Part shown: piece after piece, positions 1-64,000 of the stretch | Layout: the number at the start of each line of letters is the position of its first letter | Numbering within the stretch: the stretch's first letter is position 1 | Source: Sphaerolaimus hirsutus | Taxonomy: Eukaryota > Nematoda > Chromadorea > Monhysterida > Sphaerolaimidae | NCBI GenBank assembly: GCA_964036195.1 | Contig: OZ038454.1 | Span: forward strand, 8,928,001-8,992,000 | DNA: 64,000 bases | Reading direction: 5' to 3' | Notes under the pieces: generated by a model | Database searches by the model: none | What the model was told of the DNA's origin: nothing | The model's input: the letters and a program-made list of their open reading frames with translations, nothing else | Made by a program: the position numbers and the translations under genes

Positions 1-1679
1 AACCGTTGAACTTGCAAAATCATAAATAAACGGATTCAAATAGTTGCAATTCCGTTTTTGTCCATTTTATGGAAACATTGATTGGAAAAGTCTATTTGAA
101 GTGAACGGATTATTGTCAAATGACAATGTCCATTTTGTTTGAATTCGTCATATGGATTTTATTTAAAAAAATTTTGTTGCTAGTATTGTTGTTGTGCATT
201 ACATCCTGGAAAACGCCAATAAAGAAGTGAATGCGTGTGCTGCAGAAACATTTTTATGTGTGTGAATGGTGCTGCAGAAACATTTTTAGCTCTTGGGGTG
301 TTGTACGCACTTCTTTATCCTGGCGCCCTTGGCGCCTGGCGCCCTATTTTCCAAATGGCGCCTTCTTTCCGTGGCGCCTGGCGCCCACATTCCGAATGGC
401 GGCATTGGCGCCTGGCGCCTTTTTTTCTGGCGCTTTTCCATCACTAGTTGCATGGCATTTTAAAAAATTCATTTATTGGCCTGTCTTGTTCTATTCCCCT
501 TCCGTGTGTTTTCGTAAATAGCTAAAGCATGTTTGATTACCTTCATATTCTATTTTACGATTTGATTTGTGCACGCAACAACTTGGTGCGTTCCGAAATA
601 TAACTCGAACGTTTTATTTTAAAACGTTCCCCGACAAAAGTGCTATAGTGGTTCACAAAACGCAGCATCGTTATCAAGACTCGATGTGAACATAAATCGA
701 TGTTTACTCGTAATTGAATATCAAATTCGTTAAATAAGTTGCGAGAAAGTGTAGCCCGACGCTTTTTCCCTCGACAGTTCGATTCGTTTCATCTAAGGTG
801 TGCGCTGTCGTGGTTATTTTCAATTGAAAAAATAACGCTGCGCACACTAGTACACCACTGAAATTTGGGGAACTCATAAATCTGTCTTGGGAACATTTGA
901 GTTTACCAAAGTGAGGAGTCTGTCAACTACTGTTGACGACGATTAGAAAACGTTCGCTCTGTTAAACTCAAATGTTCGATGTTACTCCAGTGTGCGTGGC
1001 TGCAATGAAACCGGCCGACCGATAGAAACCGATAGAACACAAACTCTCCCAATTAAAAAACCTGAGAATCTCGGATACGCGCGTCATTTGCCTATCACAG
1101 CATCACCAACAATACAAATATCACAGCTTATCAAACAAACTGGTACTCAAGCTCAACTGTGAAAACCACACATTTAAATAGTCATTTTAACATATTCACC
1201 GCCGATGCCACACTGCCCTATTTCTCATCTGCCATCTGCTGTAGGCTGTGTTGTAAGTTGTCCTAGAATCGAAAATGTTGCTCTGTTGAGGGTTGGGTCG
1301 TCTGAATAGCTGAAGTGTTGGGTGGTGTTCTGGGTCCTCTTCTGGGGTTCCATTTTCTGCCTCGAGACGATTTGGGTAGTAGAATGTGTGTCTGAATATG
1401 CCATTTAGGTGATTTTTAGAGTTTGATCAACTTTCACGGTGGGAAAGCTGTTTTGTGCTGAACGCGCTAGCTTAGTAACGAAATTTGGAGATTTCGAAAA
1501 TTCATTATCTAGCTTTGAATGCATTTTAGTTAACCGGAATGAGTTTATCTCCGTCAACTGTAGTTGACGAAGACCCCATTCCTATAAAGTCACATACCTT
1601 GGAAGCTGATCTATTTATGAGTATTCTAGATTTTTCGAAATTTCAGTAGAAAAGTAGTGTATAAAACTATTCACAAAAT
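1..1679. other. Intergenic, downstream of the lustrin-type gene
   Basis: No gene is supported here. The short open frames at 231-521 lie over a GGCGCC-rich repeat fragment listed separately. Around 838-1000 there is a foldback element with ends resembling GCGCACACTAG and a GTTGACGACG-type core. A diverged relative lies near 1440-1600. The remainder is AT-rich and unremarkable. Confidence 0.6.
300..446. mobile_element. GGCGCC-rich hAT-like element, fragment
   Basis: Alternating GGCGCC/GCGCCAAG blocks end in a terminus that reads GGCGCTTTTCCATCACTA. That is the right end of the family whose intact copies (8576-9822 and 55683-55908) start TAGTGATGTAAAA and carry 8-bp TSDs. No left end was found, so this copy is probably truncated. 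Confidence 0.5.
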
Positions 1680-4600
1680 TTACTTGAAAGGGTATCCATC
1701 CTGTATGGCATTAACAATAGCCTGCAACCTAGGATTCAGCGGTTCTTGTGGCGGCGGCGCCGGCGCCGGTGCGTACACATTTTTCGGGTGCTGCTTTTGC
1801 TCAATTTCATAGCCAGTTTCGTACTCCTGCTTTTGCACGGCCCCGTACGGTGGGGGTGCCGGTGTGTTTGTCGTGTAACTTTGCGTGGTGGTCTTTTGCG
1901 CATAGTCTGTTGTTTTCTGTCCATATGCATTCGTCTGTGGGGTCTTTTGAGTGTAACTGGTGCCTGGTTGGCCATAAGAGTTGCCCTTGGTCGAGGGCTG
2001 GCCGTATGATGGGACTTTTGTTTGCTCGTAAGGTGGGGCTGGTGGCGATGTCCCGGGACTGTAGCTTCCTGCGGTGCGATTGTTTGAGGGTACTGCATCA
2101 GGTGTGTGTACGTAAGCACATGGTGGTTTTGAATACACAAAATTTGTGACCTGCGACGTTGCTTGGCAGTTCAAAAGCTTACATATTTGTAAAAAAAGCT
2201 TTTGTCCACTAAAATAATTACTTCCATACCGTGTTTTGCGCATCTACATCTACCAACCGATACCGGTATCGATACATGTACCAAGGTATATTTATCTGGC
2301 TAACCAGTAGTGTGCGCAGCACCATACGGTGGCGGTGCGGGCGAGCTGTTTTTCACATTCCCACCGTAACCCTTCCCCGCCGGTGCACCGTAGCCAGAAG
2401 TAATCGGTTGACCATACGCTTCGGTGCTGGCCGCCGGCCCGTACCCTCCATTTGGGGGTGCCGGAGTAGTGGCAGCTGTGGCATAAGGCGGGGGTGCCGG
2501 AGATGTGTAATGCGGGACCGGTACAGGGGGGTATACTTGGTGCGGCGGCGGGGGGTGAGGCAGTGCTGGCGCGGGGTGATAGTGGGTCGCCTGGGAATTT
2601 AGAATCAGTTAGGTAGTTGAAAAGCCCTGGAGCAGTCCCCCGCACACTGTAGGTCAAGTGTCAAATGTCATAAAATACCGATTAAAAAAAACTGAAATTT
2701 TGACACGGCATGACAATTGACAAATTTGCATGACATGTCAATGTGACACTCGACTTTACAGTTTCGGGACTGCCCCCAGGTTGACACAAATGACACCGCA
2801 ACCTGTGGTCTTGGTGGGTATCCCTGCTGCACGCCCGTCAGTGAGAAGTTTTTCTTGACCCCAAATGAAGTGTCATATGGCGACGGGGGCGGGTGCTGGT
2901 ACGAGTGCACTGAGCGGGCCGGTTGCACAGGTTGGAATGACAGCCGCAGGAAGGCAGCTGGGCTATATCTGTGCGTGTCAAGTTTGTTAAAGCGGCGTTT
3001 ACACTGCAAAATGTGCCGACAAATCAAAAAGTGAAAAAGTTCCATAAATCCGGAATAAAGTTCCATATCTGCAAGAAAAAACAGTGAAGTATACTCACTA
3101 ATTAAGTGCACTCACATGCCAAATTTCAGATAAATCGTACATTCCGTTCGAGAGTTATAAGCATTTGAAAAATATTTCGTATTCGGTTCGCTTTTTTGGA
3201 TTGAAAAAATCTTGTTGTTGGCACAAGCTTTTGATTGGCGACAATGCGACGATGAGCGCTTGTCGTCACACGAGACTCAATGTCATCAAGGGAGCTTGAT
3301 TTTTGTTTTTGCTTGTCCTCATAGAGCTGCGAACGTGTTTTTTGTGACGACAATGTTTAAATTTTTAAATTTTAAATGTGTATAAATTGAGTTATAGAAA
3401 ACATAAATGACAGTTGCAGTTTTCATCCTGGCAATATAGAATACCGTATTTCCTTGAAATACCCCCCCCCTCAAAATAAGCACTATGAAATAATAAACCC
3501 CCTCTCGAAATACAATCCCCCCAAATTGAGTTCATGACAAAGTTTGCGTTTTGTGAACTGGTAATGCATAACACACGTTAAAAACAATGACTGTGTTACG
3601 TTATAACGTTGTTTATATTAGGTTGGAAAGAAAGTTCTGTCTGTCTGCTTTTATGCTCCGCTCCGCTTTGTTTCTAGAAACAGACAGAACTTTCTTTCCA
3701 ACCAAATACCATTGATCCAGTTATTGAAGTCTGTAGACTCTTATATATGGTGGTTTTTGTCGTATTTTTCAACGTATGCGTACATTACAAACAACAAATA
3801 GCATTTAAAAAATAACCCATGATTTATATTTTTGACAATCACAATAAATATAAATACCGTATTACCTCGAATTATCCCCCCTTGAATTGACCCCCCCCCC
3901 TCGAAATACCCCCCTAAAATTCAGCTGGGGAAATAACCCCCCCCCCCTGAAATGATCCCCTAAAATTGAGTGTAAAGAGAATGTACATGACAAATACCGT
4001 AGTTTGTGATCTGTACAATGCAGAACACACGTTAAAAGTGATGGCTAAGTGACGTTAGGGAAGGGTCTATATACAGTTATATATGCCTATAAACACATAT
4101 ACATCTACGTAATTGTTTGATTTTTCTATGTCTGCGTATGGGGAAATTCCGAAAATTTCTGGCGAAATAATAGACCCTCGAATAACCCCCCCCCCGAATT
4201 CCCCCACCCCCCTCAAATTTTGCTGGCGAAATAATAAACCCCCTGGGGGTATTTCGAGGTAATACGATAACACGTGATTTATATATATATTTATATTTTT
4301 TTCAAATTCTGAGTGATTTATTTATATATATTTATATATATATATATACTTTATATACCGTATTTTCTCGAAATACCCCCCGGGGGTGATTGTTTCATAG
4401 TGCTCCTGAGAGAGGGGGGGGGGGGGGTTGAACGAGGGGTGGTGATTATTTCGCCAGAAATTTTTTGAAATCCTAGTACAAAATCGTTGTTTGTGATGTG
4501 CGCTGGGGTAGAAAAATGTATCAATAACTGACATGTATAGACTCCTGTAGACTAATATTAGTACGTAGATGGTATAAACACTGTTCTAACGTGATTCCGA

Positions 4601-7600
4601 CATTGTTTTAACGTGTGTTCTGCACTATGCAGAACACAAACTGCTGTATTTGTCATGTACGTTCTCTACACTCAATCTGGAGGGGTATTTCGAGAGGGCG
4701 GGGGGGGGGGGGTGATTGTTTCATAGTGGTCTCGAGAGGGGGGGGGGTCAAGCGAGGGGGGGGGGTATTTCGAGGAAATACGGTATTTTATAATTTGAAA
4801 ATAAAATCACTAAGAAAATCACTCATACTAGATATATTGTGCTTTATAACTACACAAAAAATAGGTAAGCACATATAGTACAGAAAATAGCTGAAAATAG
4901 GCAAAAAACACACAAACTAGTGATTTTGAAAGTGAAAATCTATAAATCGGTATGAAAATAAGTGATTTTGGACAAAAATTCGGGTAAAATTTTGCAAAAA
5001 TCACTCCAGATTACCAATCCCTCCATTTGAGACCTATTGTTGTAAATGTGCAGTTGTTGTAAATGTGCCTGGTCTTGACACCACAGTTGTAAAAATGTGT
5101 ATATGTTTACTCAAAAAGTACATATACTCAAGTACTCACTAAATAAATTTATCTATACTTTAAAAAAGTACCTGTACTTGCTTTTACATATACTTTTTGA
5201 AAGTAATTGAGTACAGAAAACGTATTTCAGATATGCCATGTTATTGGCTTTTTCAAGGCAAAGATGGGAAAAAGGGAGAAAAAAGTGAGAAATAGGAAAA
5301 AAATTGCTGAAAACAGCTGAAAACAGGCACATAACCCATGAACTAGTGTTTTTGAAGGTTAAAATGGTATGAAAATTAGTTATTTTGATTGAAAATTAGG
5401 GCAAAAGTCCTAAATAAATACTCACTTTTACATTTTCTGGGGAAAAATTATTTTTCTGATGTTTACCCATCAGTAAAAGTAAAAACATTTACTTTAAGTT
5501 TTCTGTACTGGGTGAGTGAAAAAACTAAGGGGGTGAATTTGCACTAAACTTGCTCAGCGTACCTGCTGTATTAAATGAATAGTATTTTACTTGTGAAATG
5601 ATAATTAATGGATTGGGGAATATTAGAGTACATTTTTTGTGCTTGTGAATACTAAATAAAGCCCAAAATATCAATTGGAATTGAAATAAAGTGTGAGTGA
5701 TTTTTTGCAAAAAATACCCATTTTTTTGTTGACTTGTTATGTATATTGCATTTTGTCAGATGTTTGTGACTTCAAGTCAAGTTTTGCATGGAATAGTGCT
5801 TTAATAAGGTTATAAGAAAAGGCGAATACATTGAAAATGACTTTTCACACTGTATAAGTATGTGGGAGCACAGTGGCTGGATATTATATACCAACTAACA
5901 TATCACGGCTTATTATTACACAATAGCATGAACAAATGAAAGCTTTCACACTAAAAATCCTAGCACTAAAAACCAATGAAAACAATCACCAATGGTAATG
6001 TGTATGTGAGATTGTGCGCTTGTGCACAAAAAATTGCAAAATACTTAGTGCATAAGTACAAAAATCTTTGGCTGCTGTTTTTTATAAAAAAACAATGGTT
6101 TTGATTAGGGTGTCAATAAATTTTTTTACGGAAAACGGATACGGTAATGGAAAAAAAACTTTCAGCGGCCAGAAAACGGAACGGAAAACAGAAATAAAAT
6201 TTGCAATTGGCGGAAAAGGGAAACGGAAAAAAAATTTCAATGGCCAGAAAACAGAAAAAGGGGCCGGAAAAACAGAAACAGAAAAATGAAATTTGCTGAC
6301 ATTTTGCCAGAAAATGGATAAAATTACCTGAAATTTTTCTGGAAGTAGAAAAACTTTGTAAATTTTTTTGCTGGAAACAGACAAAATTTACATAATTGAC
6401 AATCTGCATGAATGTTTACCAGTTTGGCTGGAACAAAAAAATGAAAGTTGAGCCAAAAAAAGGTAAAATGAGGAGGAAAAACAGAAAATTTAGGCGAAAA
6501 ACGGAAAAAAGACGGAAAAACTGAAAATTTAGCCAGAAAACAGAAAATGAGCCGGAAAAACAGAAATGGGGAAAAAAGTGGCCGGAAAACAAAATGGAAA
6601 ATGGAGGAAAAAAAATTCAGCAGCCGATAGTGCAGCAGTGCATATATAAGGTGATATTGGGCACTAGACATTTCCATATGAATCAATTTTCTGTTCACTG
6701 CTATTTTTTGTTGAAATTTAATACATGGTGTTTTGGAATGGGTGAGTATTAGGGTGTAAACTAATTAGTGATGATTTTTTGTGATTGTACATATGTACAT
6801 TCATGTGTCCCATTCTGTCGTACCTGGCCGATTTTGATGCCGTTCAATTATGTTGGGGTTTGGGGTCTGTGCTATGATGGATTGCTTTGGTTTGCTCGAA
6901 TAAGTCCAGTCCCGATAAGTGGGGACTATAAAAAGGTGATCATTTTGCATGGATGATCTGCACATTGATTTTGAAGCTTAATCACTCAGCCATTTCTGGG
7001 CCGATTTGGATTGTTCAACACTCAAAATTATCAGAACAACCTGAAGATTCAATTTTTGTGGTCAGTTCAGTAATGTCTAAAATTCTGTATGCCAATTTAA
7101 CCCAGTTTTCAAACATCATAAAATAATTTTTGGAACATGCTATCATATACTTTAGACAAGAGGAATAAATCTGGCCCAAAAATTACTCCAATATCTCTTT
7201 CCAATCAAAAGTTATAACACTTCCGCCTCTCACTCATAAAATAACTGCATAAATGAATAAATGAATGAAGAACAGCGCATACAGATAATCAGAACATAAA
7301 AATGAAATTTACAGGTCATTATGATCATTTTAAGCATTCATAGGTGAAAATCAGCTTAGAAATGGCTGAAATGTAGAGTTATGAATTTGCATGCTTTGTT
7401 CCTCATTTATATTTATTGTTTTAAATTTATATTTATGGTTTGGAGGTTGAAGTTTGAGGTGCTTTAACTTTTTACTGGAAAGAGATATTGAAATAATTTT
7501 TGGGCCAAATTTATTACTTTTGTTTGAAGTATATGATAACATGTTCAAAAAACTGTCAAAAAAATAATTATTATGATTATTTTTCATGTTCAAAAACCGG

Positions 7601-10600
7601 GCCAAATCGGCATACGGAATTTAGACATCGCTAATCGGTCATCGGATTCAAAATTTAATCTGTAGGTTGTCCTGATCATCTCAAGTGTGGAACGATTCTA
7701 ATCGGCCCAGAAATGGCCGAGTTATAAGGATTCAAAGTCAATGGAAGATATACCTTTTTATAGACCCCCCTTACCTCGGAACTGGGGGATTATTGAAGTA
7801 AAGCAAAACAATCTGTCATAGCCCAGACCCCAAACCACAACATTCCCGAACAGCATCAGAATCAAGCAAGGTACGACAATTTTTGGTATTTTATGTATTT
7901 GTCGGTTCGGGTCTCGTTAACGAGACCCGAACCGACAAATTGAGCAAAAACGAAGGTGGTCGGCTCAATAATGTGACTGTTTGTCGTCACGTAGCCGTCA
8001 CAAGCTGTGAACGGTTTTTCTGTGACGACAACAGTCAGGAGTAAAACATTCAACGAGACCCAACCGACAAATGCCGATAACGAGGCTTTTTTGTCGGCAC
8101 ACGCTAAAATTTTGAAAAATTTGTGCGTTGTCGTGACAAAATGAGCATTGCCGACAGAAAAAAGTTTGCTGGCACAGCTCGCAGTGTAAACGCCGCTTAA
8201 CATGTTTTGGTGTGGATCAACCTGTCTCATTCAGGTTCAGAGCCAGATATTTGTGTTTAGTACATGCACGTGGCACCATTGCGACTCAATCGTACATACC
8301 GTAATTCGACTCTAGATAGGCGGGACCACCTGAGGCATCGGCGCACAAGTAAACCACTGCATGTGTAATGAGTCAACCAGGACCTCTGCCAACCCCTGTA
8401 CCTAATGACATGTGTAAATATTTACGCCCCATTATGCCATGTGTAATGAGTACACCCCCGTGCCATGTGCAAAATGGTAAACCCCATTGTGTTACGAGTA
8501 AACCTCTATGTGTAGCCTGTAAACCCCCTATGCATTTCCACAAGAACACGTGACATTACGGGGTTTGCTCATTACTAGTGATGTAAAAAGCGCCAGACTT
8601 TTGGCGCCAAGCGCCATGGCGCTTTTCCGGAACTAGCGCCAAGCGCCAATGGCGCCACAGCAAAATGGCGCCAAGCGCCAAAAGCGCCATGGCGCTTTTC
8701 TGGACCTTAGCGCCAAGCGCCAAAGGCGCCACGGGGCCATGGCGCCAAGCGCCAATGGCGCCAGCGCCAACATGATATTGCCTTTAATGATACAGGTGAG
8801 ACAAAGTACTATTTTCTTCACTTTCAATTACTTGTATTGCCAACAAAAACACAATGGTCAAATAATGGAAATAAATAAGTTGTCTTGCTCAACACACAAG
8901 GTTCAATTTAAAGCACTAAGGTTAACTTAGGTTAACTAAGACTGGTTCAAATATATAGCAAATTGCCTCTCTGAAGTGGTAGAAGCTGAAAGATTGTCTG
9001 GGGGTTGGGGGTTGCAGTGTTTCAATCTATTCAATATTTCAAGATTTAAAGTGCAAACTGTGAGATAACAGGGTAAAAATAGCTAAATTACATATCTGAG
9101 TAAAATACCTACCGTATTTCCTCGAAGTTCCCAGGGGGTTTATTTTTTCATAGTGGAAATTTTGAGGGGGGGGCATTTCGAGGGGGGGGGGCTTATTCGA
9201 GGGGGGAGTTATTATTTCGTCAGAAATTTTCGGGAAAGTCATACTAAAGAATACGCTTTTACATACCCCAAGCCGGTAATAAACGTGACCAAATAATGTA
9301 TGTAGGGACATACACGGACGTAAACGTACATCGCTACACAAACTAGCGTATACGTATAACTGCGATGCAAAATGGTCGCAATAAATACATCATGTTCCTT
9401 GCATACATGATGTACCTTATTCCAGAGGGGGGTATTTCGAGGCGGGGGGGTATTTTTTCCTCAGCTCGAAAACACCTGGGGGTATTTTAAGGGGGGGAGT
9501 ATTTCGAGGAAATACGGTATGTAAAATAATTACATACACGGCCAAAAATTGCTGAAAATAGGCAATAAGGCACACGAACACCGCGGCGCAATTATCACTC
9601 TCTGGCGCTTTTTTGGCGCTTTAAAAAATGGTAGCGCCAAGCGCCAATGGCGCCACTGGAAAGTAGCGCCAAGCGCCAAAAGCGCCATGGCGCTTTTCGG
9701 AAACACGGCGCCAAGCGCCAATGGCGCCACAGCATTTTAGCGCCAAGCGCCAAAAGCGCCATGGCGCTTTTTGCTTTGGCGCTAGCGCCAGGCGCCAGCG
9801 CCATGGCGCTTTCACATCACTACTCATTACACATGACATTACGGGGGTCGGCAGAGGTCCTGATTTACTGATTACCAACATATGCAGTGGTTCACTTGTG
9901 CGTCCGAGCCCCATGTGGCCCAGGTACAAACAAACTTGGGGTAGCCTGCGTGATGGCCAGCTTTAGGGTGCGGCTGTCCATATGGCTGCGGTGCTCCATA
10001 TCCGTTGGTCGGTGGTGCCGGTGTATTGTGACCATATGCGTTGATCGGTGGTGCCGGAGTGTTGGTATATCCTGTACTCGGCGGCCTGTGAACGTGGGCA
10101 GCGTTTGCCGCTTTACAGGTCATTTTACATGACCTGTTGACACTTTGCATGCCATTTGAAACTTTCCGGAGAGTTTTACATGATTTTTGACACTTTTAGA
10201 ACATTTTACTGGTTCAAGAAGTGCCCCCAGCTTACTGGTCATAGCTGCCCTGCTTTGCTTGGGCATAAGGCGGCACACTGGATGTTTTGTGGTCATACAC
10301 CCGCGGCGGTGCAGGATGATCGTACCCACCCTGCCTCGCTGAGTGGTGAATGTAAGAGGGCAGCTGCGGCGGGCCGCCTCCGTATACTGCGCACAGAAGT
10401 TGGCACGATCGTGATATTGTGTGAGCAACATACACATCAACCAGATTAAAATAGAATACTGTACTCCCTCGAAATACCCCCTTGAAATACAGCCTCGTTT
10501 AACCCCTCCCCCCCTCAAAATTTGCACTATCAACCCCCCCCCCCCCGGGCCATTTCGAAGAAATACGGTGGGCACCCTCTAGACAACCTGGATTCTCGAT

Positions 10601-11567
10601 GGGCTTGTGCTCGGCCGGGCAACATATAAAATCAACGCCCGAAAACCAGCATACATGCCTCTCGGGACACCTGGGGGCACTCCCAGACCCTGTAAAAAGA
10701 CCTGTAAAATGTCAAATGTCATGCAAAGTGTCAAAAGTCATGGAAAATGCCCTGCAAAATGGCAAGCGAGTTGCCATTTTGCAGGGCATTTTCCACGACT
10801 TTAGACACTTTACATGACATTTGACATATTACAGGGCTCTTTACAGGGTCTGGGATTGACACCTGTGCGTATAGTCGCCGCCCGACGGCAGGCATTTCAT
10901 GACGGCGCCGGCAATGTTTTTGGCTGGCGCGACACCCCCGGCACATTTTCCGCCCGTGACGCTGGTATATGGATTTGGAGCGGTCGGGTGACCGCCCGAC
11001 GGGTAGGTGTGGACTGTTTTGTCGCGGCAGCACACGTAGTTGAACCCGTTGAAGGTGCACGTGCTGCCCGCCGCGCACGAGGCCGTTGTTGCCGCTAAGT
11101 GTTGTTAGGGGGTGATTTTTGGTGATTTCAGATAAAGGCAAAATGTGTTTTTTTATTGAGTAATTGATTTTAAGGAGTGAAAAGATCTTATGCACACATC
11201 AACGGTTTTCCCCCACAGTAGGAATTATTCCATGGTGTGGATATATTCAAGGATTTACGGCATTTACTGGCCGTTTAATATTTTACATGAATTTTGACAC
11301 TTTGACATTTTACACTCTTTACACCACATTTTACAGGGTTCGAAAGTAACCCCTGCTCTATTAAACCTCAACAAAACCCAACACCCCCTCACAAGGATGC
11401 GGCAAACATGACAAAACGGCGCCGGCCGCGTCGTGCTCCGGCAAGCCGCCGTCCTTGCAGCGGATCATTTGAGCGTAGGCGCCATTGTCGACGGCCGATG
11501 AAAACACTGAGCAGTGAAGTAGGACCAAGGCTGTTAGGGGTAGGGTTGAAATGGGATTGGTACCCAT
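1680..11567 (-). CDS. Secreted lustrin-type cysteine-domain, Pro/Tyr-rich protein
   Basis: Eight exons on the minus strand: 11567-11393, 11094-10863, 10670-10588, 10386-10236, 10085-9936, 2968-2803, 2590-2305, 2068-1680. Together they make 543 aa with all phases matching. Residues 1-25 are a signal peptide (hydrophobic core LTALVLLHCSVF). Two lustrin-type cysteine domains follow. The first has C37, C54, C65, C71 and the pair C80-C81. The second has C109, C126, C137, C143 and C152-C153 (CPERHVC, then a CC pair). The rest is Pro/Tyr/Gln-rich, with PAPPPYG, PPINAYGHN and YGQ-type repeats, and ends NAIQDGYPFK. Such proteins are usually extracellular matrix or cuticle components; that role is inferred. 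The 83-bp exon at 10670-10588 was found because the phase failed without it and half a domain was missing. The 7-kb fifth intron holds nested transposons. The ATG is the only one leading into the signal peptide. Confidence 0.82.
2591..2802 (-). mobile_element. Intron with a CAGTCCC...TGTAAA foldback element
   Basis: This 212-bp intron of the lustrin-type gene contains a foldback element of about 155 bp. Its arms start CCTGGGGGCAGTCCCGA (minus strand) and end GGGGGACTGCTCCAGGG. It belongs to the same family as the element that constitutes the intron at 10671-10862, but here extra intron sequence lies on both sides. Confidence 0.65.
2985..3360. mobile_element. Diverged element with GCGGCGTTTACACTGC end
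   Basis: The end AAGCGGCGTTTACACTGC at about 2991 recurs inverted near 8185-8200. Both copies carry GTGCCGACAAA and GTCGTCAC-type words inside. This looks like a diverged copy of one non-autonomous family. I could not fix its second end or a TSD. Confidence 0.35.
3442..3600. mobile_element. TACCGTAT-family element, truncated copy
   Basis: The left end TACCGTATTTCCTTGAAATA is followed by C-runs and an inner block with GCATAACACACGTTAAAA, as in full copies of this family. No matching right end is present before the mariner-like element at 3618. Confidence 0.5.
3618..3706. mobile_element. Mariner-like miniature element (89 bp)
   Basis: A hairpin with arms TTAGGTTGGAAAGAAAGTTC and GAACTTTCTTTCCAACCAAA is flanked on both sides by TA. 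The TTAGGTTGG start and TA duplication are typical of mariner elements. Only 89 bp remain, with no coding capacity, so it must depend on a transposase elsewhere. Confidence 0.75.
3855..4269. mobile_element. TACCGTAT-family element with C/G runs
   Basis: It starts TACCGTATTACCTCGAATTA and ends GGGGGTATTTCGAGGTAATA. Between them are long C-runs and the family's inner AACACACGTTAAAA block. TA-flanked ends and lack of coding capacity suggest a Tc1/mariner/pogo-type non-autonomous element. Confidence 0.7.
4356..4785. mobile_element. TACCGTAT-family element with long G runs
   Basis: It is bounded by TACCGTATTTTCTCGAAATA and its inverse TATTTCGAGGAAATACGGTA. Inside are G tracts of up to about 15 bases, the phrase GTTTCATAGTGGTCTCGAGA, and the inner GTGTGTTCTGCA block. 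It lies only 87 bp from the copy at 3855-4269. Confidence 0.75.
4786..6816. repeat. AT-rich intronic repeats
   Basis: This stretch lies inside the long intron. It contains GAGTACAGAAAACGTATTT-type dispersed repeats at about 5090-5510, related to copies near 47.2-47.6, 60.0-60.4 and 61.9-62.4 kb. It also holds an A/G-rich block of (CGGAAAA) words at about 6110-6620. I see no coding sequence; open frames here follow the low-complexity DNA. Confidence 0.5.
6817..7878. mobile_element. Large foldback element (about 1.06 kb)
   Basis: The left arm begins TGTCGTACCTGGCCGATTTT and runs through GGGGTTTGGGGTCTG near 6855. The right arm contains the inverse CAGACCCCAAACCACAACAT and ends AGGTACGACA near 7878. 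Inner segments (GGGCCGATTTGGATTGTTC and its diverged inverse near 7700) also pair, so most of the element is one long inverted repeat. No ORF of note. Confidence 0.55.
7897..7940. repeat. 44-bp perfect palindrome
   Basis: ATTTGTCGGTTCGGGTCTCG on the left is mirrored exactly on the right, with centre GTTAAC and no spacer. It lies at the edge of a block carrying GTCGTCAC and TGCCGACA words (7980-8205) that ends in GCAGTGTAAACGCCGCTTAA. Confidence 0.8.
8576..9822. mobile_element. hAT-like GGCGCC element with 8-bp TSD
   Basis: The ends TAGTGATGTAAAAAGCGCCA and GGCGCTTTCACATCACTA are inverted copies. The direct repeat CTCATTAC flanks both sides exactly (8568-8575 and 9823-9830). An 8-bp duplication and TAGTGATG ends are typical of hAT elements. 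Blocks of GCGCCAAGCGCC lie near both ends. It encodes no transposase and is itself interrupted by the TACCGTAT element at 9110-9519. Confidence 0.85.
9110..9519. mobile_element. TACCGTAT-family element nested in a hAT-like element
   Basis: It starts TACCGTATTTCCTCGAAGTT and ends with the inverse TTCGAGGAAATACGGTA. G-runs lie inside both ends. It lies entirely within the hAT-like element at 8576-9822. Confidence 0.8.
10086..10235 (-). mobile_element. Intron derived from the CAGTCCC...TGTAAA family
   Basis: This 150-bp intron reads GTAAGCTGGGGGCACTTCTT at its 5' end (minus strand) and contains the family words CATGTAAAA, GCAAAGTGTCAA and GACCTGTAAA. It lacks a recognisable unrelated segment, so it appears to be a decayed copy of the same foldback element that forms the intron at 10671-10862. 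Confidence 0.55.
10459..10570. mobile_element. TACCGTAT-family element, short diverged copy
   Basis: Ends resembling TACTCCCTCGAAATAC and ATTTCGAAGAAATACGGT enclose C-runs. This internally deleted copy lies in the 201-bp intron between the 83-bp lustrin exon and the next exon. Confidence 0.6.
10671..10862 (-). mobile_element. Introner-like element: whole intron is one foldback MITE
   Basis: The intron (192 bp, minus strand) begins GTGTCAATCCCAGACCCTGT and ends GGGTCTGGGAGTGCCCCCAG. Its two halves of about 92 bp are near-complete inverted copies meeting near TGGCAACTCGCTTGCCA, so no non-element intron sequence remains. CAGGTGTC occurs at both edges; splicing at CAG|GTGTC removes the element plus one copy and restores an uninterrupted lustrin domain (THRCPERHVC). 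The repeat may be a TSD or partly the element's own terminus, since other copies start CCTGGGGGCAGTCCC. Confidence 0.75.
11095..11392 (-). mobile_element. Intron carrying a diverged CCCTGTAAA-family copy
   Basis: Intron 1 of the lustrin-type gene contains, on the minus strand, CGAACCCTGTAAAATGTGG followed by AAAATGTCAAAGTGTCAAAA and CATGTAAAATATT. These are hallmark words of the family. The 3' half of the intron is unrelated AT-rich sequence. Confidence 0.5.
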
Positions 11568-11944
11568 TTTAAGGGTTTAGGGGGTGGTTGGATGTCGACT
11601 CTGCGCAGAGTGTGAAGGTCGATAAGTATGGATAAAAATTGATTGTTTTGTGCCGTCGCGGCGTGTTGCTCGACTGCAGTGATTTCGTTTTGATGTAGGT
11701 ATCTACATTCGTAAAAATGTAAATAGGTCATTGATAAGTTTTGCTGTACTGATCTGAACTGTGTTTCGCGAAAATTAACCGACTTGACCCTGCGTCGTGA
11801 CGGGGCAGTTAAAATATGAAAATGTCCACGCGTTTGCCGCAAAACTACTGCGTCCAACTGCCGCTGAACTTTGCACTGTGATGCGATGTAACGTGATTAC
11901 ATGTGTCCGACGGATTTCGTTGTTTTTCATGTTCTCCCTCGCAT

Positions 11945-12194
11945 TTACCGTATTTTCTCATACCGTATTTCCTCGAAATACCCCCCCCCCCCCGGGGGGT
12001 GATTGTTTCATAGTGGTCTCGAGAGGGGGGAAATACGGTATACCCCCTTGAATTAACCCCCCCCCACCTCGAAATACCCCCAAGTCTTTTCGAGCTGAGG
12101 TAAAAATAAATCCGCGTTAAAATACACCCATCAGCCTCAAAATTTTCACTCTGAAAAATAAAGCCCCTTGGTGGTAATTCGAGGAAATACGGTA
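11945..12194. mobile_element. TACCGTAT-family composite
   Basis: Two left ends lie 15 bp apart (TTACCGTATTTTCTCA and TACCGTATTTCCTCGAAATA). An inverse end lies at about 12040 and another (ATTCGAGGAAATACGGTA) at about 12194. This looks like one insertion next to, or inside, another of the same family. Confidence 0.6.
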
Positions 12195-12748
12195 TTTGCA
12201 TGTGGAGTGCGATAGCCAAAGTCAAACTTATCTGGACAACTGAAAACTAGATTTACTTATTCTGCGTGAAATTGAAACATCGGCTTTTAAATATGATGCT
12301 TCGACAAACTATGCAAAATGAACAAATATTCTCGGTAAAATCTTTATTTTTTTAAATACCTAGTTACCTACCTACATTGAATTGTGTTGGTGATCGGATT
12401 TTTTTTCATACTCGTGATCGGCACCGTAAATTTCTTTGTACAAATTACCTACCTATAAAAACCGCAAATGTAAATTTTACAGTTGCAGACAGTGGCGATT
12501 CTCAAACCGACTGTCTCAAACCGACCGAATTTGAACGCATAAATAAATTGCCATGCAACGTTAAAATGGGGTCAAAGGCGTGTCATTTCCAAGATCATCT
12601 CTTTTTACCGCGTTGTGTTATTTATGAACGATAGTTTTTCATCAAAAAATATAGTTTTTCACTGATTAAAGTTAGTGATAGAATTAGACAAATAGAAAAA
12701 TTAAGATGCAATTCGTCCCGAATGGCGGCACGGGCCGTATACCTATTA

Positions 12749-13181
12749 TGCTGCGATTACAGCTCGGGCGTAAAGGTGACCGGGCGTAAAATTGATTTTT
12801 GGGCGTAAAATTGATTACAGGTGAATGGATAAAGATACGACGTTGTAATTTCAGTCAAAGAAAGCGCACATGCAGATGTTGCTTGTGGCCGAAGCTCATC
12901 GATTTAATTTAGTTGTACTAGAAGTTATGAATTTTGGCGCAAATTTTTTTTAATTTTACGCAACTTACAGCGCATAATTGGAAAAATTGTGCTAAAATTC
13001 ATAACTCCCAGTAAGATTAAAATAAACTCATGAGCTTTGGACACAAGAAACGTCTGCATGTAAGCTTTCTTTGACTGAAATAACAATGTCGTATCTTTAT
13101 CAATTCATCTGTAATTTATTTTACGCCCAAAATCAATTTTATGCCCAGTCAATTATACACGCCCGAGCTGTAATCGCGGCA
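12749..13181. mobile_element. PIF/Harbinger-like MITE, TSD TTA
   Basis: The inverted ends TGCTGCGATTACAGCTCGGG and CCCGAGCTGTAATCGCGGCA are flanked by TTA (12746-12748 and 13182-13184). A 3-bp TTA/TAA duplication is characteristic of PIF/Harbinger elements. Sub-terminal GGGCGTAAAATTGATT repeats pair with AATCAATTTTATGCCC. 433 bp, no coding capacity. Confidence 0.75.
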
Positions 13182-13636
13182 TTAGCGCACTTTCTCTGAC
13201 TTATTCCAGTTTATACCCATGCGCATGCATGTCTAATTGGTGACTCGTCACTCTCCCGTTTTATCAAAGAATGCTCGCCGCTGACGGGAAACAATGGCAA
13301 AAAGAAAAAGTATAAAAAATGTTTTCTAACTTTCTATTTTCTGTGTTATCGCAAAAAATAACGGTTAGAAAAAGGGCTTCAAAACTCTATCACTAATTTT
13401 TCGTCGAAATAAAGCGCACTCTTCAACTGTATTCTCCATGTATTTTCCATTTTTCATAACTGACCATCCATTTGGATGGATCGTTCAACATATTTATTTC
13501 GGTAGTGTTTCATTTTTGGACTGTTTTTAGAACTGACACTTTCTCTTGAAGATCAATGTGCGAATACTGGATCATTTATGTATTGAAATTTGGTATAAAA
13601 AACGAAAATGGTACTCTGCCCTCGCACTCATTTATG

Positions 13637-13806
13637 TCTCACGTTGGAAGCGTGCCAATGATGATAAAGCATGCGATTTTTTTATAAAGATTTAAAAAAT
13701 CATTGTTGTGATAAAGTTAACGTATGAGCTGTTATGCAGCGATGCCTTTTTCAACTTTTTCTGAAAATCGCATGCAGAAAAAATCGTTGGCACGCTTCCA
13801 ACGGGA
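13637..13806. repeat. Dispersed inverted repeat, copy 1
   Basis: ACGTTGGAAGCGTGCCAA and GCATGCGATTTT on the left are mirrored by AAAATCGCATGC and TTGGCACGCTTCCAACG on the right. The right half, extended to GTGTAAAGTAATTGGAGTAT, recurs at about 35720-35835 in an ORP5/8 intron. Confidence 0.6.
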
Positions 13807-14344
13807 ACCACGCGTGCAGGGTGTAAAGTAATTGGAGTATATTTATTGAATTTTTTTCCTAAAATATCTGAATAAATAAGTAATGAATTTGTTACTGCAC
13901 AATTAGGAGCTGATGGCTTTGCCATGAAATTGTTAGAACTGCAGCTAATATTGTCAAAATCGTATCTATCTGATTAGTAACATTTGGAAGATAACAATGC
14001 ATAACATTAAAGAATGTGTAAAAAAAATTTGTAAAACAAATTATAATCTGATAGGAATTATACTTTAATAAAAATATAAAGGTGTTGAGTCGTTGACACA
14101 TGGCAAGTGTCCACGCACTTCTAGAATGCCAAGCGATAAATTTTTAATCAAGCTATATGGATTATTTGAAGGTTAGAATTTAGTTTTAAAAGTTTCCGAT
14201 TACCAGCTGGTTTCCGATTTCCATCTGCTGGCGCTGCCTCGACGCGAAAAAAGAAAGAAACGAAAGTAATACTTTCGGTACGAGTGTTGCCGTCACAATT
14301 ATTTACGAGAAAACAAATACGGCGTCGGGATCGTGGCGTGCGAC

Positions 14345-17300
14345 ATGGCTACACCGCCGGTCGACGACCAGACGTCGGTCGAGTGCAGAAAAATGCTCAA
14401 GGTGAATGCCTTTTACCCAGAAAATCTATTTAGGCGTATGTATGCAGTTAAACTTTCACTGGCGTCTTTTTTGTGACGATGTTTACCATTTTGGCTTCAT
14501 GCCAATCTCCAATAAACCCAAATCCCGTCCAAAATGGTGTCTATTTTCCTTCAGCAACAAAAGCAGACCTACCGAAATGAGAAGAAACGCGTCGCGCAAG
14601 AACTTTTGTGCGCGTTGAAAGATCCCACTGTTGTGGTGATGGCTGATTGGCTGAAAATTCGCGGAACGCTCAGAAAATGGACGAAGTTCTATTGTGTGCT
14701 GAAGCCGGGCATTCTGTTGATTTATAAAAGTGAAAAGACACATAAGGTTGGTCTGTTTTATTATATGCATGCTCTATGAAGTTGCCACGTTTCGCTATCT
14801 TCTGTTCGTGAAGTGTAACGGCCTTTCTGGTGTCAATAGTGCTTGTATGGTGGCATTTTCACTAGCATAACAAAAATTTCTCAAATCATGTAATTTTATG
14901 CCTTGTCGTTGAGTGCTGAGGTTTACGCTGTAGCACTAGTTCCGTTTACGCTGTAGCACTACCTAAGTCCTAGTTAATTTGCCTGGAACTAGGTCTATCG
15001 GCTGTGCTCTGCTTGTATCGTCATGCAATACTGTTTTATTCCGTTACAAATCCATCTCACAGTCATTTCAACCAATACGCAGCATGGCATCTGGGTGGGA
15101 ACGGTACTTCTGAACACGTGTGAACTCATTGAACGGCCATCGAAGAAGGACGGATTCTGTTTCAAGCTGTTCCACCCACTCGATCAATCCATCTGGGCTA
15201 CGCGGGTTTGTGTCATCTTTCTGCTCTTAGTGTGCCGTATTTCCTCGAATTACCCCCAGGTTTTTTTTTTCAGAGTGGAAATTTTGAGGGGGGGGGGGTA
15301 TTTCGAGGGGGGTTTATTATTTCGCCAGAAATTTTTAGAAATCCCAGTACTAAATCGTTGTTTGTAACGTACACAGACGTCAAAAAATGCAACAAAAACT
15401 GCCATTTATAAGACTGTATAAACCCTGTTCTAACATAACACAGCCATTGTTTTTCACGTGTGTTCCGCGTTTCCCGGAGCTTTTGTCATCTTCGTTCTCT
15501 ATACACTGCATTTGGGGGGTATTTCGAGGGGGGTTTAGAAGATCATAGTGCCCATATAGTGGGGGGTATTTCGAGGAAATCGGTGGTCCCGCTGGTTGTG
15601 TTTTATACGACGTAGACTACTAGTCATGTAAACCCGCTAGTCATGTAGACACGCCAGTCATGTAAATATTATAGGGTGATTAGCACAGCACGGGCATTCG
15701 TGACAGCGGGTTTACATGATTTTGAGTACATAGCGCGGACCGCAGTGCAAGTGCGTTCACATTGTTTTGTCACTATTTCGATGACACTGTTCAAAGAAAT
15801 TTGAAAAACTCAAACTGTACCAACTTTTTTTATGAGTTTTTCAATTTTTCTTTAAGCAGTAACATTAGAAGAGCGACAAAACCAATGTAAATGCACATGC
15901 ACTGCGGCCCGCGCTCTGTACTTTACTTATCATTTAAGCCCGCCGCCGCTAATCCCTCATGCTATGTTACTGGGTTAGAAATACATGACTGGTGGGTTTA
16001 CATTTCTAGCTGGTTTACATGACTACAAGTACAGGGTAGTCTCAGACTTTTTAATAATCTCAATTTGATTTATTTCTGCGCAGGGACCCCGCGGCGAGGC
16101 TCTCGGTGCAGTGACGCAGCCGCTGCCCAGTTCTTACCTGATTTGCCGCGCGGCGAGCGATGAAGCGGGCAGGTGGGCCTAGGGTTGAAAAAAAACGTTT
16201 TTTTTTAACCTCCATATTTTTTTAATAAAAAAACGTGGTGATTTGTGTCAAAAATGTCCATTTTTTGTCGACATGTTCGTATATCGTCTTTTAGTTGAAT
16301 GTTCGTTACTTCAAGTGAAGTTTCGCACGGACTAGTGATCAAGCAAGGTTATTGAAGGAGGTTGTTACTTTGGGAGTGATGTTACACACTGTGGAGGTAC
16401 AAGGAAGCACATTACCTGAATACCTATTATATACTACAGCAACATATGACGGCTTATTTACCCATGGTAGCACATAGAAATGGTTGCTTTGATACTAAAA
16501 ATGCCACAAAACCAATGAAAACAACCACCAATGTCAAATTGTGTGTGAAATTGCGCCCTAGGTGAGCCTGAATATTCCGGATACACGGTAGTGCTGCTTG
16601 GTGCCTACGCTAGCTAGTTCATTTCCGTAGGCTAAAAAGATCCGCGGAAATCTACACACGGATGCTTCACTCACCATAAATACACTGCGCCCATTAAATG
16701 AAGATTTAATTAAATCTCAGATGCTGGCTGGATGCGTTGGAGCTGTCGCTGCGCTGCAGCGGGCTGCTCATGCGCACCATGACTAAGGTCAGTATTTTGC
16801 AGATTGCGAAAATCTAAAAATGGAGGATTATAATAATCCATGATGTCTACAGCACTAGGTCTTTAAAAATATTCAAATCGTTCAGAAAGAAGATAGTAGG
16901 GGGCACCTAGCCTGCGAACCGTTGTTATTCAGCTTGGAAATCTGTGCAACTAACAAATTTCACAATTGAATGCCTACACCCTTTTTCTATTCGGCGTGAA
17001 CATGCACAGTCGCTTTTGAAATGCAAATCTGTTTTCGTCGATATATTTTTTAGGCCGCCAGCTCGCAGAAGGTAATGGTAATATTACCCGGCAAATTTGT
17101 TCTGGCTTTCGGAATGTGGGGTTATTTAAGCACTATCGGCTTGCTCTATTCAACGGCATTTTATTTTCATTTATTTTATTGTGTCAATCGTGAGGGGTGT
17201 GGCTGTTTACCTGCTTTGATGCGCTTTCGTGTGGTTGAAAGTACACGGATGATTTTGTGGCATTTCATTAAGACTGGCTATTTATTGGTAGTTTCTGGCA

Positions 17301-20300
17301 AACGGCAATGGCAATGGCAAATCTACCATACCGCTCAAGGGGGTTATGCTGAATTCCCACTTGTACTGGTTTTCCAGTTTTTTAATACGATTTTGATGGC
17401 ATGACATTGCTCACTCACACCAAACCGGAATCGATAAAATCTGACATTTTTGTCTACTTTGGAACACTGAGAAAAGGACAACGTTTCATCCAAGTAAAAA
17501 TTAGATTTCAGCCAAAATTCAATCCGAGTAGTGTTCACGTTCACACTGGTATTCTTAATTGCGAAATCCTATAAGCAGGTATACTTTATTTTTACAAGCA
17601 CCTGTGCACATAACTGTTTGACACGCTCAACATTTTTTAGTAGACAAACGCATTTGGGCAGTTCAGTTTATGACGAAATTCTTTTCTGGTGTTACCGGTC
17701 AGAGATCTCCTACTTTGTGTTTTGTGTTTGCGATACCGGTATATCCATTTGATGTTGTGCGTCACTAGTGTTTTGTGCTTCTATTGGTTTGTGTTTTTAT
17801 AAACAGTATTTTAAAATACGTATTTGCTGAAATAATTCCCCCTGTGGAATTTTAATTACGTCGGACTTTTTGAGGGGGATTTCAAATTTGATTTTAAAAA
17901 ACTTGATCATATACCGTAAGGTGGAATTATTCAAGGGGGGATTATTCGTTCATCATCTAAAAAACCCATCTTATCGTCAGTAACTCGTTTAATTGGACAT
18001 ATGTAATTATGTATAGTAGTGTTACACCGATCCGAAGCACAATGCACCAAGTAAATATCGTATGTGTTCGTCTCTCAGCCGCTAGTCAGTCACCAACAAC
18101 AGTATCCTTCTCTAGACAGTATCCGTCTTTCCTCTCAATATAGTCATTTACCCTTTCATTTGCGTTCGCGTTTGCGCCGCACAGCTGTCCGAAAACGCGT
18201 TATCGTCGATGGGCTCGACGCCGGGCAGGGGGGACATGGCGTCGCTGTCGCCGCAGTCGGCGCACCACCACAGGATGATGCTGATTCCGTCGGCGCCGAA
18301 TTTGGTCAGTTTTGAGTGATGTGCCGTGGCTGCGACGTAGGCTTCCTGGACATGTCCACCCGCTGGCCATGTAGACCCGGCTGCCATGTAAGTCTACCCA
18401 CTGGCCATGTAGACCCGGCGCATGTGTAGCAGTTAGAAGTACTTTACAATTGACAGTTGGTAAAATATCTAGTGAACTAATGTGTTCAAAACGGATTTAT
18501 CAGTTGAACAAATTTCAGTTGTCAACTAGTGTTCAAGTAAAAATGGACAAAGTTTAGGGAGGGCAGTGAAATGATTTGGTGGCGTACTGGGCGCCATGGT
18601 TATGCGATAGTATCGGGTGTGATGGTTTTCAATGCAATTGCACATTTCCGGCTTCAAACGCTAATGCATGCGGAAGGTAATTAGATACATGGGCAATTAA
18701 AGGTAAAGGATTGGTGAAGGCGGCCATGTACGAAGCCGCTACATGTCCGCCGGGTCTACATGGCCAGTGGGTAGAATTAGGGTTGGCCGATGTTTTTTTA
18801 AACGTTTTTTTTAAAAAAAAAACATGACGTCCGAAATGTTTTTTTTTTTAAAAAAAAACATCGGCCGAAATTTTTAGTACTAAGCACTAGGTATTTTGCA
18901 AAATTTTTACGCGCAAGCGCGCAATTTCACACACAAATTGACATTGGTGGTTGTTTTCATTGGTTTTGTTGCATTTTTAGTATCAAAACATCCATTTCTA
19001 TGTGCTACCATGGGTGAATAAGCCGACATATGTTGCTGTAATATAGAATATTGAGGTAATGTGCTTCCATGTACCTCCACAGTGTGTAACTTCACTCCCA
19101 AAGTAACAACCTCCTTTTATAACCTTGTTTGATCACCATTCCGTGCCAAACTTTACCTGAAGTCATGAACATTCGACTATAAGGCGATATATGAACGATA
19201 TGTCAACGAAAAATGGATATTTTTGACACAAATCACCACTTATAATGCTATCCCATGGCTCCACAGCCATTATATGGTCATATTTAACATCACAGAGTAT
19301 TGCCAGTGTCTGATATACCTAAACACCTTCCCGGACAAGTTCACCACCCATTTTTTTATTTTACTTCAAATGCAAAAAATCCGTCCATGGGGGTGTTATA
19401 AATCTGAAACTTTGTATATATAAAGTTGTAAGACCCCTCTACTCCCCAACAATGGGGGGAGGTGCGGCGACTCACTACAGGGTGGGTCGCCCTATATGCA
19501 ACAATTTTTTTGGCGTTTTTGGTGTCCCAAACAAGTTCACCACCCACTTGATTGGCTACACTACGAGAGCCATATCGCCAGCTGTGATGGCGGTATACAG
19601 CTGAAATTTGGGGGATGTCTTGCCAACAACCCCCTTCACGATCCACCAGTGGGGCGGCTGCCAACGACCCACTAAAGCATGGATCACTGCATATAAAGTT
19701 AACCATTTTCTAAAAACAGCCCAAGTGTCCCAAAACAAGTTCATCACCCAACTGCATTAAAAAAATGTTGCAACAACATACCCAATATAAAAATGAATCG
19801 GGTTATAACACTATTTCAGCCAAAAAAAAATTATTTCAGGGCACCCACCCTGTCCCATAAACAGCCGACTGAAAATTTCACTTTAAACCAATTTTTTTGT
19901 ATCACACTTAAAAAGTTGGTTTACAAAGTTCACTAGGGGAGGGTCTAAGGTTCAAAGTTATGTAAACAACATAACCTCTAAAATGCTTCCATAAGGAAAT
20001 TTACTTGGGGTGAATTCTATGATGTCAAAATGATGTCATTTCAGGAAGAAAATTTGACAAAATTTTCACTTTTTCATTCACCCCAAATAAATTTCCTTAT
20101 GGAAGCATTTTAGAGGTTATGTTGTTTACATAACTTTGAAATTTAGACCCTCCCCTAGTGAACTTTGTAAACCAACTTTTTAAGTGTTACACAAAAAATT
20201 GGTTTAAAGTGAAATTTTCAGTCTGCTGTTTATGGGACAGGGTGGGTGCCCTACTGAAAAAAATTTTATGAGCAGAACTAGGGTTCAAATCTGATTCAAT

Positions 20301-23300
20301 TTTATATCAGGTATGTTCTCACAACATTTTTTTGTAATGCAGTTGGGTGGCGAGCTTGTTTCTGACACTTGGGCTGTTCTTAAAAAAATTATCAAATTTA
20401 TATGCAGTGACCCATGCCTTAGTGGGTCGTCGGCAGCCGCCCCACTGGTGTATTGTGAGGGGGGTTGTTGGCAAGACATCCCCCAAATTTCAGCTTTCTA
20501 CGGCCCTCACAGCTGGAGATATAGCCTTCAAAGTGTAGCTAATCAAGTGGGTGGTAAACTTGCTTGGGACACCAAAACCGCCACAAAATTTTTTTGCATA
20601 TAGGGCGACCCACCCTGTAGTGAGTCGCCGCACCTCCCCCCATTGTTGGGGAGTAAGGGGGTCTTACAACTTAATATATACAAAGTTTCAGCCTTATAAC
20701 ACCCCCATGGACGGAGATATTGCATTCGAAGTGAAATAAAAAAATGGGTGGTGAACTTGTCCGGGAAGGTGTTTATATATGTTGACACTAGGTCATATCT
20801 GGGAGCTTTTAAAAAAAAACGTTTTTTAAAAAAAAACAACGTTTTTTTTTAAAAAAAAACATCGAGTTAAAAAAAACGTTTTTTTTCCAACCCTAGGTAG
20901 AATTACATGGCTGCCAGGTCTACATGGCCATTTGGTTTACAATGGCCGCTTCGAGGTGAATAGCCTTCGGTTGGGGGGCGGAAAATGCATGGGTGCGCGT
21001 AGGGATGGCTAGAGTTTTCAAAAAATGAATCAGGAGCATCGAAAACGTTTTTTTCATCCCTAGGTGCACTGCGCGCTGGAATATTTGGTTCTGTGTACGA
21101 AGTGTTTTGGGAGACACGAAAACGCCAAATATAAGCTAACATGACTGTTTAAGGATTTCCCCTTTCTGTTCTCCACTGTTGGACCATTTAAATAATTAGA
21201 TTTAAATAGAAAAAATCTATTAACACTACATCCTTTTTGATTAAGCAGCTAGAGAAAAATAGATGTTTTCTATCCCTAGCGCTGGTGTGTTCTTTCGCTC
21301 GCGGAACCAAAATTTTCAGTGTACGCGGCGACATACACCGCCTGGTATTTTTTCGTCTACCATTGGCGACAGAGGCCCAGGTTTAGTGCCACTGCACACT
21401 GACATTTTGTAAAAATGATGCGTTTGAGCGTTCACGGTAGCGGAAGTCATATTTTGTAAAAATTGTAATTTTCGGATGCGCATTTTTCCACCACGCGGGT
21501 GTATTTTACATAAAATCGAACCTGTACTCTCAATTTTCTCTTAAATACACGAAATGGCCGGCTAGTCGCTCTATATGTATGTATATTTACATACATATAA
21601 GCGATTTTTGGCGCCAGCGCCAATGCCATTGACGCCATGGCATGGCGCCTATGAATGGCGCCAGCGCGATGACGCCATTTCGCCACCGTGAAGGTAAAAA
21701 TTTAGGGGGGGGGGCTCTGGCTCCGTAAACATGTAGCCCCCCCGCTCCAAAATCATGGATACGTCCCTGGTTTCATGTACATAGATTTTTATCTCCGCAT
21801 TTGTAGTTCGGCATCCAAAAACGCGCGTCAATAATTCAAAATTTCTGTGTGTGGTGCGCCAATCAAAGCGTTTCCTCAAAAACGTGTGTCTCAGAGCTCA
21901 AGTTGACCGCTAGTTGAATGGGCGGTAGAGATTGGAATGGGGCTTGCTGTTTCTGTCCTTGTGAATAGTTTTGTTATTATTTACCTTAGCTGTCATTACA
22001 TTAGATGTTCAATTGTGGTGGGAATAGCTGTCATGGAAAACTTTCCCACGAAATATCGGTGTAAAATAGTTGGAAAAAGGTATAAAATGGAACTGGGGCC
22101 CTCTCCCAATTGGCCCCACACACGCTAGTTGACATTGACACAAATGTCAACTGGTTCCGGTCCCAATTCCAAGCTTGTATTTGAAGGTCGATCGTTGGCT
22201 CGCCAGCAAGCATTGAATTGGGATCGGAGCCAGTTGACATTTGTGTCAATGTCAACTAGCGTGTGTGGGCCAATTGGAGGGTCCCGCCCTGCGTTTTCTC
22301 ATGTTTGCCCTCCAAACCTCTATTTTCCGTTCTGATACACTAGATTTAGTTTGGCAGCTGGCCCGCTTTACAATTGCTGCCGGCGCATTTTTGTTGTGCA
22401 CATTGCCACTTCTCCAAATCCTTGCTTCTTACCGCCGTGCTGTGTGATTTGCGGCGAACTTCTCCTGTGTGTTTTGTCCGTGGGCAGTTTTTGAGGGTTG
22501 CACTGATCAAAATAGTGGCACATATAGTGCACAGGCACGCGTCTGGTTAAGTGTCGGTTTTTGTGCCTGTCGCTGTATAGTTTTCAAAACATATACAATT
22601 GTGAAAGAATTGCGTGCTAGGTATGCCTAATGTAAAAGATAGGACACACAATCACAGGCATCATTGTGCCCAATTCGTGTGTGTTTTTGCACACAATGCA
22701 GTCACTATTTATTAGTACAAATGCCCTTTACAAACACGATCCACAATCTTGACAAACAGGGTTAGTAGATGGCAAAGTTGCTTCCCAAGAATGCAATTGC
22801 ACATGTATAGGGGGTTGACTTGAGTTTTTAGGGGCTGAGTTTACAATTCAGGGTTGAGTTGATGGGTGTTTATAAATTAGGGTTGAGTTGACAGAAGTTT
22901 AAAAATAAGGGGCTGTTGACACAAGTTCACAAATTAGAGGCCGAGTTTATGGGAGTTGAGTTGATGGGTGTTTGCCAAATTAGGGGCTGAGTTTATGGGA
23001 GTTAACAATAACATTACCATAATCCTTAAGTGAGGCCCCCGGGGCCAAAACTTTCAAATTGTGAAATGATGCATTGTGGGTTTCTAATTACACTGATTTG
23101 ATATATAATGCACTCCATTTTGACACTACATTACCATAACCCTGAAAATGAACCACTGGGGCCAAAAACTTTCAATTTGTGAAATGATGCAATTTTGCGT
23201 TTCTGATTGAACTGATTTCAAATTTAGGTTTCTGATTGCACTGATTTGATATATGCACTCCATTGACACTACATTACCATAACCCGTTAATGAACCCATG

Positions 23301-26300
23301 GGGCCAAATACTTTCAATTTGAGAAATGATGCATTTTTGGGTTTCTGATTGCACTCATTTGAAATATGCACTTCATTTTGACACTACATTACCATAACCC
23401 TGAAAATGAACCACTGGGGCCAAAAACTTTCAATTTGTGAAATGATGCATTTTTGGGTTTCTGATTGCACTGATTTCAAATTTGGGTTTCTGATTGCACT
23501 GATTTGATACATGCACTCCATTTTGACACTACATTACCATAACCCTCAAAATGGACCCATGGGGTTAAATACTTTCAATTTGAGAAATGATGCATTTTCG
23601 GGTTTCTGATTGCACTCATTTGAAATATGCACTTCATTTTGACACTACATAACCATAACCCTAAAATGAACCCCCTGGGCCAAAAACTTTCAAACCATAA
23701 AATGATGGATTTGTGGGTTTCTGAGTGTAGCGATTTCAAATATGCCCAGGGCTTAAAAAATTAGAAATTGTGAAATGATTCAATGTGGGTTTCTAATTGC
23801 ACTGATTTGAAATATGCACTCTGTTTTGACACTACATAACCCTCAAAACTACATAACCATAACCCTGAAAATGAACCTCTGGAGCCAAAAACTTTCAATT
23901 TGTGAAATCATTCATTTTTGGGTTTCTGATTGCACTGATTTCAAATTTGGGTCTCTGATTGCACCAATTTGATATACCGTATTTCCTCGAAATACCCCCC
24001 CCCTCGAAATACCCCCCCCCCCTCGAAATACCCCCCCTCAAAATGGACACTATGAACTTATAAACCCCCCCCTCGAAATACCCCCCCCCAAATTTAGTGT
24101 ATAGAGAACGTAAATGACAAAGGCTGCGGTTTGTCATCTGGGTAATGCAAAACACACGTTAAAAACGATGACTCTGTTATGTGAGAACAGTGATTATACG
24201 TCTACACACTTATACAAGTCTTTAGAGTCTTATAAATGGCGATTTTTGTTGCATTTTCGACGTCTGCGTACGTTTCAGACGACAATTTAGTACTTGGTTT
24301 TCAAAAAATTTCTGGCGAAATAATAAACCCCCCCCCCTCGAAATACCCCCCCCCTCGTTTAACCCCCCCTCAAAATTCTCACTATGAAACAATAAACCCC
24401 CCGGGGGTATTTCGAGGAAATACGGTATGCACTCCATTTTGACACTACATTACCATAACCCTAAAAATGAACCCATGGGGCCAAATACTTTCAATTTGAG
24501 AAATGATGCATTTTTGGGTTTCTGATAGCACTCATTTGAAATATGCACTTCATTTTGACACTACATTACCATAACCCTAAAATGAACCCCCTGGGCCAAA
24601 AACTTTCAAACCATAAAATGATGGATTTGTGGGTTTCTGAGTGTAGCGATTTCAAATATGCCCAGGGCTTAAAAAATTAGAAATTGTGAAATGATTCAAT
24701 GTGGGTTTCTAATTGCACTGATTTGAAATATGCACTCTGTTTTGACACTACATAACCCTGAAAACTACATAACCATAACCCTGAAAATGAAGCTCTGGAG
24801 CCAAAAACTTTCAATTTGTGAAATCATTCATTTTTGGGTTTCTGATTGCACTGATTTCAAATTTGGGTCTCTGATTGCACCAATTTGATATATGCACTCC
24901 ATTTTGACACTACATTACCATAACCCTAAAAATGAACCCATGGGGCCAAATACTTTCAATTTGAGAAATGATGCATTTTCGGGTTTCTGAAAGCACTCAT
25001 TTGAAATATGCACTTCATTTTGACACTACATTACCATAACCCTAAAAATGAACCCCCTGGGCCAAAAACTTTCAAACCATAAAATGATGGATTTGTGGGT
25101 TTCTGAGTGTAGCAATTTCAAATATGCCCAGGGCTTAAAAAATTAGAAATTGTGCAATGATTTGATGTGGGTTTCTAATTGCACTGATTTGAAATATGCA
25201 ATCCATTTTGACACTACATAACCCTGAAAACTACATAACCATAACCCTGAAAATGAACCTCTGGAGCCAAAAACTTTCAATTTGTGAAATCATAAATTTT
25301 CAGGTTTCTGATTTCACTCATTTGAAATATGCACTTCATTTTCACACTACATTACCATAACCATAAAAATAAACCCCCTAAGCCAAAAACTTTCAAATCA
25401 TAAAATGATGCATTTGTGGGTTTCTGATTGTAGCGATTTCAAATATGCACTCCATTTTGACACTACATTACTAAAACCCTGAAATTGAACCCCTAGACCC
25501 AAAAATTTCTTATTGTGAAATGATGCATTTTGCAGGTTTCTAATTGCACTGATTTGAAATGACTCAATTTCAACTCTACATTACTGTAAGCCTTAAATTG
25601 AACCCATGGGGCTAATAAATTAGAAATTGTGAAATGATGCATTTGTGGCTTTTTGATTGCCTTGATTTGAAATATGCACTTCATTTTGACACTACATTAC
25701 CATAACCCTGAAAATGAACCCCCAGGGCCAAAAATTTTCAAATCATAAAATGATGTGTTTGTGGGTTTCTGATTGTAGCGATTTCAAATATGCACTCCAT
25801 TTTGACACCACATTACTAAAACCCTGATAATGAACCCCTGGGCACAAAAACTTTCAATTTGTGAAATGATGCATTTGTGGGTTTTTTATTGCACTGATTT
25901 GAGATGTGCACTCCATTTCTACTCTACATTACCATAACTTTTTAAGTCTAACCCCTGGGGCTAAAAAATTGAAGATTGTGAATTGATGCATTTGTGGATT
26001 GATGATAGTGATTTTTTGAAATATTCATACCATTTTCCAAATTAGGGGCTGAGTTTACAGGAGTTTCCAAACTAGGGGCTGTGTTTACAGGATTTAGAGG
26101 GGGTCCCCATGGGGTGCCATTTTTGGGGGGTCTCCAGGGGGTGCCATTTTCTGGAGGTACATATGGGGGTGCCATTTAAAGGGGGTCCACATGGGATGCC
26201 ATTTTTTGGGTGGTCCCCAGGGGTGCCATTTTTTGGTGGTCCTCAGGGGGGTGCTATATTTTTTTTTGCGGGGGGGGGGTCCATATGGGGTGCCATTTTG

Positions 26301-29300
26301 AGAGGGGTCCCCAGGGGGGTGCCATTTTTGGAGAGTCCCCAGGGGGAGCCAACTTTGGGTGGGTCCCCAGGGGGTGCCATTTTTGTGGGGGTTCCTAGGG
26401 GGTGCCATGTTTGGGGGGTCCCCAGGGGGTGCTATTTTTGGGGGGTCCCAAGGGGGTGCCATTTTTGGGGGGTCCCTAAGGGGTGCCATTTTCTGGTGGT
26501 CCTCAGGGGGTGCCATATTTGTGGGGCCCTAGGGGGTCCCATTTTTGGGCGGTTCCCAGGGGGTGCCACTTTTGGGGGGTTCCCCAGGGGGTGCCATTTG
26601 GAGGGGGGTCCCCATTGGGGTGTCAGTTTTTGCAAGCCTCTGAGAAGTGGGTACCTAAAGCAGGATTCTCTCCAACCTTCAGTTGGGTTTTGTAGAGTCC
26701 CCAGGGGGAGCCAACTTTGGGTGGGTCCCCAGGGGGTGCCATTTTTGTGGGGGTTCCTAGGGGGTGCCATGTTTGGGGGGTCCCCAGGGGTGCTATTTTT
26801 GGGGGGTCCCTAAGGGGTGCCATTTTTGGGGGGTCCCTAAGGGGTGCCATTTTTTGGTGGTCCTCAGGGGGTGCCATATTTGTGGGGCCCTAGGGGGTCC
26901 CATTTTTGGGCGGTTCCCAGGGGGTGCCACTTTTGGGAGGTTCCCCAGGGGGTGCCATTTGGAGGGGGGTCCCCATTGGGGTGTCAGTTTTTGCAAGCCT
27001 CTGAGTAGTGGGTACCTATAGCAGGATTCTCTCCAACCTTCAATTGGGTTTTGTGGTTCTCTACAATTTATACCACAAGGATTTACAAACACAAACAAAA
27101 CAGCAAAGCACAAATGTAACCAATTGAAGATTACAACAAAGTTTGACACCTTGCAAAAACCACACTATCATATCACAAAACCTATACCACACAGAATGCA
27201 CAGGGTCCCCAGGGGGGTGCCATTTTTGGAGAGTCCCCAGGGGGAGCCAACTTTGGGTGGGTCCCCAGGGGGTGCCATTTTTGTGGGGGTTCCTAGGGGG
27301 TGCCATGTTTGGGGGGTCCCCAGGGGGTGCTATTTTTATGGGGTCCCAAGGGGGTGCCATTTTTGGGGGGTCCCTAAGGGGTGCCATTTTCTGGTGGTCC
27401 TCAGGGGGTGCCATATTTGTGGGGCCCTAGGGGGTCCCATTTTTGGACGGTTCCCAGGGGGTGCCACTTTTGGGAGGTTCCCCAGGGGGTGCCATTTGGA
27501 GGGGGGTCCCCACTGGGGTGTCAGTTTTTGCAAGCCTCTGAGTAGTGGGTACCTATAGCAGGATTCTCTCCAACCTTCAGTTGGGTTTTGTGGTTCTCTA
27601 CAATTTATACCACAAGGATTTACAAACACAAAAAGAACAGCAAAGCACAAATGTAACCAATTGAAGATTACAACAAAGTTTGACACCTTGCAAAAACCAC
27701 ACTATCATATCACAAAACCTATACCACACAGAATGCACAGGGTCCCCAGGGGGGTGCCATTTTTGGAGAGTCCCCAGGGGGAGCCAACTTTGGGTGGGTC
27801 CCCAGGGGGTGCCATTTTTGTGGGGGTTCCTAGGGGGTGCCATGTTTGGGGGGTCCCCAGGGGGTGCTATTTTTATGGGGTCCCAAGGGGGTGCCATTTT
27901 TGGGGGGTCCCTAAGGGGTGCCATTTTCTGGTGGTCCTCAGGGGGTGCCATATTTGTGGGGCCCTAGGAGGTCCCATTTTTGGGCGGTTCCCAGGGGGTG
28001 CCACTTTTGGGAGGTTCCCCAGGGGGTGCCATTTGGAGGGGGGTCCCCATTGGGGTGTCAGTTTTTGCAAGCCTCTGAGTAGTGGGTACCTATAGCAGGA
28101 TTCTGTCCAACCTTCAGTTGGGTTTTGTGGTTCTCTACAATTTATACCACAAGGATTTACAAACACAAAAAGAACAGCAAAGCACAAATGTAACCAATTG
28201 AAGATTACAACAAAGTTTGACACCTTGCAAAAACCACACTATCATATCACAAAACCTATACCACACAGAATGCACACTGCACACCATCATACCAAATCGC
28301 AAACTGTCTACATTTTACTACCGAGTTTCATGCCCAACCATTTTACAGAAGTTTACAAAAATCCATTCCAAAACATTGCATCTTTGGTATTGGTCTTGTT
28401 ATTGTTGGTAGATTACATACCGCATTTCAAAACACATGCCTAGCATGTGGGCAAACTTAACTAAAGTATCATATTTTCTCCAATGGTATTAATTGTAGAG
28501 AACCACAAAACCCGACCGAAGGTCGGAGAGAATCCTGCTAGTATTATGACACTTACGGTATTTTTTTTAGTCACAGGCCACACTTCTTTTTGGCGTGATG
28601 TGTTGGTTTCACGGGAACACATAATCACGAGTTTGATTAGTCAATCATCAGTTATCACATTATCAGTTATCATTTATTATCATCATTATATCTCACATAA
28701 TTTGTGAATCGGGCACCAGGTAATCACCAGTGAAAGCCCGACCGATTTTCCGAATCTTGCTGTCTGAGATATCCACCGTTTCATTTACTAGGGCACCCAC
28801 ATAAACACCGTTTCGTTAACTTGGGCACCCACATAAATGAGTGGGCACCCACATAAACCCACCCTGTCTACCCGACAAGATCCTACATAACCCACCGAAC
28901 ACGCCCGGCAGGCATCTTTGGACTCTGCGCCGGGCAACCTGGCGCCGGGCGCGCTGCACCTAACGCCCGGCTCGTTGCCCACCACCGCGTCCGAGGTGAT
29001 GCTCGAGTCGATGCCGGCCGCCATCAGGAAGTTGGACGACGTGGAGGCGGAGAGGCACTTTGCCGATGAGAGTTGGTTGTGGGGCTGGTTTTGGGTGGGG
29101 GAGGGTTTGTGGGGCTCTGATTTAATGTGGAAATTGAGCGAGAATTTTCTCGATGAGTTTGTGATATCTTCACTTGAAGGTTTTTTCCACAAGTGTGTTA
29201 TGTCCACAAATTTCGATTTTTTTCAAAATCGGTTGTTTTGATTGTCATCATATTTATATCTTCCGTAGAAATCAAATAAGATAATCAAATGCGAAGTGAA

Positions 29301-32300
29301 AGGGCAAAAGCGAAGTGAACTGAGATATAAAATGGCAAAAGCGAAGAAGAAATTATTTAATATTATTTTTACTTCACTTGCCAATTTACTTCTCAATTTG
29401 CGGAACGGGCACCTGAAACTGATTCAAAATAGGTTCCATTGCACCGCTACATGTAAATATTTATCTATAATGCGATTACTGGGTGTCCTATTCCTCTGCT
29501 TACGAGCTCTAGTGCTTCTCGCTTTTTAGCATATAATACCTACCCACTTCCAACCGCATGACTATGAAGTGGTTCACTGTGAATATTTTCACTGTTCAAT
29601 ACGTTTCCTGTCTGTGTAGCAGCACCGACCCATTTCAACCTTCAACTAATTTCCATCAATTTTCAGCGCGCAAACGGACAGGTGAGTTTCCCACGCCACA
29701 GATCTTGATTTTCACTTACGAAGACACTTGACCTACTTGACACTATCTAAATATTTACCTACATAAACATCTAAGTTGGGTGATTGGCCCTACATGTACT
29801 AGTTGACAAGGCGCATGTGTCAACTGGTTCCAATCCCAATTCAGAGCTTGCTAACGAGTGACGAACGGCGTTCAAATGCAAAAGTGTTGAATCATGCTGC
29901 AAATGATCCGGTATGCATTCAATAACGTGTAGTGTTACTCGTCTGCAAGCTTTGAATTGGGATCGTAATCAGTTGACATTTGGTGCCGTTATCAGCTAGT
30001 ATGTTAGGCCATTTTAGCTTCAGCCCCAGTGTTTGTTGCAGGGGTTTAGTCCATTTGAAACCCTGTGGGGTTTCATATACCGTATATCCTCGATTAAGTC
30101 CCCCCCTCGAATAACTCCCCCTCGAATAACTCCCCCTCGAATAACTCCCCCCTCGAAAAACTCCCCCTCAAAAAGTTCTGACGAAAAAATAACTCCCTGG
30201 GGGACTTATTCGAAGATATACGGTAGATAGTAAATCGCGTTTTTTTCTAATAGGGTTTTTCACGGTGTAGAGGGAGAAAAAGCAGAAAAATCGCTAAAAT
30301 TTATTGAAAAATAGTTCAAAATAGCTATACAAGAACACATAATACTAAAGATAGCTGAAAATAGGCAATCAGGAACATTAACTAGTGATTTTGGAGGTGA
30401 AAAGCCTTTAATTGTGTAAATTTTGTAATTGGTATGAAAATTAGCGATTTTGAGCAAAAATTGTGGTAAAATTTCTCAAAAATCTCAAAAATTAGGTATA
30501 TGTAGAGACAATAAAGGCAAAAATAAGCCAGTGATTTTAAGGTGAAATGTGTAAAAAGGTACGAAAATCAGCAATTTTTAGCAAAAATTAGGATGAGGTT
30601 TCCCAAAAATCGCAGCAGGTAGATTGATAGAAAGTTAGCTGGCCGATTGGGGGGGGGACTGGGATTGTAGCCATAATTTTTGCAAATTGAGTAGATAGAT
30701 AGCTTGAGCGGAGCGTTTGGGGCGCCCCAACCCGTCTAATGAACCCCTGGTTTGTTGTGTTTTAGACCTAACCAATGAAGCATTTTTATCATGCCCACGC
30801 ATGCTTCCTGATTGAATTGAAATTTGAAAAACTTGATTGAATAGTTTCCCAATTTCTACAGTTTGGGGTAGTTTGATAATTCTTAAATATTTCGTACACG
30901 ATCGAACGATTTTAAATTCGCCCTTAATCTCAACCAAAACTACCATTTCACTTTCACATCACAACCACGTCAAAAATTCTCACGTTTCTGTGTGGGAAAA
31001 ACTTATGCGTTTGCATGTATTTACAAAAAGAGTTTGTACGCTAAAGTTGTAAAAAAATTACCATCGCTTTGTTCGGTTGCATCGCCATTGAAAATCCCCC
31101 CCCCCCCCGAATACACAGTCCATAATCGCGTCGATACCACGCATGCAAACGTCTGAGCTTGCCATCAAACACACTCGATTGACACTCAAGCATTCCAGTC
31201 AACTAAAAATAAACCACACTCAAATCCCCATCCACACAAACACCCCCCCCCCTCTCAGCGTGCAGCGCGTCCGGCCTGGGCACGGCGGGCGCGGCCGGCA
31301 ACGAGACCCAGGCCACCTTGACCGACGACAGCGACCTGGACGAGGACGCGGTCACTATGATGGACATTGAGAATGTCAAGGAGACTGCTTATGAGAAGAG
31401 CCCCCCGGAGGAGTTTCCTGGGGTGAGTGGGGGTTGGGGGTGGTTTTGAGGTTGTGATTTTGGGTTTGATTTTTTGTTGGGATTGGTTGGTCTGGTTTGT
31501 GTCGTGGATAGATTTTGTTTATTGCTTCGCTAATTGTGCTGACGATAAACCAATATCGGTGATATTTTCACTTAGACAAAGATTCAGATTTATGAAATTA
31601 ATTATCTATTTAATGTGCTAGATATTTTTTTCTGGGGCCGCATTCACATGTCATTCAAAACATGCATGCAAGTTGATGTTATTCAAAACATTTGTTTTAC
31701 AACTTCTGAATTCACGTCGTTTCAGATGGGCAGCTCTGACAACCAAACGGAGGAGGTGGCCGACGAGAACAAGAACTTGATGTGGTCGCTCATGAAGCAG
31801 GTCAGACCCGGCATGGACCTGTCCAAGGTGGTCCTGCCCACGTTCATACTCGAGCCCAGAAGCTTCCTGGAGAGGCTCAGCGATTATTGTTATCATGCCG
31901 ATTTGATTTACGAGTTGGTTCGATTTTGTTGTGGGGAAGTGTGGGTGAGTTGCGTGTTTTGTGCAAAATGCTACCATATTTGAATGAATATAGGGACGCC
32001 TGATTTATCCCATAGTGAAACGAACGTAGTATGGTGGGGGAAATATCAATCGTTTTTTTTTGTTTATTATTCAGATGGGATTTGGTAGTGCAAGATGCAA
32101 GAATCGGTAGACTTTTAAATATTTATCTAAAACCATTACCATTCGCGACAAACTTTTCCAGGGCATCTCAAATGCACGACCCCTATTCCCGGATGAAATG
32201 CATGGTCAAGTATTACCTGTCTGGATTTTACAAGAAACCAAAGGGCCTCAAAAAACCCTACAATCCCATCCTCGGGGAAATATTCCGTTGCTGTTGGCAA

Positions 32301-35300
32301 CACGAAGATAAACGCGATTCGAAGACGTATTATATAGCTGAGCAAGTATCGCATCACCCGCCGATCTCAACATTTCACATCACTAATCGAGCAGCGGGGT
32401 ATAATGCGTTAGTGTGGTTTTATGGGACTTTTTAAAGGTTTTTGTAGTTTTTTGATTGTTGTATTGCAGTCGCTTGATCTTTCCGTGGTGCGGTTTGGTT
32501 GATTGGTAAAATTTGTGACAATAACACTCTGTGGCCAAGCAAATACAAGATATCTGAGTCCGAGTCCTACTTTCAAGATAGAAGTTTAATGCATTTAGTG
32601 ATAGTGATGTTTCAGACATCAGAAGCGTGTGCAAGGGCATTGGCTGATTTTTATATTACATCAAAATATTATTATAAAATAGTCGCACGCTTCAATAGAA
32701 GTTTGCTCACTAAAATACAACAAAACCAATATAGACAACAACCGATCTTAATTTTTATTGATGGTTCTCGCCTGCCGAAAATGTAAAACACGTGGTGCTG
32801 AAAATCAGTGCTGAAAGATTTCAGCTGCCGTTTTATTGAAAATAAATGTTTTATGCTTGTCTTTTTATAAAAATCGTTTTTCGACTGGTTAAAAAAACTC
32901 CTTTCACACCTAACCACACACTCTCACAACAGATGCGGCACAATTCTGGCGAAATCCAAATTCTACGGCAACTCTCTATCCGCAATCATGATCGGCGAAG
33001 GTCGCGTCAGTCTACTCGAAAGGGGCGAGGATTATACATTCACCCTGCCCTACGCTCACTGCAAGGGGCTCATATTGGGCACGTTGACAATGGAATTGGG
33101 TGGTGAGGTCAGTTCGGTTTGGTCCAGGTGTTTTTGTGAGGTGGTCGGGTGGACGATTCCGCGAGTTTTGAGTCAAGTGTAGAGTTTAGTTACAAGTGAA
33201 CTTATGGGTGGCAGCATTTTTTTCAATCCTTTAAATTCAAAAACATGATAACACATCAGTTCACTTACCGCTTTTTGTGTCATTTATACACTTCCGCATT
33301 GGCGTCAAGTTTATTTGTGGATCCTATACAGTCGCTTTATGGAGCCAGTCAATGTATCGATTTGACTCATATCATATTTGATTAGATGCTATCGAATTTA
33401 GCAATTTATTTTGCCTAAAATCTTCCAAAATCGACACAGGTCACGATCGCATGCGAGCGCACCCGCTACACAGCGGAAATCGACTTCAAATTGCGGCCGT
33501 TTTTTGGCGGCGCCGCGCAAATGAACGCGATCGCTGGCCGCATTAGGCTGGGCGAGAAAACGATGGCTACTTTCGAAGGACACTGGGATGGGGTTATAAC
33601 GCTGACTGATAAAGTTACAGGGGTTGGTGGCCTATACAGTGGTTTGGTAGTTTTTTGCGTGTGGTTATTGTGCCTACACACACTAGATTATTACTGAAAT
33701 TTCAAACAACTTAGGTAAACTGAAATTTCGAACAACTTATGGAGCTTCGAACGATTTGAGTTTACCGGAATGAGTCATTTTTAATTTCTGCGTGCTGTAG
33801 TTGGTTGATGTAAACTCGAAGCTGACTTGAATTTTCCATTTTTTTTCAAATTTCTGTGGTAATTTAGTATGTGGGCAGTCTCTTACGTTGGCATGGTGCC
33901 AAAGACGAATAAGACAACTAAAAAGTCCTCGTAAAATGTAAAACTGAAACATCTGAACGGTAACATTTTTTTTCGTATATCAATGCGATCACTTTCACAT
34001 CGTTAATTATGGTTGGCATGTTGCCAACGTAAACTTCACATGCTTGTATAAATTCTGTTTTAAACTCGTTTGTCTCTTGAAAACAAGGTATATTTTCTAT
34101 TTCTTCATAACCACCTCTGCAGGGCAGTGAAGTGTTGTGGGAGGCAAATCCAGAGACGGTGCGTCGCCGCTTGCCCCGTTATCAAGTCCCTTTGGATCAG
34201 CAGGATGAATGGGAGTCGCAGAGGTGGGTTCGTTTTTACGTTTGCATTCACAATCATTGGGGCCAGATTGAAGATTTAGTTAGGACGTAATGGGCCCACA
34301 CACGCTAGTTGACATCACAAATTTGTGTCAACTCAATGTCAACTGAATAACACAAAATATTTTTTAAAGCATCACACTTAACAGAAACAATGAAGTTTAA
34401 GTGTCATGATGTAAAATTAACCAGGTTCCATCAAATAGGGAAGTTGAAATCACATAATTCCAAAAATGTAGTCGACACGAATTCAGTTGACATCCAGCGT
34501 GTGTGGCTCCAATGCGCTCGAACCACGTGTGAGCGCATGAAATTGTAGGCACAACTGCATGCTGCTAATTGCATGCGCTTACTCGCATGTCGGGCGCATT
34601 ACGCCCTAATCGAATCTGACACCCTAGATTACGTTGACAAACGGTACGGCTTTACGGTAAACGGTACGGTACGGTAAATTTTCAATTTTCCGGTAAACGG
34701 TACGGTACGGTAAATTCCCAATTTTTCTGTAAACGGTACGGTACGGTGAATTTGAAAAGTGCGGTACGCGGGACGGTAAATTCTGCCACCCTACCCTAGA
34801 TGGTCATGCTAAAACGAGACTTCACATTCAGGCTTTGGTCCAAAGTGACGGAAGCGATAATGGACGGCGATCAGGTGCGAGCCACGGAAGAAAAGTTCGT
34901 TCTCGAAGATGCACAGAGGAAGCGCGCCCGAGAATTGAAGGTTGGTTGATAATTCTGCGAGAACCGATTCTAATCACCCAATTCTACCAAAGTGTGTCGT
35001 GGGTTCCGCAGGAAAGTGACGCGCCGCATGTGGCGCGTTTGTTCGATCGCGAGTCTAATGGCAACCTGTGGCAGTACAAATATGCAGACTACCGGCCGTG
35101 GGACGACACAGTGGACGTTAAACAGGTTTGTTTGTTGTTGTTGTTTTTTGTGGGGGGGGGGCTTCGTGAAATTTTCATCGAATTGTTGAACCTTGCGGTG
35201 GGTGCCTTGCAACTGTCAGAGTTGTATGCTATGCTTTGATATTGCACAATATATTGATACTAAAGCTGTAGAGGTCTTGTGTACCGGCGTCGGCAAAATT

Positions 35301-36264
35301 TAATTGGCGCCATCAAAAACTGCAAGTTGGCTGTTAAAACCAGAAAAAGTGATTCTGCGTGCGCTGTTGCGCTAGTTGGCAGGTGTCCAAAACTCCGCTA
35401 AACCCCCAACACAGGTGGAGAACGAGTTCTGCGTGCGCACGGTGGGGCGGACGCGCATGCAGCCAGTCCGATCCAGGTCGATTCACTCCATTCTGGGCGC
35501 CAAACCGGCCGTTGGTGAAATCGCCAGTCGAATAACCACTGATGACGGTGACGAGCGGGGGCTTGGCACGGATGATGAGAGGGATAATGGTGAGTTGCAC
35601 TTGCGGCGGATTTTTTTCCGATGAATTGGACTTATTCGTGATGAATTGGACTTATTCGAAAGGGGCCAGTTGAGATGTGAGAATGTAATATTTTTGTCGC
35701 GCTATATGACGTATGACGTTATAACAGCGATGACTTTTTCAACTTTTTATGAAAATCGCATGCGTAAAAAAATCGTTGGCACGCTTCCAGCGGGAACCAC
35801 GCGTGCAGGGTGTAAAGTAACTGGAGTATACTGTGCGCCGCACCGACAACGCCATCATTTTTCATACTAGCTCAAATAGCGTCTCGTATTTAGATAAGGA
35901 TTGACTGCAGCTCAGAACCCTGTTGTCCGTCTTACAGGAATATTTATATTTTCCATCACTCAAAATCCGCCCCTAACTCCTCATAAAAAAATCACCGGCA
36001 GACTCGATGCAAAAGCGGTCCGGCTCTCCGGAGTTGTGCGGCGCGGCCGAAATGAAACGCGTGATGGCTGACGCTCTAAAACCCGTGCACGACGAGCTGC
36101 GCACCGTGTGCGCCCACATCAAGGCGGGCAAGAACGCCAACGCGCACTCCCTGGACAGGTCCGTCACGCTGTTCGAGCTGTTCGGCGTTTTGGCCGTGTG
36201 TTTTGCAGTGCACGCGGTGCTCATGGCCTGGTTGGTCAGGAAATATTCGTGCAGCTATGATTGA
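14345..36264 (+). CDS. OSBPL8: ORP5/ORP8-type oxysterol-binding-protein-related protein
   Basis: Seventeen exons, 843 aa: 14345-14401, 14555-14746, 15083-15205, 16084-16172, 16721-16787, 18185-18304, 28912-29071, 29667-29681, 31259-31422, 31726-31913, 32162-32398, 32933-33107, 33440-33622, 34123-34223, 34832-34940, 35012-35125, 35415-35589 plus the terminal exon 36002-36264. The 19-residue exon 1 (MATPPVDDQ) is the least certain. A PH domain (about 60-165) includes KIRGTLRKWTKFYCVLKPG and WVGTVLLNTCELIERPSKKDG. An acidic linker leads to the lipid-binding domain, with KQVRPGMDLSKVVLPTFILE and the family fingerprint EQVSHHPP (about 452-459). The last 30 residues hold one hydrophobic tail anchor. 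ORP5/8 proteins sit in the ER and exchange phosphatidylserine for PI4P at plasma-membrane contacts. The length is close to the roughly 880-890 aa known in vertebrates. Intron 18305-28911 is mostly repeats. The neighbours are unrelated. Confidence 0.93.
15233..15583. mobile_element. TACCGTAT-family element in ORP5/8 intron
   Basis: It begins GCCGTATTTCCTCGAATTAC only 28 bp after exon 3 and ends GGGTATTTCGAGGAAATCGG. G- and C-runs and the inner ACGTGTGTTCCGC block match the family. Confidence 0.7.
16180..16560. mobile_element. hAT-like element inserted at a splice donor
   Basis: The left end TAGGGTTGAAAAAAAACG belongs to the family at 18778-20895 and 56552-56902; the right end reads GCGCCCTA. 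GGTGGGCC precedes it and GGTGAGCC follows it, a 7/8 match to an 8-bp TSD. The left copy overlaps the donor of ORP5/8 exon 4 (AG|GTGGGC), so the insertion duplicated that donor. Confidence 0.7.
18305..18777. repeat. GGCCATGTAGACCCGG foldback, left half
   Basis: Words such as GGCCATGTAGACCCGGC, CATGTAAGTCTACCCACTGG and, inverted, CGGGTCTACATGGCCAGTGG occur at 18350-18425 and 18735-18775. They resume after the hAT-like insertion at 20896-20945. Similar words occur near 15.6 and 16.0 kb. This is an older foldback element split by the hAT insertion. Confidence 0.55.
18778..20895. mobile_element. 2.1-kb palindromic hAT-like element, 8-bp TSD
   Basis: It starts TAGGGTTGGCCGATG and ends with the inverse CCAACCCTA. 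GGTAGAAT flanks it exactly on both sides (18770-18777 and 20896-20903). The two halves are long inverted copies: for example GGTGCGGCGACTCACTACAG near 19460 pairs with CTGTAGTGAGTCGCCGCACC near 20615. The arms meet near 20.03 kb. No transposase frame is visible. Confidence 0.85.
21590..21690. repeat. GGCGCC-rich repeat fragment
   Basis: A short cluster of GGCGCCAGCGCCAATG-type blocks resembles the interior of the TAGTGATG hAT-like family. Neither end is present. It lies in the long ORP5/8 intron. Confidence 0.45.
22112..22271. mobile_element. CACACACGCTAGTTGACA foldback MITE
   Basis: Arms of about 65 bp start GGCCCCACACACGCTAGTTG and end CAACTAGCGTGTGTGGGCC. They are nearly identical, including AATGTCAACTGG and CCCAATTC, and a short loop lies near 22190. 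160 bp in total. Confidence 0.8.
22800..23020. repeat. Irregular GGGGCTGAGTTTA repeats
   Basis: Several copies of TTAGGGGCTGAGTTTATGGG-like words lie just upstream of the satellite. Related words (TTAGGGGCTGAGTTTACAGG) reappear at 26040-26095 after it, so they bracket the array. Confidence 0.5.
23020..26040. repeat. Satellite, roughly 115/145-bp alternating units
   Basis: More than twenty diverged copies carry TTTTGACACTACATTACCAT, AACTTTCAATTTGTGAAATG and GGGTTTCTGATTGCACTGAT. Spacings of the TGACACTACAT motif alternate near 115 and 145 bp at the start. One TACCGTAT element (23975-24427) interrupts it. No coding frame is supported. Confidence 0.85.
23975..24427. mobile_element. TACCGTAT-family element with a visible empty site
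   Basis: It begins TACCGTATTTCCTCGAAATA and ends GTATTTCGAGGAAATACGGT. The flanks read ATTTGATA before and TGCACTCC after. An uninterrupted satellite copy at about 24885 reads ATTTGATATATGCACTCC, so exactly one TA was duplicated on insertion. Confidence 0.88.
26095..28110. repeat. 27-bp minisatellite inside 537-bp higher-order repeats
   Basis: The unit is close to GGGTCCCCAGGGGGTGCCAT plus TTTTGGG (27 bp). From about 27.1 kb, blocks of 537 bp repeat almost exactly (27206 to 27743). Each block also carries a unique segment with CAACCTTCAGTTGGGTTTTG, resembling an inverted Helitron 3' end. Because 27 is a multiple of three, both strands stay open and give long GVPRGCHFW-type frames, which I do not regard as genes. 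Confidence 0.85.
28486..28541 (+). mobile_element. Helitron-like 3' terminus
   Basis: The hairpin CCGACCGAAGGTCGG is followed by 11 bases and CTAG, then T. A hairpin about 10-12 bp upstream of a terminal CTRR followed by T is the standard Helitron 3' end. The segment from TTGTAGAGAACCACAAAAC to the end matches, inverted, the non-minisatellite part of the 26-28 kb blocks. The 5' end was not located. Confidence 0.65.
29786..30010. mobile_element. CTAGTTGACA foldback MITE, diverged copy
   Basis: The left arm GGCCCTACATGTACTAGTTG continues to TCAACTGGTTCCAATCCCAA. The right arm contains TTGAATTGGGATCG and ends AGCTAGTATGTTAGGCC. It matches the copies at 22112 and 43182. It lies in the intron after the 15-bp ORP5/8 microexon. 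Confidence 0.7.
30039..30749. mobile_element. hAT-like element CAGGGGTTTAG, 8-bp TSD
   Basis: The ends CAGGGGTTTAGTCC and CTAATGAACCCCTG are flanked by the exact direct repeat GTTTGTTG (30031-30038 and 30750-30757). CAGGGG ends with an 8-bp duplication are typical of hAT. A TACCGTATATCC element is nested at 30078-30225. Confidence 0.85.
30078..30225. mobile_element. TACCGTATATCC element nested in a hAT-like element
   Basis: It starts TACCGTATATCCTCGATTAA and ends GACTTATTCGAAGATATACG plus GTA. Direct repeats CTCGAATAACTCCCC lie inside. This is a sister family of the TACCGTATTTCC elements, sharing TACCGTAT and TCGAATA words. Confidence 0.75.
34292..34510. mobile_element. CACACACGCTAGTTGACA MITE in ORP5/8 intron
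   Basis: It begins GGGCCCACACACGCTAGTTG and ends TTGACATCCAGCGTGTGTGG. The ends match the family at 22112, but the interior is largely different. Confidence 0.65.
34635..34790. repeat. ACGGTACGGTAAA low-complexity repeat
   Basis: Repeated AACGGTACGGTACGGTAAA words lie in the intron just upstream of ORP5/8 exon 34832. They are diverged microsatellite-like copies without coding meaning. Confidence 0.6.
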
Positions 36265-38210
36265 GTTGAGTGTGTGGTTCTTTGATCGTACCTGGGCTTT
36301 GGATGTGGTTCAAGGGCAATATGTTTACAGAGTACCTTTCAGGCCATTTTCCAATGGCACTCGTAGCATTTGTTAAAATAATTTGTCATTCAATTTTCTT
36401 AAAAGACGATGCATGACATACCTGCACACAAGGAATAACAGAAAACATTATGCTACATTGTTTTTATTTTCCCCTCCTTTGTTACCAAAAGAGCCCGTAT
36501 GTGTGGTAGTATGCCGTGCATTGGCATGACAATTTATATCCGGGATGGTTACAAAAAAATTCATTATAATCATTTAATTACTGGAAGGTTTTTAGGAAAA
36601 AATTTTTATTTCAAATATAATACCTAAATATTATAAATGTGAATATATCAAAGCATTTTTACCTAGCTACATTTCTTCGAATCGATGCTATTTCGCATGC
36701 AAGGGATTTCTATTTGCATTCAAAAGACATCTTTAGATACTCAGTTTAGTTTAGGCATTTTGAGAGTTCTTCCCATTTTCATTTATACCATTCATATTTA
36801 CATGAATTAGTTTTATCCGATATTTTACCATTTATTTTTTTCATTTTTTTAACACGGTATTGTAATTATTTTCAACTTCACCGATTAAAAAATAGTTGCG
36901 CCACTGGGGTGTCCGCATTTTGTCAGATTTTTGTGGACAGAAGATGGATCTTAACATTTTATGGGCAACTTTTCTGACTTTAGACCTTGTCTTTTTATTA
37001 ACTTAAAAATTTACTTTTCACCGGGCACCGGTTGAACATCGCGACATGGTTGTACAGAATCCATCCATAAATATTTCGTTGTTCCGAAAGTTCGTGACTC
37101 TGTTTGTTGTCAAATTTACCGTTTGAGCTCACCTTTTAAAGCGTTACACCCGTTACCTGTAGTCGTTTCAGCTGTGATTATTTTAGACTTTCTGTAGATA
37201 GTGTTTTTCCAGATATATATATTTAAATATTTTCGGCCAGTATATATTTCTACACATAACTTTCCGTTCTGTACTTTGTGGCTTACAATTTGTACACTCG
37301 GCGGACATCACACTTGGTATTTATTGAAACCTACCATAACCCATCTGAATAATGAGCCAACAATTATAGTTTTTCATCGTATTATTTCGTTTTCACTGTG
37401 AAATAATTAATTACAAAATTTATTACAAGATTTTATTCATTAAATTATGGTAGGATTTTGCGCATACTTTGCGGTCCGCCGAGTATACGTAATTAATTTC
37501 TTGCCCTTTTTGCTTCTGATTGCCGTTTATCTTCCTAGACTAAACCTTGCATTTTGATATTAAAATATATATTTGGTGCGTTCCCAAAATATTGGTCACC
37601 TGGTATATATAATTTTAAACCGCCTCGTGGCCGTAATTCGGCAGGTAAGGCGTATTTAATCTGAGAAATACGCTGACCGATTTATTGTCATTCTGACTGG
37701 AAGCCGAAACAAACTTGTCTTTTAGTTAAAAATTTTTACTTATTTTTCGATCAGAGCTCACGTAGGATGCATAATACTGAACTCATATTTATCATAAATA
37801 TATCTGCATTTTGTTTTTCAAAAAAATTTCTGTAAATTACATAGATTTAGGTGATTTTGGGTTCACCCGTTTTTCTCCCATAAGTAAATACACCCTAAAT
37901 ATATGCATGTTGCGACACACTTTAGCCAGGGGATGTTATTCAAAATATATGGTTTAATAATCCTAGAGTTTTTATACCAGGTGTACTCTATTTTCGGTAC
38001 GCCATTAATATATCTTCATCCGCGGTTCAGATATCTCAGAATGAACAGACTCGGTACTTCTCTTTTTTGAAATATCCATTTAAATATCATATATTTACAC
38101 GTTGATCTGAACGGGTTATCCCAATACCCAGAACCAAATGCGATTTATTTTAAAAACTGCTCCTCTATACAAAGTGCTTTGAATTTTGCCGCCAAACATC
38201 AGGCGATGTC
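36265..38210. other. Intergenic, ORP5/8 to NF-YC
   Basis: 1.9 kb of AT-rich sequence lies between two genes on the same strand. It presumably holds the ORP5/8 3' UTR and the NF-YC promoter. I see no inverted repeats, tandem arrays or coding exons that I can support. Confidence 0.5.
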
Positions 38211-40971
38211 ATGGATGTGAACAAAATCTGTAAGTCGATCGGGTTGGAAGACAGCGGAGATGTGCACAACCAGCCCTCGACCAGTCGCCCGGTGAGTTGT
38301 AATTATGAGTTGGAAGGGCTTGTGCCGCTTGGCACGTGGCCCGTTCGGCATGTTGACAGCTGGTCGGGGGTTTCCACTTTTTTGACCCTTGTGGCGGCAT
38401 CTTAGATAGCAAATCTCTCCTCAGGAGGTATAGAAAAATTTTTGTATGATTTATGGCAAAATGTAGTGATTTTGGGTGAATTTTTGCGCAAATTTGACAA
38501 TGTTTTAACATCTTTTTGGCGCATATGCAAAATTACCCATTTGAAAATTTTCTGATTCACAAAAATGGCCTTTGAATTTGCAATATCCTGGTACTATGTC
38601 ATTTATGCTCCATGCAATCTTCACGAAATACTCCATAAGAACATCTTTTGAAAATGCAATCTGACCCAACCCCACTCAGACGGCGCCAATGGGCGCAGTG
38701 CCAAGTATCTTGCCAGCGCGCAGTGGCACCAAACCGGATAGGCGCAGAATGTACGATCCTCACAGGGAGTTAACTACGTTCTGGCCGAGAATCAGTAGAC
38801 ATATGAGAGCGCTGACCGATGTGCGTGGATGTTTTTGTATATTTTTCGTTTTCTGTTTGCATTCTAACGGGAATCCGACCCAGACCGGATCCAGATAATT
38901 TTCTTTTGTTTGCGGTCCGTATCGTGAATCCCCAACCCCGATCGTGATCGCGAAAAGTTCAAAAGCAGATCCCGATCCAGAATTTTTTTTGCCAAATTTG
39001 GAACATAATTTTTTTTGCACTGAAAAATGTGAACTGAAACAGCCATTATGCATTTTGTGACTTTGACATCCGACATCCGTGTGTGTTTTTAGAACTTCTG
39101 CCAAAAATTGAGAAAAACAATAAATGCTCGAATATTCCGAAAATTGTCAAACATCCCGATTCCGAGACCCCAATCCCTATCCCGAAAACTCAAAAAAACG
39201 AATCCCGATCCCCTTTTACCCTATTTTCTGTACACCCGCAGGGCGATGTCAGGGACGGCATCAGGTACTCCGAGCTGCCGCTAGCGCGCATGAAGAAGAT
39301 TATGAAGATCGACGATGAAGTCAAATCCTTTGTACGTCAACTATTCCCCCATTTCAATTTTGCGTCGTGTTATTTTGCGTCTCACTTATTTTTCTCGCGT
39401 CAGAAAATGATCAGCGCCGAGGTGCCGGCCATGTTGGCCAAGGCGTGCGAGGTGATGACCGAGGAGTTGACCCTGCGCGCCTGGTGCGTCACTGACGATC
39501 ATCGACGCAAGACTATGCAGGTGAATGGATTGGTAGGCTTTGATTTCGGGTTGTAGTGAATGCGAATGGTTTGAAATGCTTCTGCGGTGTCCTCGCATCT
39601 CGAGGTACTGGTGAATTATCTAATGCTAATTACAGCGTGAGCAATGCGCTTACGCAGCATACTGTAATGATGCATGCTTTTACACAGAATGATAGTGATT
39701 CTGGGGAAAACATGGTGAAAAGATACCGCCGCCGTTGAATAACTCCCCAGTCGAAACATAAAACAAAATGACATAATGCCGCTCCACACACAGCGATTTT
39801 TAAAACAAGTTCGAACGTTTTTTGGCAAAGTATGAATACCGTATTTCTCCTAATAGATAGGCGCCGTTCTATTTTTTTCATCAACTTGTTTACTTGCCGT
39901 TCTATTGGAGGTTGATGAAAAAATATATAAAAATTTTTTTTCGGTTAGATACATATAAAAACATGTAATAAAATATAAAAATGTGAGTTTTTTATATTTA
40001 TGTTTTTCCAGTTTTTACTAGATAGATTTTATTATACTTTTTAGGCATTTTATGAAATTATTTTTTTATTATTCTCAAAATCACCCATTTTCACTGCTAA
40101 TCACGATAGTTTACAATCTAACCCATTCACTTACCCCCACCCAGCGCTCCGACGTCTCCACGGCCATCTCCCAGTGCGAACAGTTCGACTTTCTGATCGA
40201 CATCGTGCCGCGCGCCGACGACGACAACGACGAGAAGGGCGCCGAGGCCAGCGACGAGCAGCCCCACGAGGAGGCCACTTTTAGAATTGAGATGCCGTCG
40301 CGACTCGCACATGGGCCTGCAGCGGGCCAGAATGTAAGTTTTGGATTGATTTTTTGAGTGGATTTTGTTGGGTTTACTGGGGTGGAAAAACATTGTTTTT
40401 TAAGAAACCATTTTTAAAAAAGGTGTTTTTAGATAACTAACCTGTGTTCTAAACTACAAGCAGGATAATAGGACACTGAATAAATAGTGTTTAGAAGCTT
40501 AGAGGAAAACGTGAAAACATTGTTTTAAAAAGCAACACTTTTTTAAAAACCCTCCGCCCACCCCATTTACTCATTATTTGTCATTGTCAGTTTCATGTCT
40601 TCAGGACGTGGTCGTAGAAGATGTGGACGACACGGAGCCGGTGATCCACATGCCCGCCACCGGCGCCGACGGCCAGCACTACGTCATTCAGGTAAGCTAG
40701 CACTAGATCAGTTGAGAGTTTTTAGTTATTGACATAAATACCTATTTTAATTTCATGTTCGATATTCTTCAAATGAAAAAAATTATCGAACAAATGAAGT
40801 TTGACGTCGTATTTTACAATGTCTTTTTTTCTTTTTCAGATGCCTGCATCAACGGCTAATGAGGCAAATGTACAAGAATACAATGTAGGCCCTGTGGCTT
40901 CATCGAGTGGTCGTTCGTTTCAACTTGCCGACAATGGTGCTCATGTTATTCGCCTTCCTGGTCTGTTTTAG
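38211..40971 (+). CDS. NFYC: NF-YC-like CCAAT-binding histone-fold subunit
   Basis: Seven exons, all phase 0, 278 aa: 38211-38291, 38680-38820, 39242-39331, 39404-39520, 40145-40333, 40605-40691, 40840-40971. The histone fold covers about residues 85-167: ELPLARMKKIMKIDDEV, KMISAEVPAMLAKACEVMTE, ELTLRAWCVTDDHRRKTMQ, then RSDVSTAISQCEQFDFLIDI and VPR. These match NF-YC motifs (LPLAR, ELTLRAW, FDFLIDIVPR). FWPRI precedes the fold as in other NF-YC proteins. NF-YC pairs with NF-YB and recruits NF-YA to bind CCAAT boxes in the nucleus. Compared with the usual EDVKMISAE, three residues (SFK, 103-105) are inserted at the exon 3/4 junction. The C-terminal tail is short and not obviously glutamine-rich. 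The start ATG gives a first exon ending cleanly at CCG|GTGAGT. Confidence 0.92.
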
Positions 40972-41026
40972 GTCCTTATTTTCGAGTAATGGTTGATTTT
41001 TTCGTTTGGATACTTTTTTCACGAAG

Positions 41027-41365
41027 ATGTTTTACATTTTCGAATTTGGTTTTCCAATTTTCTGTACAACCATAACTGGGGTTGTTGATGATGACAATCA
41101 TCCGAAAACACTTGAATCGCGCTCGAATATCGCAGACGAATCCAGTTCAAATTTAATGGCGCCCGATTCAAGCGCACTGCCGCAGTCGCCCCGATCGCAA
41201 AGATTGTCATTGTACACCAGCAATGATGACACGCCTGTCAGCAACAAATCACGTACAAATGTCAATGCAGATGTTGGCAGTCTGCCAGAAGGCAGTTGTG
41301 TGCAGTTAAATGTTGGTACAGACGATATTGTTGGACCGGTTAAAAAGGTGGCTAAATTGAGGTGA
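41027..41365 (+). CDS. Possible Ser/Asn-rich coding exon, unassigned
   Basis: An open frame of 112 codons from an ATG lies between the NF-YC stop and the XK-related start. It has protein-like composition (SSNLMAPDSSALPQSPRS, VGTDDIVGPVKKVAKLR) and ends at TGA, where AG|GTGATC could also be a donor. I found no acceptor that joins it in phase to either neighbour. It may be an alternative NF-YC tail exon, an exon of the next gene, or chance. Confidence 0.25.
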   Translation: MFYIFEFGFPIFCTTITGVVDDDNHPKTLESRSNIADESSSNLMAPDSSALPQSPRSQRLSLYTSNDDTPVSNKSRTNVNADVGSLPEGSCVQLNVGTDDIVGPVKKVAKLR

Positions 41366-41683
41366 TCGTGGATTTTTTTCTGTAATGTTTGATGTTTGTT
41401 GGCGTATTTAACATGTATGAGTTTTCGGAGTTTTCTTGAACTGGTACAGGTAATGAAATCTATCGCCGAAGAATTTATCACTTGTTTTTCACTTGTTTGT
41501 GCTTTTAATCCTTTGCGCGTAATCATTCCGCGGTGCGCTACTTAACCCTCACGTCAGCACTTCACCAAACTTCTGTCGCTTTCCAAACCCACTTTCTAGA
41601 ACCATCTAAATCACAATAGTCAACTAGCTTTCTTTTCACCAACTCCACTCAAAATGATTAAATAGCAATTGTCCTGGGTGAAA

Positions 41684-44600
41684 ATGTCAACTAATAATGG
41701 CGCGCGGCGTTACAAATTGCTCCTGCCGTTTTGTACGGAAGTGGCAAGCTGCAGCGACTCCGTGGATGCCACTGAGAAGGGCGATTTCGAATTGCAGGTT
41801 GGCTCAAGTTCACCGTTGCGCCTACACACACTAGTTTTCACCGTGACTTCGGTGAAAACTGAAATTTTTCAAATGCAAATTAATAAAGGCGGTTTATTGA
41901 ATTTAAATTTGAATTAATGAAAGTTAAAATTTGAAAACTAAAACACATAGCATACAATGAGAGTAGGCAGGATGTCGACATGTCGCCATTGCAGTTTTCA
42001 CCGATGTCACGGTGAAAAATTTTGTGTATTTTTGGGTGTATGCATAAATACATCAAATTTTAGTTTTTATAGTATAGGTAGAATATCCCTCTGTTGAGCA
42101 TCTGAAAACACGATTGTTCCGCTTTCAGATGAATTTTTTAACATCATTTTCATGCATTATTCCGGATAAATGTCATCAGCAAGATCTTTTAAAACAACAA
42201 TATATATTACATCCATGTTCAAATACTAATACTAATTGGATTTGTTACTTTATTTCCTCATAAATCCCCGGGTAGTTTATTAATTCGCCACACAAATTTT
42301 GATGTGGGTGTAATTTGAGGGTTTTTTATTTCGCCAAACTAGGGTCGCAATGCATTGTTTGTTATTCACATTCTCTTTACACTCAATTTATGTGAGTTTT
42401 TTCAAATGTTGATTTTATTTTTTCCCCAGCTCGCAGTCCATGTAAAAACATTGCGAAACCGGACCGAAGGTCCGGAGAAGCATGCTGCTAGTATGTAAAT
42501 ATCACGCTAACACAACGCGTTCAGCTGGACGAGCCCGACAGGCTGCCCGACACGCTCACCTTCACTCGGTTCGACCAGCTGTTCACGTTGATCGGCGCTG
42601 GCGCGTGCATCACCGATTGGCTAAGTGACATTTTAGTAGCCAAGTGGCACTTTGCGCAGGGCAGAATGACCATAGCAGCGCTCATTATGACCTTTGCAAT
42701 TGTGCCCAGTTTGTTGTTGAATGTGTTGAGTGCGACTTGGTGCTGGGAGGCGAGGAGAGGCTATAGTCGAGGGGGTCTAGTTTTGAGGGTGAGTTATTGA
42801 ACAGTAAATATCAATTGTTGTGCTGTGATCGAAATACGCGACGCCAGTTATTGATAGAAAGCAGTTTGGCACAAATATTAACTTTTGGTTTATTGGTTGA
42901 AATTATCACTTTTTAAAGGCATTCTTTCGACACTGTAGACTTTATCGCTGCCACCTTTTAATCAATAAGGCGGTGCCTTATGTGCATTTTGTGCCTATCC
43001 AGCGCCTGTCAACTGGCCTCATTACAGTTGCTGGCGTGCGTTTGTCAACTCGGTCCGACTTTGTGGCACATCGAGACGTTGAGATTTGGCAGACGACTGG
43101 CGAAGCTACCAGATTGCTACAAAGTACCACCGTGAGTTACACACTGCAATTGTGTGATGACAGCTTTTCGTGTGTTTAAATGGCCCCACACACGCTAGTT
43201 TACATCGACATCAAATGTCAACTGGTTCCTTTCCCAATTCAAAGCTTGCGTTTGAACGTCGTTCGTCGGCTCGTCAGCAAGCTTTGAATCGGGATCGCCA
43301 CCAGTTGACATTTGGTGTCGATGTCAACTAGCGTGCGTGGGCCCATTGTTCTGTCATATGATTCGATTAGGATTGATGTGATATGACTTGTTTTCGATAT
43401 CGATAATAAATATTTATTTCTGTAACTCGATATCGATATTAAATATCCGATATTCAATATGGAAAAATAATCTATACTCGAATGCCATACGATATATCGC
43501 CTCACCCCGAAATTGAATAGAATGCGGATATCGCTCCAATGTTCCAGGCAGCCGTACAGCAGCAGTCGATACGCGCGCTACACTTATCTGCAGTTGCTAC
43601 GCGCCGACCGCGACGCGGCCATTTTGCGCTTATTCGAGGCCTTCATGGAGTCGGCGCCGCAACTTCTCGTTTGTTTTTTTGGGTTGCGTTTTGTTGCTGC
43701 TTGCACCGAATTGACCGGGTTCACAATGAGGGGGGGGGTTGCATGACATTTTGATGTTTAAATAGCTTGATGTAAGTATTAGATTTTAACTACGACATTT
43801 TGGAGCTTCTCTGTTCCCCAATTTTTCGATCGAACTCGAAAATATTTTTTGCATTATCTCGCAGATACAAACATACTACGTCGCATCACTGGTTCGGCAT
43901 TATTCGCGCCTACCGAATGGGGGCATTTTCAGGGAGGGCTGGCGCTTTTATTGGCTGCAGTTGGGATCGATCTGCTTGAGTTTGGTGTCTCTGGCTTGGG
44001 CGCTCGCGGCGCAACACCGCTCGTTAAGATTTGCCAGGTAAAATACTTGTGTACGTCCAGGACAAAAAAAAAATAGTTCCCAAACTTATGCGCCGAAAGT
44101 GCTACGTCAATTGACTAGTATACTTATAAGTGACAAGATAAATACCAGTACTAAATGTACTTGTTTTCATGGCTTACCACAGATAACATGTTCACTACAG
44201 AACATTAACATGTTCACAGACAAGACAAGGAAAATGTCCGTCCGATGGGTGTATGCGTCCTTTTTCTGTGGCGTCTGTGTACTCTGGCAGCCAGAATGAT
44301 CGCTATCACTCTATTCGGACTGGTTGTTCCATTTTGGGCTCTAATCATGGCGTGCCTATTTCACTTGGCGATCACTTTGATGCACTTGGCCAAGTGCCAA
44401 GGAGGCGTCGACTTTGGCGGTTCCCACAGAGCGCTGGACGTGCTCGTGTTCGGCATGGCTGCGTGCGTGCATTTTTTCACCGCTTTCAACGTAGCTGAAG
44501 GCCGCACAAGGTTTGTTTGCGCGCGAGTGTTATTTTTTAATTTGATTAGAACATGTCGTTGTCGGCTGTCCTTATGGTTTTACATTTCGGTCGGATCTGT

Positions 44601-45630
44601 TCGTGTTTTCATGATAATTGAGATGATTCAGATTTATCATTTTTGATTCACAATTGCGTTCAACGTAATCGCTTTGTATGCAGGTTTAGTTTGAATGTTC
44701 AGGTTCCAGCACCGTGCCCTGGAAAGTCGAGTGTCAATCAAAACAAAACAAAAAAGAAAAGAAATTTACTGAAATTTTGACAAATTTGTATGACATTTGA
44801 CAGTAGACTTTACAGGGCTCGGGACTGCCTCCAGGGTTCGATCACCCGTTGACCCACCAACTGATACGAATCTTCTATGGGCTATTTGGTGCACATTATT
44901 CTAGTGTCCTAGAATTTCAAATTGAACCAATTGATAACACCTATCATTTCACATCATAAATACAACACAATTTCCAGGAGGCGCTACACGGTGGCCTTCG
45001 GCGTGGAACTCATCGAAAATTTGGCCATTTTCGCGCTAGTCCACAGCATAGCGCATATTTCATGCTGGCACATGGCTTTACTCGCGAACGTGTGCCTGTT
45101 TTCCATGGGCATGGGTTTCATGCTTCTGTATTACGGTTGTTTACATCCTGTGTTGCCCTTTTGTGGAGGCTGCTGTCCTTGTACTGGTAGTTGGTTAAAT
45201 TGTGTTGTTTAGAGGGGATTTTTTGGGTGTTTTTGTAGATGCTTTTATGAGTTTGTTGATTTGTATTTTCTGTTAAGTTATGCAACATATGAAGGGGTGA
45301 AGAACAGATCATTGCCAATTAGGAAGGTTTTGTTTCAAACCGTCTCAATATACGATAATTTTTGAATTTTTTCTTTTATTTCTTACACACATGCGTTCAA
45401 AAAAGATATGATCCTCTCATTTATATTTTAGTTTTTTTGCTCCATTTGTTCTTCTAAGAGGCTCGACAAAATGGTTAGTGCACACACTCGCAGGTGCCGA
45501 TGCCCAAGCACCACCCGTCGGTGGTCCTGTCGAGGGTGGCCGGGATGTCCTGGTGCACGCAGCTGACAACCAAGTAGACAAGCCGCTGCGCCGGGCAAAG
45601 TTGCAGTCGCTCAATGAAGATACGCTCTGA
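41684..45630 (+). CDS. XK-related membrane protein (XKR/CED-8 family)
   Basis: Eight exons, 445 aa: 41684-41797, 42525-42788, 43028-43131, 43548-43668, 43865-44037, 44295-44510, 44978-45186, 45494-45630. Family hallmarks appear in order: an N-terminal membrane segment with ITDWLSDILVA, a second with IVPSLLLNVLSATW, QLGPTLWHIETL, then LRLFEAFMESAPQLL, SLAWALAAQHRSLRFAR, several further hydrophobic segments, and FMLLYYGCLHP near the end. XK-related proteins are multi-pass membrane proteins; XKR8 and worm CED-8 act as phospholipid scramblases during apoptosis. Which subtype this is cannot be decided, and no clear caspase site was seen. The first exon (MSTNNGARRYKLLLP) is the least certain part. 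Confidence 0.9.
41818..42020. mobile_element. CTACACACACTAGTTTTCACC MITE, right end decayed
   Basis: The left end CCTACACACACTAGTTTTCA continues to CCGTGACTTCGGTGAAAACTG. The right part contains GCAGTTTTCACCGATGTCAC and CGGTGAAAA but lacks the CTAGTGTGTG end. It matches the intact copy at 53407-53648 and lies in XK-related intron 1. Confidence 0.6.
42459..42491 (+). mobile_element. Helitron-like 3' terminus in XK-related intron 1
   Basis: The hairpin CCGGACCGAAGGTCCGG is followed by 12 bases and CTAG, then T. The arrangement and the GAAGG loop match the terminus at 28486-28541. It lies 33 bp upstream of the 42525 exon. Confidence 0.65.
43182..43343. mobile_element. CACACACGCTAGTTTACA foldback MITE
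   Basis: The arms GGCCCCACACACGCTAGTTT and CAACTAGCGTGCGTGGGCC are near-identical for about 65 bp. They include AAATGTCAACTGG and CCCAATTCAAAGCTTGCG. It is the closest relative of the copy at 22112 and lies in the XK-related intron 43132-43547. Confidence 0.78.
44705..44845. mobile_element. CAGTCCC...TGTAAA-family copy in XK-related intron
   Basis: The right end reads TTTACAGGGCTCGGGACTGC plus CTCCAGGG, the family terminus. Inside lie GACAAATTTGTATGACATTTGACA words. The left end is decayed. It sits within intron 44511-44977. Confidence 0.55.
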
Positions 45631-46369
45631 GCACTGGATGCACTGCGTGAAGGTTGTTGTACATCTTTTTGCATTTGAATGTCATGCGAGTGCGATATTT
45701 GGCACTTTTTGTGCTCTTGCGCTCATGCTTTTTCTCGTTGTTTTTTCTTTATCATGTTTGCATATTTTGCATTTATCATCTCATCATCTTGTACAGATCT
45801 CTTCAGTCAGGGTTATAATTTATTTATGCTTATAATTTTGTTAGCATCCTACGGTACATATCATGTGCATAATCAAACAGTCGTTTAGTACTGTCGCACT
45901 AAAAAAATCACCAAGCAATACGCTATATTTACGATAAACCCAAAACACCAAAAGACCAAAAAGCCGCTATCTGAAGCCACTCAGCCGGTGTATGTCCATT
46001 TTGTTTTGCCAGCATCCTCGCTGAAAAATGGATTTTCTTATATTTTTAGATGCTAGCATTTTTAGCTACAAACGGGAGAGGGTATTCGGAATCTGAGTGG
46101 CTAGGCTGATTTGATTTGTTTGGGACGGAAATGGAGTGTCGTGATTTGGGTTGTCCAAAAAATTTTTTAGATAGCACTTACTTTTCCCCGACATCACCTC
46201 AGATGAGGATATTTATGAAAATTCAGACTATATTGGGTAGGTGATAGCTTCCTATACTGGCGTAAATTTTTTTTCTCGCATTTTACCAGCCACATCATGA
46301 CATTGAACCCAGACCGTGATCCCCTTCCAATCAACGCTAAAACACAACCAGATTGCGTCTGTGAACTGA
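45631..46369. other. Intergenic between convergent genes
   Basis: The XK-related gene (plus) and the nine-module cysteine gene (minus) end facing each other about 740 bp apart. The sequence is AT-rich with no repeat family I recognise. Two polyadenylation regions should lie here but I cannot place them confidently. Confidence 0.5.
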
Positions 46370-49300
46370 CTAGCAGTACGCGGTGCTCTGTTGCCAGCTC
46401 GGGTAAATACAAAAGTCCTGAGGACAGTCCTTGCCCGCCTTCGCGCCGCACAGCGTCTTGCCATCGTTGCCATTGTTGTTGTTGTTGTTGCCGTTGCCAC
46501 TGTTGCCAGTGTCACCTGAATTGGCGCTGCGCCAACGAGTCATGCCGTCTTTTTTTCTGTAAATTTGGAGTTTCATATGAAACGACTAATTTTGAAAGCC
46601 GTTTCCAACTAAAACGACCCCAGAATATTCATCTAATCATGGTAAATACCGTTCAATTTAGGTTATTTTTCCGCTGACGTGTTCCATTTTGACATGTGCA
46701 AAAAAAGCAAAAAAAAATTCACAAAAAAGCAAGAAGTCGACAAGCCACTCAAAATCAGGTGAAAAGTCGACGAGTCCACCCCTGCCGCGATTTTTCTCGA
46801 TATCGACTCACTCGCAGATGCCCTTGCCCCATTCCTTCGGCACGCACATGTAGTCGGGGCAGGCGTCACCGGCTTCCTTGCCGCACAATTTGTTCGTCTT
46901 GTCGATTTTCGGCACCCACTGTACCCCGTTACCCTTTTTCCTGTGTAAAGTGTTTTTTGCCTGCGTCTTGGTCAACTGAAATGTTTGGCGCTGCTAACTT
47001 GCACTCCCCGGGACCGTAAGTTTTCGCTACGCACATCCAGTCCGGGCAGTTGTCGCCCGCCGCCGCCCCGCACTTTTTGTTCGTTTTGTCGATTTTTGGC
47101 ACCCACTGCACCCCATTGCCCTGTTTCCTGCGTGGAATTATAATTCTAGCATGTGTTTTGGTGACATCGCTTCGATGCAGAGCTGTTAGAAGTACTGTAC
47201 TTTTTTTAGTGCAAACTTGAACGTAAAGTATTGTAATTTTACTCGCCCTGTAGTACAGGAAACGTTAAGTTTTTTATTTTATTTTGCACTGCGTAAAATG
47301 TGAATGAACGTAAAATACCCGTAATTTACTCGGGTAAAATGTAAATATGAGTAGTGTTTTTATGTTTTCCCAAGGAAAACATAATAGCTAACTAATAACA
47401 ATAATAATAGCAGCAAAAGCAATAATAAAGATAACATGATTTTTATGCGCTCCATTAATGTTTCTTTTTTTCGTTTTCTGTGCTCGCGTGCTTTTAAAAA
47501 GTACGCGTAAATGTGGGTACTGGTATTTTTCCGGAGAAAACATTAACTTATTTACTCAGTACTCGAGTATAAGTACTTTTTGAGTAAAGGTAAATACGTT
47601 TGAACAATTACGCTTCGATAAAATTGTTGCCCCCGCTCACTTGCACTCCCCGGGCCCATAAGTTTTCGCGACGCACATCCAGTCTGGGCAGTTGTCGCCC
47701 GCCGCCGCGCCGCACTTTTTGTTTGTGCTGTCGATTTTTTGCGTCCATCTGGTCACGCCATCTTTATCTTTCCTGAGATTATAGTTTGTGTTATAATCAG
47801 GTGCAATTTTCATAAGTGTGGATTTTGTTGAGTGTCAATGTTATGTCAGCTCACTTGCACTGGCCAGCCTTCCAGGATTTTGGCACGCATAGAAAGTCTG
47901 GGCAATTGTCTCCGGCGGCCGCTCCGCAATTTTTGTTCGTCTTGTCGACTTTTTGATACCACCTCACTTTGTTGCCATCTTTCCTATAGAATTCCCAATT
48001 CATAGCATAAAAAATTAAGGATTTTGTCATTAATAAAAAAAGTAAAAAATCATTTTGACTTTTTCTCACTTGCAATATCCAGCTGGGTAGCTTTTTGGCA
48101 CGCACATCCAATCTGGACAGTCGTCACCTGCCGCTGATCCGCAGTTATTCTTTGATGTGTCTACTTTTTGCTGCCACCGCCATGCACCGTCCCCATTTTT
48201 CCTGTGATTGATGGAAAACTTGTAATTGTTGTTTTTTATTAGAGACTTTTTGTAATTTTTGTACGTTTACCATTGCCCAGGGCATTTTACAGCGTCTGTG
48301 ACGGCCCCCTGATTGTCCCTTACATTTTATCATCTGCGGTAACCCAAGTGTTTCCAATTGGGTTAACCCCCGCAACGCGTGAACTATTTATCTATGCCGA
48401 GACAAAAAATTGTGTCTATTATCTCTGAACCAGCCGCAAATTGCCCTACATCCACCTATACGGAGCAAATTTTGAGCGATTTTGAACTAATTGGATTGGA
48501 GCTCAAAATCATTCGTTGTATTTACCTTTTTGCCCATTGTTACTCTAGAAATCGCTAATCCTTATATGTATTTTCCCCCAAGTTTCAACTTTTTACCTAC
48601 ATTACATGATATTTTCATCTACTTTTACCTAATTTTGGCGCTTTTTCTCTTTCTCGTTGTTCGCCTAGGAAAACCTGTATTAATATAAATATTAAGCCCC
48701 ACCAACCATATTTTTGTAATAAATATAAGATCTGTTATCTCACTTGCAAATTCCAGCTCCATAGCTCTTTGGGACACACATGAACTCTGGACATTTTTCG
48801 CCAGCATCTTTGCCACAATTTTTGTTTGGATCCCGCTTTTGTGACCATTTGATACCACCGTTGTTGTTCTCGCTGCAAGCATAAAATCAACCCTATATCA
48901 ACCCTTCATAAATTTATTTTTAAGTTTAAAAAAATCGAGCCTTTTCACCCACGTGCAAACGCCATCCTTCCACGATTTTGGCACGCACCAATCTTTGGGG
49001 CAGTTTTCGCCAGCTTGAGCTCCACATTTTTCATCCTTGTCGACTTTGATGTTGCCGCCCGAGCTGCCGCTGGGTGCCCACTTCCACAAATTGCCCTCCG
49101 CTTTGCTGTATTGAAAGGGATTTCTATTCTAGACTGGGGGAATTGTACTTGAGAAACTGATTTCATTAAATTTTAAATTTATCTCATGCACTCCATATGC
49201 AAGCTATGGGGGTGGCGTTCAGTATGGGTGTGCCCCCTAGTGTTCCCTACGTAGTCCCCGGATGCCACCCCCAGGCGACTCCCCACAGCTGGATGACAGC

Positions 49301-52300
49301 GTTACATACCGTATTTTCTCGAAATACCCCCCAAATTTAGTGTAGAGAACGTAAATGACAAAAGCTGCGGTTTGTGATCTGGGCAATGCAGAACACACCA
49401 GGGGTTTTGTAGATTTTGACCCCCGCGGGGGTTCATATAGATAGCAAATCGCTCCTCCGGAGGGATAGATAGCTGAATTTTTTTTTTTTGGGGGGGGGGG
49501 GGGTTCGCGGGGGTTTACAATATAGGCATAGAAGGGAGGGAAAGGAGAAAAATCGCTAGAAATAGGTGAAAAATAGCTAAAAATGGGTATATAAGGACAT
49601 ATAGTACTAAAAATAGCTTGAAATAGGCAGTCAGAAGCATGAACTAGTGATTTTGGAGGTTGAAATCAATATAAAAGTATGAAAAATAGCGATTTTGAGC
49701 GAAAATTGGGGTATAGTTTCCCAAAAATCGCTCCAGATAGGTAGATAGCTGGCCGATTTGGGGGGGGGGGTGTTTAGGGGATAGTAGCCCAAAATTTTGC
49801 CTCCGGGATAGATAGATAGCTGAGCGGGCCTCCGGGATAGATAGATAGCTGGCGGATTTGGGGGGGGGGTAACCCCCGCCCTACTAAACCCCTGGAACAC
49901 ACGTATAAACAATGACTGTGCAGCAACTTGAAAAGTTTTGTATCAACAGCAATCTTTGGCTACTATCCCCTGTATCGGCCCGATTGTTGAGAAATTTCAC
50001 CCCTGTATCAATATATTGAACCGCCGCGAACCCCCTCCCCCCACCTACAACCCTCCCCCCATCCCAGACTCGTACAAACTAACATGCATTTTCCTTTACC
50101 AAAAGCCTCTGGCACACACAGAAAGTGAGGGCAGTAGGTGCCGGCGTCCTTGCCGCACAAATTGTCGGTCGCTGCTCTGGCTTCTAGCTTCTCTCCAGAG
50201 TCTGATCGCAGCTGATATTTCAGACCCAATCCCAGCGCTGAGTAATCTGGTTTATTACTCCGCTCCTGAAGCCCGAGGCCGCCCAGAGGGCAGTCCCAGA
50301 CCCTGTAAAATACCCTGTAGAATGTCAAATGTCACGCAAAGTGTCAAAAGTCGTGTAAAATGCCCTACAAAATGGCAAACGTACGTTTCCAATTTCTCAG
50401 GGCATTTTACATGATTATTCACACTTTGCATGACATCTGACAATTTTCGGGGAACTTTACACGGTCTGGGACTGGCACCAGAGGGAATGGTGTATTACTC
50501 CGCTGCTGAAGCCCTAGGCCACCCTGAAGGCAGTTCCAGACCCTGTAAAATGCCCTGTAGAATATCAAATATCTCACAAAGTGTCAAAAGTCATGTAAAA
50601 TGCCCTACAAAATGGCAAACGTACGTTTGCAATTTCTCAGAGTACTTTACATGATTATTCACACTTTGCTCGACATCTGACAATTTACGGGGAACTTTAC
50701 AGAGTCTGGGTCTGGCACCAGAGGGAATGGTGTATTACTCCGCTGCTGAAGCCCTAGGACACCCTGAGGGCAGTTCCAGACCCTGCAAAATGCCCTGTAG
50801 AATGTCAAATATCACGCAAAGTCTCAAAAGTCATGTAAAATGCCCTACAAAATGGCAAACATATGTTTGCAATTGCTCAGGGTACTTTACATGATTATTC
50901 ACACTTTGCATGACATCTGACAATTTACAGGGAACTTTACAGGGTCTGGGACTGGCACCAGAGGGAATGGTGTATTACTCCGCTGCTGAAGCCCTAGGAC
51001 ACCCTGAGGGCAGTTCCAGACCCTGCAAAATGCCCTGTAGAAGTCAAATGTCACGCAAATTGTCAAAAGTCATGTAAATTGCCCTACAAAATGGCAAACA
51101 TACGTTTGCAATTTCTCAGGGCATTTTACGTGATTATTCACACTTTGCATGACATCTGACAATTTACAGAGAACTTTTCAGGGTCTGGGACTGGCACCGG
51201 AGGGAATGGTGTATTACTCCGCTGCTGAAGCCCTAGGCCACCCTGAGGGCAGTTCCAGACCCTGCAAAATGCCCTGTAGAAATCAAATGTCACGCAAAGT
51301 GTCAAAAGTCATGTAAAATGCCGTACAAAATGGCAAATGTATGTTTCCAATTTCTCAGGCCATTTTACGTGATTATTCACACTTTGCATGACATCTGACA
51401 ATTTACGGGGAACTTTACAGGGTCTGGGACTGGCACCAGAGGGAATGGTGTATTACTCCGCTGCTGAAGCCCTAGGACACCCTGAGGGCAGTTCTAGACC
51501 CTGCAAAATGCCCTGTAGAATGTCAAATATCACGCAATGTCTCAAAAGTCATGTAAAATGCCCTACCAAATGGCAAACATATGTTTGCAATTGCTCAGGG
51601 TACTTTACATGGTTATTCACACTTTGCATGACATCTGACAATTTACAGGGAACTTTACAGGGTCTGGGACTGGCACCAGAGGGAATGGTGTATTACTCCG
51701 CTGCTGAAGCCCTAGGACACCCTGAGGGCAGTTCCAGACCCTGCAAAATGCCCTGAATAATGTCAAATATCACGCAAAGTGTCAAAAGTCATGTAAAATG
51801 CCCTACAAAATGGCAAATGTACATTTGCAATTTCTCAGGGTACTTTACATGATTATTCACACTTTGCATGACATCTGACAATTTACGGGGAACTTTACAG
51901 GGTCTGGGACTGGCACCAGAGGGAATGGTGTATTACTCCGCTGCTGAAGCCCTAGGACACCCTGAGGGCAGTTCTAGACCCTGCAAAATGCCCTGTAGAA
52001 TGTCAAATATCACGCAATGTCTCAAAAGTCATGTAAAATGCCCTACCAAATGGCAAACATATGTTTGCAATTGCTCAGGGTACTTTACATGGTTATTCAC
52101 ACTTTGCATGACATCTGACAATTTACAGGGAACTTTACAGGGTCTGGGACTGGCACCAGAGGGAATGGTGTATTACTCCGCTGCTGAAGCCCTAGGACAC
52201 CCTCAAAATCTGCCGGATCCGGTGGATTTCCCCTCTCCTGAAGATATTCTTCATCCAGTTCGCCGTGGCATAGCGCGGCACAGATTAAATAAACCAGCAG

Positions 52301-52312
52301 TTTGAGTGACAT
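46370..52312 (-). CDS. Secreted protein with nine cysteine-rich modules (unrecognised family)
   Basis: Ten exons on the minus strand, 449 aa, all phases closing: 52312-52201, 50201-50084, 49105-48953, 48872-48744, 48201-48070, 47983-47855, 47772-47641, 47127-46999, 46940-46812, 46556-46370. Exon 1 encodes a signal peptide (MSLKLLVYLICAALCHG). Every other exon encodes one module of about 43-62 residues with pattern CGxxAGxxCPxxxC(V/I) followed by a fourth Cys, for example KKCGAAAGDNCPDWMCVAK. Eight internal modules are separated by phase-2 introns, which allows duplication without frameshift. The last module has an Asn/Gly linker and ends TAYC. I do not recognise the module; four conserved Cys suggest two disulphides, and secretion is inferred from exon 1. 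For module 1 an alternative acceptor exists at 50211 but breaks phase with exon 1. Confidence 0.8.
47190..47620. repeat. GTACTTTT/AAAGTACG dispersed repeat
   Basis: Words such as TGAGTAAAGGTAAATACGT, GTACTCGAGTATAAGTACTT and AAAAAGTACGCGTAAATG match repeats near 5.1-5.5, 60.0-60.4 and 61.9-62.4 kb. It fills the one large intron (46.999-47.641 boundary exons) between two nearly identical modules. Confidence 0.55.
49317..49923. mobile_element. TACCGTAT-family fragment split by a hAT-like element
   Basis: The left end TACCGTATTTTCTCGAAATA runs to GCAGAACACAC. After the hAT-like insertion the inner sequence resumes as GAACACACGTATAAACAATG. The right end is absent. It lies in the intron between modules 1 and 2 of the cysteine-module gene. 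Confidence 0.65.
49399..49894. mobile_element. hAT-like element CAGGGGTTTTG, 8-bp TSD
   Basis: The ends CAGGGGTTTTGTAG and CTACTAAACCCCTG are flanked by exact copies of GAACACAC (49391-49398 and 49895-49902). It shares ends and inner words (GATAGATAGCTGGCCGATTT) with the copy at 30039-30749. Confidence 0.85.
50265..52200. repeat. 240-bp satellite built from a foldback element
   Basis: About eight units are spaced 240 bp apart (GGTCTGGGACTGGCACC near 50463, 50943, 51182, 51420, 51660, 51900, 52140). Each unit contains inverted arms CAGACCCTGTAAAATGCCCT and TTTACAGGGTCTGGGACTGG of the same family as the intron at 10671-10862. They are joined by a spacer, GGAATGGTGTATTACTCCGC. Two-unit blocks (51388 and 51868) are almost identical. 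It occupies nearly all of intron 1 of the cysteine-module gene. Confidence 0.88.
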
Positions 52313-52883
52313 TTTTCTTATTCTGGCTGATTTTTGGTCTTGAAGAAATTTGGATTAGAAAGTTTCTTTCGAGCAAGTGAAGCAGGTACAATATCAATGT
52401 AGCTTTATATGTAAATTAGAGCGGTATGTATAGTGCGTGGACGTGGGAGCACATTGCTACATACTAAGATCGCGGCCTAGTATTGGGGATGGCCAAATGT
52501 TCCTCCCGATACTTGACTTTTTTTAATAAATGTTTTTATTTTTTTTATATAAGAGGTACATTTTTGTTGAGAAGTCATTTGCCATTTAAAGATACGATTT
52601 TAATTGTTCAAATCTTTTATAAAAAATCGAGAAGCTACGAAAATATAAATATTTTACCATCCCTAATTACTGTCCCCTTTTTCTATCATGTTTACGCAGC
52701 CGTCATGTGGTAGATTTGTCCAAACGTTTGTTTGAAGAAAGATTGTATTTCAAGTCAAAGACATTTTGATGTCGCTTCGCAGCTGATCAATTAATTTTTA
52801 TTAGATACAGACTCATGAATTTGTTGGTTGTCGGCAGTTTGTCTTGTGGTTTCACGTGAACTGGGTGACTGCGTTAAAAATTC

Positions 52884-53022
52884 TACCGTATATTCTGAAT
52901 AACTCCCTCCTCTCGAATAACTCCCCCTTCTCGAATAACTCCCCCTTCTCGAATAACTCCCCCCTCAAAAACTTCAGACGAAAAAATAACTCCCCGGGGG
53001 ACTTATTCGAGGATATACGGTG
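52884..53022. mobile_element. TACCGTATATTC element
   Basis: It begins TACCGTATATTCTGAATAAC and ends GACTTATTCGAGGATATACG, with three copies of CTCGAATAACTCCC inside. It belongs to the same family as the elements at 30078-30225 and 58929-59331. Confidence 0.75.
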
Positions 53023-53406
53023 TATTGAATGTAAAATACCGTCGAGATGTTTTACAAATCAATTCATCTTTGGATTGTTGCTTATAAAAACAATGCATTC
53101 CGTGTAGATTGGTCATCCTCACTTTTCGTTGTGAAATAATCCCTGTACACCCTGTTGTTCCTGTTGAGTGTGTATTCATGACGGTATCACTTAACACGGA
53201 TTTTTCCCGGCTTAAATAACAATTTTCAGCCAAACTTTGTTGTTGCTCTGGTTCATGCTGTATAAAAATTAACAGAGTGCGTGCAAAAATACGTACCAAA
53301 ATACGTTTTCAGCTAATGCTATAGGAAGCAGGCTCGGCGGGATTTAATTTCAATCAGTGTAAAGTATTGAAAGGGAATAACAAATGTCCATTATTTATGC
53401 ATTATT

Positions 53407-53648
53407 GGCCCTACACACACTAGTTTTCACCGTAACTTCTGTGAAAACTGAAATGGCGACATGGCGACATTCAGCTTATTGTACATGCTATATGTGTTTT
53501 AGTTTTCAAATTTTCAAATTTATACTTTCATAAATTTAAATTCACATTAAAATTGAAGAAAATCATTCAACCGTGTTGATTAATCTGCATCTGAAAAAAT
53601 TCAGTTTTCCCACGAAGTCACGGTGAAAACTAGTGTGTGTAGGCACAA
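53407..53648. mobile_element. CTACACACACTAGTTTTCACC foldback MITE
   Basis: The ends CCCTACACACACTAGTTTTC and GAAAACTAGTGTGTGTAGGC are inverted copies followed by CCGTAACTTCTGTGAAAACTG and its diverged inverse. The middle is AT-rich. 242 bp. Confidence 0.75.
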
Positions 53649-53696
53649 TGGGATACTAATTCACACAAATTTACCACGTAAATTTGATTCACTGCT

Positions 53697-53857
53697 GCGC
53701 ACGATGTTACACATCGCGCTTGTCGGACGATGTTTTACAACATGAAATATTTGGATAAAGCAGCGAACATCAAATTCCGCTACCATTTTGCCGATTTGAA
53801 CAACCCAAAAACATCTTCCCAAAACCCAACATAAACCACTCTGTCAACTCTCCAAAA
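53697..53857 (+). promoter_or_regulatory. Upstream region conserved with the paralogue
   Basis: Words in the same order (GTTACA..CGCG, TTGTCGGACGATG, TGAAATA, CAGCGAACA, TCTTCCCAAAAC) also occur at 63012-63172 ahead of the third family member, ending at each ATG. This marks the duplicated promoter and 5' UTR. The transcription start cannot be fixed. Confidence 0.45.
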
Positions 53858-55134
53858 ATGTCAACTTCAACTGTGATCTCCTCACTAATTCTTTTGGCAT
53901 CGGTCCTAAGTTTTGCCGCGGCGGCACCTTCATAGGTGTGCGGCGCTAAGGCTGGCACTGACTGCCCCCCAGAAATGTGCGTCGATGCCGGCGCCAAGAA
54001 TGGCAAGTGTGTCAAACAAGGCAATCGCATCATGTGGACTGGGGTTTGCTCGATTTATTTGATTTTGTCAACTAAAATGGAGGTCGATTTCAGTTGACAT
54101 CGACTTTGATGTTAACTGATGTGTATGACCCGAATGCTGGGAATGGGGATGGTAGGCAAACGCCGTCCGTTGTAAATGTTTTCTTTCACAAAATTAATGT
54201 AAATTTTCGGTGTTTGGGTACGTGGGTACTTTGGATCTGTCTGGGGAGCAAAACAGTATTTGTCACTTTAATTATAGCAATGTGACACATTTAGGTATCT
54301 TAGTTATTGTCTTTTTTGTTTAGAAAATGAAGAAGCAGCTTTTTGTCATTCCAATCGCATTTACAGTGCTGGGTCACAATACATTCTCGTTACAGTTTCT
54401 AAAATATCAACCCGGGTAAAATCTGTCAAACTTGTTCTATCTTTTCACAACTCTGGATCAATTTTTATCTGATAACGTAACATTCTGATCTGATCTGCAG
54501 ACTTCCATGAGCTACCCAAAGCCGGCAGACACGAAGAACAAGAACTGCGGAGCCGCAGCCGGCACCGATTGTCCCAACTTTGTGTGCGTCGACAAAAAGC
54601 ACGGCCAGGGCAAATGTACGCAGAAAAATGGCGTGTGGACGTTTAGGTGTGTGCCCTTTGCGATATCGCTCTGATGGCGCTGCGCATAGTAATGTCAACT
54701 GCCAGTAAACTCAAAATTTGGTAAACACAAACAAACTTTCAATATCATTTGAGTTCACTGGAATTAAGTCTTCCTCAACTGCAGTTGACGAAGAGTATTA
54801 ATAACATTCCAGTAAACTCAAGTGCGTTCAAGGCAGAGTTATGAGTTTACTAAATTTTCAAAATTTAGTGGTGTCAGCGTTGTAAACTTTTTGCTGCGCT
54901 TGGTGGTTCTGGGCAAGTGCCGCGTATCATCACCTTAGCAACTTCTCCGAAAACGTCATTCAAAAAATTCTCATTTACCAGAACCGCCGTCAAACCAAGC
55001 CCAAATGAAAACTGTGGCGCCAAGGCGGGCACCAACTGCCCCGATTTCGTTTGTGTCGACAAAAAATATGGCAAGGGTGAATGCACGCAGAAAAATGGAG
55101 TGTGGCAATTTAGGTGCGTTGCGGTACTGGTGAC

Positions 55135-55401
55135 TAGTGATGGGAAAAGCGCCAGGACTTTGGCGCCAAGCGCCAAAAGTGCTATGGCGCTTTTCCGAAC
55201 ACTAGCGTCAAGCGACAGCGCTGGTGTTTTTGTCCCAGCGCAACGCAAAAAATGTCGTCAAGCGCCACAAGCACCGTGGCGCTTTTCACATGTGTAGCGC
55301 CAATGGCGGTAACCCAAAATATCGACATAGTGCTCTTTTCTTTGACGTTAGCGCACTGGGCTAGTGCCAGGCGCCAGCGCCACGACGCTTTTCCATCACT
55401 A
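55135..55401. mobile_element. hAT-like GGCGCC element, near-perfect 8-bp TSD
   Basis: The ends TAGTGATGGGAAAAGCGCCA and GACGCTTTTCCATCACTA are flanked by CTGGTGAC and CTAGTGAC (7 of 8 match). It begins 21 bp after exon 3 of the four-module gene. Confidence 0.8.
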
Positions 55402-55682
55402 CTAGTGACTGACCCACCACTACACTGACTGACCCACCACCACCACCCACTACCTAAATCGGGGGTACGATTTTGAAGGGTGAGCGAGCCTGCCTGTCGC
55501 CAAAACTCGGAATCGCCTGGTCAAAGTTGTTGATATTGGAAAATGATATCTATACATAGTTTCATGTTGGAACTGACATGATAATTGTGAAAGAAACGTG
55601 TAATTTAGCGAGGGCTGGCGCCGGCGAGCCCGCCCGACGATACTTTGCTCACCCTTCGTTCCATCCGTCAACGTCACCAGTG

Positions 55683-55908
55683 TAGTGATGTAAAAGCGCC
55701 ATGGCGCTTTTGGACTTTTGACGCCATTATGCTGTGGCGCTTTTGGCGCTTGGCGCTATTTTCGCCCGGCGCCAGGAACAAAATGCCTGGAGCTGGTGCT
55801 TGGCGCAATTTTTCTCTGGCGCCATTGGCGCTTGGCGCTAGGTTTCGAAAAAACGCCATGGCGCTTTTGGCGCTTGGCGCCAAAATTCTGGCGCTTTCCA
55901 CATCACTA
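55683..55908. mobile_element. hAT-like GGCGCC element, perfect 8-bp TSD
   Basis: The ends TAGTGATGTAAAAGCGCCAT and GGCGCTTTCCACATCACTA are flanked by exact CACCAGTG (55675-55682 and 55909-55916). 226 bp, the most compact full copy of the family in this window. Confidence 0.88.
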
Positions 55909-56551
55909 CACCAGTGTTTCTATATCCTATCAACTCAATCAAACAAAAACTCAGCTCGGCGCCGATCAAAGCGGCCGGTGGCTCCGGCACGGGCACCAGC
56001 GCCAACGCCAACGCCAAGGGCAAGAACTGCGGCGCCAAGGCCGGCACCAACTGCCCCGAGCAGATGTGCGTCGACAAGAAGTACAACGGCAAGGGTAGCT
56101 GCACCGAGATCGGCCCCGGCAAATGGAGATGGAACAGTGGGAAGATACCCGCGTGATGGAATGTTTTGATGGGTGTATTTACCTACTGCTTTTGTGCGAT
56201 ATTTAGAAAGTTTTTGGGTGATGTTGTGTCGATTGAATGAAAAAAAAGCTGTGATTGTGAGGAGTGGCACGTGCACTGAAATGTTGGTGCTTTCTACCTT
56301 ATTATATTTACCTATTAAAATACCTATACTCGGCGGAGCGCAAATATGTGCAGAATCAGATGGCTTATGGTAGGTTTCCATACTCAGTGGTATGTCTGCC
56401 AAGTACAGGTACCTACAATTTTTTGTGCAGGCGTGACTTGGTGTTGTATGCTTTTACTATAAAATACACTTCATGTGCAGTGCTAGAATTGGTGGTAATG
56501 ACATAGTCATAGCCAGGTATGGGCATAGACAGACTTCATGGGTCACCCATC

Positions 56552-56902
56552 TAGGGTTGGAAAAAAAACGTTTTTTTAACTCGATGTTTTTATAAAAAAC
56601 AACGTTTTTTTAATATAAAACGTTTTTTTCAAAAGCTCCCAGATATGACCTTGTGTCAACATATATAGGTATATCAGACAGTGGCAATACTCTGTGATGT
56701 TATATATGACCATATAATGACTGTTGAGCCATGGGACAGCATTATAAGTGGTGTTTTGTGTCAAAAATATCCATTTTTTTGTCGATACGTAGTGCCTAGT
56801 ACTAAAAATTTCGGTCGATGTTTTAAAAAAAAAACATTTCGGACGTCATGTTGTTGTTTTTTAAAACAACGTTTTTTTAAAAAAAAACATCGGCCATCCC
56901 TA
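56552..56902. mobile_element. hAT-like TAGGGTTGG element, perfect 8-bp TSD
   Basis: It begins TAGGGTTGGAAAAAAAACG and ends CATCGGCCATCCCTA. CACCCATC flanks it on both sides (56544-56551 and 56903-56910). It is a short deletion derivative of the 2.1-kb element at 18778-20895. Confidence 0.85.
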
Positions 56903-56921
56903 CACCCATCTCATCACAAAT

Positions 56922-57440
56922 TTACTGAAACAGCTTCTTCAGCTCATTTGTACATTCCAATTTAGCTACAGTTGTTTCAGGAGTTTGGGAGAATTTTTGG
57001 GTGTGGTACAAGATGATGGGACAATTTGTGATGGAACATTTATCTGTAGTTGGCTTGTCCCAAAAATCCTGCTCCAACCTTCTTGGTAACAGGCAGAGTA
57101 TAGTCACTAATGACAGCAGCTTTATCAGGGTCAACACATCAGCATCAGGGATTCCATCAGCACTTATCACATTCCCCAGTTACTGGATCCTCTCCATCAA
57201 AAAAATCACATTTGCAAGGATAAGCTTGCATGCCCACTTTGCACACGGTGTAGATAACATCTATTAGGTGTTGAATGTGCTGATCAAAGGTGTGAAAGAG
57301 ATAATAATATCATACAAATAAGCATGGTAGAATGTTGCATCAAGCATCAAGATGTTGTTCATGGTGGAATGTCAGAGAAGCATCCTGCAATCCATGGTGT
57401 GCACTTCCCCTCGAAGGACTGGTCAACTGCAGTAAATTAG
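56922..57440 (-). mobile_element. Ty3/gypsy-type reverse transcriptase fragment, decayed
   Basis: On the minus strand, pieces in different frames resemble the reverse-transcriptase to RNase H part of a Ty3/gypsy polyprotein in the right order: a region like HTFDQHIQHL, then QAYPCKCDFF, then VISADGIPDAD, then a short WDKP/ANY-like region. Stops and frameshifts separate them, so it is inactive. No LTR was recognised. A GGCGCC element adjoins its 5' side. Confidence 0.6.
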
Positions 57441-57600
57441 TGGTGGAATGGCGCCTTAGGCGCTTGGCGCCCTTTCTATGGCGCCCCTGGCGCCTGGCGC
57501 CCACTTTCTGAAAGGCGCCCTTTTTCTGTGGCGCCCTTGGCGCCTGGGTGCCCTGCCCTAAAAGGGCGCCAAAATGGCGCCAGCTTAGTTTCAAGGTGAT
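57440..57600. repeat. GGCGCC-rich repeat block
   Basis: Starting near TAGTGGTGGAATGGCGCC, this consists of GGCGCCTGGCGCCC-type words, like the interior of the TAGTGATG hAT family. The right end and TSD are not identifiable. Confidence 0.45.
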
Positions 57601-58435
57601 CGTCTGTGGATAATCGAAATTCGCTGTAAAAATGGACGAAGTCATAAAGAGTGGATGAAATTGTTTTTCGTCCAACGGTTCATCAGATGTGTCTAAGTGA
57701 TCAGAAGCAGATAAAGCCGGAGTTACAGCATAACGATAAATAGAAGGTGATACGACAAATGAAATGTCACCGAAAAATTCATTATTTTCATGTTTTCAAG
57801 TTTTTTATTGAAAATAAATGTTCAAAACTCCAATTTGAATGAATAAATTTTCATATTGGATATGTTAAATTCGAATTTCAACAAATCAATTTCACCGTGA
57901 CGCCCAAAAATCAATTTGTCGATGGCTATTTCAAGCAATGACCGCTGACAAATTGATTTTAGGGCATCACCGTGAAATTGATTTGTCGGCGAACGATGAA
58001 CCCACTGGGGGTTCATATAGGTAGATGGTAAATCGCTCATCCAGGATGATAGATAATTTGAGTGAAAATTGGGGCAAAATTTCTCAATAAATTTCCGGTG
58101 ACTTTCTGTTGATATTGTCCCGTTGATTCTGGTACATAAATTACAAGTGAAGTACGTAAAATACACTTTCTGAATCAATAGTTGAAAACTTAAGAGATCA
58201 AAGCCAATTGAGGCTTCTAGTTCCGAATGTCGGTATCTCCATCATTTGAGGTTTTTCCATAATCGCATTTGAAACTTCAACGTTGGCCCGAGCGGGCAAT
58301 TTTCAAATGAGAACCTTTGCCCGAAACTTTTTGAAAAGCTTATAAATTTCTCTACATTTTCCATATTTACAACCCTGTGGCCGGCGTATATACCTAGAGT
58401 TATAATGATTTGATTGACAGCAGGTCAGCAGACTC

Positions 58436-58920
58436 AGTGGAGATACCCTGTTTCGAGAGATTTTTTTCAAAAAAATCACTCGAAACAGGGTATCTCCACT
58501 TAGTCCATGGGATCGATCAACTGGGTGGTGGTGCTGCCATTCTGCTGGCCCCACTTAAGAGCAAATTTCTTACTCTGAGAGCAGTGAGATACCCTGTTTC
58601 GGACAAAGACTTTTTGGAGATACCCTGTTTCCGACAAAGATTTTTTTGGAGATACCCTGTTTCGGATGATTTTTTTCAAAAACTGGTTTGGAATTCTATA
58701 CCGTAATTCGGATAATTTTTTCTGTTTTGTATGGGAATTTGGACTGATTGCTTCAAATTTATACCGTAATTCGGATGATTTTTTCCGTTGGTGGAGATAC
58801 CCTGTTTCGAGTGAAATTTTTGGTGGCTCTTTTTGGAGATACCCTGTTTCGAGTGAATTTTTTCCAATGTGAGGGTGGAGATACCCTGTTTCGGATGATT
58901 TTTTTTGTTTTTTCTAAAAA
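58436..58920. repeat. GGAGATACCCTGTTTCGGA direct repeats with a hairpin
   Basis: 58436-58500 is a near-perfect 65-bp hairpin (AGTGGAGATACCCTGTTTCG and its inverse). GGAGATACCCTGTTTCG(G/A) then recurs about seven times in one direction up to 58900, alternating with ATACCGTAATTCGGATGATT. Open frames here reflect the repeat only. Confidence 0.7.
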
Positions 58921-58928
58921 TCGGCATA

Positions 58929-59331
58929 TACCGTATATCCTCGAATAAGTCCCCCGGGGAGTTATTTTTTCGTCAGAGCTTTTGAGGGGGGAGTTATTCA
59001 AGGGTGGGGAGTTATTCAAGGGGGGGAGTTATTATTTCCTCACAAGTTCAGGAAAACTTGCAGGTAGGTAGGTGTATGTACAGCGTGTAAAATACACACT
59101 TTCGTGTTAATGCTTTCGCTGCTCTAGGCTAACATTCTTTTGTATTTTTTGTCTCACACACTGCACTGCACTTGCATTTCGTTTTTTCACTTGTTGCACT
59201 ATATCCTCCACTCATCACAGAGGGGGAGTTATTCAAGGGGTGGAGTTATTTTTTCGCCAGGGTTTTTGAGGGGGGAGTTATTCAAGGGTGGGGAGTTATT
59301 CAAGGGGGGTCTTATTCGAGGATATACGGTA
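58929..59331. mobile_element. TACCGTATATCC element, full-size copy
   Basis: It begins TACCGTATATCCTCGAATAA and ends TTATTCGAGGATATACGGTA. Near each end are GGGGAGTTATTCAAGGG repeats. The roughly 190-bp middle is unrelated to the TACCGTATTTCC family. Confidence 0.78.
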
Positions 59332-59457
59332 TATATCTCGGGAACGGTATAAGATATTGAAAAAATTATTTTTCTATCGTGAAGAAATAAGTGCACTTAT
59401 CACAGATCCGCACTTAACTCATTTTTTTACACTTTGGTCTTTACCGACATTCGGAAC

Positions 59458-59913
59458 TACCGTATTTCCTCGAAATACCCCCCGGGGGGTGATTGTTTCA
59501 TAGTGGTCCCGAGAGGGGGGGGGGGTGAAACGAGGGGGGGGGTATTTCGAGGGGGGGGGGTTATTATTTCACAAGAAAAATTTTGAAAACCAAGTACGAA
59601 ATTGTCGTCTGAAACGTACGCAGACGTCGAAAAATGCAACAAAAACCGCCATTTATAAGGTTCTGTAGACTAATATTAGTATGTAGGTGGTATGTACACT
59701 GTTCTAACGTGACACCGACATCGTTTTAACGTGTGTTCTGCAGTACACAGAACACAAACTACAGTTATTGTCATGTACGTTCCCTTTACACTCAATTTGG
59801 GGGGGGGTATTTCGAGGGGGGGGGGTGATTGTTTCATAGTGGTCTCGAGAGGGGGGGGGGTCAAACGAGGGGGGGGTATTTCGAGGGGGGGGGTATTTCG
59901 AGGAAATACGGTA
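59458..59913. mobile_element. TACCGTAT-family element, full-size copy
   Basis: It starts TACCGTATTTCCTCGAAATA and ends GGGTATTTCGAGGAAATACG. G tracts, GTTTCATAGTGGTC repeats near both ends and an inner ACGTGTGTTCTGCAGTACAC block are typical. This is a good reference copy of the family. Confidence 0.82.
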
Positions 59914-60411
59914 GATGCCTCAATTGGTCAATTAGTTAATGGTGCCATAGTTGTTCAAACGTACCTATTTACTTTTACTCGATAAATACGTATACTCGAG
60001 TACTTAGGTATACTTTTACGAGTGCTTTTACATAGGTATACTTTTTTAAAGTACTTGAGTACAGAAAACGTATTTTGGATCGCATTTTATTTAGGTTTCT
60101 CAAGGCATAGAAGGGGGAAAAGGGAGACAATAAGCGAAAAAAACGGGAAACAAAAATATAGTCAAAAATTGTGTAAAATAAGCAAAAAGTTATGAAAATG
60201 ACTGATTTTGAGTGACATTTCTTGAAAATTTTGGCGACATTTCTCAAAAGTACTCAGGTTTACGTTTTCTGCGGGGAAAAGTACGTTTACTCATGAGCAA
60301 AAGTAAAAAAATTTACTTTACGTTTTCTGCACTCAAGGCGGGAGTAAAAAATAAATACGTTATGTTTACGTATACTTTGAAAAAAGTTCGGTACTTTTAA
60401 CAACTCTGAAT

Positions 60412-60661
60412 GGCGCCACAAGCTAGTTTTCATGGTTCCAATTTGAAAACTCCACCGAAATCTTGTCCATCTCCTAAAACAGTCATCAGTTCATGGACTG
60501 ATCATTTCTGTAAACCTATAATTGCATCCCAATACTAGTGCACTGAGACCACTAAGTGGTCAGCTGCGGGATGGTGGAAGCGTCAATCAGCGTTCGCGTC
60601 GCCATTCAGTTTTTGGACGAGTTTTCAAATCGGAACCATGAAAGCTAGCTTGTGTGGCCAC
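60412..60661. mobile_element. GGCGCCACAAGCTAGTTTTC foldback MITE
   Basis: GGCGCCACAAGCTAGTTTTC with ATGGTTCCAATTTGAAAACT is mirrored by AGTTTTCAAATCGGAACCAT and AAAGCTAGCTTGTGTGGCC. The ends resemble the CACACACTAGTT group, but the interior differs. Confidence 0.65.
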
Positions 60662-60773
60662 AATGATGCAAATTTTTCATTTCCGGGAAATTTCGCTTTC
60701 CACCATCCTGTTTTCAGCATCTACCTATCTGTTTTCCGATTTTAGTAAACGCAAAGATTTCCATTTTGTTGGC

Positions 60774-61371
60774 TACCGTAAAAAGCGTAAATGCTCCAAT
60801 AAGGCGACTGTCGGTTTATTGTTTTCAGCACATTTTTGGGCGTCGCATTATTGGAGGGGTAGCTTTATTGGAGAGGGTCGCATTGTATTTTTCGACACCT
60901 CAACAACTCAACTGTTCATTTAACTCGTATGAGCATGGCATCGTAAAGCAATAATCACATCAAAGCCACAAAATTCTTTAAATACTTAATGCCAGCACAC
61001 ACACTAGTTTACCAACACGAAATGCTCGACCATTTTGGTAAACTGTTTTGATAAAACAGTACGAAGCACCGTACAAATCTGTACTGTGTTTCATCCTGTT
61101 TTGTCAAAACAGTTTACCAAAATGGTCGAGCATTTTGTGTTGGTAAACTAGTGTGTGTGCGCCCAATATTCAGAATCAACGATATCAGATTAGCCGCGTC
61201 CGAAGATTGCGACTTCGTTTTTTTAAAAATACTTTTCTTTGGGGGTCGGATTATTGGAGGGGGTCGGATTATTGGAGAGGGTTGCTTTATACTTACACAA
61301 CGTGCCAAAAGAGTCACTATTGGAGAGGTCGCTTTATTGGACATCCTTATAGAGCATTTACGGTATTTTTG
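60774..61371. mobile_element. TACCGTAAA element with nested MITE
   Basis: The outer ends TACCGTAAAAAGCGTAAATG and AGAGCATTTACGGTA are inverted, with inner repeats of TTATTGGAG(A/G)GGG. A CACACACTAGTTTACC MITE is nested at 60991-61163. Confidence 0.6.
60991..61163. mobile_element. CACACACACTAGTTTACC foldback MITE
   Basis: GCACACACACTAGTTTACCA is mirrored by TGGTAAACTAGTGTGTGTGC. Further pairing of ATGCTCGACCATTTTGGTAA with TTACCAAAATGGTCGAGCAT makes an almost complete hairpin. Confidence 0.78.
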
Positions 61372-63011
61372 ATGCGGTTTACAAAAATCAAAAAGGTTAA
61401 CAGTGTCAAAAAAGTCAAAAAGGACTTGACAAAATAGACTGAAAAATTGCAAAAAAATTGATGGGTGTATTCAATAGAAGGGTGAGCAAAAAACGTCAAT
61501 AAAAAGGTTTAAGAGCACCCTTCTATTAGAGCAAACTAAATACCGTAATAGAGCTGGTATATAGCTGCTCTGAGCTAGTTTTTATGAGGATTATAATTAT
61601 GGGGATCGTTATGATAATGATAGGCTGATTGGTGGCTAAAGCAGCACTGGTGACACTGACAGATGGAACAATGGATCAAAAAGTTCCATCAAACGAATTC
61701 GCCGACGCCAGCGCTCACTAAATTATACGTTTCTTTTGTGCATTTAAAAGCTTGTCTGCTGTAATTTAGCCAGCGTTGGTGCTGGCGAATCTGACCAAAT
61801 GGCACTTAATTTATTTTTCTTTCAATCTTGTCAGTGTCCCCAGTGCTGTCAGCGTTGTGAAAAATACTGAACTTTTTTTAAAGTACGCGTAAACATGAAG
61901 TAAATTATTTTCATTGACTCAAACTGAGTACAGAAAACATAAACATAAAAACAATTTACCTTTGCGTAAAAGGTGGGTAAAATACTGGAAAATGTAAAAG
62001 TGAATATTTTTCCATGAGCAGTGAATATTTTGTACCCAGGAAAACGTAAATTAGAGTAAAAATATTTTTCTGAAAAATGTAGCAGTGATTTTTTCTAATC
62101 AATCATTTCTGTTGCCATTTCAGCAGCCATATTGATCTGTTTAAGCCATTTTCTTTAGAAAAAACACTTCTCCAAATGTATACTCCAGGGTTGATTTTTA
62201 CTCAGCTCCCTCACCAAAAATCGTGCAGATAAATACATGCAGCATGCTCAGTGCTCACTTTTCATGCCCAGATAAAGTTTTGAAATACGTTTTCTGTATA
62301 CGGGTATTTACTTTCAAAAAATATGCATAAAGGTGGGTAAACGTAAAAACTTTTTTTATAGAAAACGTAGACATAATTACGCAGTACTCGAGTATACGTA
62401 TTTTTGAGTAAATGTAAATACGTTTTAACCACTGCAATCGGCTCGGCACCAGTCTTCACAGCATAACGACAAGTGGGAGCTGAAGGCGACAAATTCAGTG
62501 TTGACAAAGTACAAATACTGAAGAACGCTTAGATATATCCATCGCTAAATTGAGTCGTTGAAAGTACAAACCGATATCTACATGGTGTCCAGAAATTACC
62601 CGAAAAGCTTCAGTAATCCTTAAAATATAAATATAAATAAAAAATTGTCGCTACTGTCGATAAAAATCGCTATTTGTCGGCAACATTTCTCGTGAGAATG
62701 GCCGACAAATAGCAAAACTTTCATTTTCAATTTATATTTCGCGAACCAACAGAGCTTTTTGGATAATTTTTGGCAGGATGTAGATATCGGTTAGTGCTTT
62801 CAACATGTCAATTTTGGGATGGATATCTCTAAGCGTTCTAGAGTAGGTATATGTAATTTGTCGACACTGAATTTATCGCTTCAGTTTCTAAGTTTCGATT
62901 TATCGCTATTTATCGTTATGTTGTAAATCACCCTTAATCATAAAAATCCCCATCATCATAAACAAACACGGCAAAATGGACTTAATGCACTATAATTAAT
63001 GTTATCTATCA

Positions 63012-63172
63012 CTGTTACACCGCGTTTGTCGGATGATGCTTTTTAAACGTGAAATAATTACACAGTGGATAACAAAACGAACAGCGAACACCGCGACTAT
63101 TTAAACAGCCCGAAATCTACTTCCCAAAACCAAACTGAACAACTGACAAATCGCCAAAAGTCATTTCCAACC
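63012..63172 (+). promoter_or_regulatory. Upstream region of the third cysteine-family gene
   Basis: It is homologous in order to 53697-53857. CTATTTAAAC at about 63098-63107 is the best TATA-like candidate, about 70 bp before the ATG. Confidence 0.4.
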
Positions 63173-63241
63173 ATGATCTACTCGCTTTTGCTTCTGGCGT
63201 CGGTGCTGAGCTTCGCCGCAGCGGCACCTACCAAACAAACG
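63173..63241 (+). CDS. Signal-peptide exon of a third cysteine-family gene (partial)
   Basis: It encodes 23 residues: MIYSLLLLASVLSFAAAAP then TKQT, ending at ACG|GTAACT, phase 0. LLASVLSFAAAAP is identical to the signal peptide of the gene at 53858, and the upstream region is also duplicated. Downstream exons are expected beyond the window, because 63242-64000 is AT-rich, intron-like sequence with no module. Confidence 0.7.
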
Positions 63242-64000
63242 GTAACTGACGATGGCAAACCCTCCAGAAAAAGTATTTAAATTTTTAAGCGTTTTTTTGA
63301 AAATGACTTTTCAAATCTTCCCCTAAGTAGATTTTGAACTTTGAATTCAAAGTTTTCAAATTTTTGAATCTTTTGGGATAGTTTTTAATTTTGTTGAGTT
63401 TCTTTTCATTTTTTTGGAAACTACCCTGGATTTAAAGCTTTAAATGCAGTATTTGGGTAGTTTCATGTTCAGATATCTTTTTAAACTTTCTTTTCACCGC
63501 TATCTAGAATTAGCACATGTAGCAAATATGAAGCACACTTTAGGATATTTTGATTTCATTCACTCATCGATCCAAAACATTTAAAGGCAATGTAGCAAAA
63601 CACTAAGCATACTCTGTGCATATGGTGCTAACATGGGTACTTGAGTACTAACACAAAATATAGGTACTTTTCAAACCACTAAGACCACTCATATCATTGA
63701 TGACATCGTTTCCACTCATAATTGGATTGATTGATTTACCACGTTGAACTTAAATTTCGTGGCATTTCGTGGCCCTGAATTTCCTGAAAATTTTTAAATG
63801 TCTTGAAAAGTCAAATTTTTAATTTTTGAATTTTTTGAAGGAAAACGTCCATTTATAAGTTTTTTTCACTGTCAACTTGAAAAATCCAAAAAAATTCAAA
63901 AATTTGAAAACCTTTTCATAATCTTCAAAATATTTTTTTCCATCGTTAAAAGTAACTCGTAAAGTAAAAGTATTAAATTATTAACCACTTTCAAACTTAA
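63242..64000 (+). other. Presumed intron 1 of the third cysteine-family gene
   Basis: AT-rich sequence with TGAATTTTTTGAAGG-like and GTACTTTT-like words. I see no cysteine module, no acceptor followed by a coding frame, and no clear element ends. Confidence 0.45.

Follow-up and report, generated by a model that had tools for sequence, protein, structure and literature searches.

A 192-nt intron in a lustrin-type gene is probably a copy of a fold-back transposon acting as an introner

The 192-nt intron described here, which lies in a lustrin-type cysteine-rich gene, most probably (at a rough probability of 0.87, judged from sequence comparison) represents one copy of a MITE, a non-autonomous DNA transposon, functioning as an introner. 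The gene is on the minus strand (10574-11095) of the window, that is, the whole stretch of 64,000 nucleotides that was analyzed, and the following features are relevant to its interpretation:

10671..10862, minus strand: intron as inferred from the spliced frame and Pfam; 192 nt, GT..AG, phase 2, in the lustrin-type cysteine-rich gene
10674..10862, minus strand: fold-back element of 189 bp, GTGTCAATCCCAGACCCTGTAAA ... TTTACAGGGTCTGGGAGTGCCCC, with its ends set against other copies
10671..10673, minus strand: target-site duplication, copy 2, CAG on the gene strand, its AG serving as the predicted 3' splice site
10863..10865, minus strand: target-site duplication, copy 1, CAG, the end of the upstream exon
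10771..10863, minus strand: 5' arm of the inverted repeat, in gene direction
10673..10765, minus strand: 3' arm of the inverted repeat
10863..11095, minus strand: upstream exon sequence (the stretch as read), AATTASCAAGSTCTF...CLPSGGDYTH plus the first two bases of the split R codon
10574..10670, minus strand: downstream exon sequence (the stretch as read), ...CPERHVCWFSGVDFICCPAEHKPIENPGCLEG

On the minus strand, the predicted intron begins with GT at 10862-10861 and ends with AG at 10672-10671. Excision of 10671-10862 gives ...CLPSGGDYTH|RCPERHVCWFSGVDFICC... with the frame kept, the predicted joint being CAG|GTGTCCCGAG with the element gone; when the gene is read unspliced, a stop is reached a few codons inside the element. 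The spliced peptide matched Pfam Lustrin_cystein over the entire model (positions 1-46 of 46, residues 33-79, with the junction at 60) at E 2e-4 and 22 bits, which is below the curated cut-off of 27. The proposal of the initial annotation that splicing rejoins a lustrin-type domain in phase is supported by this match, which runs from end to end at a score below the cut-off. An internal acceptor, TTTTTACAG, was rejected on reading of the consensus: with it, 19 nt would stay behind and the reading frame would be lost, and the outer CAG is preferred for that reason. No empty-site paralogue of the gene could be found in the genome at E 0.001. Within the window, the sole trace of a paralogue is a weak partial match at 11400-11462. 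A degraded piece of the transposon family is also present at 10102-10228, apparently within a neighbouring intron of the same gene.

The two arms of the inverted repeat are 93 nt each and 90% complementary, with a loop of 5 nt. RNA folding of the interval gave -143.2 kcal/mol compared with a shuffle mean of -46.3 (z = -22.6), and none of 200 shuffles folded equally well. The consensus of the closest subfamily is a palindrome of 189 bp, GTGCCACTCCCAGACCCTGTAAA...TTTACAGGGTCTGGGAGTGCCCC. Its arms mismatch in the loop, at one internal base and at two of the four terminal bases (GTGC vs GGGG). The family ends, GTGCCANTCCCAGACCCTG... and ...CAGGGTCTGGGANTGCCCC, are flanked by a 3-bp CWG duplication; next to the CWG, the element's ends read GGGGCANTCCCAG. 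At the donor side, the element begins with GTGCC in 28 of 40 copies and with GTGTC in three, the latter being the form of the copy at 10674, and the bases 3' of the right-hand CAG differ among copies. The outer triplets were CAG/CAG in 19 of the 40 copies, CTG/CTG in eight, another left triplet with an acceptor-side CAG in ten, and other combinations in three, which means that a matching CWG duplication is present in 27/40. Because the copies have just three flanking bases in common, the duplication is a 3-bp CWG and not the 8-bp CAGGTGTC. As judged from the aligned copies, the donor GT belongs to the end of the element itself and the acceptor AG to the duplicated target, and the GTGTC that opens the downstream exon most likely matches the end variant of the 10674 copy by chance.

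The idea that the whole intron is one fold-back transposon, already put forward in the initial annotation, is supported by the 93-nt arms, the family ends and the exact fit with CAG. The inverted repeat that it described is real; the 192 nt are made up of a 189-bp element and a 3-bp CAG. The assignment of donor and acceptor to the CAGGTGTC repeats has to be abandoned, since only CAG is duplicated and the donor GT is the end of the element. The left TIR had also been considered diverged; the ends do differ, but this is a rule of the family, whose outermost bases are GTGC at one end and GGGG at the other. The duplication and the TIR, previously thought not to be fully separable, are separated by the other copies, which fix the ends and place the 3-bp CAG outside the 189 bp.

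Copies of the element were searched for in the assembly containing the window (348 Mb), and 40 of 1616 candidates were scored. The 80 matches obtained (palindromes, matched in both orientations) correspond to 40 distinct places including the 10674 copy, and the other 39 places show 89-94% identity in their best rows among these 40 of 1616 candidates. Identity to the consensus had a median of 93.7% over 38 aligned copies (one place with an assembly gap, L037, and one with displaced ends, L039, were left out) and was 95.8% for the 10674 copy. Judging by their flanks, several places appear to be mutual duplicates (L023-L025; L016 and L032; L008 and L013). As some places resemble duplicates of one another in this way, the copy counts do not wholly represent independent events. 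Similarity up to both boundaries, a criterion for introners, was observed in 40 copies with a GT end adjoining CAG or CTG. The features of a MITE (short length, TIRs, a target duplication of constant length and high copy number) were all found, absence of coding capacity being judged by length and sequence only.

A pattern of 22 places, one of them free, was used to count ends, not whole copies, across the genome. Of the donor-side pattern, 1764 occurrences adjoin CAG and 1522 adjoin CTG (reversed controls, 0), and the acceptor-side pattern with CAG occurred 1337 times (reversed control, 0). The CAG:CTG ratio at donor-side ends is 1.16, a modest CAG excess of 242 of 3286. Since this ratio is only 1.16, the majority of copies probably represent simple insertions in non-exonic DNA, and the near-balance suggests that gene direction does not matter for most of them, as with any MITE. 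From the 1764 left-CAG places, 100 were listed and 58 fetched, and a second end was recognizable no more than 400 bases away in 50 of these 58. The triplet following the second end (n=50) was CAG in 37 cases and CAG with one base off in six, the others being CCG (3), CTG (2), CCT (1) and GGC (1). Copy length was 116-200 bp in 43/50 and 311-355 bp in 7/50; in the longer group, the second end may come from another copy. When ends were paired in part of contig C1 (from 100, 85 and 69 ends), 22 left-CAG/right-CAG and five left-CTG/right-CAG pairs were found.

The intron status of family copies is supported solely for those in coding context. The flanks of copies were joined at the duplication and the frames read, and 34 peptides chosen by eye, representing 31 loci and an array in the window (with L029 included twice and L009 in two frames), were sent to Pfam. 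A domain spanning the junction above the curated cut-off was found in eight of the 34 peptides, which correspond to seven genes, one of them as two near-identical copies. These domains are trypsin (L036), innexin (L013), a Fringe-like glycosyltransferase (L024 and the near-identical L023), Glyco_transf_7C (L019), zf-CHCC of NDUFS6 (L034), Oscp1 (L061) and cadherin (L091). The length of protein equals the length of model in the innexin, Glyco_transf_7C, zf-CHCC and Oscp1 matches; the zf-CHCC match crosses the joint by three residues upstream, and the cadherin match places a stretch of 72 residues on 59 model positions. Weaker spanning matches were obtained for lustrin (L001), ANF_receptor (L021), MFS_1 (L010) and adh_short (L006, with the element reversed). 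In 26 of the 34 peptides, no domain above the cut-off crossed the junction, matches being none, weak or one-sided. For NDUFS6, the alignment is gap-free within eight residues of the joint in 119 of 120 homologues (the best 120 of 1276). A search of the whole genome for the element at GT...AG boundaries had been suggested as a check of the initial annotation, and copies were indeed found in coding sequence.

Several copies have a different appearance. In L006, a short-chain dehydrogenase gene, the element is reversed and without a canonical outer site, and the adh_short match is just below the cut-off. L027 and L029 have a coding-looking context with a CTG duplication, also without a canonical outer site, and no Pfam match was found for them. 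Some copies, such as L006, look disruptive. With regard to the host, the closest named NDUFS6 homologue among the matches listed is from Romanomermis culicivorax (73%), and further nematodes, as well as insects, rank below it. Mitochondrial COX1 reads under code 5 and matched an unnamed sequence at 89% and named insects at about 65%. The host is probably a nematode close to Mermithida, other than R. culicivorax itself. An Rfam search of part of the mitochondrial contig gave no match.

The innexin genes offer a comparison of sites with and without the element. A 51-residue innexin peptide was searched against the genome and matched 28 places. In 19 of these, the match is unbroken for at least 10 residues on both sides of the insertion point (two of the 19 contain an in-frame TGA). 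Four further rows represent two element-bearing loci and are broken exactly at the insertion point, four stop 3-7 residues past it, and one stops before it. There are 19 uninterrupted sites in one genome, and intron gain is therefore the simplest reading for this gene. Insertion into an exon whose related genes are without an intron, another criterion for introners, was found with both the innexin matches and the NDUFS6 homologues. That the element created the intron, as previously suggested, is probable in view of the copies at coding GT...AG boundaries and the many innexin matches without the intron.

The window itself contains further copies of the family, arranged in a tandem array within another gene:

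50287..52156, minus strand: eight further family copies of 191-192 bp each, in a 240-bp tandem array
52157..52312, minus strand: 5' exon of the array gene, with a signal-peptide-like start, MSLKLLVYLICAALCHGELDEEYLQERGNPPDPADFEGVLGLQQRSNTPFPL (start codon picked by eye)

The array copies are 77-82% identical to the 10674 copy. Each of the seven spaces between copies consists of CAG followed by a 45-nt exon that encodes GVLGLQQRSNTPFPL or something very similar. Joining the array gives a single open frame, which begins at the signal-peptide-like start, passes through the repeats and reaches a Cys-rich exon. Seven of the eight copies have CTG as their left triplet and the other has CCG, and the acceptor is CAG in all but the last copy, where it is CTG; in joining, the cut was made after this last CTG too. 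By inspection, the next AG past the last acceptor is 18 nt downstream and in frame. A shortened form of the array protein had no match in Pfam. The likeliest history is a single insertion, after which exon and introner were duplicated together in tandem, and the array illustrates how a single new intron could lead to a protein built of repeated exon-intron units.

The main alternative is that a MITE landed in, or replaced most of, an older intron, in which case the splice sites would not be made by the element. MITEs commonly land in introns, a degraded piece of the family (10102-10228) apparently does lie in the neighbouring intron, and an empty-site paralogue of the lustrin gene was not found in the genome. 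However, no base of the intron is left over at either end of the element, which has the family ends and a CAG duplication, other genes show an equally exact fit, and 19/28 innexin matches show no break. A simple remnant in an older intron was rejected on account of these exact ends and unbroken innexin matches, and there is only a small chance that the alternative in its wider form applies. It is very unlikely that no intron exists and that the copy instead disables either a pseudogene or an allele that is rare but present in the animal assembled: copies such as L006 do look disruptive, but several different conserved genes share the arrangement, the frame being intact to its left and right and four domains being length-exact, and the array holds eight copies in one open spliced frame. 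Finally, hAT-type transposons make 8-bp target duplications and a direct repeat of CAGGTGTC is present (10666-10673 and 10858-10865), but a hAT-type origin of both splice sites can hardly be right, given that other copies repeat only the 3-bp CWG and that GTGCC/GTGTC is a conserved end (31/40).

With a CAG target on the coding strand and the GTGCC end first, the sequence runs exon-CAG|GTGCC...GCCCC-CAG|exon. The GT is then provided by the end of the element and the AG by the duplicated target, and splicing would restore the original mRNA exactly. Transposition may have occurred through cut-and-paste by a PIF/Harbinger-like (PHIS, NuwaI-type) transposase, and removal would presumably be carried out by the ordinary spliceosome, with the long hairpin bringing donor and acceptor together. 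Copies in other configurations of target and orientation would be without one splice site. CTG-forward copies would need a T-to-A change at the acceptor, and the innexin copy (L013) and the window array look as if this had happened. CAG-reversed copies could exit via an internal GTAAA donor, with 18 additional nt in frame, and in L006 a combination with 6 additional nt may also be available. At the array locus, tandem duplication of exon and introner would have generated a repeat protein with an intron per repeat.

A broader and still doubtful proposal is that the transposon has become adapted as an animal intron, combining two differing terminal bases that turn one end of an almost mirror-symmetric element into a 5' splice site, rescue of CTG acceptors, the GTAAA exit of reversed copies, and amplification of exon plus introner. 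An acceptor CAG with another left triplet was found in 10 of 40 copies and the reverse arrangement in 0/40; as a counterpoint to CTG rescue, the acceptor is CTG in 2/50 of the left-CAG sample. If the proposal were true, the family would both generate introns in large numbers and give rise to repeat proteins. The origin of introns is a long-standing question, and with thousands of related copies and the empty sites of innexin, the gain of introns, the recruitment of splice sites and the selection acting on target and orientation become directly measurable in an animal.

A paper from 2025 reportedly deals with the horizontal transmission of introners. The available parts of the literature searched, which included mermithid genome and reassembly papers and did not cover that 2025 paper, contained no report of the family. 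Within the literature searched, introners as a kind are known, the family is new, and the host lineage is probably new to introners. In the available parts of a 2022 survey (Gozashti et al. 2022, PMC9860276), just two groups of animals are given as having introners, and the present host is probably a nematode.

The transposase source was also considered. NuwaI, a member of the PHIS superfamily (PIF/Harbinger relatives) found mainly in animals, is described in the available parts of its report as having CWG duplications and TIRs that usually begin with GGG (PMC4482050). The fold-back family is similar to NuwaI in its 3-bp CWG duplication; of its own ends, one begins with GGGG and the other with GTGC. 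In contrast, NuwaI as described there has a DDE transposase and TIRs of 12-61 bp, whereas the fold-back family consists of short copies only, with a GTG end and a TIR of ~92 bp (PMC4482050). In the genome, the transposase family DDE_Tnp_4 has at least 163 matches. Three of these loci were read in search of an autonomous partner; none has the introner TIR at its ends, and a single internal stretch of 13 bases in each resembles the GTGCC end pattern with no more than two mismatches. As these three loci are without the family ends, NuwaI membership is not established.

Compared with the introners of the 2022 survey, as far as its available parts describe them, the fold-back family resembles the class that carries a 5' site and co-opts the 3' site (PMC9860276). 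In a Chrysochromulina example from that source, the transposon and the intron coincide from end to end, as in the 192-nt intron; the example has 4-bp duplications and no TIRs, whereas the fold-back family has 3-bp CWG duplications and TIRs of nearly full length (PMC9860276). Most introner families in the survey leave the mRNA length unchanged (PMC9860276), and the same is expected for the fold-back family. In the available parts of the relevant report, the introner elements of Amoebophrya are alike in that an inverted-repeat hairpin joins the exon boundaries and direct repeats of 3-5 nt are present (PMC7789003). However, they comprise a subset of non-canonical introns with inverted repeats of 8-20 nt and no family-specific inverted repeat, whereas the fold-back family has canonical GT-AG borders, long arms and one clear family (PMC7789003). 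In the nonconventional introns of euglenids, as the accessible parts of two reports describe them, a stable RNA structure likewise unites the intron ends, but conserved borders and U1 complementarity are absent, whereas the fold-back family is bounded by GT-AG (PMC6221363, PMC4770533).

The introner family of fold-back elements (189 bp in the closest subfamily) is represented in the window, besides the copy at 10674-10862, by a tandem array and, as detected by blastn, by five partial, diverged pieces.

50287-52156, minus strand: eight introner copies in tandem, with in-frame exons of 45 nt between them
2698-2777: partial, diverged piece
10102-10228: partial, diverged piece
11280-11339: partial, diverged piece
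44775-44832: partial, diverged piece
48264-48309: partial, diverged piece

Once spliced, the array would encode a protein that looks secreted and carries 15-residue repeats; its final acceptor is CTG, not CAG. One of the five pieces apparently lies in a neighbouring intron of the lustrin-type gene.

Copies were also found in other genes of the same assembly. At locus L006 (G000:C4:20872943-20876132), a short-chain dehydrogenase is interrupted in its Gly-rich motif by a copy in reversed orientation; the outer GT donor is absent from this copy, and a putative internal GTAAA donor is present in frame. Two further copies, L090 and L091, are spaced 1.3 kb apart on contig C1 (at ~7.36 Mb) in what looks like a single cadherin gene, and one of them splits the conserved DQNDNAP motif.

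As a source of an autonomous partner, the DDE_Tnp_4 transposase family was considered, which is abundant in the genome. The three copies that were read (L102-L104) are 97-98% alike, and the ends of all three are unrelated to those of the introner. Among the matches listed, most full-length ones contain about four TGA stops within the matched stretch, and the TGA-bearing stretch is perhaps an intron.

Several other repeats occur in the window, with the second large array (26092-28067) containing a 361-bp repeat.

8609-8763, 9634-9771, 57466-57570: GCGCC/GGCGC-rich arrays with a period of 74 or 50
9110-9525, 10450-10570, 11940-12195, 49310-49330, 52885-53030: recurrent variants of CGAGGAAATACGGTA, a repeat family adjoining long G or C runs (read by eye)
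23011-25997 and 26092-28067: large tandem arrays with units of ~116 bp and ~27 bp

Elsewhere in the assembly, contig C762 (L082-L083) is the mitochondrial genome, and both of its strands carry genes. Around cox1, we take the order to be nad1 (reversed), cox1 and atp6, which differs from the usual arthropod arrangement.
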